Shown here: piece by piece, positions 1-64,000 of the stretch
Layout of the letters: each line of letters starts with the position of its first letter
Position numbering within the stretch: position 1 is the stretch's first letter
From: Fibrobacter succinogenes
GTDB taxonomy: Bacteria > Fibrobacterota > Fibrobacteria > Fibrobacterales > Fibrobacteraceae
Direction: 5' to 3'
Assembly: GCA_902762305.1 (NCBI GenBank)
Contig: CACWNW010000011.1
Location: forward strand, 62,001-126,000
DNA: 64,000 bases
Notes under the pieces: model-generated
Databases searched by the model: none
Seen by the model: the letters and a program-made list of their open reading frames with translations, nothing else
What the model was told of the DNA's origin: nothing
Translations under genes and position numbers: made by a program

Positions 1-702
1 ATGTACAGGTGCGTCGACGGGCAATGGGAACGGCTCCATAACAAGTTCGACCCGCTCGACAAGGACAATTACAAATGTCCCGTCGCTTGTAGAGAGGGCA
101 CCGATCCACAGATAATGGATTACGAATGCGACATAAACCAATGTTCTGATTGTGATCCATGCTGGGGTGAACCAATGGTGGGATCTCCCTCCAATCCAAA
201 CCCCTGCTACGACGAGAAACGTTGCAAACAAATTCTCAAGGATGAAGATCCCGACTACCCGCCGTTCAGGGATTTCGAAACGAAAAATAAATGGAAGGCC
301 CTGATTCCCGAAGAAAAAATGGCCGTGAAGACCGTTACAGGATACAACTGGAAAGACTATACCCACACTGACGTTAATGACCGAGTGGGGCCTTTCGAGT
401 TTGACCTTACAAACGAGACGCGCCGCGTATCGTGCAACGCCTTGGGAACCTACTTCGGCAAATGCCACAACACCCTGCAGACCTGCATCAACACAAGTTA
501 TCACAAAGGCGGATTCATGGTGGTCTGCGCTAACGGTGAACTTATCGACGAAGAGAAGGAAGGAGACGGAATCGCTTGCAATTGCGAAATAACAACTAAC
601 AACGCCGAGGGATGTTGTTACACCAGAAGTGCCTGCTTCAAGCAAACCAACTGGTCTAGGGACCGCTGCGCTAAACCCCAGAGCACCGCTGCCGACGAAT
701 AA
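1..702 (+). CDS. Cysteine-rich protein, probably the C-terminal part of a larger one
   Basis: I do not recognise this protein. The frame is open from the first base, so the ATG at position 1 may be internal and the 5' end may lie outside the window. The 233 visible residues hold 19 cysteines in clusters such as CPVAC, CSDCDPC, CNC and GCC. That suggests a disulfide-rich protein outside the cytoplasm. Charged, Asp-rich stretches lie between the clusters. No membrane segment is visible. It ends with TAA followed by a clear intrinsic terminator, so it is the last gene of its transcript. Function unknown. Confidence 0.7.
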   Translation: MYRCVDGQWERLHNKFDPLDKDNYKCPVACREGTDPQIMDYECDINQCSDCDPCWGEPMVGSPSNPNPCYDEKRCKQILKDEDPDYPPFRDFETKNKWKALIPEEKMAVKTVTGYNWKDYTHTDVNDRVGPFEFDLTNETRRVSCNALGTYFGKCHNTLQTCINTSYHKGGFMVVCANGELIDEEKEGDGIACNCEITTNNAEGCCYTRSACFKQTNWSRDRCAKPQSTAADE

Positions 703-723
703 TTTCAAAGCCAAAACAAGCAG

Positions 724-748
724 AAAGGAACCGCAAGGTTCCTTTTTT
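724..748 (+). terminator. Intrinsic terminator after the Cys-rich gene
   Basis: A perfect 8-bp stem (AAGGAACC / GGTTCCTT) closes a GCAA tetraloop and runs straight into six T residues, 22 bp after the stop codon. Confidence 0.9.
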
Positions 749-796
749 GCATATTGACGTATTGTCCACGATAAACGGCGCCGCCCTGGGAATTTA

Positions 797-823
797 TCCC
801 TAAAGGGAATATATGATTATAAT
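797..823 (+). promoter_or_regulatory. Promoter and operator-like palindrome before the GH10 gene
   Basis: A perfect -10 box TATAAT lies at 818-823, only 9 bp before the ATG at 832, so the transcript would be leaderless or nearly so. Just upstream is the inverted repeat TCCCT-AA-AGGGA (797-808), overlapped by GGGA-N5-TCCC (788-800). A repressor or activator site here is an inference. I see no good -35 box. Confidence 0.45.
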
Positions 824-831
824 GGATAGCT

Positions 832-2106
832 ATGACTTCTCGAATTTTAAAAATTGTCACTCTTGCACTTTTATACGCATTTACGGGTGTATTTGCCGGC
901 CCCGGCCTTGCCGACGGGGCCGCAAAGTTCGTCGGCAACATTCCGGTTGATGGCGAAGTTCCGTCTGATTTCACAAAATACTGGAACCAGATTACCCCTG
1001 AATACGAATGCCTGTGGGTCCAAATCGAAGCGACTCGTGGCGAATTCGACTTTTCCAAGTGCGATGCGATTTACAATTGGGCAAAAGAGAACGGAGTCCT
1101 ATTCAAGTTCAACACACTCGTATGGGGCACACACTACCCAGGTTGGGTCAATCAACTTAATGTCGAAGAAACCAAGGATGCCATTACCGCCTGGTTCGAT
1201 GCCGTCGCGGAACATTACCCCGACCTAGAAATGATCGATGTGGTAACCGAGGCTGGCCGATCAGCGACAAACCAGTACCACTCTGGATTCGGTAGAGGCA
1301 ACCACTTTATCGAGGCCCTGGGCGGCGACAACGATGGAGACTACAATTTCATCACTACGGCCTTCAAGATGGCTCGCGAGCGCTGGCCCAAGGCGATCCT
1401 CATTTACAACGACTACAATACGTTCCAATGGCAAAGAGATGTCGGAATAAATCTTATCAATACCATCAAAAAGAACGGTGCACCAGTCGACGGCTACGGA
1501 ATGCAAGGACATGATTTAATGGCAACGGGCTCCGGCCCGACAAACTGTCTCAACTTCAATATCCTAAAAAAATACCTACAAGAAATTATAGACAGTACGC
1601 AGATTCCATTGTTCATTACCGAGTACGATATTGCGACTTTGGACGATGAAATTCAGAAAAGATGCTATTCAGAACAAATCCCCCTTTTCATGGAAGAGGA
1701 GCGTATTGCTGGCATTACCCTTTGGGGCTATATCTATGGCAAGACATGGGCATCTTGCAGCGCAAAGGAACTAGGATGTTCCGGCATTATCAAGGACGGT
1801 GAAGACCGCCCAGCAATGACCTGGCTCAAGGAGTATTTCAATTTTCAGGACGATACCTCAGCAAAGGATACGACTATTGCCGATTCCACGATTGCAATCG
1901 GTGGCGGCCTCCACCTGCAGGCGAAAACCCTTCAGGCATACGACGTGTTTGACTTGAATGGCGTCCGACTCGGTCGTTTGCGCGCCTACACTATCGACGA
2001 GGCCGTTTCGATACTCAAGAATACTAGCGACATCAAGGTCCAGGGCGTCTACATGCTCCGCTCCGTGAAGAACGGCACCGTAAAAAGCGTGCGCATTGCA
2101 CGATAA
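832..2106 (+). CDS. Secreted GH10 family enzyme (xylanase-like) with altered active site
   Basis: A 424-aa protein with a signal peptide (about residues 1-22) and a glycoside hydrolase family 10 barrel. GH10 enzymes cleave beta-1,4-xylan with two glutamates. Here they are E140 (in VVTEAG, acid/base) and E264 (in FITEYDI, nucleophile). The WVQIEATRGEFDF strand, GYGMQGH and the LWGYIYGKTW segment also fit the family. Three substitutions stand out. The Asn that normally precedes the acid/base Glu is Thr139. The HTLVWH motif reads NTLVWG. The tail after about residue 345 is the Fibrobacter-type basic C-terminal module ending KSVRIAR. Probably a xylanase or a related glycanase with changed specificity. 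Confidence 0.88.
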   Translation: MTSRILKIVTLALLYAFTGVFAGPGLADGAAKFVGNIPVDGEVPSDFTKYWNQITPEYECLWVQIEATRGEFDFSKCDAIYNWAKENGVLFKFNTLVWGTHYPGWVNQLNVEETKDAITAWFDAVAEHYPDLEMIDVVTEAGRSATNQYHSGFGRGNHFIEALGGDNDGDYNFITTAFKMARERWPKAILIYNDYNTFQWQRDVGINLINTIKKNGAPVDGYGMQGHDLMATGSGPTNCLNFNILKKYLQEIIDSTQIPLFITEYDIATLDDEIQKRCYSEQIPLFMEEERIAGITLWGYIYGKTWASCSAKELGCSGIIKDGEDRPAMTWLKEYFNFQDDTSAKDTTIADSTIAIGGGLHLQAKTLQAYDVFDLNGVRLGRLRAYTIDEAVSILKNTSDIKVQGVYMLRSVKNGTVKSVRIAR

Positions 2107-2116
2107 CGCGCCTTAT

Positions 2117-3256
2117 TCAACGAACATCCGCAATATGGGTTCCATCTTTCTTGTAGAGTCCAAATTTATCAAAAGCAATCATGTCTCTATGACTCAGTTC
2201 TTCAACAACAAAAGAGAAATCTTTTAGATTAAAACGATACAGCACAAACCAACTTCCCGTTCGCTCATCATTACGGCGGACAAGGGCAAATAATTCATCG
2301 CAATGAATTCCATCACTAGATTTGCAACTATGCCGGCCTGACATTCCACCTAAAGCAAAATCTTCCACCATCCAACTACGCTGATAAGTCACCGCCACCA
2401 AAGTATCGCCTTCTTTTTCTACAGCAAGCCTTATCCGACGCTTGTCTTTCGAGGATAGTTCACAGGGAAAGGCCAAACCATCTTTATAGCACATCTCAAA
2501 AGGAATAACGGGAACTTGTTCAAGTTTTCGCATTTTTCTAAATTTATTTTCACGATCAAACAATGGGCTATAATCGTAAATTGCACTGAATAGGGAATCT
2601 AAATCAAAACGTTCCTTAAAATTTAATTTGTCAATATAAATTTTAAAGCGTTCCTTCGGCCAATAACTGTACGCAGAAAAAACATCATCTGGGAAAAGTT
2701 TTTTGGATATGCTTATTAGGGCATATAAGCCATCGCATTTTACTCCATCCATAGAAGCACAAAGTGATTGATAGGAACTATCATCATTCAGATAGATTTG
2801 CGAATAATCGGGAAATCCTTTAAAAATCAGAAGGGAATCCTTCTTTATTTTTTTATCGGGATCGTAATCCTTTTGAGCATAGAATACGTAATCAAGTTTT
2901 ACATCAATTCCTTTAACACTATCCCTATAATTCAACCTCTTGGCAAGGCTCACAAGCAAGGCCGAATCCAAGGAACAGGGATGTTTCACCGAGACACTAT
3001 CAACGTCCGAAAAACAGACGTCGTACAATAATTTTCCACTTGTGCTGTCCAGACTATAATCTGGTTTAAGAAAATCAAGGGCATGCGAATATTTATCATT
3101 ACTCGTGTCATGAGGAATGAAATAATTATTGAATTGTGCGGAATCTAGCACCCTATAGGTATTTAAGGAAACTGTTTCACCAGTACGGGAATCCTGATTC
3201 TGGTCGCACCCCGCCAAAACCGCCAAAATCAAAAAAATCAGAACTCTATAAAGCAT
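2117..3256 (-). CDS. Lipoprotein of unknown function
   Basis: A 379-aa protein beginning MLYRVLIFLILAVLAGCDQ, with a textbook lipobox (LAGC), so it should be lipid-anchored after signal peptidase II cleavage. I do not recognise the mature part. It is rich in Asp, Ser, Tyr and Lys and predicted to be mostly beta/loop, with cysteines in CYKDGLAFPC and CDGLYAL-like segments. It converges on the GH10 gene with a gap of only 10 bp and is divergent from leuB. Base composition is more AT-rich than its neighbours, like the other lipoprotein genes in this window. Confidence 0.75.
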   Translation of the reverse strand: MLYRVLIFLILAVLAGCDQNQDSRTGETVSLNTYRVLDSAQFNNYFIPHDTSNDKYSHALDFLKPDYSLDSTSGKLLYDVCFSDVDSVSVKHPCSLDSALLVSLAKRLNYRDSVKGIDVKLDYVFYAQKDYDPDKKIKKDSLLIFKGFPDYSQIYLNDDSSYQSLCASMDGVKCDGLYALISISKKLFPDDVFSAYSYWPKERFKIYIDKLNFKERFDLDSLFSAIYDYSPLFDRENKFRKMRKLEQVPVIPFEMCYKDGLAFPCELSSKDKRRIRLAVEKEGDTLVAVTYQRSWMVEDFALGGMSGRHSCKSSDGIHCDELFALVRRNDERTGSWFVLYRFNLKDFSFVVEELSHRDMIAFDKFGLYKKDGTHIADVR

Positions 3257-3305
3257 ACATCACCCACAAAAAAGTGCCCTTCACCCATAATTTTACTAAA
3301 TTTGA

Positions 3306-4427
<1,122 letters not shown>

Positions 4428-4435
4428 CTGCAACA

Positions 4436-4477
4436 GGATCCTTCGACTACGCCCTTACGGGCTTCGCTCAGGATGAC
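4436..4477. repeat. Dispersed palindromic repeat (GGATCCTTCGAC...GCTCAGGATGAC type)
   Basis: A 42-bp element with conserved ends GGATCCTTCGACT and GCTTCGCTCAGGATGAC, just after leuB. Related copies lie at 15176, 17855, 36902, 38503 (reverse), 47613 and 49578. Read in one frame on the complementary strand this family gives peptides of the type HPERSAKRG. Confidence 0.8.
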
Positions 4478-4488
4478 AATTTAAAAGA

Positions 4489-4515
4489 CGACCGGATTTC
4501 TCCGGTCGCCTTTCT
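4489..4515. terminator. Bidirectional terminator between leuB and lipoprotein gene
   Basis: Stem CGACCGGA / TCCGGTCG around a TTTC loop (4489-4508), with CTTTCTTTT on the plus side and AAAA-derived T residues on the minus side. The same hairpin recurs at 9679-9707. Confidence 0.85.
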
Positions 4516-4537
4516 TTTGCCGTCCCCTCACGACAAA

Positions 4538-6892
4538 TTATTGATTTAAAAATCTAATCCGGCGGATCGAGAAATTCACAATTTTGTCATCACTATCGCT
4601 TCCAACAAAGTGAATTCTTATTCCTGCCACATGCTTAAGCGCCTCTTCTAAATCCATTTTTTCACTCCATCCCCCCTGTCTAAATTGATCCCACGCATAG
4701 CAATCCTCAACTATACTCGAGATAGGATTAGCACGGACGCTAAACAGATTCCATTTCATAGCCTCATTCAGGGAATCACCCATATCCAGCTGCAAATACG
4801 CCACTTGATCCGAATAATCATGCTCAAAGCATATTCCCTTCTTGTCCGTAATATCTACAGCATCATGGCCACCCTTGCCGTCTTCCCCGGCAAGCCAGAA
4901 TCCAAGATCGACAAAAGGAGCTTCAGTCATCGAGTCGTTCTTCACGAAATGTACTTGTCCAGTCAGTTCTCCAGATTTCAAAAGAATTGCATCCAAGGCA
5001 TTCGGATTATTCCAATCATTAACGACATAATCATCCTCCCATTTGATATAGGAATTACCTCCATATGCAGAATCCGTCTCATAGAACCACTTGCCCGAAG
5101 TTCCCGTGCCATTGTCAAATCCTGTATTGACCCTTGTCCATACACCCTCCCAAATGGCACCCTCTTTTGCATATCGTTCAACACAAGCATCAAATGCACT
5201 TTCTAGCGTATGCAAATAATGCTTTTTTCCGGCATTAAAGACTTCTAATGAATCCGTATCGTCCTGGATTCCGAGTTCTTGCAGGAACTCCTTATATTCA
5301 TCGGTATAATACACATTTCCACTCTCGCAACGAATTTTTTTCACCAAAGGATGAAGAACCGGAGGCGGAGCCATAAGTGGTTGTGTAGACGCAGACAAGC
5401 GTGAGGCCTGAGGTAAAAATTTAACTACACAATATTCCGTCGCTTCATCCAAGGAATCCACCCTATAAAGAGAATCGATCATGGCATTGAACTCTTCGCT
5501 GGCCGCAAAATATGTTCCCGCAGCATAGTCCAAGTAATCAACCCTTCTATCTGAAAGGACCTGGTCTATCCGGCACGAATCTGGGACCGGTTCTCCATTA
5601 AATAGGGTATCGCGCAAAGAACTGCACACCGCATAAAGAGAATCCTGCAAGGCTTTTTCTCGCTCCGAAATTTCAAGCACCCTTGCGTCGAAAGCGGCCT
5701 TTGTTTGCGAGAAATCCTGCGATACGCTTTCTGAACCATCCGCACACACGAGCGTCTTGGGGCGTGGATTATAACAATCTGCATTCCAATCTCTTATTTT
5801 GGTAAAAATATCGGCACTTTCTTGTTCTAATTTGCCAAGGCATTTTTCTGTCGCAGCCGACATCAAATCCTCACTATTTTTTGCCAGAGTAACTTTTTCC
5901 CGTATATAACTGCGGCTCAAGAAATACCCGTCAATTTCAGCGCGGTCATCCGGATAAGAACTTTCACAAAAATAGTCCTTCACAAGCACGGCTTCACAAT
6001 GCTCATCTACCGGCAGGGCAGTCACTGTTCCCACAGGCGTACTCGAATATCGCCCTAAACTTATGATGTCGAAATTATCTATAAAAGCATAGCCTTGAGT
6101 TGAAGACATGGTAAAGCGCAGTCCCTGTAAATGAGAAACAGCTTCTTCAATAGACGGAGCACCATCAGCCACACCTGCTTTGGACAAAACGAATTGTTCC
6201 CACGGGTAGCAAATCTTGTTCCCTTCGGACTTCCCTTGCGCCCCCAGAACCGGATACGAAGGCAAGTCGACTCCATAAAAATCGCCGTCCATGAGCGCAT
6301 TCAGGGAATCCCCCAGATTGAGTTCCATCCGCATAGCGTCGGCAAAATATTCCAAGCATATACCCTGCATATCACGGACATTCACAGTTTCAAACTTTCC
6401 CGAAGCATTCTTGCCGGCAAAACTGAATTCCACAGAAAAAGAACTACTTCCGGGAACCGCACTTGAAGAATCCTCAACTGCATCGAACACAATCACTCCA
6501 CAAAGGCTTCCGTTGCATCGGTCGATAACACTGGAGAGCGACATCGAATCGTACCTTGCATCGGAATTCTGATTCCAATTGACCTGGACTTTTCTGCCAT
6601 TTGCAGCATTAAGAGACCAGAACCAGACACCCGATGTATTCGTTCCATTATCATAACCAGTCTGCACACGGTAACCAGAGTGACGGTTCCATAATTCACT
6701 GGAATAGTAGCATCCATGCAACGAATCGTCGGGATGATTCGGATCGGAAATGACGCAGCGTTCTTCCGCAGAAGTTCTCACCAAATTATCTGGAGTCGGG
6801 AGTTCCGCCGAAATCGGCGCCTTGTCATCGGAACAAGCGGCACAAAGCAGCGATATTCCACATCCCAAAAGACAATATAAAACCTTTTTCAT
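4538..6892 (-). CDS. Large lipoprotein with two jelly-roll-like domains
   Basis: A 784-aa lipoprotein (N-terminus MKKVLYCLLGCGISLLCAAC, acylated Cys20) that I cannot assign to a named family. A domain of about 230 residues near the N-terminus starts with GYDNGTNTSGVWFW. A second, diverged copy lies at the C-terminus (GFDNGTGTSGKWFY). Between them is a helical stalk with paired cysteines. The domain resembles carbohydrate-binding beta-sandwich modules in its Trp/Asn/Gly pattern and closing ISLGRYS-type strands; glycan binding is an inference. A strong ribosome site (GGAGGTG) precedes the ATG, 20 bp after the paralogue at 6913-8679. It is the last gene of the regulator operon and ends at a terminator. 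Confidence 0.75.
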   Translation of the reverse strand: MKKVLYCLLGCGISLLCAACSDDKAPISAELPTPDNLVRTSAEERCVISDPNHPDDSLHGCYYSSELWNRHSGYRVQTGYDNGTNTSGVWFWSLNAANGRKVQVNWNQNSDARYDSMSLSSVIDRCNGSLCGVIVFDAVEDSSSAVPGSSSFSVEFSFAGKNASGKFETVNVRDMQGICLEYFADAMRMELNLGDSLNALMDGDFYGVDLPSYPVLGAQGKSEGNKICYPWEQFVLSKAGVADGAPSIEEAVSHLQGLRFTMSSTQGYAFIDNFDIISLGRYSSTPVGTVTALPVDEHCEAVLVKDYFCESSYPDDRAEIDGYFLSRSYIREKVTLAKNSEDLMSAATEKCLGKLEQESADIFTKIRDWNADCYNPRPKTLVCADGSESVSQDFSQTKAAFDARVLEISEREKALQDSLYAVCSSLRDTLFNGEPVPDSCRIDQVLSDRRVDYLDYAAGTYFAASEEFNAMIDSLYRVDSLDEATEYCVVKFLPQASRLSASTQPLMAPPPVLHPLVKKIRCESGNVYYTDEYKEFLQELGIQDDTDSLEVFNAGKKHYLHTLESAFDACVERYAKEGAIWEGVWTRVNTGFDNGTGTSGKWFYETDSAYGGNSYIKWEDDYVVNDWNNPNALDAILLKSGELTGQVHFVKNDSMTEAPFVDLGFWLAGEDGKGGHDAVDITDKKGICFEHDYSDQVAYLQLDMGDSLNEAMKWNLFSVRANPISSIVEDCYAWDQFRQGGWSEKMDLEEALKHVAGIRIHFVGSDSDDKIVNFSIRRIRFLNQ

Positions 6893-6912
6893 ATCAAAAC
6901 ACCTCCACCTTT

Positions 6913-8679
6913 TTATTCATCGCAATTGCCTTCGCAGGCACCTACAAACATTGTTACACAATTCTCCAAGGCCATCTCGCCCTTGCGCTGATACGCCTTC
7001 TTGGCTGCGGTATACACCTGAAGCGAATCCGTATCATCTTCAATACCAAGTTCCTGCAAGAAGGCCTTGTACTCGTCCGTATAATAGACTGTTCCGCTTT
7101 GGCAACGTATGGACTTGAGCAAAGACTCATCTTCGCTTTCCACGGTAGCCATAGCATGCCTACTCAGGATTTCATCCCCATACGGATTGTCATTCTTAAA
7201 ATCATTTACACAATACCTGGTCGGTGCATCCAAGGAATCGAGCGATGCCAGCGAATCAAGACGATTAAAAAATTCCGTTGTCGCTTCGAGTGCGGCGTCT
7301 TCCACATAATTCAAGTACTGAATCGACCTCGCCCAGAGTTCCTCATACACCTGGCATGTATCAGGAATAGACTCTCCGCTGCTAAGGGTATCACGAAGCG
7401 AAAGGCACTGCGCTACGACGGAGTCAACAATCCGTTTTTCTTTTTCAAAATCGGTTTTCAGCATTTTTTCATATTCCGCATACATTTCCGCAAATTCCAC
7501 CGACTCACTTTCCGAACCTTCCGCACACATGTATGTTTTCGGAAGCGGATTGTCGCATGGACGTTCCCAAGATGCAACCGACACAATCGTATCTTCAAAT
7601 CGCGTTCGATAAAAGACCTCATCGAGACAATATTCAGCGGCATGGGGCAACACGATTGTCGTATCCCATATAGTCCGACGAAGCAGGCCTTCAAGATAAG
7701 ACTGCGCCTTAACCTTTCCCTCGTACGCGCTTCTCTCCTGCGAATACGAGCAGTCACAGAAATAGTTTTTTACAGATGTCACTTCGCACCCGCTCTTTAC
7801 CGGCCGAGGGTTTTCCACATTCAATTCGAGCCTAGAGTATTTTCCCAGACCGATAATATCGAAATAGGTCGTAAAGGAAGTGCTCCTATCCGTATTTACC
7901 GTAATACGGAGCCCCTGCAAATACGGAACAATATCCCGGACCCTTGGAGCATACCTCGTAAATGAACTCCAAGGGAAGCAAATTTCATTGCCTTTCTGGT
8001 TTGCCCCGGATTCCGCCACCTCGTAATCGGGCAAGACAACAGCCTGCGTCCAGCTTTCTCTCCAGCCCTTCAGGGAATCTTCCCCTAGGACAAGCTCCAT
8101 TTTCAAGCCCTTGCCAATATATTCTATACACAACCCCTGCATTTCGCTGGCATCGACGCTTTCAAAATTGCCGGACGAATCTTTACCCGCAAAACTGAAT
8201 TCAAGGGCAAAGCTGCTCCGAGGCCAGAATTCCCGTCTAGGATAAATCAATGTCATATCCTCGAAAGTCACCGTTCCGCATATGGAGCCATCACATTTAT
8301 CGACAACTTCCGCAACCGCCATCGAATCATAGTCCGCCGTCACCGTTGACGGCCAATCCACCTGGACTCCCCTGCCATCGGCGCCATCGAAGGACCAGGT
8401 CCAAATACCCGACGTATTTGTTCCGTTGTCAAAACCCGTATGCACGCGATATCCGGATTCGCGGTTCCACATCTCGGCAAACCAGACGCAATCATCCTGT
8501 TCTACGTCACTGGAACGCTTCGCCAAAGAAAGACGGCAATGCACATACGACGATGTGTCTGCGGTTATCATATTCGAATCTTCGGTCGATCCCGAAATCG
8601 GCGAAACACCCTTTTCAGAACAGGCGGTCCAAAGGAGAAGCGTTCCGAAAACAAGAGCACTATACACATTCTTTTTCAT
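6913..8679 (-). CDS. Lipoprotein, shorter paralogue of the downstream gene
   Basis: A 588-aa lipoprotein starting MKKNVYSALVFGTLLLWTAC. It shares its whole plan with the 784-aa protein encoded just downstream. Both have an N-terminal domain opening with GFDNGTNTSGIWTW, then a Cys-containing helical stalk ending in a nearly identical segment (YYTDEYKAFLQELGIEDDTD here). It lacks the second C-terminal domain and stops with CEGNCDE. The pair looks like a tandem duplication, with this copy having lost a domain or the other having gained one. Its ATG lies 20 bp inside the preceding regulator gene, so translation is probably coupled. Function unknown; a cell-surface role is inferred. Confidence 0.75.
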   Translation of the reverse strand: MKKNVYSALVFGTLLLWTACSEKGVSPISGSTEDSNMITADTSSYVHCRLSLAKRSSDVEQDDCVWFAEMWNRESGYRVHTGFDNGTNTSGIWTWSFDGADGRGVQVDWPSTVTADYDSMAVAEVVDKCDGSICGTVTFEDMTLIYPRREFWPRSSFALEFSFAGKDSSGNFESVDASEMQGLCIEYIGKGLKMELVLGEDSLKGWRESWTQAVVLPDYEVAESGANQKGNEICFPWSSFTRYAPRVRDIVPYLQGLRITVNTDRSTSFTTYFDIIGLGKYSRLELNVENPRPVKSGCEVTSVKNYFCDCSYSQERSAYEGKVKAQSYLEGLLRRTIWDTTIVLPHAAEYCLDEVFYRTRFEDTIVSVASWERPCDNPLPKTYMCAEGSESESVEFAEMYAEYEKMLKTDFEKEKRIVDSVVAQCLSLRDTLSSGESIPDTCQVYEELWARSIQYLNYVEDAALEATTEFFNRLDSLASLDSLDAPTRYCVNDFKNDNPYGDEILSRHAMATVESEDESLLKSIRCQSGTVYYTDEYKAFLQELGIEDDTDSLQVYTAAKKAYQRKGEMALENCVTMFVGACEGNCDE

Positions 8680-9514
8680 TTTCCATCTCCTTAGAACTGT
8701 TGATATTCCAGGTCATCGGGAACAGTTGCACGTTCAGACGGTAAATCTGGTCGGCATCTTCCGCCTCCGAAGCAATTGCGACAATCTTTTTCCTGAACGC
8801 ATCGATTTCGTGGGCAATGCGCTCGTAACATTCGCGGTTGACCGTAAAAGTGACCCCAGAAACACTACGGTCCTGCGGTCCAAACCTGTCAATGGAATCT
8901 GCGGCGAATTCCAGCATTTTACGCTGCATCGCATGTACCGCATACACCATGCCTTCCTTGGACGCAGTCACATTCTTCTGCGTCTGGTGATAAACTCCTT
9001 CGGCATCCTTCGTCAGGAATCCCGCCCTGGTCATAAATTCGAGCGAAGAGCTCACCTCAGCGGCAGAGATTTCATTGCAGCACAGCTTCGCCATCTTGCC
9101 CGGAGTTGCCCCCGGCATCATCGGAGCCAGTTCGCGGATTACAGGATTCTTCCATCCATCAAAATACTCGACAGCCTCCTTGTCGACAACACGTACCTTG
9201 TACTCCAACGCGATTGCCTGCATTTTCTTGAGGAACGGAGCCTTATGCGCCTCATCCTTCGCATTGCAGTAATTGACCAATGCCTTGAAGTAATCCACCT
9301 CATAACCAGCAAGTCCCATGGCATTCGCCATGCGGTCCATCGTCACGCGGCTCAAATTGCTCTTGCCCTCGCTAACCAATCTCAGGTACGTCGAAGAAGA
9401 GAAGCCGGCCACCTTCGCAAACTCACGCCAGGAAAAATACGAAGTCCTCTTGCGCTCTTCGTAATAATCCTTGATTAGAAGGTGGTAATCTTGATATTCA
9501 ACAATCGGTTCCAT
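8660..9514 (-). CDS. TIGR02147-family protein, putative transcriptional regulator
   Basis: The 284-aa sequence fits the TIGR02147 family, a group of about 270-residue proteins abundant in Fibrobacter. Features are the opening YQDYHLLIKDYYEERK, a helix-turn-helix-like segment (SWREFAKVAGFSSSTYLRLVSEG, roughly residues 32-54) and the C-terminal V.F...FRKKI region ending in the RLNVQLFPMT strand. A role as a DNA-binding regulator is inferred from that segment. I chose the ATG at 9514 because upstream codons are not conserved-looking and a -10 box lies at 9537-9542. The gene leads the operon with two paralogous lipoproteins and so may control them. Confidence 0.85.
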   Translation of the reverse strand: MEPIVEYQDYHLLIKDYYEERKRTSYFSWREFAKVAGFSSSTYLRLVSEGKSNLSRVTMDRMANAMGLAGYEVDYFKALVNYCNAKDEAHKAPFLKKMQAIALEYKVRVVDKEAVEYFDGWKNPVIRELAPMMPGATPGKMAKLCCNEISAAEVSSSLEFMTRAGFLTKDAEGVYHQTQKNVTASKEGMVYAVHAMQRKMLEFAADSIDRFGPQDRSVSGVTFTVNRECYERIAHEIDAFRKKIVAIASEAEDADQIYRLNVQLFPMTWNINSSKEMENEKECV

Positions 9515-9536
9515 GTCTTCAAATATACCAAAAAAA

Positions 9537-9632
9537 ATTATAGTATGACACAAAAATTTTGATTTTAGAGAAAAAATTCATCCTATTTCAAAAATAATTT
9601 CTATATGACACACTTTTGAAATTATATGACAC
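9537..9632 (-). promoter_or_regulatory. Promoter with three TATGACAC repeats upstream of the regulator
   Basis: On the minus strand a perfect TATAAT lies at 9542-9537, 23 bp before the ATG. The octamer TATGACAC (GTGTCATA on the minus strand) occurs at 9544-9551, 9604-9611 and 9625-9632, spaced 60 and 21 bp, close to whole helical turns. The first copy directly abuts the -10 box. Autoregulation by the TIGR02147 protein is an inference. Confidence 0.5.
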
Positions 9633-9678
9633 TGGGAGTCCAAAACTCCGACAAAGAAAATCAGTCTACATGCAAAAA

Positions 9679-9707
9679 GCGACCGGATTTCTCCGGTCGC
9701 CTTTTTT
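9679..9707. terminator. Bidirectional terminator
   Basis: Stem GCGACCGGA / TCCGGTCGC around TTTC, with T6 on the plus side and T5 on the minus side. It ends the minus-strand lipoprotein gene at 9724 and is nearly identical to the hairpin at 4489. Confidence 0.88.
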
Positions 9708-9723
9708 CAATTTCGTTCAACAG

Positions 9724-10830
9724 TTACTTTGCGCAACCGGTGCCGAGTGTACCTTCCAGCACAGAAACGCACTGTTCGGTCAATCCGGCTGCTTCGTCGC
9801 TACCGGCAGGGAATTCAAGGCATTCGCCCAGAACACCCGGGATATCGCACGAGACCATTTCGCCTGCAGGAGCCGTAGTGGTATCCGGAGTCGTCGTCGT
9901 GGTATCGGTAACGCTGGTGTCGGGTTCAACAGCCGGCATCTTATCCTTGCAAGCCTTCAGCTCTCTTTCGTAGATGGAAGCCTTCTCGTCCCTCAGGCCC
10001 GAAGCAGAAACATCCATCAGGCCTTCGGCGGCACAGTAGTTGTTCGAAGAGATAGCAGTGACGTTCTTGGCAACGCATTCCACGTGCTGCATCGGGTGCT
10101 GTTCGGCCTTCACGAGGTCTTGGCTTTCGAAGAGGAAAGTCTGGTGCACAATGACGCTGTCCTTGTCATGCCAATCCTTGTCGAGGTAGGTGTAAGCCCA
10201 CACGTCATCTTCGACCTTGAAGTCACAGACCGTCTTGGTGGCGAGAGGAACGGCATCGAAAGTTCCGCCGTTGACAGCCACATTGCAGGCCTTCTTCACG
10301 GCAGCGTGGACAGCTTCGCGATCGTTGGCGGCAAAGAAGCCCTTCTGGCGCACGGTAGTGACAAGCAAGACTGCGCTGCCGCCATCGCAAGACTGGGTAC
10401 CTTCAAAAATACCGTCCCTGGAGCTCAATTCACTCGGACCATTTGCAATCCTGCAAATCATGCTGGCCTGGGTGCCCGTGTAGCGGATAGAATCTTGAAT
10501 AACCAGGTCTTCGCCATCGATTTTGTAAGTAGTCTTGGCAGTACCGCTGCCCTTGCCGTCGTCAACCTTGTAGGATATTTCCCAAGCATTGTCGTCTGCG
10601 ACAAACGTGCAGGGTTCGGCTTCCTTGACAGAGGAACTGGAAACCTGTTCGGCAGAGCTGGAGGATTTCGCTTTTTCGGAGCTGGATTCTGGGTCAGAGG
10701 AGCCCTCGCTGGAAGAGGAAAGTTCCGGAGTGTCATCCGGGTCCGCCGACGAACCCGAGTCGTCACCGCAAGCCATGAGGCAGAGGGCTGCCGTAAGGGA
10801 TAAACCTAAACTGAATTTTGTGATATTCAT
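9724..10830 (-). CDS. Lipoprotein with Ser-rich N-terminal linker
   Basis: A 368-aa lipoprotein starting MNITKFSLGLSLTAALCLMAC. The mature N-terminus (about residues 22-75) is a low-complexity Ser/Glu/Pro linker typical of Fibrobacter exported proteins. The rest has regularly spaced cysteines and a second Thr/Asp-rich linker near residue 325. I do not recognise a family. The start at 10830 is preceded by GGAGAAAAAA; the longer open frame upstream has no ribosome site or signal peptide at its own start. A terminator follows the gene. Confidence 0.75.
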   Translation of the reverse strand: MNITKFSLGLSLTAALCLMACGDDSGSSADPDDTPELSSSSEGSSDPESSSEKAKSSSSAEQVSSSSVKEAEPCTFVADDNAWEISYKVDDGKGSGTAKTTYKIDGEDLVIQDSIRYTGTQASMICRIANGPSELSSRDGIFEGTQSCDGGSAVLLVTTVRQKGFFAANDREAVHAAVKKACNVAVNGGTFDAVPLATKTVCDFKVEDDVWAYTYLDKDWHDKDSVIVHQTFLFESQDLVKAEQHPMQHVECVAKNVTAISSNNYCAAEGLMDVSASGLRDEKASIYERELKACKDKMPAVEPDTSVTDTTTTTPDTTTAPAGEMVSCDIPGVLGECLEFPAGSDEAAGLTEQCVSVLEGTLGTGCAK

Positions 10831-10928
10831 TTTTTTCTCCTTGATGAATGAATGTGATAAAAAGATAACTAATTTCAACAAAAACAATCCAACGGACCTA
10901 TATTTTTGTTGTATATAGCAACAACGAA

Positions 10929-12044
10929 CTAGTCGCGGTCGTCGAAAGCCTGCGCTTCCTCGGGTTCCTCGACCGTCCATTCGCGGATATGGTCCGCAAG
11001 CGCCTTCTGGCCGTCTTTTTCGAGTTCGTCCGAGATTCCGTTCAGGATTTCGGCATCCTGAGCAGGCAGGTCCTTCTCGTACATGTCGATGTACTGCTCG
11101 AGAAGCGCATAGCGCTTCATACCGAGGAGCAACTGCATGAATTCGGTATCGACATTGCCGCCGCTCCTAAAGCTGGAATGCTCCGAAAGGAGCGTGTCGG
11201 CCTGCTTTTCGTCGACCAGCTGGCAGAGGCGCGCAAGGTTGATGACCTTCGGGAACTTCTCGTACAGGAGGTTCGCAATCTTGAGGCAGTCGGACTTGCG
11301 GCCTTCCTTGTCGGCAATCGCCGCCAACAAATCGAGATAGGCCTCCTCGTCTTCGGCACCGGGATCACGCACGTCGCCGAGCCATTGCTTGGCAAGTTCG
11401 ATGTTGCCCGCGACAAAGTATTCGTTCGCGATATCGATGAGCGTCGCGTTGCTCTTGTCCGGGTCCTTAAGGAGGGCGGCCTTCGTATAGCGTTCGCAAT
11501 CGCCCAGGGCATCGGACATGTCGGTCAGGGCATCGATAATGTCTTCGCGATTCTGGAGTTCCACCTCCGTAACCGTCGCAATCAGTTCGTCGATGAGGGC
11601 TTTCGCACGCTCGTCGGGCAAAATCTCGTTCAACGAGAGGAAAACGACGGAACGGCCTTCCCCGCCCACATGGCGGAGTGCGAGATCGTGGACCAGGTCG
11701 GCGATGTAGTCCTTGTCGTCGTACTGGCTTGCGAGTTCCACGAAGAATGTTCCCGCGTCGTAGAAGAGGCTTTCCCAGTCGTCACGTTCCTCGTCGTCCG
11801 CCTTGAACGAGAGGAAATCCGTGCGGAGCGTCCAAGCGAGCAGTTCGAGCTGCAGGCCGACATCCTTGAAATCCTCGATATCGTCAATCGTCTTCGCGAT
11901 GGTCTCGTACAGTTCGTCCGGGCGATGCAAGAGCCTGCTTTCACCGCTGATGACCTGCGAGAGCGTTTCACGTATGCGGTCTTCCTTACCGCGGAAGGCG
12001 GCGGCACCGCTATTCGATTTCCAAACTTTTTTCTTCTTAGCCAT
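10929..12044 (-). CDS. Helical-repeat (TPR-like) cytoplasmic protein
   Basis: A 371-aa acidic protein with no signal peptide. It begins with a basic MAKKKKVWKS segment and continues as uninterrupted amphipathic helices with TPR-like spacing (for example NEYFVAGNIELAKQWLGDV and KIANLLYEKFPKVINLARLC). It ends in the very acidic EEPEEAQAFDDRD. A scaffold or protein-binding role is likely from the fold, but I cannot name a function. The gene lies between the MFS transporter gene and a lipoprotein gene, all on the minus strand. Confidence 0.72.
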   Translation of the reverse strand: MAKKKKVWKSNSGAAAFRGKEDRIRETLSQVISGESRLLHRPDELYETIAKTIDDIEDFKDVGLQLELLAWTLRTDFLSFKADDEERDDWESLFYDAGTFFVELASQYDDKDYIADLVHDLALRHVGGEGRSVVFLSLNEILPDERAKALIDELIATVTEVELQNREDIIDALTDMSDALGDCERYTKAALLKDPDKSNATLIDIANEYFVAGNIELAKQWLGDVRDPGAEDEEAYLDLLAAIADKEGRKSDCLKIANLLYEKFPKVINLARLCQLVDEKQADTLLSEHSSFRSGGNVDTEFMQLLLGMKRYALLEQYIDMYEKDLPAQDAEILNGISDELEKDGQKALADHIREWTVEEPEEAQAFDDRD

Positions 12045-12063
12045 AATTCAAATGTAGAAACAT

Positions 12064-13371
12064 TTACCGCGCACGAGACTTCGCGAGCTTGGCGCGCTTT
12101 TGTTTTCGGCGGAGCCTACGGCGTTCGCGGCGCGCACTCCGGCGCTGTTCATCCATAATCTTCACCTGCTGCAGCACGTCCATGAAGCGTTCGACAGCGA
12201 AAGCCTTGTTGAGCCTCTTGCGCGTCACGTAATCGAGCAGGCACACGCACAGCAGAAGCGAACCGACAAAAAACGCAAGTGCCACAGGCCACACAATCAC
12301 CGAAAAATGGCTCGCCACGAACCCGAATGCCGGCGGCATCATGATGGAACCCAGATACGAGCCCGCCATCTGGATACTGATGGCACGGCCAGATAGTTCT
12401 TCACCGAACCGCGCGGGAGTCGCATGGATGAGCGACGGGTAGACAGGCGCGCACCCGAGGCCGAGCAGGCAGATGCATACCGGCGTGACCCACAGCGGGA
12501 GCGGAAGCACGAGCACAAGGCACCCGACGACGACAATCGCGATACCCGCATGAACAAGGCGCATGTCAGTAAACCGGATAGCGAAGAAACCGCTGAATAT
12601 GCGCCCGGCCATTACGGAGGCGAACATGAGGGAAACCGCAAGCGCTCCAATTTCGGGCTCGAACCCGCGCGCGACCAGGTACGTACCGCACCAGAGGCTC
12701 GTCGAAATTTCGAGCGATGAATAGAAGAAAAATGTCAGGAACGAGAGCTTCATTCCCGGGACGCGCAAAGCAGAGCGGAGCGAAATATCGGGAATGGATG
12801 CATCCACACGCAGCGGCGCATCTCCCCTTTCCTTCTTTTCCCATACCGGGAGCGACACGAGCATCATGACCGAAACAACCCCGAGCAGGAGGGCGACAAG
12901 CTCGTAGGCGCCCCGCCAGCCGAACCCGAAGAACGCGGAACCCGCAAGGAGCGCGGGGCCGAGGCATGCGCCGATTCCCCAGCTCGCATGCAGCCAGTTC
13001 GTGTGCTTCGACTCCAGATGGATTGCCGCAAAATTGTTCATCGCGACGTCGATTGCACCCGCACCGATTCCCATCGGGACGGCAAAAAGGCACATCATCC
13101 AGAACGCGGGCGAAAAGCCGTACCCTACGGAAGCGACTGCCGTCAGCACGATGCTCGCGAGCACCAGCTTGCCCGTACCGAAAATGCGCAGGAGTTTCGG
13201 CGTGAGGAGGCTAGAAACAATCGTACCCGCACTCACGATAATCGAAAGGAGGCCTGCCGCAGAAAGTGGCACGCGCAAGTCGCGCTGCATCAGCGGCCAG
13301 GCTGCGCCCAGCACCGTATCCGGAAGCCCCAGACCGATAAAGGCGACGTATATGACAATCAGGAAAAACAA
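12064..13371 (-). CDS. MFS transporter
   Basis: A 435-aa major facilitator superfamily permease with about 12 hydrophobic segments. The family marks are the PLMQRDLRVPLSAAGLL opening, the conserved G...PKLLRIFGTGKL loop between helices 2 and 3, and the MNNFAAIHL segment. The C-terminal cytoplasmic tail is strikingly basic (RRERRRLRRKQKRAK). The substrate is not evident; the overall look is of the FucP/sugar or drug-efflux-like MFS groups. The start is uncertain: an in-frame TAG six bases upstream of the TTG at 13371 rules out an earlier start, and no strong ribosome site is seen. It follows the TPR gene by 22 bp. Confidence 0.85.
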   Translation of the reverse strand: MFFLIVIYVAFIGLGLPDTVLGAAWPLMQRDLRVPLSAAGLLSIIVSAGTIVSSLLTPKLLRIFGTGKLVLASIVLTAVASVGYGFSPAFWMMCLFAVPMGIGAGAIDVAMNNFAAIHLESKHTNWLHASWGIGACLGPALLAGSAFFGFGWRGAYELVALLLGVVSVMMLVSLPVWEKKERGDAPLRVDASIPDISLRSALRVPGMKLSFLTFFFYSSLEISTSLWCGTYLVARGFEPEIGALAVSLMFASVMAGRIFSGFFAIRFTDMRLVHAGIAIVVVGCLVLVLPLPLWVTPVCICLLGLGCAPVYPSLIHATPARFGEELSGRAISIQMAGSYLGSIMMPPAFGFVASHFSVIVWPVALAFFVGSLLLCVCLLDYVTRKRLNKAFAVERFMDVLQQVKIMDEQRRSARRERRRLRRKQKRAKLAKSRAR

Positions 13372-13393
13372 GCGCTACACCGCAGATTCCATG

Positions 13394-14380
13394 CTATTTC
13401 TTCTCGCGAATGCGCCTGTACAAGCTTTCGGCCTTCTCGGTATCGCCCGCGTTAGAGAACACGTGGCCCACGTTCTCGGCACCGATGCGTCCCTGCGAAC
13501 TGCCCGCAAGCCAAGCCTTCATGTAGCATTCGAACGCTTCGTCGTAGCGCTTCTGGCTAAAGTAAATCTGCCCCAAATCCAGGTTCAGGTCCGCCTTGCC
13601 CTTGTTGTGCCGCAGGCCTTCTTGCAGCGTGAATATCGCCATCCACGGAGAATTGTTCTTCACGTACATCTGCGCGAGGTAACGGCGAGCAGAAACATTC
13701 TCTGGGTCCATCAAGATGCCGTTCTCCATCTCGTTCAGGGACTGGCGCGTAGAATCCATGCTGCGGTAGTAATACGCGAGTGTAAAGTGTACGTCGGCAC
13801 CCGCGGTAGCCGTCATCTGGAGCGCGTTCTGCAAGGTCTTGATGGCGTATTCGTAGTCGCCCAGCTTCTCGTAGACTTCGGCAAGCCCGTACCAGGCATC
13901 CATGCGGTCGGGGTTCAGCTGCAGCGCCCGCTCGAAGTTCTTCTGCGCGAGCGTCCAGTCGCGGCCCTTCAGGTAACATTCCGCGAGCGCGAAGTGCACA
14001 TGGTCCGATTCCACCCCGAGCTCGATGGCACGCCGGTAGGCGGCAATCGCATCGCCCGGAGAATCCGCGAGGTAGTAGAGGTCACCCAGCAGCATCCACG
14101 CCTTCTCGAAATTCGGCAAGAGCTCCACGGTACGCTTGTAGGCCACCATCGCGACCTGCTTGCGGTCGAGTTGCACCAGCGCGTTGCCCAGGTTGAACCA
14201 CGCGAAAGGCTCGTAACGCCCCTCGTCAATCGCCGCACGGTAAAGCGGTACCGCTTCCTTGAACTTTCCTTGGTCGTAAAGTTCGTTCGCCTTAAAGAAG
14301 TAATCGTCCGCCGCGTGGGTGCACACCGGCAGCAAAAAGAACAAGGAAACAACAAATAAGGCCTTCGCAATAGTGTGCAA
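13394..14380 (-). CDS. Exported TPR protein of the TonB operon
   Basis: A 328-aa protein made of about seven tetratricopeptide repeats (for example AWFNLGNALVQLDRKQVAMVAYKRTVEL and AWYGLAEVYEKLGDYEYAIKTLQNAL) behind a signal peptide (HTIAKALFVVSLFFLLPVCTHA). I chose the TTG at 14380 because the signal peptide begins there. A longer frame reaches back to a TTG at 14530, overlapping the tonB stop, but its first 50 codons are made of palindromic repeat DNA. TonB2-type systems usually end with such a TPR protein, which is thought to support the energy-transduction complex in the periplasm. Confidence 0.82.
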   Translation of the reverse strand: MHTIAKALFVVSLFFLLPVCTHAADDYFFKANELYDQGKFKEAVPLYRAAIDEGRYEPFAWFNLGNALVQLDRKQVAMVAYKRTVELLPNFEKAWMLLGDLYYLADSPGDAIAAYRRAIELGVESDHVHFALAECYLKGRDWTLAQKNFERALQLNPDRMDAWYGLAEVYEKLGDYEYAIKTLQNALQMTATAGADVHFTLAYYYRSMDSTRQSLNEMENGILMDPENVSARRYLAQMYVKNNSPWMAIFTLQEGLRHNKGKADLNLDLGQIYFSQKRYDEAFECYMKAWLAGSSQGRIGAENVGHVFSNAGDTEKAESLYRRIREKK

Positions 14381-14382
14381 AC

Positions 14383-14470
14383 GAGTGTCCCGACGGTCTG
14401 CTTGCAGACCGGCATGACCGAGTGCAGCCACGGACGCCGTAGGCGTCCACTCTGAGCTGGGGCCCCGCCC
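14383..14470. repeat. Double-palindrome repeat between tonB and TPR gene
   Basis: Contains CGGTCTGC-TT-GCAGACCG (14394-14411) and GGACGCC-GTA-GGCGTCC (14432-14448), flanked by GAGTGTCC and a GGGGCCCCGCCC block. It resembles REP-type intergenic elements. It lies between the stop of tonB and the signal peptide of the TPR gene. Confidence 0.75.
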
Positions 14471-14519
14471 GCAAGTTTTCCTTACAAGAGGTTTCAACCA
14501 GCTAAATTTGTAATTAAAA

Positions 14520-15161
14520 TCATTTGACAAAGCGGAACTCCTTTGTGGCCTTCTGAGCCACGGGATATCCGCCCAAATGCGCGGGACTGAACTTCCACTG
14601 CTTTACGGCCTTCAGGGCCTCGTTCTCGAAGCCGTAACCCGGAGGGTCGAGGCTCATTACGCTCGCCTGCGCCACATCGCCGTACACGTCGATGACGATC
14701 ATGACCTTCACGTAACCCGAAATGCCGAGTTTCTTCGCGCGGTCGGGGAACTTCGGCTGCACTTCCTTCAGAACCTGCGCCTGCTCGTCTACCTCGCCCG
14801 CCTCATAAACCACGTTCTCCATCGAGCCCGTACCCACGGCGACGCCATCGCCAGCCGAACCGCGCGCCAGCGACAAATCCATCTGGAAATTCTGGCTACG
14901 GGATACCCCCATGTTCGAGGAAATCTTGAACGGATTCGGGTTCACGATGGTACGGATCACCTTTTGCTTCACCTCGGGCTTCTTCTCGCTCACGAGGACT
15001 TCCACTTCCGTCACGGTATCGAGTTCCTTTTCCGCCTTCACGCCCTTGTCAAAGAACAGCGCATTCAGCACGGGTACGGCAAGGAAAAACACCGCACTCA
15101 CGATGAACGAGAGCACGAATGCCGCCGGGAACCGGAAATATTTAGCGAGAAAGTCTATCAT
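14520..15161 (-). CDS. tonB: TonB-family energy transducer
   Basis: A 213-aa TonB protein. It has one N-terminal transmembrane helix (about residues 12-34), a periplasmic spacer, and a C-terminal TonB domain (about residues 130-213: QPKFPDRAKKLGISGYVKVMI, then GYGFENEALKAVKQWKFSPA). TonB carries the energy of the proton gradient, harvested by ExbB/ExbD, to outer-membrane receptors. The spacer is short and lacks the usual long Pro-Lys repeats, as in TonB2-type proteins. The gene lies downstream of exbD with a repeat-containing gap of about 75 bp. Confidence 0.9.
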   Translation of the reverse strand: MIDFLAKYFRFPAAFVLSFIVSAVFFLAVPVLNALFFDKGVKAEKELDTVTEVEVLVSEKKPEVKQKVIRTIVNPNPFKISSNMGVSRSQNFQMDLSLARGSAGDGVAVGTGSMENVVYEAGEVDEQAQVLKEVQPKFPDRAKKLGISGYVKVMIVIDVYGDVAQASVMSLDPPGYGFENEALKAVKQWKFSPAHLGGYPVAQKATKEFRFVK

Positions 15162-15175
15162 ATCAATTCAGGTCT

Positions 15176-15218
15176 GGATCCTTCGACTCCGCATCTACGA
15201 TGCTCCGCTCAGGATGAC
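15176..15218. repeat. Dispersed GGATCC...AGGATGAC repeat
   Basis: A 43-bp copy with ends GGATCCTTCGACTCCG and GCTCAGGATGAC, sitting in the exbD-tonB gap inside the operon. A transcript across the operon would carry it as a hairpin. Confidence 0.8.
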
Positions 15219-15236
15219 ATCAGGGCAAGACTCCAG

Positions 15237-15641
15237 TCATTCCTCCTTGTTCGCGGAGATTGAAACCTTGCGGACCTTGGCGATGTTGCATTCATCCAAG
15301 ATATCCACCACCACGCCGTTGGGGGCGTCGCGGTCGCCCACGATAATCACCGGGCGGTCGGGCGCTTCGGCCATCATCTGGCGTAAAACGGTCTGGAGCG
15401 TAGAAAGATTCACCTGCGTCTCGTTTATGTGAATCGTGCCCTGGCGGGTCACGCCAATCAAGATGCTTTCCTTAGCAAGTTCCTTCGAGGAACTCGCCTT
15501 CGGCTTCGTCACGTCCACACCCGTCTCGCGCGTGAAGGTGGAGGTCACGATAAAGAAGATGAGCAAAATGAACACCATGTCGAGCATCGGAGATACATCG
15601 ATGCCGCCGGCGTCTCGCGTTCTCTTGCGTATAAAACTCAT
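15237..15641 (-). CDS. exbD: ExbD/TolR biopolymer transport protein
   Basis: A 134-aa ExbD protein. It has a short basic N-terminus, one transmembrane helix with the conserved Asp (VSPMLDMVFILLIFFIVTS, D at about residue 20), and a periplasmic domain ending in VDILDECNIAKVRKVSI. With ExbB it forms the proton channel that drives TonB. Its ATG overlaps the exbB stop by 4 bp (ATGA), so the two are translationally coupled. Confidence 0.95.
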   Translation of the reverse strand: MSFIRKRTRDAGGIDVSPMLDMVFILLIFFIVTSTFTRETGVDVTKPKASSSKELAKESILIGVTRQGTIHINETQVNLSTLQTVLRQMMAEAPDRPVIIVGDRDAPNGVVVDILDECNIAKVRKVSISANKEE

Positions 15642-16363
15642 TTTTCCTCCTCTACATTTTCATGTGAATCGGGATTGTCCGCATCTTGGATCCTATCGGC
15701 AGCACTGCTCCCTCCAGGAACACTTCCGGAATTATCAAAAACATAAGACTCAAACTTCAAGGCCTCGCTCCAAGCTTCGTCCTCGACCTTCTCGACACGG
15801 CCCGCAAGGAAGTTGTAGGCCAGCATCAGCGGAAAGGCGACAAGCAGGCCCGCCTGCGTCGTGAGGAGCGCTTCCGAAATGCCGTCGGCAAGGAGCACCG
15901 GGTTCCCGAAACCGAACTGCTTGATAGTCTCGAAGGTATGCACCATGCCCGAAACCGTACCCAGAAGCCCCATCATGGGCGCAAGCGCAGCACAGGTAGA
16001 AATCGTCTTGAGCGACTTGGAAAGGTTCACGGATATGCTGTGGCGGGTCGCCTCCATCGCGTTGCGCACAGCGACAGGCCCGAGCCCGCGATACTGCCGC
16101 ACGTCACTTGCAAGCGCATAGAAATAGCCGTACGGGCGTTTGCCGAGCGACTTGAACGCAACGTCCTCACCCTTTTTCTGCAAGTTCTTCCAGAAGCCCA
16201 AAACAGACTTACCCTTGAGCATGAAGTAGTAGCCGTAGCGTTCGAGCATCAGGAACCAGCCGAACCACCCGAGCAAGAAGATAGGCGCAAGCACCCACCC
16301 TCCCCTGAGGAGGATGTTCATGGCCGCTTCGAAAAGCGAATTCTGGTCAACGCCTGCTATCAA
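15638..16363 (-). CDS. exbB: ExbB/TolQ/MotA proton channel protein
   Basis: A 241-aa member of the MotA/TolQ/ExbB family with three transmembrane helices. The first is near residues 18-38. The conserved pair is in the C-terminal half: ALAPMMGLLGTVSGMVHTFETI and ALLTTQAGLLVAFPLMLAYNFLAGRV. It is the channel subunit that works with the ExbD encoded next. It follows the TtpC-like gene by 3 bp and ends with a hydrophilic tail of about 30 residues. Confidence 0.93.
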   Translation of the reverse strand: MIAGVDQNSLFEAAMNILLRGGWVLAPIFLLGWFGWFLMLERYGYYFMLKGKSVLGFWKNLQKKGEDVAFKSLGKRPYGYFYALASDVRQYRGLGPVAVRNAMEATRHSISVNLSKSLKTISTCAALAPMMGLLGTVSGMVHTFETIKQFGFGNPVLLADGISEALLTTQAGLLVAFPLMLAYNFLAGRVEKVEDEAWSEALKFESYVFDNSGSVPGGSSAADRIQDADNPDSHENVEEEK

Positions 16364-16366
16364 GGG

Positions 16367-17938
16367 CTACTTTTCCTTTATCCAGAGCGCGTTGAGCACG
16401 GCGAGGCCGGCCTTCTCCATGCGCCCGCGCAGAGCATCGCAACGGTTCGTGAGGAAGGTGTGCAGCAGCTGGAGAGGAATCGCCACGATAAGGCCCGCCT
16501 CGGTCGTCACGAGAGCCACGGAAATACCGCCGGCAAGGAGCTTCGGATCGCTCGTGCCATGCATCGTGATAACGTCAAAGAGTTCAATCATACCCATCAC
16601 CGTACCCAGGAGGCCCAGAAGCGGTGCGGTAGAAGCAAACACGGAAACCCAGGTAAGGCCCGACTCGATTTTCGGGACTTCGGCAGAGAAAAGTTCCTCG
16701 AGGGATTTTTCCGCACTGTCGCGGCCTGGGTAATCCTTACCCAGCACGGTCCGCAACACCTTCCCGACCTTGCCGTGGGACTTTGCGGACTGTGTGCGCG
16801 CTGTAGCCACGTCGCCCTTGGCGAGTGCCTTCAGCGTGCGCCGCGTCGAAAGCCCGCCGAATCCGACAACCATGAGCCACACGAACTTGACAAGCGAAAT
16901 CAGGAGGCCAATCAGGAACAGCGCCGCAATCGGGTACATGAGGATACCGCCATCCTTGAAGAACTGCTTGAACTCGTCCTTCCAGGTCGTCTCCGTGTGG
17001 TTCGCAAGTTCAGACGAGAGCTCGGTACTCAGGAGCACGTCCACCGGCACCATCACGAACGCGGAATCGTTCACGTTCGCAAACACCTTCGCGACGTTCT
17101 TCTTCGTCTCGGGAGTAAGGTTTTCCTGCCAGTTGTACACGCGCTTCTTTTCGCCCGCCACCGGGAGCATCAAAGCCGCCGGATGCAATCCGTTGATATC
17201 TACAGTGCTCGCCATCTGCATGGCATAAAGGCCGCCCAGGCGCATGCGGTCGCCCTGAGCTACAGCCGAACCGAACATCAGGTCGGCCTTCTCGACACCG
17301 GCCTCGCGGGTAAACGCCATCTCGGCGCGCGCAGCATCGAGCACGCCCTTCGCAATACGGAGCGGGTCGTCGCGGTAAAGCGACATTTCCTTCTTCACCT
17401 TGTTCTGGATCTCAACACGTTCAGCCACCTTGAAGGGCACGCCCTGTTCCTGGAACTTCGAAAGCGTCTCGAGGCGTTCCGGGCCAGCCGCAAGCGAGAG
17501 GAATTCCGCACGGGCCTTCTCGGCCTGCAGTTTCACCTGTGCCAAGTCTTCGCGGGCTACGCGCACGTCCTCGAACAGGCGGGCACGTTCAGACATCAGC
17601 GCATCGACCTTCTCCTTGCTCTCCTGGTACTTCTCGTTGAACATCTCACGTTCCTGGTTCGCCGTCTCGCGGTCCTTCCACCGGGCAGCGACAGCCATGT
17701 CACGCTTCTTGCGGGCTTCTTCCAGGTCGGCCTTCGCGCTGTTGAGTTCGGCACGCTTCTTCACCGCATCGATGTCGGAATTCTGCTGCGCGAAAGACGC
17801 TGGCGCAAAGAATGCGAATGCTGCTACAACAAGAGGTAAGAAAAAACGTGCACTGGATCCTTCGACTCCGCGCTTCGCGCTTCGCTCAGGATGACGATTG
17901 AGGCCACATCTCACATTACACATTACACATTTCATCAT
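16367..17938 (-). CDS. TtpC-like protein: periplasmic coiled coil plus ExbB-type channel domain
   Basis: A 523-aa fusion typical of TonB2 systems. After a signal sequence (FFLPLVVAAFAFFAPASFAQQ), residues of about 50-180 form a long coiled coil. A transmembrane helix follows near residue 305, and the last 170 residues form a MotA/TolQ/ExbB domain (STAPLLGLLGTVMGMIELFDVI; LVTTEAGLIVAIPLQLLHTFL). In Vibrio, TtpC is required for TonB2-dependent iron uptake. The ATG at 17938 overlaps the stop of the DUF3450 gene (ATGA). There is no other start before the signal peptide, so the first 33 residues, which include a translated dispersed repeat (NRHPERSAKRGVEGSS), must be read. Confidence 0.88.
   Translation of the reverse strand: MMKCVMCNVRCGLNRHPERSAKRGVEGSSARFFLPLVVAAFAFFAPASFAQQNSDIDAVKKRAELNSAKADLEEARKKRDMAVAARWKDRETANQEREMFNEKYQESKEKVDALMSERARLFEDVRVAREDLAQVKLQAEKARAEFLSLAAGPERLETLSKFQEQGVPFKVAERVEIQNKVKKEMSLYRDDPLRIAKGVLDAARAEMAFTREAGVEKADLMFGSAVAQGDRMRLGGLYAMQMASTVDINGLHPAALMLPVAGEKKRVYNWQENLTPETKKNVAKVFANVNDSAFVMVPVDVLLSTELSSELANHTETTWKDEFKQFFKDGGILMYPIAALFLIGLLISLVKFVWLMVVGFGGLSTRRTLKALAKGDVATARTQSAKSHGKVGKVLRTVLGKDYPGRDSAEKSLEELFSAEVPKIESGLTWVSVFASTAPLLGLLGTVMGMIELFDVITMHGTSDPKLLAGGISVALVTTEAGLIVAIPLQLLHTFLTNRCDALRGRMEKAGLAVLNALWIKEK
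17855..17895. repeat. Dispersed repeat inside the TtpC-like start region
   Basis: A 41-bp copy of the GGATCCTTCGACTCCG...GCTCAGGATGAC family. On the minus strand it encodes residues of about 15-28 of the TtpC-like protein, just upstream of the signal peptide core. Confidence 0.85.
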
Positions 17939-18726
17939 TCGGCCTCCTTCGGGAAGGCGACGGGTATGGTAACGAGCCTCGGTGCGGTTTTCCCTTCGGC
18001 AACCTTCATCACGTCCTTCAATACGGTACGCATCGCGAGGTCATCGGAAACGTTCTTCCAGGAATATCCGCCATCGGCGGTACGGGCCAGCCAGAGCACG
18101 TCGTTGCCGTCGTTGCTCACGAAAATCGATGCCACAGCACCGTAGCGCAGGTAGGTTCCCGGCACGCTGCGGGTATCCACCTGCAAGAATCCCTTCCACA
18201 CCTCGGTCGTGTAACCCAGCCGGATGCGGTCATAGAAAATTTCGAGAGTGCGGTTCAACGCGTCGTCGGCCTCGATGACGCCCTTGTGGAGCTGGTCGGC
18301 AATTTCCTGCACGCTCTTTACGGTCTCCTCGTTCCTGTAGGGGAAGTCCGACTCGAAAACGGGCACCAGAGAATCGATGACCTTCGCAAACGACTCGTTG
18401 TACTTCGCCTTGCGGCCCTCGTACCAGCGGATGGTCCCCATCGTCTTCTGGCGCGCATCGGAAATGTGGCCGAGTTCAGCCTTCAGGGAATCGATCTCGG
18501 CCTTGAGCGACTTGTTCTGCGAAGCGAGTGCCTGGACCTTCTTGCGCCCGACCTCGACAAATTCGGCATGCCGCTTCTTTTCGGCATCGTGCATGCTCTT
18601 TTCGCGTGAAGTTTCCGCCTCGACCGCCTTTATCTGGCGACGGACACTTTCTACCGTCTCTTGCGCACCGCAAAGGACGGCGGCAAGCCCGATACATACA
18701 AGTAAATTCATGAAGGAAAATTTCAT
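17935..18726 (-). CDS. DUF3450 family protein, first gene of TonB2-type operon
   Basis: A 263-aa exported protein with a signal peptide (MKFSFMNLLVCIGLAAVLCG) and a long coiled coil (about residues 25-95). The globular part matches the DUF3450 family (TMGTIRWYEGRKAKYNESF, FYDRIRLGYTTEVWKG, VLWLARTADGGYSW). DUF3450 genes usually open TonB2 clusters in Vibrio and relatives, and their exact role is unknown. I chose the ATG at 18726 because it begins the signal peptide; upstream codons belong to a hairpin-containing leader. The stop is coupled to the TtpC-like start. Confidence 0.88.
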   Translation of the reverse strand: MKFSFMNLLVCIGLAAVLCGAQETVESVRRQIKAVEAETSREKSMHDAEKKRHAEFVEVGRKKVQALASQNKSLKAEIDSLKAELGHISDARQKTMGTIRWYEGRKAKYNESFAKVIDSLVPVFESDFPYRNEETVKSVQEIADQLHKGVIEADDALNRTLEIFYDRIRLGYTTEVWKGFLQVDTRSVPGTYLRYGAVASIFVSNDGNDVLWLARTADGGYSWKNVSDDLAMRTVLKDVMKVAEGKTAPRLVTIPVAFPKEAE

Positions 18727-18743
18727 AGGTGAAAAATACAAAG

Positions 18744-18772
18744 AACCGCTGCATAAAAACAGCGGTTTTTCA
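18744..18772 (-). terminator. Hairpin between ankyrin gene and TonB operon
   Basis: Stem AACCGCTG / CAGCGGTT with an 8-nt loop at 18744-18767. It lies between the stop of the ankyrin gene (18854) and the DUF3450 start (18726). The T tract is better on the plus strand than on the minus strand, so efficiency toward the operon is uncertain. Confidence 0.6.
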
Positions 18773-18853
18773 AAAAAAAGCATTTATTAAAAGACTTTTG
18801 TCACAAGTCAACAGCCATTATTGGAGGCAATCAACCGTGACAAATCTGCAAAA

Positions 18854-19627
18854 TTACTTCTTGGAGTCCTTGAAGTACTGCTGAGTGTTCTTGGCGCCGG
18901 CCTTCTTCAGGGCCTTGATCAGGCGGGTGTAGCCTTCGTTGGTTGCCCAGTCGAGCACGGAGTAGCCCTGGTCACACTTGGCGTTCACGTCGACACCCTT
19001 TTCGATGAGGAACATCATGGCATCGTAGTTACCGTTCTTCACAGTCCAGTGAATCGGGAGGTAGCCATCCGGGCCGCGGTTGGCGAGCGGAGCGCCAGCA
19101 TCGGCGAGCACCTGGAGCATGTCGACCTTGCCGGTCTTGGCTGCGATAAGCACTGCGGTACCGAGAGATGCCGGATCGGCACCTTCCTTCTTGAGCTGGT
19201 CGATAAGGAGCTTCACCACGTCGGCGTTACCCATCATCACGGCGTTGTCGAGTACGGCTTCACCGTTGCTGTTCTTGACGTTGGCCTTCGCACCGTTATT
19301 GAAGAGGTAGTTCAGCACCATCATGTTGCCCTTGTTCGCGGCAATAGCGACAGCGTTGTTGCCGTTATCGGCAGCGGCATCAATTTCGAAAGAGGCCTTC
19401 AGGAACACCGTCATCATGAGGGTGTCGCTGTTGAAGGCATAATTAATGAAGTTATTAGCGTTAAGAGCAATGTGCTTGTTCTCAAGAGCCTTACGAACTG
19501 CCTGAGGATCGTTTTTCTCAAGGAACTTCTGCACAGAGACAGGATCCTTGAAGTTGACATCATCGCTACAGGCGACGAGAGATAAGGCGAGACCGAGGCC
19601 ACAAATTCCAAGAAGTGATTTCTTCAT
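18854..19627 (-). CDS. Ankyrin-repeat lipoprotein
   Basis: A 257-aa lipoprotein (MKKSLLGICGLGLALSLVAC) with about five ankyrin repeats after residue 80. Examples are GNNAVAIAANKGNMMVLNYL, NGEAVLDNAVMMGNADVVKL and DGYLPIHWTVKNGNYDAMMF. Ankyrin repeats bind proteins; the partner is unknown. It is monocistronic by appearance, with a well-placed ribosome site (GGAG) before the ATG. AT-rich DNA of about 140 bp separates it from the transglycosylase gene. Confidence 0.88.
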   Translation of the reverse strand: MKKSLLGICGLGLALSLVACSDDVNFKDPVSVQKFLEKNDPQAVRKALENKHIALNANNFINYAFNSDTLMMTVFLKASFEIDAAADNGNNAVAIAANKGNMMVLNYLFNNGAKANVKNSNGEAVLDNAVMMGNADVVKLLIDQLKKEGADPASLGTAVLIAAKTGKVDMLQVLADAGAPLANRGPDGYLPIHWTVKNGNYDAMMFLIEKGVDVNAKCDQGYSVLDWATNEGYTRLIKALKKAGAKNTQQYFKDSKK

Positions 19628-19767
19628 TTTTTACTCCAAAAATTGATTTTTTTGTCCTTATGCCACTAAAATTACACTTTTTTTCACAAATTTATCCACA
19701 TGAAAACAAATTTTTTTCAAAAAACTTTATTTTATGCCCAAGAGTAAAGAAATATTTTCGTTATTCC

Positions 19768-22068
19768 CTAGGGCTTCTTGATTTTCAGTTTGTCGCCGGC
19801 CTTAATCTTCGTATCCGTGAGGTTATTCCACTTCATGATCTCTTCCTTGGTCGTCTTGTAGGACTTCGCGAGATCGTAGAGGGAATCGCCCTGCTTCACC
19901 GTGTACGTGATGAACTCGCCGGACTTTGCGGGAGTCGCGGCACTGGCACCCGTCGCCGACTTAGCCACAGAACCACCGCGAACAATGAGCGTATCGCCCG
20001 GATGGATATTCGCATTGGAAAGGTTGTTCCACTTCATCAGGTCTTCGACCGTGCACGAGAACTTCCTCGAGATGTAGTACAGGTTGTCACCCGATTCCAC
20101 CACGTAGGTATTGCCTTTCAAGGCCGTCTTCTTCTCGTCCTTCTTGGGTTCAGGCTTCTTCGCAGCGGCGTTCTTGCCCGCGTTCTTGTCCGAAGACACA
20201 TACTTTGGCTTTTTCGGCGGGACGTAAGCGGGAATCACCAGCGAATCGCCCACGGAGAGGCGCTTTACAAACCCTCCATTCGCCTGCATCAGGAGCGCAG
20301 CAGGAATTTCGAGCGCTTCTGCGATATTCGCGTAGGTATCGCCCGGACCGACCACATAGCGTTCACCCTTCTTGAGCGCAATCTTCCTCGACTCACCCGC
20401 GGGCCTAAGCTCGGGCTTCGAGACGAAAATCGTATCCCCGGGCTTCACGACGGCCTTCGCATCCATCTGGTTCCAGGTGCGCAGAGATTCCTGCGAAACG
20501 CCGAACTGGCGCGCAATGGATGCGAGGTTGTCCCCCAGTTCCACCACGTAGGTGCGGACCTTGAGCGGCTTCTTGCCCGAAGACTTGCGGGGCGTCACCT
20601 TGATAGGAATAAGCAGCGTCTTGCCCGGACGCAGGCGATCGTTCTTCAGGTCGTTCGCCTGGCGGAGTTCGGAGACCGTAATGCCGTACTGCTTGGCAAT
20701 CGCCCCCAGGTTTTCACCCTTCTTGACCCTGTGGTGGTGCCAGCTCGAGAAGTTGTTCTTCTGCATCCTGTCGTAGCCTTCGACAAAGGCAGTGCGGGTG
20801 CCGACCGGGAGCCTGAGCAGGTAGGAATCCGTATTCGGGGGCGTACACCACATCACAAGTTCCATGTTCAGGGCGCGCAAGGTATCCTCGGAAACCTTCA
20901 AAAGCTTAGCGACTTCTTCAAGCGAGAAAGAGTCAAAAACGGTAACCGTATCGAACTGCGGGCGAACTGTCTGCTGCACATTCAAGTCGTACTGGTCGGG
21001 GTAATGCCCGATGACCATCGCGGCAAGGATTCTCGGCACATAGTGCATCGTCTCTTTCGGGAGTTCCAGATCCCAGTAAGAAACAGCCTGGGTGGTGTCG
21101 TGGGTGGAATCGGCCTTCCATTCGCGGATTTCGCGACGGATACGGCCTTCACCGCAGTTGTAGGCGGCCATCGCCAAGAGCCAGTCGCCAAACTCGCTGT
21201 ACAGGTAAGAAAGGTAGTTGAGCGCGGCCTCGGTCGCAAGTTCGGGATTACGGCGCATGTCGACCCAGTAGTCGACGCTCAGGCCGTAGCGCTTGCCCGT
21301 TTCGGGAATGAACTGCCAGAGTCCCGAAGCCTTCGCGCGGCTGTACGCCTTCACCTTGAATCCGGATTCCACCAAGGAAAGGAATATAAGGTCGCGCGGC
21401 ATGTTGTGCTCGGCGAGCTTCGCGTAGACCATCGAATCGTAGGCGGTCTTGCGGCTGAGGGAGCCTTCCGTAAAGCTCTTCGCCTTCGTCGTGAGGTAGA
21501 AAACCTCCTGCATCACGCGTTCGTTGAACTTGATGGGGAGCGTAAAATCGTTGATGTCGAGAGAATCGAGCTGGTCCTCGATAGAAATAAGCGCGGCACT
21601 GTCGGCAAGCACGCTTTCGTCCTGGAAAATGCCATCCAAGGGGCCCTCGTCCGGTGCAATCACCTCGTTCGGGTAAACTTCATCGAGCGCCCGCACCAAA
21701 AGCACGGACATCTTGAGCCTGTAGAGGGAATCCTCCTTCGAGCTCACGTTGGCATAGGTAGAATCGTAATGTTCGGTAACGAGAGTACGGAGCGACCTCT
21801 GGAGGTAGCGCCTCGCCAGGTTCCATTCCTGGTTATCCATCGCCTGCAAGGCATACTGGTAATTTTCCCACGAGGGGCGGATGGAGAGGGAATCGGAAAC
21901 CTTGAACCTCAAGGACCATTCGGCAAAAGACACCGTATCGCTCACAGGCGGTTCAACCACCTGCACATCGGCAAGGCCGGACGCTGCCTGCTTGGGGGCA
22001 CAGGCCAGCAGCGCGGATGACGCCAGGACGGCTAAGAAATAGCCAACAAGCCTAAGCCTGCGGATCAC
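19768..22068 (-). CDS. MltD-like membrane-bound lytic transglycosylase with five LysM domains
   Basis: A 766-aa lipoprotein (lipobox near SALLAC at about residue 23). It has an SLT-type lytic transglycosylase domain (about residues 210-350) with catalytic Glu234 in SLVESGFKVKAYSRAKASG, GLWQFIPETGK and AAYNCGEGRI. Lytic transglycosylases cleave the MurNAc-GlcNAc bond in peptidoglycan. Five LysM domains follow (about 450-766), each opening with a YxVxxGD motif such as YVVELGDN, YVVESGDN and YTVKQGDS. Five is more than the one to three of most MltD proteins. It starts with GTG overlapping the stop of a small upstream gene (GTGA). Confidence 0.92.
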   Translation of the reverse strand: MIRRLRLVGYFLAVLASSALLACAPKQAASGLADVQVVEPPVSDTVSFAEWSLRFKVSDSLSIRPSWENYQYALQAMDNQEWNLARRYLQRSLRTLVTEHYDSTYANVSSKEDSLYRLKMSVLLVRALDEVYPNEVIAPDEGPLDGIFQDESVLADSAALISIEDQLDSLDINDFTLPIKFNERVMQEVFYLTTKAKSFTEGSLSRKTAYDSMVYAKLAEHNMPRDLIFLSLVESGFKVKAYSRAKASGLWQFIPETGKRYGLSVDYWVDMRRNPELATEAALNYLSYLYSEFGDWLLAMAAYNCGEGRIRREIREWKADSTHDTTQAVSYWDLELPKETMHYVPRILAAMVIGHYPDQYDLNVQQTVRPQFDTVTVFDSFSLEEVAKLLKVSEDTLRALNMELVMWCTPPNTDSYLLRLPVGTRTAFVEGYDRMQKNNFSSWHHHRVKKGENLGAIAKQYGITVSELRQANDLKNDRLRPGKTLLIPIKVTPRKSSGKKPLKVRTYVVELGDNLASIARQFGVSQESLRTWNQMDAKAVVKPGDTIFVSKPELRPAGESRKIALKKGERYVVGPGDTYANIAEALEIPAALLMQANGGFVKRLSVGDSLVIPAYVPPKKPKYVSSDKNAGKNAAAKKPEPKKDEKKTALKGNTYVVESGDNLYYISRKFSCTVEDLMKWNNLSNANIHPGDTLIVRGGSVAKSATGASAATPAKSGEFITYTVKQGDSLYDLAKSYKTTKEEIMKWNNLTDTKIKAGDKLKIKKP

Positions 22069-22265
22069 TGGTCGAAATCCAAGTCTTCGGCGTAATCCGA
22101 CCAGATCTGGTCGCGCTTGAAAGAAGGGTGATCGAAGTCAACTTCTTCGTCAACTTCTTCCTCTTCCTCAATTTCCTCCTCTTCCTCTTCGTTAGAAAAG
22201 GGCATAGGGGCATCGAAACCATCACCTTTGGGGCGGCGTCCACAATGATAGGCGAATTGCAACAT
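22065..22265 (-). CDS. Small acidic protein coupled to the transglycosylase gene
   Basis: A 66-aa protein starting MLQFAYHCGRR and dominated by a run of Glu residues (EEEEEEIEEEEEVDEEV), ending YAEDLDFDQ. AGAGGT precedes the ATG at 22265. Its TGA overlaps the GTG of the transglycosylase gene, which argues that it is translated. No known family. The acidic tract is at one DNA-level repeat of TCC/TTC triplets and may vary in length between strains. Confidence 0.6.
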   Translation of the reverse strand: MLQFAYHCGRRPKGDGFDAPMPFSNEEEEEEIEEEEEVDEEVDFDHPSFKRDQIWSDYAEDLDFDQ

Positions 22266-22278
22266 AATACCTCTTATC

Positions 22279-22428
22279 TCAATGTAACACCCGTTCCATT
22301 CCATACAAGATAACCCCGCACATGACCAGGGCGGCAACCATCTGGAGGACGATAATCACGCGGTTCACGCGATACGCCTTCTGCGCCTTCCTGTGCCAGG
22401 AGGGGATACTCTGTTTGTCTTTGAACAC
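22279..22428 (-). CDS. Possible small single-pass membrane protein
   Basis: A 49-aa reading frame starting with GTG. It has a basic N-terminus (KDKQSIPSWHRKAQKAYR) and one hydrophobic helix (VIIVLQMVAALVMCGVILYG), ending MERVLH. An in-frame GTG nine bases upstream (22437) is an alternative start. Neither has a convincing ribosome site. The stop lies 13 bp before the acidic small gene, so the three form a likely operon with the transglycosylase gene. Confidence 0.45.
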   Translation of the reverse strand: MFKDKQSIPSWHRKAQKAYRVNRVIIVLQMVAALVMCGVILYGMERVLH

Positions 22429-22509
22429 GGGACTCACGGAGGCAAATATATACATAATCTTTAAAATGGAAATAGGGAAAACGAAAAAAAGTTAAATTTT
22501 TTACGGATT

Positions 22510-24636
22510 ATGAAGAAAATCCTCTTCACACTGCTTATTTTGGCCTCAATCCTCCCTGCCCAGATAGGTCCCGGCAGGAACACGGAGGGCGTACACGTAC
22601 CCGCGGCGGGTACGCTCGAGCAGGGTTTCCTCCTGATTTCGGGTAGCTACGAGACGGTAAGTGACGGGCATGCGCTCGCAATGGACGGCTACAAGGTGCT
22701 CGGAACCGACTCCACCTACGCCCTCGACAACAACACGCCCTCTTCTGGCGGCGCTTTCGCATTTGGAATCGGCATCACAGACAACATCGAATTCGGCGCG
22801 CGCCTGCCCATCTACTACGAAGGCGAAATAAACGGGACCGACCTCGGCGGTTTCGGCATGGGCGACCTGCAGGCCTACCTCAAGTACTCCTACCCCATCC
22901 CGTCGGCACCGGTAAACCTCGGGATCCTCGCCGAAACGAGCGCCCCCACGGGTACACGGAGCATCGGGTTCCGCCCCAGGCACCAGTGGTTCGTGTACGA
23001 AGAAGAAGACTCCTACGCATTCACGGCGGGCAAATGGACGCTCTTCTTCGCGGGCCTCATTTCCGTAAACATCGGGGACATCGCCCACTGGAACACCTAC
23101 CTGGGCTACCTCCACGTGATGGAAGCAGACAATCACACGCTGCTCTGGGGTTCGGGATTCGAATTGTTCCCCAAGAGGACCGTCTCGGGAATCATCGAAG
23201 TCTCCGCAGAAACGGGCCTCCTCAGGGACGACGCTCTCAGCTCCCTCCGGAACGACGTCTTGCGCTTGACTCCGGCCGTCAAGATCCACCTGCCCAACGA
23301 GCTCAACCTCATGCTCGGGATGGACATCGGAATCGACTTCGTGCGCAAGCCGACGCTCGGGAACAGCATCGAAATGCACCGGAGGAGCGGCGACCGCAAC
23401 CTCGAATACAACGTGCGCGGGACTCCCGAATACTCGCTGGTTCTCGCCATCACGAAGACCCTCGACTTCAGCCGCAAGGACAGCGACAACGACGGCGTAA
23501 TCGACAAGGAAGACCTTTGCCCCAACACCGAACTCGGGGTCGCGGTCAACAGCAGGGGCTGCCCTGTGGACCTCGACCAGGACGGAATCTTCAACATCAT
23601 GGACGACTGCCCGGGAACCCCGCGCGGAATCGCCGTCGACTACAAGGGCTGCCCCATCGATTCCGACGGCGACAGCATACCCGACTACGTGGACAAGTGT
23701 CCCAACACCCCGAAAGGAACGGCAGTCGACGACGACGGATGCATACTCGACAGCGATGGCGACGGAGTGGACGACAAGCGCGACAAGTGCCCGAACTCCC
23801 TTTCGAGAGACAAGGTGGACGAATTCGGATGCCCCCTCGACGACGACCATGACGGCGTGCTCAACGACAACGATTCGTGCCCCGAGACCCCGCGCGGCTA
23901 CCCCGTCGATATCCACGGTTGCCCGCTGGACTTCGACCACGACGGCGTCCCGAACGAAATCGACATGTGCCCGAACAGCCACGAAGGCGAAATGGTCGAC
24001 GACGACGGATGCCCCGCCGACTACGACAAGGACGGTGTCCCCGACAGCAGGGACCAATGCCTCGAGACTCCTCCCGGATTCCCGGTCGACATGAACGGAT
24101 GCCCGAGCGACCACGACCACGACAACGTACCCGACGCGCTGGACAAGTGCCCGAACACGCCCGCCAAGGCCGCAGTCGACTCCATCGGATGCCCCATCGA
24201 CAGCGACGGCGACGGGATTCTCGACTACCTCGACAAATGTCCCGGAACGTTCAAGAACATCATCGTCGGCAGCAACGGCTGCCCCCTGAAACCGAAGAAC
24301 AACCTGAACATGCTGGCCGCCCGCATCAAGTTCAAGAACAATTCCGATGTCCTCCTGAATTCGAGCTACACGGCGCTGAACGACGTCATCTACCTCATGC
24401 GCAAGCACGTGTTCTTCCTCGAAGTGCAGTGCAGCAACGTGAACGGGCAGGAGGCCTCCGAAAAGCAGGCCCAGGCAATCGCCAACTACATCATCGACAA
24501 GGGAATCGACATGAGCCGCATCAAGGCCCAAGGCTACGGCACGAAGCTCCCGCAGGGCGAAGAATACCGCCTGTGGAACTCGAGCGGCATTAGGCTCATT
24601 CCCTATGTAGAAACAACCGTCGAAGAACAAGAATGA
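22510..24636 (+). CDS. OmpA-family outer-membrane protein with nine TSP3 calcium repeats
   Basis: A 708-aa outer-membrane protein. A signal peptide (residues 1-18) is followed by a beta-barrel-like region (about 20-315). Nine thrombospondin type-3 repeats follow (about 320-590, pattern DxDxDGVxDxxDxCPxTPxGxxVDxxGCP), which bind calcium and act as a rigid stalk. The C-terminal OmpA-like domain (about 594-708) normally anchors to peptidoglycan, but here the Asp and Arg that bind diaminopimelate appear to be lost (EVQCSNVNGQ and EKQAQAIANY). The stop overlaps the NUDIX start (ATGA). Confidence 0.9.
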   Translation: MKKILFTLLILASILPAQIGPGRNTEGVHVPAAGTLEQGFLLISGSYETVSDGHALAMDGYKVLGTDSTYALDNNTPSSGGAFAFGIGITDNIEFGARLPIYYEGEINGTDLGGFGMGDLQAYLKYSYPIPSAPVNLGILAETSAPTGTRSIGFRPRHQWFVYEEEDSYAFTAGKWTLFFAGLISVNIGDIAHWNTYLGYLHVMEADNHTLLWGSGFELFPKRTVSGIIEVSAETGLLRDDALSSLRNDVLRLTPAVKIHLPNELNLMLGMDIGIDFVRKPTLGNSIEMHRRSGDRNLEYNVRGTPEYSLVLAITKTLDFSRKDSDNDGVIDKEDLCPNTELGVAVNSRGCPVDLDQDGIFNIMDDCPGTPRGIAVDYKGCPIDSDGDSIPDYVDKCPNTPKGTAVDDDGCILDSDGDGVDDKRDKCPNSLSRDKVDEFGCPLDDDHDGVLNDNDSCPETPRGYPVDIHGCPLDFDHDGVPNEIDMCPNSHEGEMVDDDGCPADYDKDGVPDSRDQCLETPPGFPVDMNGCPSDHDHDNVPDALDKCPNTPAKAAVDSIGCPIDSDGDGILDYLDKCPGTFKNIIVGSNGCPLKPKNNLNMLAARIKFKNNSDVLLNSSYTALNDVIYLMRKHVFFLEVQCSNVNGQEASEKQAQAIANYIIDKGIDMSRIKAQGYGTKLPQGEEYRLWNSSGIRLIPYVETTVEEQE

Positions 24637-25121
24637 TAAACACGACCCTCTGCTACATCGAGCAAGACGGCAAGTACCTCCTGCTCCACCGCGTCAAGAA
24701 GAAGAACGACATCAACAAGGACAAGTGGATTGGCATCGGCGGCAAGTTCGAAGAAAAGGAATCACCCGAAGATTGCATCCGCCGCGAAGTGATGGAAGAG
24801 ACGGGCCTTACGCTTGTGCACCCGAAATACCGCGGGATAGTCACCTTCATCAGCGACGGCATGCAGGAAACAGAATTCATGCACCTGTTCACCGCGACGG
24901 ATTTCGCCGGCGAAATCAAGGAATGCGACGAAGGGACGCTGGAATGGGTCCCGAAAGAAGATGTGGTGCGACTTCCCCACTGGGACGGCGACCTCATATT
25001 CCTCGCCCTGCTGGAACGCGGCGAGCCGTTCTTCTCACTGAAGCTTACATATGTCGGGAGTACGCTCACCGAGGCCCTGCTGAACGAAAAGCCGGTCAAG
25101 GTCAGCGACTTCGTGAAATAG
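24633..25121 (+). CDS. NUDIX hydrolase, MutT/8-oxo-dGTPase-like
   Basis: A 162-aa NUDIX protein with a complete Nudix box (GGKFEEKESPEDCIRREVMEE, with TGL following; about residues 33-55). The length and the LLHRVKKKNDINKDKWIG opening resemble MutT/MTH1-type 8-oxo-dGTP diphosphatases, which clean oxidised nucleotides from the pool. The exact substrate cannot be told from sequence. It is translationally coupled to the OmpA-like gene, but a functional link is not obvious. The repeat-rich gap follows. Confidence 0.88.
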   Translation: MINTTLCYIEQDGKYLLLHRVKKKNDINKDKWIGIGGKFEEKESPEDCIRREVMEETGLTLVHPKYRGIVTFISDGMQETEFMHLFTATDFAGEIKECDEGTLEWVPKEDVVRLPHWDGDLIFLALLERGEPFFSLKLTYVGSTLTEALLNEKPVKVSDFVK

Positions 25122-25143
25122 AGTTTCAGCAAGCCGCGATGAT

Positions 25144-25260
25144 GTCGCGGGAAAGTGCCGCGAGCAGGTTACAGGATGCACGTGGGCCGCGGGAAAGTGC
25201 CGCGCGAGACTGCCGCGGGAAAGTGCCGCGCAAGACTGCCGTTGGAAGGTGCCGCGGGCA
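25144..25260. repeat. Tandem 26-bp GC-rich hairpin repeats
   Basis: The unit CCGCGGGAAAGTGCCGCGC plus RAGACTG occurs twice in tandem (25187-25212 and 25213-25238). Partial copies lie at 25144-25163 and 25239-25260. Each core folds as CGCGG / CCGCG. A further hairpin CCGCGA / TCGCGG precedes the array near 25136. Function unknown. Confidence 0.8.
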
Positions 25261-25285
25261 TATTTCGAGTGTGATTTCGCGTTTT

Positions 25286-25516
25286 TGGCGGACCAAAGTG
25301 CGCATTTCGGCGATTTAGTCAGCCACTTTGTTAGTTTGTATATAATAAACTAGGCCAACGCGGCAGACCAGATTCGCATTTTCGCCGAAATGGTCTGCCA
25401 AAGAACCCCCACGGAAGCCCCAGCCAACGCAAAGCCCCTAAAAAACGCAGCGTTTCTATTTAGTTTGTACAAAATTTGGCAGACCAAAAATCAATTTTTG
25501 GTACTTTGGTCCGCCA
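25286..25516. repeat. Cluster A of three 40-bp palindromic elements
   Basis: Elements at 25286-25325, 25361-25400 and 25477-25516 are each exactly 40 bp, with ends of the form YGGCNGACCA...TNGTCNGCCA and different interiors. Spacers are 35 and 76 bp, and the motif TTAGTTTGT occurs in both. The same type of cluster lies at 47222-47473 in inverted order. The 498-bp gap 25122-25619 holds no convincing gene. Confidence 0.85.
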
Positions 25517-25619
25517 CTTTCCCAAAAAACAGCAAGAAAAGCGGCCATCTTGCCAGCAAGTCGCCGCTACATGCTAAAAACGAACTTCCGGCAGCTGTCC
25601 ACAACAGGGAAAATTTCCG

Positions 25620-26144
25620 CTACCATTTCGCGAGTGCGTTCGCGATAATCAAGTCCTGCAACTTCTCGATGGCGCGCGCCTGGCCGTGGCGGTCTTCCGC
25701 CTCGTTCTTCTGCACGTCGTAAACACCTTCTGCAGAAAGCGACTTGTTCTCGTAAATGATACGTTCCTTCACGTTGTCATAGAACTTCACGGTCACGCGG
25801 ATTGTCACGCGGTATGTTTCCACATCGCTATTGCTGTTGTAGTTTTCGGGCTTGTTCGTGTAACTGAGGAGCGTTATCTGGAAATCGGCATTCGCGTCTT
25901 CGTTCACGAGCCGCACGCCGCCCGCATTCTTCTTGAACATCTCGACAACCGCCGTATGGATGTTGTTGGCCAGCACCGGATCGAGCGTCTTGTCTTCGAC
26001 TTCATGGATTTGCACCGTCTTGATGTGGCTCGGGAGCGTACTCGCCGTAAAACTGTAGCAACCCGTCAATACGCCCGCGACAACGAGCACGGCACAAGCA
26101 ACAAGGAACTTCGCAAAAGCCATTTTCCGAAACATTTCAATCAT
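25620..26144 (-). CDS. lptE: LptE-like LPS-assembly lipoprotein
   Basis: A 174-aa lipoprotein with lipobox VLTGC (acylated Cys at about residue 29). It matches the LptE/RlpB plan: CYSFTASTLPSHIKTVQI, then an amphipathic helix, then beta strands with VRLVNEDANADFQITLLSYTN, and DVETYRVTIRVTVKFYD before a C-terminal helix. LptE plugs the LptD barrel that places lipopolysaccharide in the outer leaflet. MIEM and MAF offer alternative starts; I kept the longest. It is divergent from the kinase-like operon, with 52 bp between. The call rests on fold pattern and size. Confidence 0.72.
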   Translation of the reverse strand: MIEMFRKMAFAKFLVACAVLVVAGVLTGCYSFTASTLPSHIKTVQIHEVEDKTLDPVLANNIHTAVVEMFKKNAGGVRLVNEDANADFQITLLSYTNKPENYNSNSDVETYRVTIRVTVKFYDNVKERIIYENKSLSAEGVYDVQKNEAEDRHGQARAIEKLQDLIIANALAKW

Positions 26145-26196
26145 GTTGTAAATGTAGTTTTATTTTTTATATTGTATAAAAAAGGACACCGCAAGA

Positions 26197-27060
26197 ATGA
26201 CCGCACGCTCGTACAAAGTCGCCGGGCACGTGTTTACGCTCGAATCAGACCTCGACATCGACGAAGGTCTCCAGAACTACGCCCCGTTCGCCGTCCCGGC
26301 AGGCAGCGACGCTCCGGCCGTCTTCACGCTCGAAATCGTAGCAAAAGCCCCGCAGGCCGAATACACCGAAGAAGCGCGCCAAGACGAAGAAAGCCAGCAA
26401 ATCATATGCGGGCGCACCGCAGGCAACCAGAGCGTATTCGAATTCAGGCTCGCCCACAAGCCCGCGGGCACGCTCGTCTGCGAAGAAGGCTACAGGAAAT
26501 CCACCCTGTACCTAACCGATTTCGCGCAACGGTTCGGCATCAACAATGCCCTGATGGTACTCTACGCGCTCGCGACCGCGCCCCTCGGTACAGCACTCTT
26601 CCATTCGGCGGTTGTCGAGCACGATGGCTACGGCTACATGTTCCTCGGCAAGAGCGGAACCGGCAAGAGCACCCACGCGCGGCTCTGGCTCGAAAACATC
26701 GCCAATACGACGCTCCTGAACGACGACAACCCGGTGGTGCGCGTGCTCCCCGAAGGCATCCGGGTCTACGGCTCCCCATGGAGCGGCAAGACCCCCTGCT
26801 ACAAAGACGAATCTTACCCGCTGGGCGGCATCGTACTCCTGGAACAGGCTCCATTCAACAAGATCCGCGCCCTACGCGGAATTGAATCCTACGCGGCTAT
26901 ACTCACGAGCATCTCCGGCAAGCGCTGGGAAAAATCCATCGCCGACGCCCTGCACATTACCGAAAACGCAATTGCACGCGACGCTCGCGTTTGGCACATG
27001 CAATGCCTACCCGACAACGATGCGGCACGTCTCTGTCACGAAACCATAAAGGTTCGCTAG
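26197..27060 (+). CDS. HPr-kinase-like ATPase, RiPP tailoring type
   Basis: A 287-aa protein of the HPr kinase / PEP carboxykinase-like ATPase group. It has a P-loop GKSGTGKST at residues 151-159, an acidic pair in NDDNPVVRV, and the SPWSGKTPCYKDESYPLGGI segment seen in such stand-alone kinases. In paeninodin-type lasso peptide clusters a related kinase phosphorylates the precursor's C-terminal residue. That role here is inferred from the neighbours: peptidase-like, PqqD-like and ABC genes follow in an operon with gaps or overlaps of under 5 bp. True HPrK/P is longer and has a separate N-terminal domain. The ATG follows AAGGA at 26182. Confidence 0.85.
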   Translation: MTARSYKVAGHVFTLESDLDIDEGLQNYAPFAVPAGSDAPAVFTLEIVAKAPQAEYTEEARQDEESQQIICGRTAGNQSVFEFRLAHKPAGTLVCEEGYRKSTLYLTDFAQRFGINNALMVLYALATAPLGTALFHSAVVEHDGYGYMFLGKSGTGKSTHARLWLENIANTTLLNDDNPVVRVLPEGIRVYGSPWSGKTPCYKDESYPLGGIVLLEQAPFNKIRALRGIESYAAILTSISGKRWEKSIADALHITENAIARDARVWHMQCLPDNDAARLCHETIKVR

Positions 27061-27062
27061 GC

Positions 27063-27530
27063 ATGCAAAGGGAAAACAACATCGCGGCAAGCGACAACGA
27101 GATCCTCTCCGAAGCCATCCGGCTCGTGAGCGAAGGAATCGCCGTCACGTTTCCCGTCAACGGCAGGAGCATGCTCCCGTTCATCGTCGGCGGGCAAGAG
27201 AGCGTAATCCTCGAAAGGCCGCGCCCCGCACAAGTCGGCGATGTAGTCCTCGCCTATGTAGAGAACTGCCGTTACGTCATCCACCGCATCGTCAAAATCG
27301 ACGGCGAGCACATTACGCTCATGGGCGACGGGAACCTCTACGGAGTCGAGCACTGCCGCCTGCAAGACATCAAGGCGACAGCCACCCATGTCGTCGGCAA
27401 AGGCGGCAAACGCCGTTCGCTCGATTCAAACCGGTCAAGGCGCCGTGCCGCACTCTGGAGCAGGCTCAAGCCCATCCGAAAATGGCTACTATTGGTATAT
27501 CGCATTATCCGCAAGGTAAAAAGCTTATGA
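27063..27530 (+). CDS. S24/S26-type (signal-peptidase-like) protein
   Basis: A 155-aa protein with the serine peptidase motif NGRSMLP (Ser36) and a His in VIHRIV (His74). This Ser/His arrangement matches ER-type (SipW/Sec11-like) signal peptidases rather than the Ser/Lys type. Unlike those it has no N-terminal membrane helix; it ends in a basic amphipathic helix (WSRLKPIRKWLLLVYRIIRK) that could touch the membrane. It could remove a leader peptide during export, which is an inference from context. I chose the ATG at 27063, two bases after the kinase stop. The stop overlaps the next start (ATGA). Confidence 0.82.
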   Translation: MQRENNIAASDNEILSEAIRLVSEGIAVTFPVNGRSMLPFIVGGQESVILERPRPAQVGDVVLAYVENCRYVIHRIVKIDGEHITLMGDGNLYGVEHCRLQDIKATATHVVGKGGKRRSLDSNRSRRRAALWSRLKPIRKWLLLVYRIIRKVKSL

Positions 27531-27796
27531 AATTGAAAGAAGGATTCGTGCTGCGCGACGTGTGCGGCGAACAGGTCATCATGGGAGAAGGCATCGGGGC
27601 ACTCGACTTCGGGCGACTGCTCTGCCTCAACGAGACCGCGGCATACCTCTGGAAAAAGGCGGGCGAACAGGGTGACTTTTCCGCAGACTCCCTCGCCGAC
27701 GCCCTCTGTGAAGAATACGATGTGGCACGCGAACAGGCTCTTGCCGACGTGAACGCCATCGTCGGCGAATGGAAGAAGGTCGGCGTCGTAGAATGA
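27527..27796 (+). CDS. PqqD-like RiPP recognition element protein
   Basis: An 89-aa PqqD-family protein. It has the typical winged-helix plan: FVLRDVCGEQVIMGEG strands, then LNETAAYLWKKAGEQ, SADSLADALCEEYDVAREQALADV and the C-terminal helix VNAIVGEWKKVGVVE. PqqD-like domains bind leader peptides of ribosomal peptides and hand them to modifying enzymes. The start is the ATG at 27527, overlapping the upstream stop; the longer open frame lacks support. The TGA overlaps the ABC transporter ATG (ATGA at 27793). Confidence 0.9.
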   Translation: MKLKEGFVLRDVCGEQVIMGEGIGALDFGRLLCLNETAAYLWKKAGEQGDFSADSLADALCEEYDVAREQALADVNAIVGEWKKVGVVE

Positions 27797-29508
27797 AGTA
27801 CGTAGCCTGGCTATGGCAAAACACGCGAGGGACGCGCCTGAACGGCTCCGTCCGTATCGCGCTCGGGACCGCGCAAGTCGTGCTCGGGCTCCTGATGGTG
27901 TGGCTCTCCAAGCGATTCATCGACGAGACCATCCATACCGGCAGTCGCGAAGCCATCGTGCAAATGATTGTCCTGCTTGCGCTCACGGTACTCGGCCGCA
28001 TATTGCTCCGCCAGGTTTACTTCTACATGACGACGGTCGCGACGACCCGCAAGTCAAACGAGCTTCGCCTCAGCCTATTCTCGAAACTCTTTTCCAGGCG
28101 CCTCTTCGACGAAAAAGAACTCCACTCCGGCGATATCACCTCGCGCCTTTCCAAGGACATCGATGCCGTATCGGGCGTCGTCGCAGACACCATCCCGCAA
28201 ATGGTCGTCACCGGCATCCAGTTGCTGGGCGCATTCCTGCTCATGCGATTCTTCGACGCATGGCTCGCCTGGGCGCTCGTCATCTTCACCCCGCTCGCCA
28301 TTATCCTCGGGAAGTTCGTCGCGCGCAAGCTTAAGCGCATGACCCTCAACATCCGCGAAAAAGAAAGCCGGATACAGATGCACGTACAGGAAGGCGTCGA
28401 ATACAATGCGGTCCTCCGATCCCTCGGGAGCGAGCAGTGGATGGCCGACCGCCTCGACAACATGCAGCAGGAACTCAAGGGCAACGTACTGCGCCGCACG
28501 CGATTCTCCGTCATCACGCGTTTCATGCTGGGCATCGCCTTCGGGTTCGGCTACCTCGCCGCATTCATCTGGGGCGGTCTCGGGCTCTACCACGGCACCA
28601 TCACCTTCGGCGTGATGACATCGTTCCTGCAGCTCGTGGGTCAAATCCAGCAGCCCATCCTTTCGCTCCTGAACATGACCCCGCAGGTAATCCACTCCAC
28701 CGCAAGCATTGACCGCCTCGAAGAATTACAGGCAAGCAATTTCACCGAATCCGGCATGGACAGCGCGGTTGATAATGGAATAAAGGCAAATAACGACTTC
28801 GCGAACGGAACGAGCGGGCAAAAGTTAAACAGCGACATATTCGACAGAGCCGCAGGCATACGGTTCGACGACGTGACTTTCCGGTACGCGAAGGGCGACC
28901 GCGAAATCATCTCGCACTTCACGCACGATTTCAAGCCCGGCACAAAGACTGCCCTGATGGGCGAAACCGGCGTCGGGAAGACGACGCTTTTCCGGCTCAT
29001 TCTCGGGTTCATCGCACCCGCAAACGGAAGCGTCTCGGTATATGCGGCGCAGTCCAATTCGGGCGACAAGCCTGCAGCCTGCATTCACGCAGGCAAATCC
29101 ACGCGCATGAACTTCGTGTACGTTCCGCAGGGCAACACGCTCATGAGCGGCTCCATCCGGTACAACCTGCTCCTTGCAAAGCCCGACGCCACCGACAAGG
29201 AACTGGAGGCCGTACTGCACACCGCCTGTGCAGACTTCGTGTTCGAGCTCCCCGACGGTCTCGATTCCGAACTCGGGGAACGCGGCTGCGGGCTCAGCGA
29301 GGGCCAGGCACAGCGTATCGCCATCGCCCGCGGGCTTTTGCGCCCAGGCAGCATCCTGTTGCTCGACGAAATCAGCGCATCGCTCGACGAAGAAACCGAG
29401 CGCGAACTGTACACTCGCCTTTTCGCCGCCTACCCCGAAAAGACGATGCTCTTCATCACGCACCGCACCGCCGTAAGCGCCCTCTGCGACGAGACATTGA
29501 AGGTCTAA
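27793..29508 (+). CDS. ABC exporter (fused permease and ATPase), peptide-export type
   Basis: A 571-aa half-transporter. The N-terminal part (about residues 10-300) has six transmembrane helices of the ABC type I exporter fold with the LFSRRLFDEKELHSGDITSR segment. The ATPase (about 345-571) has Walker A GETGVGKTT (near 393), signature LSEGQ (near 500), Walker B ILLLDEISASLD (near 522) and switch His in FITHRT. It would form a homodimer in the inner membrane. As the last gene of the kinase-peptidase-PqqD operon it probably exports the modified peptide, as McjD does for microcin J25. A strong terminator follows. Confidence 0.9.
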   Translation: MKYVAWLWQNTRGTRLNGSVRIALGTAQVVLGLLMVWLSKRFIDETIHTGSREAIVQMIVLLALTVLGRILLRQVYFYMTTVATTRKSNELRLSLFSKLFSRRLFDEKELHSGDITSRLSKDIDAVSGVVADTIPQMVVTGIQLLGAFLLMRFFDAWLAWALVIFTPLAIILGKFVARKLKRMTLNIREKESRIQMHVQEGVEYNAVLRSLGSEQWMADRLDNMQQELKGNVLRRTRFSVITRFMLGIAFGFGYLAAFIWGGLGLYHGTITFGVMTSFLQLVGQIQQPILSLLNMTPQVIHSTASIDRLEELQASNFTESGMDSAVDNGIKANNDFANGTSGQKLNSDIFDRAAGIRFDDVTFRYAKGDREIISHFTHDFKPGTKTALMGETGVGKTTLFRLILGFIAPANGSVSVYAAQSNSGDKPAACIHAGKSTRMNFVYVPQGNTLMSGSIRYNLLLAKPDATDKELEAVLHTACADFVFELPDGLDSELGERGCGLSEGQAQRIAIARGLLRPGSILLLDEISASLDEETERELYTRLFAAYPEKTMLFITHRTAVSALCDETLKV

Positions 29509-29527
29509 TCCCAAATATCACACGGAA

Positions 29528-29554
29528 AAAGTCCACGGCACTGCCGTGGACTTT
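29528..29554. terminator. Bidirectional terminator
   Basis: A near-perfect palindrome AAAGTCCACGGCA / TGCCGTGGACTTT with a one-base centre. It serves the ABC exporter on the plus strand and the esterase on the minus strand. Confidence 0.85.
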
Positions 29555-29602
29555 ACCCAAATCACTCAATCAGTTTTGAGTTATTTTCCTATTCCTTCGG
29601 AC

Positions 29603-30775
29603 CTAAAGCGAAGTCTTGAACGACCTGTTGCCAATCTTCACGATGTACATGCCCTTGGCTCCGGTGTAGACCTTCAGGGCACCTGCGGTACCGCGGGTCG
29701 TGCTCACGACGCTACCCAGGCTGTTGAACACCGTGATGGTCTTGCCCTGAGCGCCCGCAACTACGATGTAGTTGTCAGAGGACTTGTAGACGGAAACTGC
29801 AGACAGGCTCGCATCCACAGGCAGAGCCAGTGTGGAGGAAGAATGTCCGCTCCAGTGATGATGGCTAGAAGAAGACCCGGCAACAACGCTGGAAGAACTT
29901 CTCGGGCCGACGACACTGCTGGAGGACTTCGCCACGTCAGAAGAAGAGGCGATAGCGCTGGAAGAGGATTCCGGCTGGCTGGCACCAATCGGGCCATCTA
30001 CGTCGTAACCCTTCACGAAGTTCCAGATATCCGAAACGTCTGCATGGGAAGGACTGTGCATGCGCCCTTCAAGTTTCAGGTGCTTTATATAGACGCCATT
30101 GTCGCAGGGGCCCCAGGAGTAGAGAGTCGCCTTGTTCTCGGCATTGGGATAATTCTCCTTGACTTCCGCCTGCGAGGGGCACTTGAACTGGTCACGGTAA
30201 TTCTTCAGGAATCCGTCGACCTGGCTATAATTCAACACATCGTCCTTGGTTCCGTGAGGATGGAAAATGGGCATAGGCCTTTGCGCCTTAGATGCGCCAT
30301 ACACATTCGTTCCGGAACAGGGGGCAATAGCCGCAATCTTGTCGGCAATCTTGCTTATCGCATGGTACGAGAACATGCCGCCCATAGAAAATCCAGAAAG
30401 GTAGACGCGTTTGGGATTGAGCTTGTAATCCTTGACCAACTGGTCAATGACCGCCGATATCCATTTGGTGTCCTGATCGCCACTGATGTCCCAGGCACTG
30501 TATCCTTCGCCGCCCTTAGGGTAGGCAACGACGAAACCGGCCGTATCGGCGACAGTTTCCCAGTGGGTATTGGACTGTTGGTAATCGGGGTCCTGGTTGG
30601 CGCCGTGCAACGAAAGCAACAGCGGGCTATTTTCGGCGAGGCCGGACGGTGCGTAGACATAGACATCTCGGCCCGAAACCGACACCTTCTTGTAATCACG
30701 AATGGTTTTTCCACCGCCACCCCATTGGGCGAAAGAAAGCGTAGCCGCAGCTAGCAGAAGTATTGGAAACTTCAT
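29603..30775 (-). CDS. Secreted CE1-like esterase (feruloyl/acetylxylan esterase type)
   Basis: A 390-aa protein: signal peptide (1-16), an alpha/beta-hydrolase domain of the PHB-depolymerase/CE1 group (about 25-250), a Ser-rich linker, and a C-terminal module ending KGMYIVKIGNRSFKTSL. The catalytic Ser130 sits in GFSMGG, Asp is likely in HGTKDDVLNYS, and His in HSPSHADVSD. LLLSLHGANQDP is the oxyanion-loop region. Such enzymes remove acetyl or feruloyl groups from xylan and so help xylanases; which ester is cut is not certain. The tail is like those of the GH43 and GLUG proteins here. Confidence 0.88.
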   Translation of the reverse strand: MKFPILLLAAATLSFAQWGGGGKTIRDYKKVSVSGRDVYVYAPSGLAENSPLLLSLHGANQDPDYQQSNTHWETVADTAGFVVAYPKGGEGYSAWDISGDQDTKWISAVIDQLVKDYKLNPKRVYLSGFSMGGMFSYHAISKIADKIAAIAPCSGTNVYGASKAQRPMPIFHPHGTKDDVLNYSQVDGFLKNYRDQFKCPSQAEVKENYPNAENKATLYSWGPCDNGVYIKHLKLEGRMHSPSHADVSDIWNFVKGYDVDGPIGASQPESSSSAIASSSDVAKSSSSVVGPRSSSSVVAGSSSSHHHWSGHSSSTLALPVDASLSAVSVYKSSDNYIVVAGAQGKTITVFNSLGSVVSTTRGTAGALKVYTGAKGMYIVKIGNRSFKTSL

Positions 30776-31085
30776 CTCTGTACTCCTCTGAATTTTCCCT
30801 TTGTTTACATTGTATTTACCTCCATAAACCTTACCCGTTTATAATGTATATCCATAATACCGAAGTGTGACTGCCACCACATAAATAGCGGTGTAAAGGA
30901 CAACAACAGAAATATTTGATTTTTTGCAAAAAAAACGCAATTTGGGGTTACCTAGCACGTAAAAAAAAAGAATACCACACAAAAAAAACGAAAATCAATC
31001 AGATATTAGGTCTACGACAAAAGCTATATTATAAAAAAACGACCTTTTTAGGCAGAGGAATTATTGTGGTATAGGAGAGAAACGA
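30776..31085. other. AT-rich divergent intergenic region
   Basis: 310 bp between divergent exported-protein genes. It contains a TATATT at about 31026, AT-rich tracts, and GGAGAG before the ATG at 31086. No gene, clear palindrome or repeat family was seen. Confidence 0.6.
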
Positions 31086-33587
31086 ATGAAGTTCGCGTTT
31101 AAATGTTTTGGTGCGCTTGTAACCCTCTTTTACGGTTTATCTTTTGCAGCCTATTCCGGCACTCCGCAAGCACCCGCTAAAGTGGATGGATGTTACCAGA
31201 TAGCGTCAGCAGAAAACCTTTATGGCTTTGCAAGGCTGATGAACGACACGGCAAACGGCCTTGCACAGGACCCCGAAACCTGCGCCAAACTCACCTCCGA
31301 TATCGTCATCAACGACAATGTCCTTAAAAACGACACGCTCGACGACAGCCGAACAGACTTCATCCCATGGGAACCCATCGAGATTTTCAGCGGTTCCTTT
31401 GATGGACAGGGACACTCCATTTCGGGGCTGTACTACGACGATTCGCGCGTATATTCCGAAACTAGCATTCCCGCAGGGCTTTTCAGAAAAATCAGTCCTG
31501 CCGACACCTCAAAAGTTCCTTCCCCAAGACCTTCCGTAAAAAACCTGGGGATTGTCGAATCCTATTTCAACGCAAGGGGTATTGTCGGCGCAATAACCGG
31601 CGAAGCGACCTATCTTGAGATATCCAGATGTTACAACAAAGGAATCGCCATCGGCGGTTTCTATACCGGAGGGCTAGTCGGCTGGGGAATAGGAATATCC
31701 ATTTCGGAGTCCTACAACGAAGGATTTGTCTATGCAAGAGACAGCTATTACGCTTATTCACAGACACAACTTTATGCAGGTGGAATCATCGGCATGATTT
31801 ACACCAAGGACAATTACATCAAGAACGTTTACAACGCAGGCCCAACCAAGGCTTACAAAGCGGCTGGAGGACTCATCGGAAGAGTTGCCATGGAAGGAAC
31901 CCGGCTCTTTCTCAACAATTCGTTCAACGTAGGAACGATAAACAACGGCTACAGCGGAGACCTCATCGCAAACCAAATCAAGACAACCTACGTAGAAACA
32001 TCATCGACATTCAATATCCGAAGCAAAGCCACCGACACCGACTCGCTAAGGACTGCCGAGGATTTCGCAAGCGGCCTCATCGCGTTAGTCCTGCACAACT
32101 CGCCCGACGGAAACGTATGGGGACAGAATGTCGGAACAGATACCCACCCCACCCTTACCGGTCAAATAAACGGTTATTCGGGCAACGCCAAGATTTCTAA
32201 GCTCACCTTCAAAACCTACGAAGGCGACACCTTGAAATACCCAGACGGCTACGTAGAAGGCTTTGAACTAAAGCTCCCCGTCTCCACAAGGAAGGGGTAC
32301 GTTTTTGCCGGCTGGTACAGCAACGAAAACGCCGAAGGAATATCCGTAAAAAAGATATCTGCACAGGAAAAAGGCGACATCACCTTAACTGCCAAATGGT
32401 GGGGAAAGCCGACATTTAAGGACAACTGCTACGAGATAGCCTCCGAGGGAGACCTCTATGCATTCGCCGCCATTGTCAACGGGACCGACGGGATGGAAAA
32501 GGATGTGGATATCTGCGGCAAGCTGACCCAGGACATCGTTCTCAACAGCGTCGAAAAACGCCAATGGACTCCGATCAATTATTTCCAGGGGACCTTTGAC
32601 GGACAGGGACATTCCATTTTGGGACTTTATCTGAACGACAGCGACCAAAACTATGTCGGCCTGTTTGGACGAAATATTAAGGGATCCGCAGAAAAGCCCG
32701 TAACCATAAAGAACCTCGGACTTGTCGATTCCTACATAACCGCAAGCTGGTATGTAGGCGCTATCGTCGGATCCCAGACCGGCAAGCTAATTCTTGAAAA
32801 CGTGTACAGTACAGGATCGATGAGGTCCTCGAACTATGGAGGTGGACTTGTGGGCTACGTATACGGAAACACAACCATCATCAACTCTTACAGCGCATCC
32901 AACACCAATAATGCAGCCGGGCTTGTCGGCGGGCTTAATTCCAGTGCGACCGTTTCAATTATCAATTCATTCAATTTCGGATCCTACAGAGACTACATTT
33001 TCATCAACGCCGATCTTGTCGGGAAAAAGGACTCCACTAACGTAGTTTCAATTATCCACTCCTTCAATCTGAACGGAAAAACCTCGGATTACACTGGGGA
33101 AGCCAAAGACTACCTTTCGTTCGCGGACGGTTCACTCGCCAAGGCATTGCACGACTACAACGAAGACGGCATCGACGGCTCTATCTGGGGAGAAGAAGTC
33201 GGAGTCGACACCCACCCGGTCCTGTCCGGCAAAATCACCTTCTCGGGCGACCCAATTGTACCACAGACATCGTCTTCTTCGACAACGGAAAGTTCCAGTT
33301 CCAACGCGGAATCAAGTTCCTCAACCACGGAAGAAAGTTCCAGTTCCGAACAGTCTATCTCCTTAAAACAGGTTCCAGTGGTTAGCTATGCAAGGATCAA
33401 GACGCACGGTTCCTCGCTCGTCGTCGAAAACTTTGCGGGTTCTGTTTTTGTATTCGACATGAACGGAAACCTAGTCAAGCAAGTCCACTCGAATGGATTC
33501 ATCCAAATCCGCCTTCCCAGAACCGGAGCCTACATCATCAGAACCGGCGGCCTTTTTCACCGTATCACCCTAGGCAGCCACCACTGA
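31086..33587 (+). CDS. Secreted GLUG-motif surface protein with InlB-type repeat
   Basis: An 833-aa exported protein. After a signal peptide (1-21) come two blocks of the form CYQIASAENLYGFARLM / FDGQGHSISGLY (about 38-140 and 448-520). Each is followed by GLUG-type repeats (IVGAITGEATYLEISRCYN, GGLVGYVYGNTTIINSYSA). Between them (about 372-440) is one InlB/Listeria-Bacteroides repeat (GYVFAGWYSNENAEG). A Ser-rich linker (about 722-755) leads to a C-terminal sorting-like module (SVFVFDMNGNLVKQV, GAYIIRTGG). Such proteins are thought to act in adhesion; the partner is unknown. Confidence 0.85.
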   Translation: MKFAFKCFGALVTLFYGLSFAAYSGTPQAPAKVDGCYQIASAENLYGFARLMNDTANGLAQDPETCAKLTSDIVINDNVLKNDTLDDSRTDFIPWEPIEIFSGSFDGQGHSISGLYYDDSRVYSETSIPAGLFRKISPADTSKVPSPRPSVKNLGIVESYFNARGIVGAITGEATYLEISRCYNKGIAIGGFYTGGLVGWGIGISISESYNEGFVYARDSYYAYSQTQLYAGGIIGMIYTKDNYIKNVYNAGPTKAYKAAGGLIGRVAMEGTRLFLNNSFNVGTINNGYSGDLIANQIKTTYVETSSTFNIRSKATDTDSLRTAEDFASGLIALVLHNSPDGNVWGQNVGTDTHPTLTGQINGYSGNAKISKLTFKTYEGDTLKYPDGYVEGFELKLPVSTRKGYVFAGWYSNENAEGISVKKISAQEKGDITLTAKWWGKPTFKDNCYEIASEGDLYAFAAIVNGTDGMEKDVDICGKLTQDIVLNSVEKRQWTPINYFQGTFDGQGHSILGLYLNDSDQNYVGLFGRNIKGSAEKPVTIKNLGLVDSYITASWYVGAIVGSQTGKLILENVYSTGSMRSSNYGGGLVGYVYGNTTIINSYSASNTNNAAGLVGGLNSSATVSIINSFNFGSYRDYIFINADLVGKKDSTNVVSIIHSFNLNGKTSDYTGEAKDYLSFADGSLAKALHDYNEDGIDGSIWGEEVGVDTHPVLSGKITFSGDPIVPQTSSSSTTESSSSNAESSSSTTEESSSSEQSISLKQVPVVSYARIKTHGSSLVVENFAGSVFVFDMNGNLVKQVHSNGFIQIRLPRTGAYIIRTGGLFHRITLGSHH

Positions 33588-33644
33588 TTATACACCGTTT
33601 TTCTATCTTTACCCCTGTAAAATTTTTACCATCCGAGGCATAAA

Positions 33645-34931
33645 ATGCTTGACATCAAGAAAATCCGCGAAAATCCGGAATACTACATTGCTGAAACCGA
33701 AAAGAAATACACCACAGTGAGCCTGAAGGACGTCCTCGCCATCGATAACGAACGCCGCCCGCTCCTCACCGAAGTGGAACGCCTCAAGAGCGAACGCAAC
33801 GCCGAATCCAAGCGCATCGGCGACCTCAAGAAGAAGGGCGAGAACGCCGATGAAGCCGTTGCCGCCATGCGCGCGCTCGGCGACAAGATCGACGAACTCG
33901 ACAAGAAGCTCAAGGACCTCGACTACAAGCAGACCGAAATGCTCATGCACGTGCCGAACATCGCCCCGCGTTCTCCGGAAGGCAAGGACAGCTCGGACAA
34001 CGTGGTCGAGAAGGACGGCCCGATTCCTGCCGACTACTACACCAAGAACGATGACTTCGCCCGCGTGGACCACAAGACCCTCGGCGAACGCCTCGGCATC
34101 TTCGACTTTGAACGCGGCGCCAAGATTTCCGGTTCCGGCTTCCCGGTCTACCGCGGTCTCGGTTCCCGCCTGGAACGCGCCCTCATCCAGTTCTTCCTCG
34201 ACGAACACATGAAGAACGGCTTCGAAGAATTCACGCCGCCGTACCTCGTGACCCGCAACACCATGCGCGGCACGGGTCAGCTCCCGAAGTTCGAAGAAGA
34301 CATGTACCGCTGCGACAAGGACGACGACCTGTTCCTCATCCCGACTGCAGAAGTGCCTCTGACCAACCTCTATGCCGGCGAAGTGATTCCGGAATCCGAA
34401 CTCCCGAAGCGCATCTGCGCCTACTCCGCCTGCTTCCGCCGTGAAGCCGGTTCCTACGGCAAGGATACCCGCGGCCTTCTCCGCCTGCACCAGTTCAACA
34501 AGGTGGAAATGGTCTACTTCGCCCACCCGGAACGTAGCTACGAAGACCACGAAGAGCTCACCCGCTTCGGCGAAATGCTCCTCGAGAAGCTCGGCCTCCC
34601 CTACCACCGTCTGGCCCTCTGCAAGGGCGACCTCGGTTTCGGTGCCGCCAAGTGCTACGACCTCGAAGTCTACGCCCCTGTCGAAAAGAAGTGGCTCGAA
34701 GTCAGCTCCTGCTCCAACTTCGAAGACTACCAGGCCCGCCGCGCCAACATCAAGACCAAGATTGGCGGCAAGAACGTCTACGTTCACACCTTGAACGGTT
34801 CCGGCCTCGCCACCCCGCGCGTGATGGTCGGCATCTGCGACAACTACCAGCAGAAAGACGGCTCGCTCAAGATCCCCGAAGTGCTGCGTCCGTACATGGG
34901 CGGCATGGAAGTCATCGAGCCGAAGAAGTAA
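33645..34931 (+). CDS. serS: Seryl-tRNA synthetase
   Basis: SerRS charges tRNA-Ser with serine. The 428 aa show the N-terminal coiled-coil tRNA-binding arm (about residues 25-105) and class II motifs. Motif 2 is FRREAGSYGKDTRGLLRLHQ and motif 3 lies in LNGSGLATPRVMVGICDNYQ. LIPTAEVPLTNLYAGE and GAAKCYDLEVY are also diagnostic. GC-rich codon use is typical of highly expressed genes here. The ATG follows GAGGC at a short distance. Confidence 0.97.
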   Translation: MLDIKKIRENPEYYIAETEKKYTTVSLKDVLAIDNERRPLLTEVERLKSERNAESKRIGDLKKKGENADEAVAAMRALGDKIDELDKKLKDLDYKQTEMLMHVPNIAPRSPEGKDSSDNVVEKDGPIPADYYTKNDDFARVDHKTLGERLGIFDFERGAKISGSGFPVYRGLGSRLERALIQFFLDEHMKNGFEEFTPPYLVTRNTMRGTGQLPKFEEDMYRCDKDDDLFLIPTAEVPLTNLYAGEVIPESELPKRICAYSACFRREAGSYGKDTRGLLRLHQFNKVEMVYFAHPERSYEDHEELTRFGEMLLEKLGLPYHRLALCKGDLGFGAAKCYDLEVYAPVEKKWLEVSSCSNFEDYQARRANIKTKIGGKNVYVHTLNGSGLATPRVMVGICDNYQQKDGSLKIPEVLRPYMGGMEVIEPKK

Positions 34932-34990
34932 GTCGTTGGCTCCGAGAGCCTCTATCTCCCCAACAAAAAATTTAACCCCGTCTCATCAAT

Positions 34991-36001
34991 TCAGCGCACG
35001 GAGTAGGCAAACAATTTGCTCGTGCTGTAATCCCCGAGGAACGAATCATTGTCATAATAGAGGTTCCAGTACGGTGCATGCGACGGCGAGGAACTCTCCT
35101 GGGCAATCCAGAAATCGGCTTCCTTGCCCATGCCCTGGAAATTGCCCTTCGCATCCCTGTAACCGGCAGCCATAGCGCCAAAGCCGTATCGGTCCGTACC
35201 GTCGGGCCATTCTTCGCTATGCGTCCAGGAGAACTTCATCTTGAGAATCGTTCCCATCTTTTCCTTTTCGTACTTGTTGTGCTTTTTCAGGTAAGCCACA
35301 AGCGCCTTCATGTCGGCGACCTTGGGCACCCGGAAGCCCTCGGGGCAAACTCCCTGATGTTCACGCGCAAGTTTCGAACCGGCAGCGGCAGACGCATTGG
35401 ATTCCGGCAAATCCATCGCGGCCGACCAAGTATAGAGCCTACCGAACACGTTGCAATTTTCGGACTTGTTGTCGTAGCACCAGCTGCCTTCGGAGCGGTA
35501 GTTCAGGTTCTGTCCCATCCACACCTGGCCACCGATAGTCACGAGCCTGTACAGCTGTCCATCGCGCTTGTCGCACAGGGAGCCTTCGGGCACATTCTCA
35601 CAATAAACAGGAGGCGGAGGTTCGGCCGAAGAAGACGACACCACAATAACGGATGGTCTCGGCCTCGCCTTCGATGATGAGGAGTATTTCTCGGCGACAG
35701 GTTCCTCGGCAACGAGCGTACCGGCGGGGGAAGCCTCGGCCGTATCTGCAGGCGGTTCGGCAACCGTATCGACAGGCGGCTTTTCGGACTCTTCTCGATA
35801 CACCATAGGTGCTTCGGTCGGAACCGTGTCGACCTTCGTTTCGGGTTCGGCCGGTTCGGGCGGCTGGACCTGTTCGCGCGGTATTTCGCGGACCTTTAGA
35901 GGCGCATGCCTTTCAAAAGGTTCTTCCTGGCTGCAAGCAAAAAACATCCCGGCAACAGCCAGGAGCAGTCCTTCATATAATCTTCTCTTAATAATATTCA
36001 C
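34991..36001 (-). CDS. FISUMP (TIGR02145) domain lipoprotein
   Basis: About 336 aa. The C-terminal 190 residues form the Fibrobacter major paralogous domain: VTIGGQVWMGQNLNYRSEGSW, NVFGRLYTWSAAMD, VCPEGFRVPKVADMKALVAYL and FWIAQE. The N-terminal half is a Pro/Glu/Thr- and Ser-rich spacer after a lipoprotein signal (LLLAVAGMFFAC). The domain is of unknown function but expanded in Fibrobacter. I prefer the GTG at 36001 (about 12 residues before the longest start), because it puts basic residues (IIKRR) just before the hydrophobic core. No clear ribosome site is visible for either start. The usual closing VRCV motif is replaced by KLFAYSVR. Confidence 0.82.
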   Translation of the reverse strand: MNIIKRRLYEGLLLAVAGMFFACSQEEPFERHAPLKVREIPREQVQPPEPAEPETKVDTVPTEAPMVYREESEKPPVDTVAEPPADTAEASPAGTLVAEEPVAEKYSSSSKARPRPSVIVVSSSSAEPPPPVYCENVPEGSLCDKRDGQLYRLVTIGGQVWMGQNLNYRSEGSWCYDNKSENCNVFGRLYTWSAAMDLPESNASAAAGSKLAREHQGVCPEGFRVPKVADMKALVAYLKKHNKYEKEKMGTILKMKFSWTHSEEWPDGTDRYGFGAMAAGYRDAKGNFQGMGKEADFWIAQESSSPSHAPYWNLYYDNDSFLGDYSTSKLFAYSVR

Positions 36002-36147
36002 AGAAAAAAATATATGCAATTTTGAAGCAAAAATCACGCTTCGAAAAGAAAAAAGTTTGTAAAACGAAAGAAATTTTTAAGTTTATTTGGAATAATCCAC
36101 CCCTTATCTGGAATATTCCACCATAACTTGGCGTTTTTCGAGTAAAA

Positions 36148-36609
36148 TCACGGCATATAGGCCGGCAAGGCTGCGATTTTCTGGAATTTTCCCGATCCCG
36201 AATCCAACGCAAAATAAGCGGTCGCATCGCCCAGGGCAAGCATTACATATTTCGGCGATATCACCTTGAGGTACTTGTTGAGCTGCACCTGCAGTGCCGG
36301 CCAGGTGTATTCCCCGGGCGCCTTGCATTCCACCAGGAGCCAAGGTTTGTCCACTGCAGCACCCTCGCGGAAATTGTGCACCAGGATATCGACGCGGTCA
36401 TCCGTCTTCGGGTCGACCGTCGCAAGCGCGAACTCAACAGCAATGAGGTGTGCAGGCACCTTGACCTCGTTCAGCAAGAACTGGATAGTCGCCTGACGCA
36501 CGTGTTCTTCGGGCGTGGCGGGTACATCCTTCTTGCGGATCGGGTCGTACAAGGTCTCGTGAATCATGGCCTGAATATAGAAATCTAAACGAGATTGCTT
36601 AGACACCAT
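36148..36609 (-). CDS. Type I restriction enzyme R N-terminal-like (HSDR_N_2) nuclease-fold protein
   Basis: A 153-aa stand-alone protein with a PD-(D/E)XK-like core: DDRVDILV followed by LLVECK (catalytic-like D...E-x-K), the pattern of PF13588. A helical N-terminus (EEHVRQATIQFLLNE) precedes it. No methylase or specificity subunit is nearby, so it is not a restriction system as it stands. Many genomes carry this short family alone, with unknown role. I chose MVSKQSRL (36609) as the start; an upstream start at 36654 adds 15 residues. Confidence 0.75.
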   Translation of the reverse strand: MVSKQSRLDFYIQAMIHETLYDPIRKKDVPATPEEHVRQATIQFLLNEVKVPAHLIAVEFALATVDPKTDDRVDILVHNFREGAAVDKPWLLVECKAPGEYTWPALQVQLNKYLKVISPKYVMLALGDATAYFALDSGSGKFQKIAALPAYMP

Positions 36610-36644
36610 CCGGGGCCGAGCAATGACAAAAGTAAGCGGTAGCC

Positions 36645-36673
36645 TTGACAACACCTAAATCTGGAACTATCTT
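36645..36673 (+). promoter_or_regulatory. Strong sigma-70-type promoter for the small RNA candidate
   Basis: TTGACA (36645-36650), a spacer of exactly 17 bp, and TATCTT (36668-36673). This is the cleanest promoter seen in the window. Transcription should begin near 36680. Confidence 0.75.
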
Positions 36674-36679
36674 TTTGCT

Positions 36680-36847
36680 CATGAACAAAATCTTTGGACA
36701 GAACCTCGCAGCAGCAGCGATTGCAGCAAGCCCGGCAGCAGCCCGAGCTATTATGGGGCTGTCCAGAGAAACCAAGATCTGTAAGGCATAACGCTAAAAT
36801 CCAGATGAAAAGTTTCAAGGGCAGCCCCGCAAACGGCTGCTTTTTTT
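36680..36847 (+). ncRNA. Candidate structured small RNA of about 168 nt
   Basis: The segment lies between a consensus promoter and a strong intrinsic terminator, with no clear protein family. It can fold into a long hairpin: GGACAG (36697-36702) pairs with CTGTCC (36761-36766), extended by ATCTT...GG with CC...AAGAT. Inside, CTCG pairs with CGAG around a GCAGCAGC-rich apical part. I could not match it to SRP RNA, tmRNA or RNase P; a 6S-like role is possible but unproven. Alternatively, an ATG at 36681 opens a 36-codon frame (MNKIFGQNLAAAAIAASP..., stop 36791) that would be leaderless. Confidence 0.55.
36821..36847 (+). terminator. Intrinsic terminator of the small RNA candidate
   Basis: Stem GCAGCC / GGCTGC with an 8-nt loop, followed directly by eight T residues. 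Confidence 0.92.
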
Positions 36848-36901
36848 TATTTATCCCGATTTTAACCATTAAACACAAGGATTAACGGAAATTCTTACCT
36901 A

Positions 36902-36933
36902 GATCCTTCGCCCTTTACTGGGCTCAGGATGGC
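36902..36933. repeat. Degenerate dispersed repeat before the aminotransferase
   Basis: A diverged copy of the family, reading GATCCTTCGCCC...GGGCTCAGGATGGC, about 110 bp upstream of the aminotransferase start. Confidence 0.65.
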
Positions 36934-37044
36934 ACTGAGTTGAAAATCAAGGCTCTGGATGGCGTTGAAGCAACATTACAGGATGATTATTATTCTATAA
37001 TTACAGCGCAAAAAGAATTTTCGATACCTATACAGGAGCATAAA

Positions 37045-38346
37045 ATGCGCAGAAGACTTTTGAGCGAAGGTGCCAAGGAACTCTCTTACGAAATCCGCGA
37101 GATCGTGAAGAAGGCAAACCAGCTCAAGGCACTCGGCCTTCCCATCCACTGGGAAAACATCGGCGACCCGATCGAAAAGAAGTGCCAAATTCCCGACTGG
37201 ATCAAGGACATCGTGGTCGACCTCGTCAAGACGAACCGCAGCTACGGCTACTGCCCCTCCAAGGGCATGCTCGAGACCCGCGAATTTCTGGTGAAAGAGA
37301 ACAACAAGCTCGGCGGCGCACAGATTAACGTCGACGACATCCTGTTCTTCAACGGCCTCGGTGACGCCATCGCCACCATCTACGGCCTCTTGTCGATGAA
37401 CACTCGCATCATCGGACCGGCTCCGGCTTACAGCACCCACAGTTCCGCCGAAGCGGCCCACGCCCACACGGCCCCGATTACCTACAGCCTCCAGCCCGAA
37501 AACCACTGGTACCCGGACCTGGAAGAACTTGAAAACAAGGTGAAGTACAACCCGAGCATCGCGGGCATCCTCATTTTGAACCCGGACAACCCGACCGGCA
37601 TGGTCTACCCGCTCGACATCCTCAAGAAGATTGTGGATATCGCGAAGCGCTACAACCTGTTCATCATCTGCGACGAAATCTACAACAAGATTACGTACAA
37701 TGGCGCCCACGCCTACGCCCTGGCCGAATACATCGGTGACGTGCCGGGCATCGCGCTCAAGGGCATTTCCAAGGAATACCCGTGGCCGGGCGCTCGCTGC
37801 GGCTGGGCCGAATACTACAACCGCGACAAGGACGAACAGTTCGACGCCTTCTGCCGCGCCATCGACAACGCGAAGATGGTGGAAGTCTGCTCGACCACGC
37901 TCCCGCAGATGACGATTCCGCGCGTGCTGGGCGACCCTCGCTTTATTGAGCACCGTACCGCGCTGAACGAAAAGATTGGCCGCCGCAGCGCCATCATCAA
38001 CGAAATCCTCTCCGACATTCCGGAGCTGTACTTCAACCCGACTTACGGCGCGTTCTACAACACCATCATCTTCCGTGAAGGCACGCTCAACAGCCACCAG
38101 AGCTTGAAGATTGACAACCCAATCATCAAGAAGAAGGTCGAGGAATGGTGCAGCAAGACGACGAACCTCGACTACCGCTTCGTGTACTACCTGCTGGGCG
38201 CAAAGGGCATCTGCGTGGTTCCGAGTACCAGTTTCTGCACGGACTTGAAGGGCTTCCGCGTGACGCTCCTCGAAGAAGACGAAGACGAACTGCGTAGCGT
38301 GTTCACCACGATCCACGACGCCATCGTGGAATACCTGCACAGCTAA
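37045..38346 (+). CDS. Class I/II PLP-dependent aminotransferase
   Basis: A 433-aa fold-type I aminotransferase. The PLP-binding Lys is K243 in GISKEYPWPGARCGW. Other marks are NPDNPTGMVYPLDIL, FIICDEIYNKITY and the FRVTLLE C-terminal substrate-Arg region. Length and the YPWPG motif suggest an alanine- or aspartate-type enzyme, but the amino-acid substrate is not clear. I chose the ATG at 37045, preceded by AGGAG (37034-37038); an earlier open start reads through repeat-derived leader DNA. The next gene follows by 20 bp. Confidence 0.9.
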   Translation: MRRRLLSEGAKELSYEIREIVKKANQLKALGLPIHWENIGDPIEKKCQIPDWIKDIVVDLVKTNRSYGYCPSKGMLETREFLVKENNKLGGAQINVDDILFFNGLGDAIATIYGLLSMNTRIIGPAPAYSTHSSAEAAHAHTAPITYSLQPENHWYPDLEELENKVKYNPSIAGILILNPDNPTGMVYPLDILKKIVDIAKRYNLFIICDEIYNKITYNGAHAYALAEYIGDVPGIALKGISKEYPWPGARCGWAEYYNRDKDEQFDAFCRAIDNAKMVEVCSTTLPQMTIPRVLGDPRFIEHRTALNEKIGRRSAIINEILSDIPELYFNPTYGAFYNTIIFREGTLNSHQSLKIDNPIIKKKVEEWCSKTTNLDYRFVYYLLGAKGICVVPSTSFCTDLKGFRVTLLEEDEDELRSVFTTIHDAIVEYLHS

Positions 38347-38366
38347 TACACAGACTGTAGGTAAAG

Positions 38367-39866
38367 ATGGACGCGGCACTCGAAAAACGCCTCAAGAGGC
38401 AGGTTATCGGGAAGCCGCATCTTTTTTTGGCGGTCGTCCCGCTCGGATTCGAACAAACTCTTGTCGAAGAGTTAACCTCTATTAGTCAAGAGAACTCCCT
38501 TCGTCATCCTGAGCCGCAAACCGGCGAAGGATCCAGTCAAGAATCTATTTCTTTCCATGTCATTGGCGACGGAAAAGTCGAATTCACGGCAAAGATTACA
38601 GACGCCTGGAAGGCTGTCGCCTGCACCCGTATCGCGAACCGCATACTGATGCACATCGCCGACTTCAAGGCAGAAAACTTCCGCGAACTCGAGAAGAAGG
38701 CATCCGAAATCCCGTGGGAACTGTACCTGCGCAAAACCGCAGTGCCGTTGCTCCAACGTCACACCGAAGCGCGAAGCGCAAGTGTGTCCACTCCTAGTAA
38801 CTCGGAACTAGGAACTGGGAACTCATTATCCATACACGTCACCTGCAAACATTCACGCCTGTACCACAGCGACGCCATTGCGGAACGCCTGTACAACGTT
38901 ATCGGGGAAAAAATCCACAATTGTCACTCTGGAGCCGAAGGCGATAACGCCCCGCAGAACCTGTACGTCAATTTCCTCGACGACCGTTGCACCCTCTGGC
39001 TCGACCTCGCAGGCGAAGAACTCTACAAGCGCGGGCACGAGCGGCACGTCAACGACGCCCCGCTCAAGGAAACCATCGCCGCAGGGATGCTTTTCGAAGT
39101 TTCCGCGCTCGTCGCCGCACCGCTTACCCTCATCGACCCGATGGCAGGCAGCGGCACGTTCAGCCTCGAAGCCGCATACATGGCAAGCGAGCTCATTCCC
39201 GGCGTGTGCCGCGACTTCGCGCTAAAGCACCAGCCCGCATTCAAACCCGCCACCTGGAACCACATCGTCAATTCCGAATTGTCATTGCGAGGGAAAAATG
39301 CAACCGCGGCAATCACCGACGTCACACCGCAGCGCGAAACCACCCCTATCGTCACACCGAAGCGCGAAGCGCAAGAGTGTCCATCCGCAATAATCACAAA
39401 CGACATTTCAGAACGCGCGATAAGCATCATCCGCCACAACGTGGAATGCAGCCCGCTTGCATCGGCCCCACAAGGCGGGAACGCGCCGGCAATCGCACCG
39501 CAACTCAAGGATTTCTTCAGCTACACCGCCGAAGAGATTGCAAACGCATGCCCCGCCGGCACACAACCCGCAATGGTCCTGAACCCGCCCTACGGAAAAA
39601 GACTCGATTGCGATGCACCTAAACTCTACACGCAAATCGGGCGCAAGCTCGCCGAACTTGCGCACTGCCTGAAAGCCCTCGGCAAAACGCTCTCTGTCGC
39701 GATTCTCGCCCCAAAAGACGACACACGAGGCGGCGCAAAATATACCTGCACAGCAAACCTGTTGCGCGAATGCCCTGCACTCGACCCGGCAACAAACACA
39801 AGCGCGAAGCGCATCGTTACAAGCCACGGCGGTTTCACGCTCAACGCATTTTTTGCCAAGCTCTAG
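38367..39866 (+). CDS. RlmL/THUMP-type RNA methyltransferase with repeat-derived inserts
   Basis: A 499-aa class I SAM-dependent methyltransferase like the N-terminal half of RlmKL (23S rRNA m2G2445). Features are an N-terminal ferredoxin/THUMP-like part, LYKRGHERHVNDAPLKETIAAGML, SAM motif DPMAGSGTFSLEAA (from D257) and the catalytic NPPYGKRL (N406). The family is usually about 380 residues. The excess is explained by several in-frame insertions of dispersed repeats, at about residues 46-56, 131-153, 189-197, 305-316 and 319-339. They lie mostly where loops are expected, and the frame and motifs stay intact, so the enzyme may still work. The ATG is 20 bp after the aminotransferase stop. Confidence 0.85.
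   Translation: MDAALEKRLKRQVIGKPHLFLAVVPLGFEQTLVEELTSISQENSLRHPEPQTGEGSSQESISFHVIGDGKVEFTAKITDAWKAVACTRIANRILMHIADFKAENFRELEKKASEIPWELYLRKTAVPLLQRHTEARSASVSTPSNSELGTGNSLSIHVTCKHSRLYHSDAIAERLYNVIGEKIHNCHSGAEGDNAPQNLYVNFLDDRCTLWLDLAGEELYKRGHERHVNDAPLKETIAAGMLFEVSALVAAPLTLIDPMAGSGTFSLEAAYMASELIPGVCRDFALKHQPAFKPATWNHIVNSELSLRGKNATAAITDVTPQRETTPIVTPKREAQECPSAIITNDISERAISIIRHNVECSPLASAPQGGNAPAIAPQLKDFFSYTAEEIANACPAGTQPAMVLNPPYGKRLDCDAPKLYTQIGRKLAELAHCLKALGKTLSVAILAPKDDTRGGAKYTCTANLLRECPALDPATNTSAKRIVTSHGGFTLNAFFAKL
38503..39382. repeat. Set of dispersed repeats embedded in the methyltransferase gene
   Basis: Copies lie at: 38503-38534 (reverse GGATCC type), 38758-38789 and 39351-39382 (32 bp, GTCACACCGAAGCGCGAAGC start, one mismatch between them), 39321-39350 (diverged relative), 38796-38823 (GGAACTAGGAACTGGGAACT), 38932-38957 (GTCACTCTGGAGCCGAAGGCG), and 39281-39314 (GTCATTGCGAGGG...GGCAATC). 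All lengths keep the reading frame open. Confidence 0.8.
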
Positions 39867-40045
39867 CACATTTTTTTCGGGCAAAAAAGTTTCGATTTTA
39901 TTACCAAAATACAACGATAGTTTACAAAGAACGCCTCGAGAACACTTTGTAATGACAGACGTCAACCTAACCTTTTTTTTACATCGCAAATTGACGATAT
40001 GGATATATTTTATGGGGCGAGAATGTTTGGGTTAAACATGAGGTT

Positions 40046-41704
40046 ATGATGAAATTTCCATTCTTTAAATCACTGCTGCTTTCAAGCGCCTTGGTGATCG
40101 CTTGGAACTGCTCAGGCGACGACATTTTAACCCCGCCATCGGGATCCGAAGCTTCGGCTCCTGTATCCTGCTGGGTTTTAACGACGGACCAGAATTATCT
40201 GATTACGCCGTCAGAATCGGGAATATTCCCGGTTACAACTTTCGAAGGCGCCGAAGTCGGTAAATACGATCCGCAGACAGGCATACTCTCTGATTTAGAA
40301 GGTAACGCCCTCATCGAAGGCCTAGATCTCACAAACCTTCCCGTCGTAATCCACAATCCCGACGGCTCTGTTCTGGACGCCAACGGCAACCCCATACTTC
40401 CGTCCATGCCGATCTTCCCGTGGATGCCTGCATCCAGCGATGCAGTTGCAAGTTCCGCCACGATTCCCGCGGTATCTTCGAGCAGCATCGCCGCACCGGT
40501 GAATTCGTCCGTCACTCCGGACCCCAAGAGTTCCTCTTCCCAAGTGAACAGTTCTTCCAGCGCAAAGAGCTCCTCCAGTGTCAAGAGTTCTTCTTCCGAA
40601 AAGCTCGACCTCGGCAACCTCAAGCTTGAAGGCAGCCTCAACCAGACCGTACAAAAGAATTCGGCAATCAGCAAGGTGACCATCAGCGGTATTTCCAGCG
40701 AAGAAGCCATCAAGCGCGACTGGAAAATCTACTGGCTCGAAGTCAAGTTCAGCAACGGCACCTACACCATCCAGGGTACCGTTCCCGACCACATCGGCGA
40801 CGGCAGCTACACCGAAAAGTTTACGATCGACGGCAAGAACATCGATTTGAACATAACCGTGGGCAACGGCGGAAGCCAGCCCAAGTCTAGCTCCAGCGCG
40901 AAATCCAGCTCGAGCGCCAAGTCCAGCAGCAGCGCAAAGTCCTCTAGCAGCACCAAGTCTAGCTCCAGCAGTCAGCAACTGACTGGCGGCTGTCCGAACA
41001 TCGTCGTCAAGAGCGGCGGAAAGAGCGGCTCCGGTTGGGCCACTCGTTACTGGGATTGCTGCAAGCCCCATTGCTCCGGACAAAACAATACCTCCTACCA
41101 TTCCAAGCAGTGCACCAACAAGGGAAAGACCGAAAGTACTGACTGGAACGCTCAAAGTGTCTGCAGCGGTGGTAGCATGATGGCATGTACAAGCCAGATT
41201 CCGTTTACCATTGACGGTTGTTCCGACATGGGCTTCGCTTTTGCGGCTGTTCCTGCTCCTGACGGTGGATCCTGTGGCAAGTGCTTCCAGCTCACATTTA
41301 CCGGCGAAGGTCACTACAACTCTACGAACGCCAACACCAAAAAACTCAAGGGCAAGAAGCTCATCATTATGACGACAAACATCGGTGGTGACGTTCAACA
41401 GGGACAGTTCGACATCATGATCCCGGGCGGTGGCGTCGGCATGTTCAACGGCTGCTCTTCCATGGGCTGGGGAGCACAAGGTGAGCAATACGGCGGCCTC
41501 CTCTCCGACTGCGAAAAGGAAAGCAACTACAATGCAGGCACCTATGCAAAGTGCCTTACCGAAAAATGCAACAAGGCATTCAGCAACGATGAACAAGCCA
41601 AGAAGGGCTGCATGTTCCTCGTCGATTATATGCAGTCCGCAGGCAACCCCGAGCACAACTACGTGGAAGTGGAATGCCCGCAGGTGCTGAAAGACAGATA
41701 CTAA
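40046..41704 (+). CDS. GH45 endo-1,4-beta-glucanase with Ser-rich linkers
   Basis: A 552-aa exported cellulase. The N-terminus (MMKFPFFKSLLLSSALVIAWNC) looks like a lipoprotein signal with an atypical lipobox. The GH45 domain spans about residues 313-550. Catalytic Asp337 is in TRYWDCC and Asp456 in FDIMIPGGGVGMFNGC; Asp449 in GGD matches the flexible-loop Asp of Humicola Cel45. The Cys pattern (DCCKPHC, SCGKCF) is intact. Two Ser/Lys linkers (about 150-190 and 283-310) frame a beta-rich module (about 195-280) that I cannot name. It cuts cellulose internally with inversion. A terminator follows. Confidence 0.93.
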   Translation: MMKFPFFKSLLLSSALVIAWNCSGDDILTPPSGSEASAPVSCWVLTTDQNYLITPSESGIFPVTTFEGAEVGKYDPQTGILSDLEGNALIEGLDLTNLPVVIHNPDGSVLDANGNPILPSMPIFPWMPASSDAVASSATIPAVSSSSIAAPVNSSVTPDPKSSSSQVNSSSSAKSSSSVKSSSSEKLDLGNLKLEGSLNQTVQKNSAISKVTISGISSEEAIKRDWKIYWLEVKFSNGTYTIQGTVPDHIGDGSYTEKFTIDGKNIDLNITVGNGGSQPKSSSSAKSSSSAKSSSSAKSSSSTKSSSSSQQLTGGCPNIVVKSGGKSGSGWATRYWDCCKPHCSGQNNTSYHSKQCTNKGKTESTDWNAQSVCSGGSMMACTSQIPFTIDGCSDMGFAFAAVPAPDGGSCGKCFQLTFTGEGHYNSTNANTKKLKGKKLIIMTTNIGGDVQQGQFDIMIPGGGVGMFNGCSSMGWGAQGEQYGGLLSDCEKESNYNAGTYAKCLTEKCNKAFSNDEQAKKGCMFLVDYMQSAGNPEHNYVEVECPQVLKDRY

Positions 41705-41725
41705 TCAGAATAACCCATGTTAAAA

Positions 41726-41754
41726 GGCCTCGGCTCTGCCGAGGTCTTTTTTTT
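41726..41754. terminator. Terminator after the GH45 gene
   Basis: Stem CCTCGGC / GCCGAGG with a TCT loop, followed by T8 on the plus strand; A4 before it gives a weaker minus-strand terminator for the convergent nucleotidyltransferase gene. Confidence 0.88.
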
Positions 41755-41762
41755 AACAGCCT

Positions 41763-42947
41763 TTAAAAAAGTTCGCGAATCGAGGCCTTGCGCAACTTGA
41801 TGCGGTAGGGAATCGAGCGGATGAACCGTTTCCAGTAGGTCACTTCTGACCAGAAGACCTCCGACGGAGCGAAGGACCGGAAACGCAGCGCACGACGGCG
41901 CCGGAAGAACCACCTCGGGATAATCGAAAGGGCCTCCCCCTTCTCGTAGTATCCGAAGTTGCCACCTCGGAGAATCTGCTCCAGCATCAGTTTGCCGCGG
42001 GAAGCATCCGGAGCGCAGAGCATGCGTTCCCGTTCAAGCCCGAACACATACCCGAGCACCCACATAAGCGCACCGCACATGCGATAGAACCCGAACTTGC
42101 GGAGCTGGAGGGCAATTTCTTCCCGATCGGAAGCCGAAGCGTTCTGCAGCAGAACGAAGTAGTCGGCAACCTGCTTGAATCCTATACCACCGGCGACAAA
42201 ATGGCGCTGGATATGCGAGAACTGCATAGCAAGCGCAAACTTAAGCGACGGGATATAGAAGCCCTCCGGCGCAAGTTCCGTATGCGCGAGTTCAGCGAGA
42301 AGGTAGCGCTGCAGCCTCCGGTTCGTAAACGGGTTCAAGTTTCCCGATGAAGGCCGGAAATGCACCTCGACGCTGACTCCGTTCATTTTTTGCACAAGAT
42401 GCACATGGTGTCCGGAAACCGCAAGCTTTCTCTTCGCCATGGCATAAAGTTCTTCACGGGACTTGCCATGAGAAAGGAAGAAGGCTTCCATCGGTGCGGG
42501 CGAAATCATCTTGAGATACTGCAGGAGGGCGACGACCTTCTCGCGGCCGCCATCGACCCAGATGTCGATATCGCCGCACTGCCGCATAAACTTGTCCGGG
42601 TACAGGCGCGCATTGGCGGCCCCCTTCAAGATGACGGTACGCCTCCCCTGCTTCTGGAAAAGCTCGGTAAGGTGCGCAGCCTCTTCATTTATCAGGCGGT
42701 TATGCCCGCGGATAGCCTCGGCTTCGCTCGCCCACTGGAGGGCGAGGTTCAACGGCGGCTGCCGGTCCTTCGGGAGTTTGCAGATGCCCGCATAAGCGAT
42801 GCCCACCACCGAAAGTTTGGACGCCAGAGAATACAAAAGAGACCACTCTTTGGCGGTCTCTACGTTGAAATTAGCACACTCCCCCTCGCCTGCACCGAAT
42901 GCAAGCCGAATGAGGGTGAAGAGTCTTTCCTCCGAACCTGGAATCAA
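41763..42947 (-). CDS. Nucleotidyltransferase family protein (PF14907-like)
   Basis: A 394-aa protein of the NTP_transf_5 type. It has ILKGAANARLYPD, the metal-binding GDIDIWVDGG (Asp126, Asp128), and a helical C-terminal half (FSHIQRHFVAGGIGFKQVADYF). Members occur next to lasso-peptide and related RiPP genes, including those with HPrK-like kinases. The reaction on the peptide is not known. It starts with TTG (42947), three bases after the stop of a 45-aa peptide gene, in what looks like one transcript with two peptide genes. The partner genes (kinase, PqqD-like) are at 26-29 kb. Confidence 0.85.
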   Translation of the reverse strand: MIPGSEERLFTLIRLAFGAGEGECANFNVETAKEWSLLYSLASKLSVVGIAYAGICKLPKDRQPPLNLALQWASEAEAIRGHNRLINEEAAHLTELFQKQGRRTVILKGAANARLYPDKFMRQCGDIDIWVDGGREKVVALLQYLKMISPAPMEAFFLSHGKSREELYAMAKRKLAVSGHHVHLVQKMNGVSVEVHFRPSSGNLNPFTNRRLQRYLLAELAHTELAPEGFYIPSLKFALAMQFSHIQRHFVAGGIGFKQVADYFVLLQNASASDREEIALQLRKFGFYRMCGALMWVLGYVFGLERERMLCAPDASRGKLMLEQILRGGNFGYYEKGEALSIIPRWFFRRRRALRFRSFAPSEVFWSEVTYWKRFIRSIPYRIKLRKASIRELF

Positions 42948-42950
42948 GGC

Positions 42951-43088
42951 TTAAGCCAGAGGATCCTGATCGTGCGGAGCGAGGCCAAGTTCGCCACCAG
43001 TCTCGTCAGACCCGTCAAGCAGATTAATCCGAGCGTCAAGATGCACGATTTTCATTTCCGGTTCTTTGTATTCTTTTCTGTTTTCCAT
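42951..43088 (-). CDS. Putative RiPP precursor peptide 2 (45 aa)
   Basis: Reads MENRKEYKEPEMKIVHLD and then a variable tail with a GG (DGSDETGGELGLAP) ending DQDPLA. The KEYxxPEM block is shared with the peptide encoded just upstream. YxxP is the leader motif recognised by PqqD-like proteins in lasso-peptide precursors. The ribosome site AAGGA is at the right distance from the ATG. The TAA is three bases before the nucleotidyltransferase start. It is too short for most gene finders. The product is unknown; a RiPP precursor is inferred from the motif and neighbours. Confidence 0.72.
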   Translation of the reverse strand: MENRKEYKEPEMKIVHLDARINLLDGSDETGGELGLAPHDQDPLA

Positions 43089-43100
43089 AAGTTCCTTCAA

Positions 43101-43211
43101 TTAGTTGCGCTCGATAAACTCTACTTCCATGCTTTCACTCAACAGGTCTGCAGAATGATCCAGTTCAACAACCTTCATTTCGGGCGCTATGTATTCCTTT
43201 TTTTCGTTCAT
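43101..43211 (-). CDS. Putative RiPP precursor peptide 1 (36 aa)
   Basis: Reads MNEKKEYIAPEMKVVELD, followed by HSADLLSESMEVEFIERN. It shares the leader pattern KEYxxPEMKxVxLD with the next peptide, while the C-terminal part is different, as expected of leader and core regions. Its ATG lies two bases after the stop of the 1276-aa surface protein gene; the ribosome site is weak. The tail SMEVEFIER closely resembles SMEVDFVER near the C-terminus of that surface protein. Confidence 0.68.
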   Translation of the reverse strand: MNEKKEYIAPEMKVVELDHSADLLSESMEVEFIERN

Positions 43212-43213
43212 AA

Positions 43214-46200
43214 TTAACGGACCATAACCTGTTTACCGTTAAAATAGTAAATTCCCTTGGTTGTTGGCTTGGCATTCAGTTTGCGGCCCTTCATATCGAA
43301 CCAGCCGTTTACAGCCTTAATTTCGCCAGAAATGGGTTTTACTTTACTTATGACGGTCGTTTCTTCGACTTCCGCTTCAGTTTCGGCTTCAACTTCACGT
43401 TCAACAAAGTCTACTTCCATGGAATTGGAACCGGAGCCATTGTTGATAGAAGCCGTCTGTGCAGAAACATAGGCAGCCTTAGCCAAAAAACGGCGGGCAG
43501 ATTGCTGAACAGAGGACAGCTCTTCCGCCTGGGTATTGTAAAGGTAACCGCGCAACGGCTTAATATAAGCACCGGCACCTACTCGTTTAAACTTTCCAAC
43601 CTTTTCAGGGTCAGGATCAGAATTTGCGACAAAGCCCCAAGCCTGCCTATCACCGGACGGCCAATCAATACGAGAGTACACACCTCTAAATTGCCATTTG
43701 CCGCCATCCTTTTCACTGACCGGGACAACAACATCATTGGTGTTCATAACAACACTATCTCCATCAGCGATATCGATTATGAGCGTATCAGAGGTCGGCA
43801 CAAAGATATACGGCGTATTGGCCTGGATTACTCCGCCTGCAACGTCATTATAGAACACGGCCTTAGGCACGTTTTCATCGACATACGCAAATTCCTTGAA
43901 AGAACCACCCGAAATCTTGGTCGTGTCAATCGAGAACGGAAGCATAATCGTAGAATTCTTCCCGACCGTAAACTTGCGGACAAATTCCACATGGTTCACA
44001 GAAATATCCGACGGAATTTCAACCGTTTCCGAAGAATTGGTATTGATTTGAGCGGTCTTCGATCCATCAGCGTTCTCGAAAACCTTGATGGCGCCATAAT
44101 CGTTGACCAGGAACGGATAGACCTTTTCCCACTTGGCGTAGAAATGAGCCTCGCCAGTAGAACCAGCCGCAATACCAGCCACCGGCTCTTCAGCGTCTTC
44201 ACTTACGAACCAGCCCAAGAAATTGTATCCAGTCTTAGACGGGTTATTGAGATCAATATTTCCGTCTTCAACCGTGTACGTTTCCGGATTCGGCGTCTCG
44301 AACGTCGCACCTTCGATATTGTGGTAGACAATTTGGAATGCTTCAGGTGTCCACTTAGCGTAGAAAGTCTTGTCGCCAGAGGAACCTAGCGGGACTTCCG
44401 TCACGGCTTCGCCTTCGAAGTCGGGATTATCGTACCAGCCATCGAAAGTGTAACCCTCACGGCCCGTAGCATTTCCCAACGCGAAGGTTGCCGTTTCGCT
44501 CGTGTAAGACGTTCTGCTGTTAGCCTTCTCACCACCATTCAACACATAGGAAAGGGTATAGACCTTAATCCACTTTCCGTACAGAGTAATGTTACCATAA
44601 GAGCCCTTTGCAATCTGCGTAACCTTTGTTGTATAATTTGTTTCTTTATACCAACCACCAAAATCATAACCTTCACGCGACTGGGGATACTTTATGTCCT
44701 TTTTATCATTAATCGTATATGTCGTCGGATTCTGAGGGTTATTTACACAACCATCACATTCGTAAGTAATCGTGTAAGTCGCCAAGCTCCACGACGGGTA
44801 CAGCGTAACAGGAGCCACAACCGTATATTCTTCGCCAAGTTCATAACCCTTTGCTCCACCCATAGTTGTCGACCAACCATTCTGTTCGTAGCCCGCACGG
44901 CGGAAAATGCCCGCAGATTCGAGAGTGATGGTGGTTCCATGTTCCACAAACTGGTCCGAAATGGAACCGTAGGAATTATTGTCGGCCAAATACATGATCC
45001 TGTATGTTTTCTTGGACCACTTGCCATAGAAGGTCTTGTCACCTGTCGTTCCCTGAATTACCTGAGTCGCCTTGTTGGTGAAGGCGGCATCATAGAACCA
45101 GCCTTCAAATACAAAGCCTTCGATATCAGCCGGAGCCTTCAGGGCAAAAGATGTATCGATAGTATAGGAACTGGGATTGTCGCCCGTATCCGTACCCTCA
45201 TTCATTACATAACTGATATTGAAACGCTGGAGAGTCCACTTAGCATATAGAATAATGCTCTGGTTTATTTGTGATGCAAATTCGTATGCATTTACGCCAT
45301 TCGAATCAGTAAACCATCCGGCAAATACATAACCATCATCCGCAATCGGGTCCGTCGGAGCAGAAACCGTATCTCCAGCCCCCACGCGAACATAATCCAC
45401 AGTCGTTTTTCCATGCTGATTAGCATTATAGGTCACGGTATAGGTTTCCACATCGGTCCATACGGCATGCAAGACAAGATCATCAGATGCAGTCACGGTA
45501 TCCAAAGAAACCGAATCACTTTCATGAGCTCCTGCAGTCAGCGCCCAACCGGTAAAGTAGGACCACGTTTCGCATTCATCTTCCGATCCCGATACATAAT
45601 TTTTGCAGCGGGATGACGGCAAGGTTCCAAGCCCCTCGACAGTAATCGTTTCTCCGCTAACAACCTGCTTTGTTTTTACACTATCGTTAGATTCCGGGAA
45701 AACACCGGGAGCCACATTGAAGGTCACCGTATAAACCGGAGTCCAAACAGCAAAGACAGTGTCACTCTTAGAAACCGTACCAAGATCAGCAGCCGGTGCA
45801 GCAGCATCACGGGTCTTAGCCCAACCAGCAAAACTGTAATTTTCACGAGACGGATTTTCTATTTCATCGGCGGTGATTGCCATTCCGCCATCAAGGAATT
45901 TATTCTTGTCCGCTTTTCCATTGGCAAAAGCACCTCCGTTCGCATCAAAGACAATCTTGTAACCGTCTGCACCATACCCATTGAGCGAAAGGGACGTTTC
46001 ACCAATGGACCACGGTTCCGTCTTGCAGGCACCAGTTGTTGAATCTATTCCGTTCAACGCACATGCAATGGAATCCTCATTGATTTCACTCGTATTTACG
46101 GTGCTATCGGTTACCGAACAATCCTTACAAGTTTTACCAACACCAGAAATTGGCTCGCCTTGATAAGAAATTCCTGCTCCCTCATAATAGCTATCATCTG

Positions 46201-47044
46201 CAGTCATCGTTCCAGACCAAACATTTCCGGTAATTCCGCCAACAGAACCTTCTGAACCTGTATTCGTGAGTCCAGGACCAGCATAAACACAAGAGGTAAC
46301 AATCACATCCGTCTTGGTGATACCGATAATGCCTCCGACATACGCCTTGCTTCCGCTCGTCTGGATTTCGACAAGGCTCATGCAATTGGATATAGTACCC
46401 TTTTTAGCATTACCCACAATGCCACCGACGCCCTGGCTTTTGCCCGTCGTCTTGATGGTTCCCGAAGTAATGCAGTTATCAACGACATTGGTTCCTTTAT
46501 CGGACATCCAGCCGACAACAGCTCCGACCGAAATCTGGTTGTCCTGATTACTAATAATGGTACCGGCATTCGTCGTGGCCTGGATATCCACATTTTCAAG
46601 GACCAGATTCAAGACTTTTCCATCACCCAGCACTCCGACAAAACCAAGATTCTGGGCGTACTCTTTATTGATGGCAGAAAGTTCATCTCCATTTACGTAA
46701 AGATTCTTGATTATATGGTTCTGCCCATCAAATATCTTTCCATAAAACTTATCGCCCTTTCCGGCTGCCAGCGGAATCCAAAGATGCCCACCCAAATCCA
46801 GGTCGGCAGTCAACTTGGCATTACCATTATTATAGTTCTTTGCGTACCAAGCAAGCTTTGCTGCTGTATTTATTTCGTAGAAACCATTAACAAGGCAAGG
46901 TTCTTCCTTAGTTGAACCATCCCATACAGCATTATTGCTGTTTTGAACACAAGCCGCAAACACCTGCCCGACACCGAGCAGGCAGAACAGGAGAATCCCG
47001 AGCAGGGTTCTTTGAGAGGAAGTTTTCAAGAGTGAACTAAACAT
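43214..47044 (-). CDS. Large secreted protein with GLUG motifs and eight InlB-type repeats
   Basis: A 1276-aa exported protein. The signal peptide (about 1-31, LLGILLFCLLGVGQVFA) is followed by a GLUG/pectate-lyase-like part (about 40-330: GKIFDGQNHIIKNLYVNG, GAVVGWMSDKGTNVV). Eight InlB/Listeria-Bacteroides repeats follow (about 355-930), each closing with a GW....F/YxxW pattern such as GYVFAGWFTDSNG and LYAKW. A linker rich in Glu (about 1208-1235) leads to a C-terminal module ending KGIYYFNGKQVMVR, like other exported proteins here. The start at 47044 has GAGGTG at the right distance. An adhesin role is inferred. Two peptide genes and a nucleotidyltransferase gene follow directly. Confidence 0.87.
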   Translation of the reverse strand: MFSSLLKTSSQRTLLGILLFCLLGVGQVFAACVQNSNNAVWDGSTKEEPCLVNGFYEINTAAKLAWYAKNYNNGNAKLTADLDLGGHLWIPLAAGKGDKFYGKIFDGQNHIIKNLYVNGDELSAINKEYAQNLGFVGVLGDGKVLNLVLENVDIQATTNAGTIISNQDNQISVGAVVGWMSDKGTNVVDNCITSGTIKTTGKSQGVGGIVGNAKKGTISNCMSLVEIQTSGSKAYVGGIIGITKTDVIVTSCVYAGPGLTNTGSEGSVGGITGNVWSGTMTADDSYYEGAGISYQGEPISGVGKTCKDCSVTDSTVNTSEINEDSIACALNGIDSTTGACKTEPWSIGETSLSLNGYGADGYKIVFDANGGAFANGKADKNKFLDGGMAITADEIENPSRENYSFAGWAKTRDAAAPAADLGTVSKSDTVFAVWTPVYTVTFNVAPGVFPESNDSVKTKQVVSGETITVEGLGTLPSSRCKNYVSGSEDECETWSYFTGWALTAGAHESDSVSLDTVTASDDLVLHAVWTDVETYTVTYNANQHGKTTVDYVRVGAGDTVSAPTDPIADDGYVFAGWFTDSNGVNAYEFASQINQSIILYAKWTLQRFNISYVMNEGTDTGDNPSSYTIDTSFALKAPADIEGFVFEGWFYDAAFTNKATQVIQGTTGDKTFYGKWSKKTYRIMYLADNNSYGSISDQFVEHGTTITLESAGIFRRAGYEQNGWSTTMGGAKGYELGEEYTVVAPVTLYPSWSLATYTITYECDGCVNNPQNPTTYTINDKKDIKYPQSREGYDFGGWYKETNYTTKVTQIAKGSYGNITLYGKWIKVYTLSYVLNGGEKANSRTSYTSETATFALGNATGREGYTFDGWYDNPDFEGEAVTEVPLGSSGDKTFYAKWTPEAFQIVYHNIEGATFETPNPETYTVEDGNIDLNNPSKTGYNFLGWFVSEDAEEPVAGIAAGSTGEAHFYAKWEKVYPFLVNDYGAIKVFENADGSKTAQINTNSSETVEIPSDISVNHVEFVRKFTVGKNSTIMLPFSIDTTKISGGSFKEFAYVDENVPKAVFYNDVAGGVIQANTPYIFVPTSDTLIIDIADGDSVVMNTNDVVVPVSEKDGGKWQFRGVYSRIDWPSGDRQAWGFVANSDPDPEKVGKFKRVGAGAYIKPLRGYLYNTQAEELSSVQQSARRFLAKAAYVSAQTASINNGSGSNSMEVDFVEREVEAETEAEVEETTVISKVKPISGEIKAVNGWFDMKGRKLNAKPTTKGIYYFNGKQVMVR

Positions 47045-47131
47045 AACACACCTCTTTTTTTGCAAAAATATGAACTTTTCGCAAATTATACCAAAAACAT
47101 AACAAGAAAAACAGATGTGCAGCCTAAAATC

Positions 47132-47145
47132 GTGACATTTGTCAC
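47132..47145. promoter_or_regulatory. Operator-like palindrome upstream of the InlB-repeat gene
   Basis: GTGACA-TT-TGTCAC is a perfect 14-bp inverted repeat, 87 bp before the start codon at 47044. The half site TGACA also occurs in the TATGACAC repeats upstream of the TIGR02147 gene. Confidence 0.4.
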
Positions 47146-47221
47146 CCGCAAGGGCCTAAAAAACGCATAAATCGTTGTCAAATATGTGATTTAGGGCAAA
47201 TTTGGGACAATTTTGCAAAAA

Positions 47222-47473
47222 CGGCTGACTAAAACAGCAAAATCAAGAATTTGGTCAGCCAATTTCAGAACAAAGTAACTATCCGGGGCTTGTAAAAAGG
47301 CCGAAAAAGGGGGCTGCAGTGCTCAGATGCTCGATGTTACTCTTTTTTGCAGGCGCTTTGGCTGACTAAATTGCGATTTTTTCATCTCTGGTCAGCCACC
47401 TCGCACGCATTTTCAACAGACAAACTAAAAATCCGGCTGACCAAAACTCCCAAAAACGTTTTTTAGTCAGCCA
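47222..47473. repeat. Cluster B of three 40-bp palindromic elements
   Basis: Elements at 47222-47261, 47359-47398 and 47434-47473, each exactly 40 bp, with ends YGGCTGACYA...TNGTCAGCCA. Spacers are 97 and 35 bp. On the reverse strand the order (35-bp spacer with TTAGTTTGT, then the long spacer) matches cluster A at 25286-25516. The gap 47045-47708 holds no gene that I can support. Confidence 0.85.
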
Positions 47474-47612
47474 AAATCCCGATATTCGCCCACGACAAGC
47501 CAAGAATTCACCCACGAAAACATCCGAATACACCCCAAAGAGCCGCAGATTATCCCTTTTTTTCTAAATTTCCTCGCGAAACAAATGGCATCTCATCCCA
47601 AAGATTCCCGAT

Positions 47613-47646
47613 GGATCCTATCGCCACCATGTGGCTCCAGGATGAC
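47613..47646. repeat. Dispersed repeat copy before ilvD
   Basis: A diverged copy, GGATCCTATCGCC...GTGGCTCCAGGATGAC, about 60 bp upstream of the ilvD start and probably within its leader. Confidence 0.65.
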
Positions 47647-47708
47647 AGCGGGGATGACAATTGTGAATGGGGGTGCCGCAAGTTTTAAAGACACAAAAGA
47701 GGATTATT

Positions 47709-49568
47709 ATGCCGAAACTTCGTTCGCTCAAGACTATGGAAGGCCGTGAAATGGCCGGTGCACGCGCCCTTTGGCACGCAACTGGAACCAAGGTGGAAGA
47801 CTTTGGTAAGCCCGTCATCTGCGTGGTGAACAGCTACACCCAGTTTGTTCCGGGACATGTCCACCTGAAGGACTTGGGCCAGGTTGTCGCCCGCGCGATC
47901 GAAGCCGCCGGCGGTGTTGCGAAGGAAATGAACACCATCGCGGTCGATGACGGTATCGCCATGGGCCACGACGGCATGCTTTACAGCCTCCCGAGCCGCG
48001 ACCTTATCGCCGACTCCACCGAATACATGGCAAACGCCCACCGCGCCGACGCCCTCGTTTGCATCTCTAACTGCGACAAGGTGACTCCAGGCATGCTCAT
48101 GGCCGCCATGCGCCTCAACATCCCCGCAATCTTCGTCAGCGGCGGCCCGATGGAAGCTGGCCACGTGACCACGAAGGACGGCAAGGACCGCGCCCTCGAC
48201 CTGATTGACGCCATGATCGATTCCGCCGACAGTTCCGTGAGCGACGAAGACGTGGCAGCCATCGAAGCGAACTCCTGCCCCACTTGCGGTTCCTGCTCCG
48301 GCATGTTCACCGCGAACTCCATGAACTCCCTTACCGAAGCTTTGGGCCTCAGCCTCCCGGGTAACGGCACCATCGTCGCCACCCACGCCGAACGCAAGAA
48401 GCTCTTCGAAGCCGCCGGTAAGCGCATCGTGGAACTCTGCCACCAGTATTACGATTTGAACGACGACAGCATCCTCCCGCGTAGCATCGCCACGAAGGAC
48501 GCTTTCGAAAACGCCATGCGCCTCGACATCGCCATGGGCGGTTCCTCCAACACCGTGCTCCACTTGCTCGCCGTGGCTCAGGAAGCGGGCGTTGACTTCA
48601 CCATGAAGGACATCGACCGCCTCTCCCGCAACACGCCGTGTATTTGCAAGGTGGCACCGACCGTTCACAACATTCACATCGAAAACGTGAACCGCGCCGG
48701 TGGCATCATGGGCATCCTCGGTGAACTCGACCGCATGGGCCTGCTCCACAAGGACGCAAAGACCGTTCACGCCAAGACCATGGGCGAAGCCCTCGAAGTG
48801 AACGACCTCAAGCGCAACCCGACCGAAGAAGCCAAGCAGCGCTACCTCGCCGGTCCGGGCCGCAAGTACAACCTGGTCGCTTTCTCCCAGAACTTCATGT
48901 ACCCGGATCACGACCTCGACCGCGCTAACGGCGCTATCCGCGACGGCGAACACGCCTACACCAAGGACGGCGGCCTCGCTGTTCTGTATGGTAACCTCGC
49001 CGTGGACGGCTGCATCGTGAAGACTGCCGGCGTCGACGAATCCATCTTCAAGTTCACCGGCCCCGCCGTGGTGTTCGAAAGCCAGGAAGATGCCGTGAAG
49101 GGCATTCTCGACCCGAACGTGGTGAAGGCGGGCGACGTGGTCGTTATCCGCTACGAAGGCCCGAAGGGTGGCCCCGGCATGCAGGAAATGCTCTACCCGA
49201 CCTCTTACCTCAAGAGCCGTCACCTCGGCAAGTCCTGCGCACTCCTTACCGACGGACGTTTCTCCGGCGGTACGAGCGGCCTCTCCATCGGTCACGCTTC
49301 TCCGGAAGCCGCCAACAAGGGTAACATCGGCCTCGTGCACACGGGTGACGTCATCGAAATTGACATTCCGAACCGCAGCATCAACGTGCAGCTCACCGAC
49401 GACGAACTCGCCGCACGCCGCAAGGAAATGGAAGCCCGCGGCGCCAAGGCATGGCAGCCGGAACACCGCGATCGCGTCGTGTCCAAGGCATTGCAGGCAT
49501 ACGCCGCCATGGCATCGTCCGCTGACAAGGGTGCCGTGCGCGATTTGAGCCTGATCGGCGTGAAGTAA
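47709..49568 (+). CDS. ilvD: Dihydroxy-acid dehydratase
   Basis: IlvD dehydrates 2,3-dihydroxy-3-methylbutanoate and its homologue to 2-oxo acids, the shared step of valine and isoleucine (and via 2-oxoisovalerate, leucine) synthesis. The 619-aa length is usual. Iron-sulfur ligands are visible in ISNCDK and [18 protein letters not shown]. Other marks are [27 protein letters not shown] and [21 protein letters not shown] chose the ATG at 47709, preceded by AGAGGATT; the upstream extension is unlike the family. Codon use is that of a highly expressed gene. Confidence 0.97.
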
Positions 49569-49577
49569 TTCAGGACT

Positions 49578-49607
49578 GGAACCTTCACGCTTCGCGTTCA
49601 GGATGAC
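49578..49607. repeat. Short dispersed repeat after ilvD
   Basis: A diverged copy, GGAACCTTCACGCTTCGCG then TTCAGGATGAC, ten bases after the ilvD stop. Confidence 0.6.
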
Positions 49608-49650
49608 GTTTTGCCATACGCGAGCGGTTATTTCCTGAATGAATATTTTA

Positions 49651-49680
49651 GGCGACTCGTTCATTCGAGCCGCCTTTTTT
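49651..49680 (+). terminator. Intrinsic terminator of ilvD
   Basis: Stem GGCGaCTCG / CGAGcCGCC with one mismatch and a 6-nt loop, followed by T6. Confidence 0.8.
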
Positions 49681-49681
49681 A

Positions 49682-52600
49682 CTATCCCAGTTTCTTTTCG
49701 AGTTCAGCGAGCGTCTCTGTAGCCTCGCTGAATTCGTAATCGTCCACCTGGTTTACCATCTTCTGCAGCAGCGCCTCGATATCGCCATCAAACGCGATAT
49801 TCTCGTACTCGTCCAGAATGCGCTTGCATCGCGTAGAAGAGCAGGAATCCAGGGCAACCTTAAGGTCACCGAGCACACCCTTCAACCGGCCAACAGCCTC
49901 CGGGTCTTCACGTTTCGTGGGCTGCACCGGCATGTCGGCATCGATATCCTTCAACACAACGCTCAAGTCCTCGATCAGGTTGTGAAGCGCTTCTTCGAAC
50001 CTGTTGTATTCCGGGAAGTCGTGCTGCTTCTGCGAAAGCGTGTTCTCGACGGCAGCGCCGAGCGTCTGCACATGCGACGAACCGATTGTCCCGCAAAGGC
50101 CCTTGATGGTATGCGTGATGCGCGTGGCTTCCTCGAATTTTGAGGTTTCGACAAGCTTGCGCAATTCGAAATTGTTCCCGCTGTAATCGCGGACGAACCC
50201 GTGCAAGATCCTGATATAGATGGTCTTGTTGTTGTTCGCGTGGTAGAGTCCGACAGAAGCGTCGAAATCGCGGACCTTCGAGAACTGCGCGAGGAAATTC
50301 GCATCGTCGTCGGCAAGCTGCACATTCCCGGTAGAAACGAGCGTCCTGTTGTGCGGCACGGAACTTTCAGAAGCAATCGCCAGGTAATTCGCGAGGTCTT
50401 CGTACAGGAGCGAAGGATCGATGGGTTTCACGATATACGAATTCATGCCCGCTTCGAAACATTCTTCCTTGTCTTTCTGGAACGCGCGCGCACTCATCGC
50501 GAGAATCGGCACCTTCTTGAAATACGGGTCTTCCATGTCGCGGATTTCCTTCGTCGCCGTAAGGCCATCCATTATAGGCATCTGCAAGTCCATAAGCACA
50601 AGGTCGAACGAACCCGGCTTCAAAAGGTCGAGCGCTTCCTTTCCGTTGTTCGCGACCATCGTGGTAAGGCCGACGGAATTCAAAAGCGAAACGGCGAGTT
50701 CCTGGTTCATCAGGTTATCTTCGACAAGCAAAATCTTCGCCGGCTTGAAGTAAATCTTGCGGTTTTCCTTCTTGGTCGCCTTCTGGTACGTGAGCTTCAT
50801 GCCCATCGCTTCTTGCAAGGCGCTGAGAATCGAGCTTATCTGCGGCGGCTTCGCGATACAGCTGTTGTACCCGAGCTTCGTCGCCATATCCTGTTCGGCT
50901 TCCTCGAAATGCAGCGGATGCATGAGCACCTTCGGAATCTTGCGCATTTTTTCGGGAATTCCCTTCGCAAAATCGAAGCCGGTCTCAAGCCCCATCTTGT
51001 AATCGACAAGGAAAATATCGTACGGGTCCTCGCCCGCCTCTTCGTGAGCCTGGATAAGGTCAAACGCTTCCGCAGCAGAGCACGCCTCCTCCACGACAAG
51101 GTGCAGTTTAGTGAGGATATGCCGGAGCACGGAGCGCATATTGGCGCAGTCATCCACCAGCAAGATGTTCTTGCCCGCGAAACTGTTGACCGATTTCCAC
51201 TTGGGTTCACCCGCCTGCGGCGCAATCGGGAGCGATATGCTGAAGAAGAACCGCGAGCCTTCGCCGGAAGTACTTTCGACCTGAAGCTTGCCGCCCATGA
51301 GTTCCACGAGGGACTTCGAGATGACAAGTCCGAGGCCCGTTCCGCCATACTTGCGCGTAGTGGAACCGTCGGCCTGCGTAAACGCGTTGAACAGGCGCCC
51401 CAGCTGTTCGGGAGTCATGCCGATGCCCGTATCCTTCACGCTGAACGCAAGTCGCACATTCTTCTCGTTTATATTCTCGAGTTCCACCTTGAGGGTGATA
51501 TCGCCCTTCTCGGTAAACTTCGTCGCGTTGTTCACGAGGTTCGTGAAAATCTGCGAAAGCCTGAGCGGGTCACCCATAAGCGTCTCGGGAATATCCGGGT
51601 CCACATCCACGATAAGTTCGATCGGACGCCCGGCAATACGCACTTCGGCAAGGGAGGCCACCTCGCTGATGACATCCTGCAGCACGAACTGCGTGACTTC
51701 GAGTTCCTGCTTCTTGGCCTCAATTTTCGAGAAATCCAGAATGTTGTTGATAATCCCGAGCAAGGACTTCGCCGCATGCCCAATGCGGTCCACGAAGTTG
51801 CGCTGGCGATCCGTAAGGTCGGTTTCGGCAATCAGGTGCGCCATGCCTATAATCGCATTCATCGGCGTACGAATTTCATGGCTCATGTTGGCGAGGAATT
51901 CGCTCTTCGCCTGCGTCGCCTGCTCCGCAATTTCGCGGGCGGCGATGATTTCGGAAATATCCGTCATCGAGAACATGTAGCCCACCACGGCCTCGTCGGC
52001 CTTGAGCGTCACCGCCTCGCCACGGAACCAGATTTCGCCATGCCCTTCGTTCGAAGGCAGCATGAAGGAATCCTTCCAGGTTTCGCCATCGTCGAACGCC
52101 TTCGCAATCGCTTCCATCACGTTGTCCGGAATTCCGCAAGAAGGCAGGTCTTCGAGCGCAAACCCGAAAAGACTCCGCCAATCCCTCTGGAAAATATCGC
52201 CCAGGTGCTTCGACATGTACTTGATATGCCGCGTGCGGTCGAATATCATCAAAAGCGAACGGTCGGCAGAAAGCATGATGGTATCAAGAATCGTATCCTT
52301 CTGGATGCCGCTCGTGACGTCGGTAATCATGAACAGGTAGCGGATACTGCCGTCGTCTTCTACGAGAAGCTGGAAGAAGATTTCCCACCAGAAGTCCTCC
52401 CCCTTCGTATTCCTCACCTTCACGAGCGTCTTTCTCTCGCTATCGTCGAGTTCGCCACCCATTGCGACCTTGTGCGCGAACTTCTTGAACTGTTCCGAAG
52501 GGAAAAATTTCCACAGGACATCGCCCTTGATATCTTCGGAGTCGGTGAAGAACTTCACGACATTGCTACTCGCCTGGAGGATATCGAACGTGTCATTCGT

Positions 52601-53665
52601 CAGGATCAACGTAAAGTTCGGGCTCGAAAGCAGGGTATCGAACAGCGTACTCGAACTTACGCTATCCTTGAGGTCTTTCTCGATATAGCGCTTGAAAAGT
52701 ATTCGGGCGACAAGGCCCGCAAAACTCATCAGGATAATCACCGCAAGAATAAGCGCAAGCTTGATTCCCTGGAAGCGTTCGTTGAACTTCGCGACCACGG
52801 TATTCTGGTGCAGAATACGAACAAGGTAATACGGATTCTTCGTCATCGCCGAAGCCATGAAAACAAAGGTCTGGCGGTGGTTGGTCGTCTTCTCCAAACG
52901 CACGACATTTCCGTTCCCGTACATCAACAGCGAATCGGCGTCGACCGAGCTCGTAACCATGTCGAGCAGCATGCCGATACTGTCGAGGTCAATCCTGCCG
53001 AGATTCGTCTGTTCCGGATAATATGAAATAATATTACTGCTGTTGTCCAGCAACAAGATGATTCCGCCATCGGACTTGTCGATACCGTCGCTCATCGCCT
53101 GGTTGATAATCTGCATATCCAGGTCTTCGCCGACAATACCCTTGACACGGTTGTTCTTGTCGCGAAGCGCCTGCGAAAGCGTCAGGACCTGAGTGTTGAG
53201 CGACTTGCGCCAGGTGGGGCCCGTAATGGCGACACCCTTGTTTCTGGAAGCCTCCAAGTACCAGTCCTTCGTGCGGAACTCGGACACCCCCTTGTCGAGC
53301 ATGTTGCCGCGGCCACTGATGTACTCGCCTTCTACAGAGCCGTAGAACACGTCGAGTATGCCCTCGTTTTTCTGCACGCGCTTGCCGAGGATGGACTTGG
53401 CATTCTGCTTGTTGATGGAGCCGACATTCGCGATAAACTTGCCGAAGTCGGCCTGGTGCTTGTTCAAGATGTTTTCGCAGGCCTCGACCGTTTTGTGGAG
53501 GCGCAGCTCGGAACTGCTGTAGGCAGTCGATATCAGTGTATTCTCGAGATAAAAAAGGAATGCAAAGACCAAAAGTACCGTTGCAACAACAAGCGGTACC
53601 ATATAGACAATCGAAATTCGCCAACTAAGTTTGCGGCGTTTTGAATTCACAATATTTCGTGTCAA
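49682..53665 (-). CDS. Hybrid sensor histidine kinase with two receiver domains and Hpt
   Basis: A 1327-aa phosphorelay protein. It has an N-terminal membrane helix (about 15-38), a large extracytoplasmic Cache-like sensor (about 40-305) and a second helix (about 308-330). Two PAS-like domains follow (about 345-590), then HisKA with His596 in [15 protein letters not shown], and an HATPase ([18 protein letters not shown]). Receiver 1 (from about 835) has LVDYKMG, and receiver 2 (from about 977) has [11 protein letters not shown]. The Hpt domain has His near 1185 (THTIKGLCG). The TTG at 53665 overlaps the stop of the HD-GYP gene and follows AAGGAC. The pair probably forms one signalling unit; the signal is unknown. 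Confidence 0.9.
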
Positions 53666-54732
53666 TGAGTCTGGTCCTTAAACAGTTCATAGGTTGCGGG
53701 CAATTCATCAGCAATCGTCAAAAACGCATCAACCACATCGGGGTCGAACTGCGTCCCTTTCGCCTTTACAATCTCTCCGACAGCAAACTGGTGCGGGTAA
53801 GCGTCCTTGTAGGGCCTGCGCGAAACGAGGGCATCGTACACGTCGGCCACAGCCATGAGGCGCGCGCCCACAGGAATCTCCTCGCCCTTGAGCCCGCTCG
53901 GGTATCCCTGCCCATCCCAGCGTTCGTGATGCGCAAGCGCGATATCGGCCGCAATGCGAACCATCGGGTTGTCGTGCAGTTCCCTCGTAGCATCCATGAG
54001 CACATCGTAGCCCATCTTCGGGTGCTTGCTCATGATTTGGCGTTCCTGCTCGTTGAGTTTGGCGGGCTTGCGCAAGATTTCGTCTTCGATACCGACCTTG
54101 CCAATATCATGGAGCGGAGCCGCGGTCGCATAATAATCCACATACTCGCTCGACGGGATGGCCCGCGCGTACTTCGGGTTCTTCTGCAAGACCTCGGCAA
54201 GGCGCTGCACAATCACCTGGGTGCGCTTGATGTGCGCTCCCGTCTCGGGATCGCGGAATTCCGCAAGGGAACCGAGGCTCGTCAGCATGACCTTCAGCGT
54301 ACGGCGCAGGTCGGCCGTCTTCTCGTCGACAAGTTCGTGCAGGTGGTCGCGCTGGCGCTTGTATTCGAGTTGGTTTTTAACGCGCAACAAGACGAGCTGC
54401 GGGTTGAACGGCTTTCCGATGTAGTCCACCGCACCCAAGTCAAGCCCTATCTGCTCGCTTTCGTTATCCGATTTCGCAGTCAAGAAAAAGACCGGAATGT
54501 TCTTGAGTGAATCAATCCCCTTCATGGCTCTCATTGTCTCGTAGCCATTCATCTCGGGCATCATCACATCGAGAAGAATCAAGTCCGGCAGGACCTTTTC
54601 TGCGATTTCGATAGCCTTCTTACCATTCTTCGCAACAAAGACGTCATAGTGATCCATCAAGACATTTTCAAGGACTTCAATGTTCGTCTTAGTATCGTCA
54701 ACAACTAAAATTTTGGCTTTTGCCTGTTCCAT
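53662..54732 (-). CDS. RpfG-type response regulator with HD-GYP phosphodiesterase domain
   Basis: A 356-aa protein with an N-terminal receiver (about 8-125; phospho-Asp in [13 protein letters not shown]) and a C-terminal HD-GYP domain (about 160-345). The HD-GYP motifs are complete: [20 protein letters not shown], then [24 protein letters not shown] domains degrade cyclic di-GMP, which controls motility, biofilm or adhesion. It overlaps the hybrid kinase gene by 4 bp (TTGA), so the kinase's relay probably feeds this receiver. Confidence 0.93.
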
Positions 54733-54924
54733 AGCCCAAATATATGCTCAAAAAACCAAATAAATCAACCTGTTCTATTCCAAAATGGAATATGTATGTT
54801 TTTTTTAAACAACAAGTTACAGTTTTTTCAGTTTGCAACGCTTCTGACCCACTTTTTTTCACCCAAATGGACATTTTTTCAACATAAAAAATCGCTGTAT
54901 ACAATTTTTTTCGAAACGTAAATT

Positions 54925-54982
54925 TATATTGTGAAATAGCGGCTGCGCCTTGGGAAGCGTGCGATATCTTCAGCCGTTTTTT
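54925..54982 (+). promoter_or_regulatory. Promoter and terminator-like leader hairpin before the GH43 gene
   Basis: A TATATT box (54925-54930) would start transcription near 54937. The leader then forms CGGCTG (54940-54945) / CAGCCG (54971-54976) with a 25-nt loop containing a small inner stem, followed by six T residues. The GH43 ATG is at 55001. This is the layout of a transcription attenuator; regulation is inferred. The 268-bp gap 54733-55000 is otherwise AT-rich with no gene. Confidence 0.45.
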
Positions 54983-55000
54983 GGTATACAGGAAAAAGAC

Positions 55001-56869
55001 ATGAAAAAGTTTTTCGCCACAGCCCTCGTCATGAATTTTGCGATTGCGGGAGTCTCCTTCGCGCAAGATGATATCACTCCGTTCTGGCGCGCGGTCGATA
55101 GTCTGAACCTGGGCAACGCGGCAAACGACCTGTACGACGACCTTTCTCTCCTCGATACTATAAAGATTGGCGGGGAGACTTTCTCCATCACTTGGAAAAG
55201 CAGTGACACGCTGTTCCTCTCCCACGACGGGCATATCAACGGAAGGTTTGTCGGCGAAAACAAGGAAGTGACGCTTACGGCGACCGTGCACGACGGCATG
55301 ACCGACAAAAAACAGGACGTATCGTTCAAGGTGTCCATCCATGGGTACGAGCCCTATTCCAACTACCTTTTTGCGTACTTTCCAGCCAACAACAACGAGA
55401 ACATCTACTACGCGCTGAGCAACGACGGCTATAACTTTACCGCCATGAACAACGGGAACCGCGTGGTGGCCGCCGATACGGTGAGCATCAAGAAGGGGCT
55501 ACGCGACCCGCACGTGCTGCGTGCGCCCGACGGCTGGTTCTACATGGTGAATACCGACATGAAGAGCGCCGAGGGCTGGGCGAGCAACCGCGGCATGGTA
55601 CTCATGAAATCGCGCGACCTTATCAGCTGGAAACACAGCACGGTGCATTTTCCCGACAAGTACAAGGGCAAGAACTTCGCGAACGTGACGCGCGTATGGG
55701 CGCCCGAAACATTCTGGGACGATACCTACGACAATGGGGACGGCACCAAGGGCCGCCCGCTCGTGTACTTTTCGCTCTTGACCAACGACGGCACCATCAG
55801 CTACGACAAGGTGTTCTACGCTTATACGAACAAGGACTTCACCGACCTGGAAGGCGAGCCGACGCACTTTTTCGACCGCGGCAGGTCGACCATCGACATG
55901 GACATCGTCTATAACCCCATAGACAAGAAGTACCACGCCTTCTACAAGAACGAAGGCGACGGCGGCATCTGCAAGGTGACATCAAATTCACTCATGCCCA
56001 AGAGCGGGGCCGCCACAGGATCGCAGTGGAGCAAGCCGAGCAAGGCTTTGCAACAGACGACCGAGGCCGTGGAAGGTGCCGGAGTATTCAAGCTCATCAA
56101 CCAGAACTCCTGGGTGCTCATGTACGACTGCTACAACAACGGCCATTACCAGTTTACGAGCAGCGCGGACCTCGAAAATTTCAAGTTCATCCAGAACACC
56201 GAAATGAAGGGAGCGTTCACGCCCCGCCACGGCACCGTACTCCCGATTACCGCCGAAGAAACGGCCAAACTCATAAAGGCCTTCCCCATCAAGGATTTCG
56301 AACCGAGAATCATTGACATTCCCGATTCCATCGGCGTGTGCGACGGCAAGAAGGTCGTGGCTCCGTGCAGCGGCACGAAAATCGTCTCCTACGTGAAGGT
56401 CGGTGACGACGGCTGGAACGAGACGCTCGATTTGAAGGTCGCGAAAGGCGCCACGGTGCAGTTCGGCCCGCACCCGTGGGACGGCAAGATTTGGAAATGG
56501 GAAGGCCCGGACGGTTTCAAGTCCTCCACCCGCGAGAACACGCTCAAGAACGTGGATGGAGACAAGAGCGGATACTACACGGTCACCTACACGAACGAGA
56601 CGGGCTGCAAGAGCCAGGCGAGAATCAAGTTGGTCGTCGACGACCCGGACAAACCTTACAAGGAACCGGATACAAGCATTACGCATATAAACAGGGATGC
56701 GGACGGTATAGCACGCGACCTCAAATTCGCAGGCAAGGTCGTCCGCACGGAATTCTTCAGCGTCAACGGCCAGAAACTCAGAGCAAAACCGGACAATGAC
56801 GGTGTTTACATCAAAAAAGAAATTCTGGATAACGGGATGTCGAGAATTTCAAAAATTTACATAAGGTAA
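55001..56869 (+). CDS. Secreted GH43-family glycosidase
   Basis: A 622-aa exported enzyme: signal peptide (1-22), an atrophied Ig-like domain (about 30-115) and a GH43 five-blade propeller (about 120-430). An Ig-like domain (about 445-550) and a C-terminal basic module (ending SRISKIYIR) follow. Catalytic candidates are Asp169 (GLRDPHVLR, base), Asp in MDIVYNPIDKK (pKa modulator) and Glu358 (AVEGAGVF, acid). GH43 enzymes trim arabinose or xylose from hemicellulose; the exact specificity is not clear. I chose the start with a signal peptide and AGGA before it; the upstream frame is leader. Confidence 0.9.
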   Translation: MKKFFATALVMNFAIAGVSFAQDDITPFWRAVDSLNLGNAANDLYDDLSLLDTIKIGGETFSITWKSSDTLFLSHDGHINGRFVGENKEVTLTATVHDGMTDKKQDVSFKVSIHGYEPYSNYLFAYFPANNNENIYYALSNDGYNFTAMNNGNRVVAADTVSIKKGLRDPHVLRAPDGWFYMVNTDMKSAEGWASNRGMVLMKSRDLISWKHSTVHFPDKYKGKNFANVTRVWAPETFWDDTYDNGDGTKGRPLVYFSLLTNDGTISYDKVFYAYTNKDFTDLEGEPTHFFDRGRSTIDMDIVYNPIDKKYHAFYKNEGDGGICKVTSNSLMPKSGAATGSQWSKPSKALQQTTEAVEGAGVFKLINQNSWVLMYDCYNNGHYQFTSSADLENFKFIQNTEMKGAFTPRHGTVLPITAEETAKLIKAFPIKDFEPRIIDIPDSIGVCDGKKVVAPCSGTKIVSYVKVGDDGWNETLDLKVAKGATVQFGPHPWDGKIWKWEGPDGFKSSTRENTLKNVDGDKSGYYTVTYTNETGCKSQARIKLVVDDPDKPYKEPDTSITHINRDADGIARDLKFAGKVVRTEFFSVNGQKLRAKPDNDGVYIKKEILDNGMSRISKIYIR

Positions 56870-56876
56870 AAACACA

Positions 56877-57875
56877 ATGATTTGCCCCAAATGCAAACGA
56901 AAATACGAAGACGACATGCCCAAGTGCCTCTGGTGCGATGCTCCTAACCCGAACTACGGAGCGGAAGATACACCGGAGAACGAAACCGAACCTGAAATCA
57001 AGCCCGAAACCGAGCCCGAAAAAGGACTCTCCCATCACAACTCAAAGGAGCCCGGCCTTAAAATATTCTGGCTAGCACTCCTTCTCGGTTTTACCGGTTT
57101 ACACTGTACTAACAGCGGCAGAACCCTTCGCGGTGCACTTTACCTGGTTTTCGGTGGGCTGTTTTACAAAATGGTTTACCTCTTCTTTCGGCATAACGGG
57201 ATTACGATTCCTGCCGCGGTATGCGCTGTCGCCTTTGTCTGCAGCACCGTCATTGTATTCCTTTTCCTGAAGGACGTGTGGAAAATCTCGCTCGGCAAGT
57301 ACAGGAACAGAAAGACGGGGAAAAAATACGAGTCCAAATCATGGATGCCCGCATTGGCTCTCATTTTCACAATTTCCCACCTCGTGATGTTGAATTATAA
57401 CGGATATACCACCTACGAGATTGTATGGAACAATGGTGAACGAATTACCGCCAAGATGAAACTGGCTGTCGAAGACTACATGCTTGCCCAAAAGAATTAT
57501 TTTGAACAGAGCGGCAAAATCGGCGACGTAAAGGAGATCCGCTACATGAGCGGATTCGTCAAATGGAACGGACAATTCCTATACAGAATGGACGGGAAAG
57601 GTCTTGAAGTCACGTACATGTCGAATTACCACTGCCCGTACAACACTATATGGCAAATTCTCCCAGTCATCCACAACGGCACGCTCGATTGGGAAATCAA
57701 TCTCCCCGAAAACAGCCGGTGCAACGAATTTGCGCACCAACTCGTGAGCCTCAAGGAATCCCTGAGCAACGTGCCCAAGGAATCAGAGCCCGCCGCAAGC
57801 ACGCCCGAGCTTGATAAAGGCGTTGACGGGGTCGGCGTAGTTCCAGATACCGCCCAGCACGGAGATTCCCTGTAG
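56877..57875 (+). CDS. Zinc-ribbon membrane protein of unknown function
   Basis: A 332-aa protein. It starts with a zinc ribbon (CPKCKRKYEDDMPKCLWC, four Cys), then a Glu/Pro-rich spacer, four hydrophobic segments (about 60-170), and a soluble C-terminal part (VWNNGERITAKMKLAVEDYM). It begins 7 bp after the GH43 stop. The last 31 codons run antisense over the end of the ThiE-like gene, so the C-terminus (about residue 302 onward) is suspect. No family recognised beyond the zinc ribbon. Confidence 0.7.
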   Translation: MICPKCKRKYEDDMPKCLWCDAPNPNYGAEDTPENETEPEIKPETEPEKGLSHHNSKEPGLKIFWLALLLGFTGLHCTNSGRTLRGALYLVFGGLFYKMVYLFFRHNGITIPAAVCAVAFVCSTVIVFLFLKDVWKISLGKYRNRKTGKKYESKSWMPALALIFTISHLVMLNYNGYTTYEIVWNNGERITAKMKLAVEDYMLAQKNYFEQSGKIGDVKEIRYMSGFVKWNGQFLYRMDGKGLEVTYMSNYHCPYNTIWQILPVIHNGTLDWEINLPENSRCNEFAHQLVSLKESLSNVPKESEPAASTPELDKGVDGVGVVPDTAQHGDSL

Positions 57876-58481
57876 GGGAAGTTTCTTGATATCGTCCAGG
57901 TTCTCGTGATCGATGCCCCCGAAGGCGATGACCTGCGGGACTTCAGGCATTTTGCGGGGTGTATCATGTGCGCAACCTTGACGTTCATCGCCGGCCGTGT
58001 CTTGCGCGGCTAATTTATCAGCAATGCACGCGATGCCGAGTGTTTCGACCGGCTCATAAACAGATTGCGGTTGGAAAACGGGCCCTACAAGCGCTCCCGC
58101 CACCCATTCCGGCAGAGAATTGAGTTGCTCCAGATTGCGGCAAACCGCAACGCAGTTCACGCGCTTCCAGCGTTCGGGAATTTCACCGGCAAGCATGCCA
58201 CAATCGCACACGCAGCCGCGTACCTCCAAGCGCTCCGCCATATCGGGCGTGCCACGCACCCAGATGCGGTCGCGGTATTCCAGCGGGAGGGAGAGAAGCC
58301 AGCGGTCGTACTGCGCTTCGGTCGCATATTTTATGGAATCGCACATCGTATCCTGAGCAGCACTGCGGCTCAAGTCGCGCTTCTGCAGAATAAGGCGCGT
58401 AAGGCCGCGCTTGAACATCTCTTCGATGTCGTCGAACTCGGAAGCAAAATCGTCGAGGCTTGTCGTAACCCAAAGTCGCAT
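57783..58481 (-). CDS. ThiE/TenI-like protein (thiamine phosphate synthase family)
   Basis: A 232-aa TIM-barrel protein of the ThiE/TenI group: MRLWVTTSLDDF at the start, LILQKRDLS (the substrate-binding Q-R strand), DIDHENL-like FGGIDHENLDDI, and the phosphate-binding ISVLGGIWNYADP near the end. ThiE joins the thiazole and pyrimidine parts of thiamine. The sequence is divergent and key residues of the true enzyme are not all clear, so TenI-like or another role is possible. It has no thi neighbours. It overlaps the zinc-ribbon ORF tail to tail by 93 bp. Confidence 0.78.
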   Translation of the reverse strand: MRLWVTTSLDDFASEFDDIEEMFKRGLTRLILQKRDLSRSAAQDTMCDSIKYATEAQYDRWLLSLPLEYRDRIWVRGTPDMAERLEVRGCVCDCGMLAGEIPERWKRVNCVAVCRNLEQLNSLPEWVAGALVGPVFQPQSVYEPVETLGIACIADKLAAQDTAGDERQGCAHDTPRKMPEVPQVIAFGGIDHENLDDIKKLPLQGISVLGGIWNYADPVNAFIKLGRACGGL

Positions 58482-58514
58482 GTACAGCAATATAGAATTT
58501 GTTATATTCTGCAC

Positions 58515-58694
58515 ATGGCCGACCAGAACGACAAAAATATCAAAACCGGCGAAACGCCCGAGAACCCCCAGCAAGAAAATTCTCAGGATAAAAATGCGCC
58601 GGATTTCGCGAAACTCGCCGATGCCGCATCGCCCGAAGGCAGCAGCATAAACAGCGAGGACTACTGGTTCCTGAAATTGAACGGGAATTGCTAG
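58515..58694 (+). CDS. Small hydrophilic protein upstream of hflX
   Basis: A 59-aa protein (MADQNDKNIKTGETPENPQQ...) that is acidic, Asn/Gln/Glu-rich and probably disordered, ending with a more structured DYWFLKLNGNC. A TATATT box lies 10 bp upstream. It is 9 bp before hflX, with which it probably shares a transcript. No known family. Confidence 0.6.
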   Translation: MADQNDKNIKTGETPENPQQENSQDKNAPDFAKLADAASPEGSSINSEDYWFLKLNGNC

Positions 58695-58703
58695 AAAGGC
58701 AGA

Positions 58704-59870
58704 ATGAAACAGCCAGCAGAACATAAGCAAGAAAAGGAACGCTGCATCCTCGTGGGGATTTCGACCCCGAAAGTGCGCAACTGGATGGCAAGCGAGCAGC
58801 TTGCTGAACTCGGGCGACTTGCCGAAACCGCAGGCGCCGTCGTCGTCAAGAGTTTCCTGCAGCGTGTCCAGAACTTCAACCCGGCCACCCTCATCGGCGA
58901 AGGCAAGGTGAACGAGGTCAAGCGCGCCCTCGAAGAAGAAAACGCGAAGATGGTCGTGTTCGACGACGACCTTTCCGGCTCGCAGGTCAGGAACCTGGAG
59001 CAGCGTCTCCCCGGAATCAAGGTGCTCGACCGCACGGGCCTCATCCTCGATATTTTCGCGAAGCACGCCATCACGGCCGAAAGCCGCCTGATGGTGGAAG
59101 TCGCGCAGCTGCAGTACATGATGCCGCGCCTCACCCGCGCCTGGACACACCTTTGCCGCCAGCACAACGGAGGTATCGGCACCAAGGGCCCGGGCGAAAC
59201 CCAGCTCGAAACGGACCGCCGCATGATCCGCAAGCGCATCCAGGAACTGAAGAAGAAACTCGAGAAAATCGAGGAGGCGCGCGAAAGCCAGGCAGAGAAC
59301 CGCAACGACATCTTCCAGGTGGGCATCGTGGGCTATACGAACGCCGGCAAGTCCACCCTCACGAACCGCCTGACCGGCGCGGACGTGTACGTGGAAGACA
59401 AACTGTTCGCCACCCTCGACAGCACCACACGCAAACTTTACCTGGACGGGGAGAACATCATCCTCTCCGATACCGTCGGGTTTATCCGCAAGCTCCCCCA
59501 CAACCTCATCGAAACCTTCAAGAGCACCCTCGGTGTGGCCGCCCACGCGGACTGCATCCTGGAAGTTGTCGACGGGAGCGCCCCCGATTACCGCGACCAC
59601 CTGGAAGTCACGCACAAGACGCTCGAAGGCATCATCGACAAGGAAACGCCCCGCATCCGCGTGTTCAACAAGGCGGAAATATGTGACGAGGCGCGCCGCA
59701 CGGAACTGCGTGAAAACTACCCCGAAGCCATCCAGATAAGCGCCCGCGAAAACATCGGCATGGAGCGGTTGCGGGCCGTATTCAAGGAGCAGCTCGACGC
59801 CTGGAAGAAGCGCCGTTTTGCCCGCGAGGAACAGGAAAAAGAACGCGCCGAAGCTCCCTGGCCAAATTAA
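58704..59870 (+). CDS. hflX: GTPase HflX, ribosome-associated
   Basis: HflX splits stalled or hibernating 70S ribosomes. The 388 residues show the N-terminal domain (NPATLIGEGKVNEV, FDDDLSGSQVRNLE, VLDRTGLILDIFAKHA), the coiled-coil linker (GPGETQLETDRRMIRKRI) and a G domain. That domain has G1 GYTNAGKSTL (from G210), G2 FATLDSTTR, G3 DTVGFI and G4-like VFNKAEICD. The C-terminal tail is short, as in other bacteria outside the enterics. The ATG follows AGAAAGG. Confidence 0.95.
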   Translation: MKQPAEHKQEKERCILVGISTPKVRNWMASEQLAELGRLAETAGAVVVKSFLQRVQNFNPATLIGEGKVNEVKRALEEENAKMVVFDDDLSGSQVRNLEQRLPGIKVLDRTGLILDIFAKHAITAESRLMVEVAQLQYMMPRLTRAWTHLCRQHNGGIGTKGPGETQLETDRRMIRKRIQELKKKLEKIEEARESQAENRNDIFQVGIVGYTNAGKSTLTNRLTGADVYVEDKLFATLDSTTRKLYLDGENIILSDTVGFIRKLPHNLIETFKSTLGVAAHADCILEVVDGSAPDYRDHLEVTHKTLEGIIDKETPRIRVFNKAEICDEARRTELRENYPEAIQISARENIGMERLRAVFKEQLDAWKKRRFAREEQEKERAEAPWPN

Positions 59871-59874
59871 TTGA

Positions 59875-59915
59875 TAATTGATGATGGATAATGTATGATG
59901 TATGATGTGGAATGA
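59875..59915. repeat. Short ATGATG-type repeat
   Basis: A low-complexity stretch of TGATAAT, GTATGATG (twice) and GATGTGG units between hflX and pgpA. The TGTAATG run at the TtpC-like gene start (17908-17938) is of the same kind. Confidence 0.45.
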
Positions 59916-59936
59916 CAAGTTCAAAAAGAGTCTGAT

Positions 59937-60539
59937 ATGAATAGAGAAGAACTGAGAAAGAAATACGGGAAAAGGCGCGTGCCGCATGAATGGCGCAAGA
60001 CGGACTGGCTTACCACGCTCGTCGTGACCTTCTTCGGCTCGGGAATGAGCCCGAAAGCCCCCGGCACCATGGGAAGCCTCGCTGCGGCAGTTGTCGCCTA
60101 CCCCATGGCAGTTCTAGTCTGCCACCTGTTCGAATTCGAATCCTACATAGTCGTCGGTAGCGAATTATTCGGCCTGTTTATAAACCTGTTTTTCCTGGCA
60201 GCAGCCCTTATCGTGTTCTTTGCCGCAATCCCCTTCGTAAAAAAGGCGATGAAGGATACCGGCACCGAAGATCCGGGATGGATTGTCATCGACGAAGTCT
60301 GCGGCGTCTTTATGGCGCTGGCATTCATACCCTGCAATCTTATTGTCGAATACCCCATCTTCCTGGTCATTGCATTCGGGCTGTTCCGCTTCTTCGATAT
60401 CCTGAAACCGCTCGGAATACACAGGTTCGAGAAACTCCCGGGAGCATGGGGCGTGATGGCGGACGACCTTCTCGGCGGTCTTTATGCGGCAATCCTGCTC
60501 TGGCTTGGAACAATGATTGTTTTTCTAATCAGTTTCTAG
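59937..60539 (+). CDS. pgpA: Phosphatidylglycerophosphatase A
   Basis: PgpA removes phosphate from phosphatidylglycerophosphate to make phosphatidylglycerol. The 200-aa protein has the family motif SGMSPKAPGTMGSLAA, then DPGWIVIDEVCG and FRFFDILKPLGI, with several membrane segments. It ends DDLLGGLYAAILLW. A cytosolic N-terminal extension (about 25 residues, basic) precedes the first motif. The gene is 66 bp after hflX and probably in the same transcript. Confidence 0.93.
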   Translation: MNREELRKKYGKRRVPHEWRKTDWLTTLVVTFFGSGMSPKAPGTMGSLAAAVVAYPMAVLVCHLFEFESYIVVGSELFGLFINLFFLAAALIVFFAAIPFVKKAMKDTGTEDPGWIVIDEVCGVFMALAFIPCNLIVEYPIFLVIAFGLFRFFDILKPLGIHRFEKLPGAWGVMADDLLGGLYAAILLWLGTMIVFLISF

Positions 60540-60562
60540 AATTCATAATTCACGTAAAACTC

Positions 60563-61522
60563 TTAGAACTTAATCGGGTAAAGCAAGTACCAGTGGAATT
60601 CCGGATAAACTTGTATTGCCGGGGCCGGCAGCTTGAAGTAGTTCAGGTACTTGATAAGCGTGCGGGCTAAACGGCTCTGCGGGCGAAAAGCCTCGAGGTC
60701 GTAGTCGATGGCAAGATAAACTTCGCGACGCCTGTCCGCGTCATCCGCATGGAAATCCATCGCCTTTTCATTGATGCTCAACCCTGCGGCAAAAGCGAGC
60801 CAGCTCGGGTAATACTTCTGCACTACAGAAGGCAAAAGACGGTACGGTTTGAAGGACGCCCAGAAAGTCTGGTTCACGTAGTCATCGGTAAAGACAGCTT
60901 CTCCACGATGAGTCGTTTTGTCGTAAAAGTATGTGGAATTAATCCAGTAGCTCCACTTCAGGTCAACATACTTGAATACAGGAACATAGCGCTCGGCCAT
61001 CGGCAAAAAACCGCCAAGCGTCCCCGAAAGCACATCGAAAATGCTGAAACCCCAAGCTGGCGAATAGCCGTCCTTCACGTCGATTGCGATATGCGTCGCC
61101 ATCGCGGAGAGGCCGGCGAACAGGTACGACTTGAATTCCGAAAGCCCGGCCCAGCGGTAGCCCTCGTAAAAGCTCTCCCCGAGAATCACGCCCGCGGCAA
61201 AATGCCCGAACTTGTCCAGGTTCAGCGCGTATTCAAAGTCATTCTCCATATGGAAATGGCTCGAATCGTTATCCCACCAGCCCTTCGCAAACACGAACAC
61301 GTAGGCGGCCGCATAAGACGAAAGCGTGAGGGCGCCGACCCCGCCAACCTTCCACCACGAAATTTCGGAACGGATATCGACGGAATCTTCGCTGCGGTAA
61401 TCCCATGTGGAATCACGCCAGGTCGGCGGATCAAAAGGAGCGGCAAAAGAAGGGACAACTGCGACAAGAATCAGCGCGAAAAGCACCCAATGAGCAATAC
61501 CTATGCGAGCAAAGTTATTCAC
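60563..61522 (-). CDS. DUF2279 family envelope protein
   Basis: A 319-aa protein with a signal peptide (about 1-27) and the DUF2279 (YfiM-like) region: NLDKFGHFAAGVILGESFYEG, SYLFAGLSAMATHIAIDVKDG and WGFSIFDVLSGTLGGFLP. The His and Asp residues in these helices are the conserved ones. It is probably an inner- or outer-membrane-associated protein; no function is established. The gene converges with pgpA, 23 bp apart. Confidence 0.82.
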   Translation of the reverse strand: MNNFARIGIAHWVLFALILVAVVPSFAAPFDPPTWRDSTWDYRSEDSVDIRSEISWWKVGGVGALTLSSYAAAYVFVFAKGWWDNDSSHFHMENDFEYALNLDKFGHFAAGVILGESFYEGYRWAGLSEFKSYLFAGLSAMATHIAIDVKDGYSPAWGFSIFDVLSGTLGGFLPMAERYVPVFKYVDLKWSYWINSTYFYDKTTHRGEAVFTDDYVNQTFWASFKPYRLLPSVVQKYYPSWLAFAAGLSINEKAMDFHADDADRRREVYLAIDYDLEAFRPQSRLARTLIKYLNYFKLPAPAIQVYPEFHWYLLYPIKF

Positions 61523-61638
61523 TTACGCAAAGATAGAAAAAACGGACTTTTCAACGGAATCACCCATGAGATGTTTTCGGCAAAAAAAAATAGGCAACCA
61601 CCCGAAATATAACCGCCGATGGCGATTGAATAGTCGCT

Positions 61639-61757
61639 CAAGTAAACTTGGCGACCGCTTCGCTCGGCTTGCTAGTCCTGGCGCTACTTTGTAGCGCAGG
61701 ACTTTCGGCTCGGTCATGTCCAAACAAGTTTGGTCGCGACCCTCGCCTTGCTAGTCC
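61639..61757. repeat. Multi-hairpin intergenic repeat after the FISUMP gene
   Basis: Contains CAAGT-AA-ACTTG (61639-61650), GCGCTAC-TTT-GTAGCGC (61681-61697) and CCAAAC-AA-GTTTGG (61720-61733). CTTGCTAGTCCT occurs twice, the second time at the stop codon of the FISUMP gene. The 228-bp gap 61523-61750 holds no gene. Confidence 0.7.
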
Positions 61758-62881
61758 TTAACGCAACGAACAGAGTACCCATCATCCTCGTTTTCGGTGA
61801 ACCAGTACGCATAGTCGATGCCTCTGTTCAAACACACGATGTTCGCGCCGCCGCTTTTGTACTCAGTAGAACTCCAGAAATTTGCGTGGATGCCCTCGTT
61901 GTCGTATAACCAACTGACGCGCACGCGGCCAACAGGCAACGCCGAGAACCCGAAGTTGTCTGAGCCATTGCTATCATATTTGTTGCCATTATTGTCAATT
62001 ATGTCATTCCAACCTTCCGTGGACCTGAGTACCATTCCTGCGGTTGCTTTTCCGCCAACTGCAGTGAACAGAGTGAACCACTCAGTGGAATCGGGCAGAT
62101 GCCAGCCTTCAGGACATACACCACGCACGGGATAAGTCGGAGAGCAAATCGAATCATAGCCGCAACCATTGGCCGCGTTACCAGGTAGAATGCCAGAACT
62201 ATCCATTGCCGCGCTCCACGTGTACAATCGACCATATTTGGTGCAGTATTCTGCGGAGTCGTTAAAGCACCAGCTAGTGGAATCGGAGTAGTAAACCAAA
62301 TTCGAGTCCGTTGACAACACATATTTAAAGGGAACGCCAGTGTAAGCATAGTTCAAGTTTTCAGCCATCCACCACTGTTCACCGATTTTCACCGTCTTGT
62401 AAGTCTGTCCGTCCCGGTCGTCCGTCAGGGTGCCATATTCGCAGTTGTCCTCAGCCTCGGTTTTGCAAGGTGAAGCTACAGAAACTGTAGAAGCACCGGA
62501 ACTTGAAGAACTGTTTATAGGAACCACGGAACTCGACGAACTGTTTTTTTCATCTGAACTACTTGACTTGCCGTCTTTACTGTTGCTGGATTTGGCACCG
62601 CTGCTAGACTCACTTGTCTCGTTAGAACTCGGCTGTGATTTGTCACTGCTGCTCGACGCTTTTACCTCGCTAGAACTCGGCTGTGATTTGTCACTGCTAC
62701 TAGACTCACTTGTCTCGTTAGAACTAGACTCTGCCTTCGCGCTTGACGAAGAAACATCTGTATCATCCATTTCGGCAAGTTCAGCGACCCTAACGGGGTC
62801 GGTTCCCTTGCTGTCGCCACCGCAGGCCGCAAGCACAAGCAACAAAGCCCACAAAGCAAGACCTAGAAAGAAACGACTCAT
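61751..62881 (-). CDS. FISUMP (TIGR02145) domain lipoprotein with long Ser-rich linker
   Basis: A 376-aa lipoprotein (MSRFFLGLALWALLLVLAAC). Residues of about 22-140 are a Ser/Glu/Lys linker built partly from a 48-bp DNA repeat. The C-terminal 220 residues form the Fibrobacter major paralogous domain: YKTVKIGEQWWMAENLNY, YGRLYTWSAAMD, VCPEGWHLPDSTEWFTLF, and the usual final YSVRCVKD. The start at 62881 has GGGGG ten bases upstream; an earlier start would add only seven residues. Surface display is inferred; function is unknown. Confidence 0.88.
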   Translation of the reverse strand: MSRFFLGLALWALLLVLAACGGDSKGTDPVRVAELAEMDDTDVSSSSAKAESSSNETSESSSSDKSQPSSSEVKASSSSDKSQPSSNETSESSSGAKSSNSKDGKSSSSDEKNSSSSSVVPINSSSSSGASTVSVASPCKTEAEDNCEYGTLTDDRDGQTYKTVKIGEQWWMAENLNYAYTGVPFKYVLSTDSNLVYYSDSTSWCFNDSAEYCTKYGRLYTWSAAMDSSGILPGNAANGCGYDSICSPTYPVRGVCPEGWHLPDSTEWFTLFTAVGGKATAGMVLRSTEGWNDIIDNNGNKYDSNGSDNFGFSALPVGRVRVSWLYDNEGIHANFWSSTEYKSGGANIVCLNRGIDYAYWFTENEDDGYSVRCVKD

Positions 62882-62969
62882 AATACCCCCTTGGCGACAC
62901 ACATTCGGGAATGAATCTATAATTTTATTCGCTAAAAAACAAGGGTAATCCCTTTAGGAAATAGAAAAA

Positions 62970-63017
62970 GACCGCATTTGATGCGGCCTAAAAAGAGATC
63001 CCCGCCCTGAGGCGGGG
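62970..63017 (-). terminator. Two tandem terminators of fabF
   Basis: On the minus strand, CCCCGCC / GGCGGGG (63017-63000) is followed by CTCTTTTT. A second hairpin GGCCGCAT / ATGCGGTC (62987-62970) is followed by T5. Confidence 0.88.
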
Positions 63018-63046
63018 ACGACATTCAAGGGTGCAAGCCGTCGCGA

Positions 63047-64000
63047 TTAGTCGCGGGCCAAGAGGAGCACGCTGTTCTGGCCGCCGAAGCCGAAGCCGTC
63101 GGACAGGGCGTACTTGAAATTGTGGCTCGTGTTCTTGTTGGCGCAGACATCCAGGTGGATGCGTTCGTCCTGGTTGAACACGTTCGTGGTCGCATGGATC
63201 ATCTGGTTCTGCAGCGACTTCACAGTGATGATGGCTTCGAGAGCGCCGGCGGCACCCAGGGCATGGCCAATCATACACTTGGAAGAGTTCACCTTGAGAG
63301 TGTCGGAAGCACCGAAGACCTTCTCGAGAGCAGAGCATTCAGCCACGTCGCCAAGCGGAGTAGACGTACCGTGAGTATTCACGTAGCCCACATCCTTCGG
63401 GGAAATACCGGCATCGCGGAGAGCCATCTGGATGGCGAGACGCACACCTTCGCCGTCTTCACGCGGAGCGGACATGTGGTGAGCATCGGCGCTCATGCCA
63501 ACTGCGGCAACACGAGCCAGGATGTTGGCACCGCGCTTCTTGGCATGGCTCAAACTTTCAAGCACGAGGATACCGGAACCTTCACCCATGACAAAACCGT
63601 CGCGGTCCTTGTCGAAGGGGCGGGAAGCCGTTGCCGGGTCATCGTTGCGCTTGCTCAAGGCATGCATCGTGGTAAAGCCAGCGAGAGCGAGCGGGTTCAC
63701 GGTTTCGTCGGTACCACCAGCGAGCATGATATCGGCGCGGCCAAGACGGATGGCGTCAAAAGCGGCGGCGATGGAGTGGTTGGACGTGGCACAGGCAGAA
63801 ACGACTGCGTAGCAGGGGCCCATCCAGCCCGTGCGGTTGGAAACCTCACCTGCCGGCATGTTGGTGATAGACATCGGAATGAAGAACGGGGACACGCGGT
63901 TCGGGCCACGGTTCGCAAGCATCACCGCATTGTCCGTATAGGTCTGCATACCTCCGATACCGGCACCGATAATCACGCCCGAACGGGACGGATCTTCGGC
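63047..64000 (-). CDS. fabF: 3-oxoacyl-ACP synthase II, partial
   Basis: FabF condenses malonyl-ACP with acyl-ACP in fatty-acid elongation. Only the C-terminal 317 codons are in the window; the frame stays open to the edge (PSRSGVIIGAGIGG). Visible are the active-site Cys in ACATSNHSI, His in NTHGTSTPLGD, His in SKCMIGHALGAAGALE, and the closing ALSDGFGFGGQNSVLL. The apparent start at 63976 is internal. Tandem terminators follow. Confidence 0.96.
   Translation of the reverse strand, partial: AEDPSRSGVIIGAGIGGMQTYTDNAVMLANRGPNRVSPFFIPMSITNMPAGEVSNRTGWMGPCYAVVSACATSNHSIAAAFDAIRLGRADIMLAGGTDETVNPLALAGFTTMHALSKRNDDPATASRPFDKDRDGFVMGEGSGILVLESLSHAKKRGANILARVAAVGMSADAHHMSAPREDGEGVRLAIQMALRDAGISPKDVGYVNTHGTSTPLGDVAECSALEKVFGASDTLKVNSSKCMIGHALGAAGALEAIITVKSLQNQMIHATTNVFNQDERIHLDVCANKNTSHNFKYALSDGFGFGGQNSVLLLARD

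Follow-up and report, generated by a model that had tools for sequence, protein, structure and literature searches.

A candidate Gram-negative LPP-like RiPP pathway in Fibrobacter whose precursor genes appear to be paired with surface-protein genes

The window analysed here is a stretch of 64,000 nucleotides from the rumen bacterium Fibrobacter succinogenes (contig CACWNW010000011.1, positions 62,001 to 126,000), within which a four-gene operon at 26197-29508 and a group of genes on the opposite strand at around 43 kb are of concern. The features are as follows:

26146-26173, + strand: promoter-like site 5' of the operon, a weak consensus match that is by itself no evidence
26197-27060, + strand: HprK/PEPCK-fold kinase (LppK-like), 287 aa, Walker A GKSGTGKST
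27063-27530, + strand: soluble S24/S26 (archaeal-type signal-peptidase-like) putative leader peptidase, LppS-like, 155 aa
27527-27796, + strand: free-standing PqqD-type RiPP recognition element (RRE; LppB/B1-like), 89 aa
27793-29508, + strand: one-chain ABC exporter, TMD-NBD, MsbA/CydD-like (LppD-like), 571 aa
29528-29554, no strand: perfect 13-bp inverted repeat directly 3' of the operon, terminator-like by eye
41763-42947, - strand: nucleotidyltransferase (NTase) PF14907 (LppN/PsmN-like), 394 aa, PF14907 147.7 bits
42951-43088, - strand: putative precursor PepB, 45 aa, MENRKEYKEPEMKIVHLDARINLLDGSDETGGELGLAPHDQDPLA
43101-43211, - strand: putative precursor PepA, 36 aa, MNEKKEYIAPEMKVVELDHSADLLSESMEVEFIERN
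43214-47065, - strand: secreted surface protein with InlB/Listeria-Bacteroides repeats, 1283 aa
43217-43426, - strand: A4, the module at the C-terminus of the surface protein, with WFDMKGRKLNAKPTTKGIYYFNGKQVMVR at its end, resembling a short T9SS CTD

The HprK and S24 genes are separated by a 2-bp gap and the S24/PqqD and PqqD/ABC junctions are ATGA overlaps, as the first-pass annotation had described them; the 13-bp inverted repeat is not among the calls of a terminator scan. A comparison of the neighbourhood across the two phyla, which had been suggested as a check, covered 80 Fibrobacter and Bacteroidales loci, of which 55 have the full HprK-S24-PqqD(-NTase)-ABC order; many of the incomplete loci are broken off by contig ends. 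Two Fibrobacter genomes encode HprK-S24 fusion proteins. Because of this shared order and these fusions, the four-gene arrangement is not chance. The kinase is found in 72/80 Fibrobacter genomes and, in counts that ignore phylogeny, there is co-occurrence within the genus of HprK with PqqD (p=2e-8), of HprK with the NTase (p=2e-4) and of the NTase with precursors (p=5e-5); HprK, NTase and precursors are jointly absent from three genomes (G018, G046 and G088).

The first gene had been read as an HPrK-like ATPase, and its predicted structure (pLDDT 94.7) does have a fold that matches PEPCK and HprK/P, with the Walker A motif and the blocks LNDDNPVV and SPWSGKTPCY conserved. The gene product has no Pfam match, and in NCBIfam the nearest models, ScmC at 31.8 bits (cut-off 125) and HprK-related kinases at 14-15 bits, are all far under cut-off. 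These nearest names belong to the SynChlorMet cassette (ScmC/ScmD) and the HPr-rel-A system, which likewise combine an HprK-related kinase with a PqqD-related protein, but the low scores and an operon that has no radical SAM gene set the present system apart from them. The second protein matches PF00717 (25.2 bits, cut-off 23.3), its best NCBIfam name, TIGR02228, falling at 26 bits under a cut-off of 51.9, and its fold is that of LexA and signal peptidases (Foldseek probability 1.00, but E only ~1e-3). It had been called a Ser/His peptidase-like protein with no membrane anchor, and indeed Ser36 and His74 are invariant in 17 sequences from two phyla and no segment is hydrophobic enough to cross the membrane (the highest 19-aa hydropathy mean is 1.28). 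Two acidic residues, Asp89 and Glu96, are likewise invariant and either may be the third catalytic residue; they lie 15 or 22 residues from the His as against 25 in LppS, off the spacing of the LppS triad S29/H68/D93. The PqqD-like protein stands alone, as previously noted, with a PF05402 score of 53.4 bits, and is the sole PqqD match in the genome; like the kinase it scores under every curated NCBIfam cut-off. The exporter, also correctly described as fused, has ABC_membrane and ABC_tran in one chain and no peptidase domain by Pfam or NCBIfam profiles. A sequence search of the PDB with the kinase, peptidase and RRE gave marginal matches only, for example LexA, HprK/P and TfuB1.

Peptide genes had been anticipated at 42.9-43.2 kb, and the two genes there, PepA and PepB, are real and are placed between the surface-protein gene and the PF14907 gene. 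Together with one gene on contig C5 and one on C8 they make up the four precursors of this genome. In the window these peptides and the NTase lie 13 kb from the operon, a distance that would suit a reading in which the operon acts on some other substrate, for example a protein or a cofactor, and the short YxxP ORFs do not encode precursors. This would seem very unlikely, as in congeners the peptide genes, NTase and operon are contiguous and the PF14907 gene immediately precedes HprK within one operon; furthermore the components are present or absent jointly across the genus and YxxP is a known RRE-binding motif. Related loci lacking any YxxP peptide gene had been named as a possible refutation, and related genomes were found to carry YxxP genes consistently.

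The precursors, of which there are 119 distinct peptides, have the leader YxxPxM...LLxxS. Numbering from the Tyr of YxxP as 1, both Tyr and Pro are present in 94/94 non-redundant precursors, Met6 in 86/94, Leu17 in 88/94 and Ser21 in 82/94, and if a register shift of one is allowed, 93/94 have a Ser or Thr three positions past the L-L/M pair. The seed set of 39 precursors was chosen partly by eye among YxxP ORFs and motif counts in it are therefore not independent; the profile-free pairing check given below is the cleaner test. The cores are variable and acidic (26% D/E), there are several per genome, and the precursor genes are mostly dispersed, away from the machinery.

The first-pass annotation had proposed a candidate new RiPP system, a claim overtaken in 2026, when this core gene set was published from Bacillota under the name of LPPs (Linear Polyphosphorylated Peptides; Popov et al. 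2026, Nat Commun, PMC13381572), of which the Paenibacillus alginolyticus lpp BGC is an example. In LPPs the roles of the kinase, RRE and SpI-like peptidase have been demonstrated experimentally and the xxS is phosphorylated at core residue 3 (PMC13381572). Common to both systems are an HprK-like kinase, a discrete RRE, an archaeal-type SpI-like peptidase, an NTP transferase, an MsbA-like exporter, YxxP precursors with a Ser two residues past the probable cut site, and the lack of a cyclase. There are also differences: the LPP leader is YxxPxVLxHQxIxFETxxS whereas that found here is YxxPxMxVV...LLxxS, so that YxxP and the terminal xxS are shared but VLxHQxIxFET is absent, and the distance from Tyr to Ser is 20 residues compared with 18. 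LPPs are described as restricted to Bacillota, and their clusters often adjoin capsule loci or paeninodin clusters and hold 1-3 precursors inside the cluster; here, in Fibrobacterota and Bacteroidota, the precursors are dispersed and each is tied to a surface-protein gene. Judged by gene set and motifs as described, the best reading is a Gram-negative LPP-like RiPP pathway.

HprK-like kinases, PqqD-like B1 proteins and ABC exporters do occur in paeninodin-like lasso clusters, as had been pointed out, and the phosphorylated lasso peptides paeninodin and pseudomycoidin share the nucleotidyltransferase as well. It could be argued from this that the operon is a decayed or split lasso-peptide system with its cyclase and B2 protease elsewhere or lost, an explanation that we find hardly credible. 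The B2 protease PF13471 is absent from all Fibrobacter genomes searched, no lasso-type macrolactam cyclase was found in the genome itself, where the only Asn_synthase match is partial (65 residues, 21.6 bits) and on another contig, and no cyclase linked to the operon genes, which had been named as the other possible refutation, was found; the lack of a cyclase and of a B2 protease beside the operon had been noted in the first-pass annotation. In addition an S26-type peptidase fills the role of the transglutaminase-like B2 in all complete loci, and the precursors are without the lasso core pattern and have YxxP in place of the WxxP of paeninodin and pseudomycoidin.

Based on the genes, their order and conservation, the leader motif and the genome-wide pairing, it is in our judgement quite probable that the genes at 26197-29508 specify the proteins that mature and export a linear phosphorylated RiPP of the LPP type, with one machinery for several surface-protein/peptide cassettes. 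The free PqqD-like RRE would bind the YxxP leader of the short precursors, the kinase would phosphorylate the near-invariant Ser21, and the soluble S26-type peptidase would remove the leader; the most likely cut follows the L-L/M pair at 17-18 and would make Ser21 core residue 3. The PF14907 nucleotidyltransferase may decorate the phosphate with a group derived from a nucleotide or sugar, and the ABC protein would export the core peptide, the same machinery presumably serving PepA, PepB and the precursors on C5 and C8. Binding, phosphorylation, cleavage and nucleotidyl or glycosyl transfer are here predicted by analogy with LPP and lasso biochemistry. The original suggestion of a ribosomal peptide that is phosphorylated or nucleotidylated, cleaved by an S26-type enzyme and exported with no lasso closure is well supported, with the YxxP peptides at 43 kb as its probable substrates.

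Most precursors lie only a few bases 3' of a gene for a secreted protein with a common short type-IX-secretion-like C-terminal module; in the window the stop codon of the 1283-aa surface protein is 2 bp ahead of PepA. All three strong module genes of this genome are followed by precursors, which accounts for all four, and across this and related genomes a module gene is followed by a precursor in 30 of 31 cases examined. The profile-free check gave 24/27 against 2/432 for other genes, 9/10 strong module genes in Bacteroidales loci are paired with a precursor, and a signal peptide is present in 53/57 evaluable genes upstream of precursors against 209/524 other genes (a comparison that ignores phylogeny). 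The pairing with surface proteins and the dispersed precursors appear to be new. The first-pass annotation had overlooked this near one-to-one pairing, as well as the dispersal of the precursors and the presence of the system in Bacteroidales. As each precursor or pair is directly 3' of the gene for the surface protein, gene context suggests that the mature peptide probably works together with this co-expressed protein or has it as its target.

One functional extension, which we offer tentatively, is that the peptide helps to tailor or anchor T9SS cargo: phosphorylated, (glyco)nucleotidylated and exported to the periplasm, it would bind or be joined to the module of the neighbouring surface protein and steer the secretion, cleavage or attachment of that protein. 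The near one-to-one pairing in two phyla points this way, as do the presence of SprA of the T9SS translocon and the position of a module gene within the machinery operon in one Bacteroidales locus (L215) and directly 5' of HprK in two others (L212 and L219). Furthermore the PepA core SESMEVEFIER resembles SNSMEVDFVER of the upstream surface protein, and 7/72 cores (z>4; leader control 0/72) copy a segment of their own partner ~50-60 residues ahead of its C-terminus; however, 65/72 cores are without such similarity, and that every core copies its partner's tail was rejected as a general rule, being true of about 7-10/72. Counterparts of motifs B, D and E of short CTDs can be seen in the module, which shares with the short T9SS C-terminal domains of Prevotella intermedia (PMC11969387) a Tyr/Gly/basic motif, a GxY motif, a basic end and attachment to large surface proteins. 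Unlike those domains it has an extra conserved ~30 aa (LPETIDV...TGEI), is followed by a precursor gene and goes unrecognised by the T9SS CTD models of Pfam and NCBIfam, the partner proteins matching neither Por_Secre_tail nor any T9SS model there at E<=0.1. In its widest form, which is likewise possible rather than favoured, the proposal is that in Fibrobacterota and Bacteroidota LPP-like machinery makes linear modified peptides on which type-IX-secreted surface proteins depend as obligate partners, be it as ligand, anchor or maturation tag. Every surface-protein gene with the common module would then have its own precursor gene immediately 3' of it, and some cores would copy a strand adjoining the partner's module. 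If this is true, it would be a RiPP class with a role in building the cell surface.

It is rather unlikely that the mature peptides instead leave the cell through the ABC protein to serve as antimicrobials or signals, the surface gene being merely co-transcribed for delivery, as a receptor or for immunity. The RRE, leader and exporter do resemble those of bacteriocin pathways, and the variable, acidic cores with several per genome would be in keeping with this, but an immunity gene was not recognised, presence of the kinase in 72/80 genomes of the genus is unlike the patchy distribution of bacteriocin loci, and the partners are adhesin-like, repeat-bearing proteins with one common tail. The one published LPP account assigns no function. 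The precursors here point to specific surface proteins, which makes the purpose of the phosphopeptide open to direct genetic test.

The conservation of the machinery in Fibrobacter, where ~90% of the genomes sampled have the pathway, and in numerous rumen Bacteroidales appears to be new and extends the LPP-like family to two further phyla, both Gram-negative. These organisms are central to the digestion of fibre. In the literature no paper was found linking RiPPs to T9SS or describing this gene set in Bacteroidota, and in a survey of RiPPs in Bacteroidales (PMC10352776) there is no mention of HPr kinase, S24 or nucleotidyltransferase. Recent transfer of the kinase between Fibrobacter and Bacteroidales was considered and rejected; there is no well-supported mixing of their sequences in the kinase tree, which groups by phylum with 4 label changes compared with ~24 in shuffles.

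The four-gene layout put forward in the first-pass annotation is borne out in the window, which lies on contig C11 of a 3.6-Mb genome (G000) from the genus Fibrobacter, and the operon probably represents RiPP machinery resembling that of the Linear Polyphosphorylated Peptides (LPP), with dispersed precursors and predicted chemical steps.

26197-27060, +, HprK-like kinase, no match in a Pfam search; 2-bp gap to next gene
27063-27530, +, S24/S26 peptidase (PF00717, 25 bits); ATGA overlap with next gene
27527-27796, +, PqqD-type RRE (PF05402, 53 bits); ATGA overlap with next gene
27793-29508, +, fused ABC exporter, from domain matches
41763-42947, -, nucleotidyltransferase (NTase), the window's only PF14907 gene; 13 kb from the operon, preceded by two YxxP peptide genes
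42951-43088, -, PepB, YxxP precursor, 45 aa
43101-43211, -, PepA, YxxP precursor, 36 aa
43214-47065, surface protein heading the array surface protein-PepA-PepB-NTase (gaps 2, 12 and 3 bp)

A divergent LptE-like gene borders the operon on one side and a perfect 13-bp inverted repeat (29528-29554) on the other. The predicted structure of the kinase (pLDDT 94.7) resembles PEPCK and HprK/P, and its Walker A motif and two further blocks are kept across 29 sequences. The peptidase, in which no membrane segment was detected, is predicted to adopt a LexA/signal-peptidase fold, with Ser36, His74, Asp89 and Glu96 invariant in the alignment.

Of the 80 genomes used for genus counts and tests (G000 and G018-G096), 72 contain a match to the kinase, and among ten further genera of the family one shows a match. 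A scan of ~85,000 species genomes returned at least 574 relatives, the best 80 of which come from Fibrobacter and Bacteroidales, with Prevotella sp. tf2-5 among them; 55 of 80 loci show the full order HprK-S24-PqqD(-NTase)-ABC, and a contig edge cuts short many of the rest. Kinase and peptidase are fused into a single protein in two Fibrobacter genomes, natural fusions being seen in loci L072 (7747-9159, 470 aa) and L020, and the operon of L090 (G075, 4093-7262), with NTase, PqqD and ABC genes and neither a kinase nor a recognised S24 gene between, could be an alternative version or a degenerate one. In many congeners the NTase gene immediately precedes the kinase gene on the same strand, often with short overlaps; the split layout, with NTase and peptides away from the operon, is common to the window and its close relatives. 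Extra PF14907 genes, with no recognised precursor gene adjoining, occur in Fibrobacter loci L085, L086, L087, L095-L098 and L103.

The YxxP precursor family comprises 119 distinct sequences, reduced to 94 non-redundant ones in which the Tyr and Pro are invariant; counting this Tyr as residue 1, Met6 is present in 86, Leu17 in 88, Leu/Met18 in 88 and Ser21 in 82, and Ser/Thr stands at +3 of the L-L/M pair in 93 if a one-residue shift is allowed. The leader is basic, the remainder acidic and variable. A single genome can hold as many as 13 precursor genes, usually with one set of machinery, and kinase, RRE, NTase and precursors are present or absent together (Fisher p 6e-4 to 2e-8 over the 80 genomes, kinship ignored), with kinase, NTase and precursors all missing from G018, G046 and G088.

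The gene set in Fibrobacter and Bacteroidales is that of LPP, which consists of the SpI-like peptidase LppS, discrete RRE LppB, HprK-like LppK, NTP transferase LppN and MsbA-like LppD (Popov et al. 2026, PMC13381572). LPP precursors carry YxxPxVLxHQxIxFETxxS, core Ser3 is phosphorylated several times by LppK, the leader is removed after Thr-1 by LppS with LppB, and LppN had no effect in a heterologous host (PMC13381572). Most likely the set described here works in the same way: the RRE would bind the leader, the kinase would phosphorylate Ser21, the peptidase would cleave after residue 18, the ABC protein would export the product, and the NTase would add a group to the phosphate, a step likened to that of the pseudomycoidin nucleotidyltransferase, which does so with hexoses. 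The second half of the leader diverges from LPP, the Tyr-to-Ser stretch is two residues longer, and the phyla are Fibrobacterota and Bacteroidota whereas LPP is described as confined to Bacillota (PMC13381572); the system is therefore called a new LPP-like variant, and proven membership is not claimed.

Most precursors are paired with surface-protein genes. The fetched loci hold 96 precursors that come first in their array, and for 80 of these a same-strand gene ends at most 60 bp ahead, typically with a gap of 1-20 bp. A simple rule assigns a signal peptide to 53 of the 57 upstream proteins that could be evaluated, compared with 209 of 524 other genes. Among the 80 upstream proteins, at least 73 share one C-terminal module, with the consensus PxxIDV...GxTTxxGxLNTxTGEIxxxRWFDLKGRKLNGKPTxKGxYxxNGKxVIxK; a comparable tail ends 10 of 467 other ORFs, several of them likewise lying ahead of a precursor, at a wider spacing. 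When the module rather than the precursors served as the query, exactly three strong matches (E<1e-23) came up in the window's genome, each with precursors directly behind it, and these make up all four precursors of that genome. Of 31 module genes examined in this and related near-complete genomes, 30 have a precursor behind them. In a test that used no precursor profile, an ATG-ORF with correctly placed YxxP and LLxxS was found behind 24 of 27 module genes versus 2 of 432 other genes, and genomes without the machinery gave no strong module match (best 4e-8). Bacteroidales share the cassette: of the 10 strong module genes in their fetched loci, 9 have a YxxP peptide behind them, and there the module gene can lie inside or directly before the operon: in L215 (7869-10052) a gene for a 727-aa module protein is inserted between the S24 and PqqD genes, and in L212 and L219 one overlaps the HprK gene start by 4 bp.

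The bodies of the partner proteins carry InlB/Listeria-Bacteroides repeats, BspA-type LRRs or GLUG motifs. Their final ~33 residues are similar to the type-IX cargo tails of Prevotella intermedia termed "short CTDs" (PMC11969387), and SprA is encoded in the window's genome; since the partners match no T9SS model, we infer rather than assert that they are T9SS cargo. Two secreted proteins in the window (29603-30775, -; 31086-33587, +) have another type of C-terminal tail and no adjoining YxxP gene, and the paired module is therefore a distinct tail subfamily.

It is conceivable, though we hold it only tentatively, that the surface protein paired with a precursor is the target or the working partner of its product. 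The PepA core, SESMEVEFIER, is similar to a stretch of its own partner, SNSMEVDFVER, located about 60 residues before the partner's end (z 7.1), and 7 of 72 cores, and no leader, resemble their own partner. Loci L146, L147, L148, L157, L159 and L162 hold a subfamily of ~320-aa secreted proteins whose paired precursors are conserved past the leader into the core, which ends YCDELG, in some followed by FNVDKSMNPKA.
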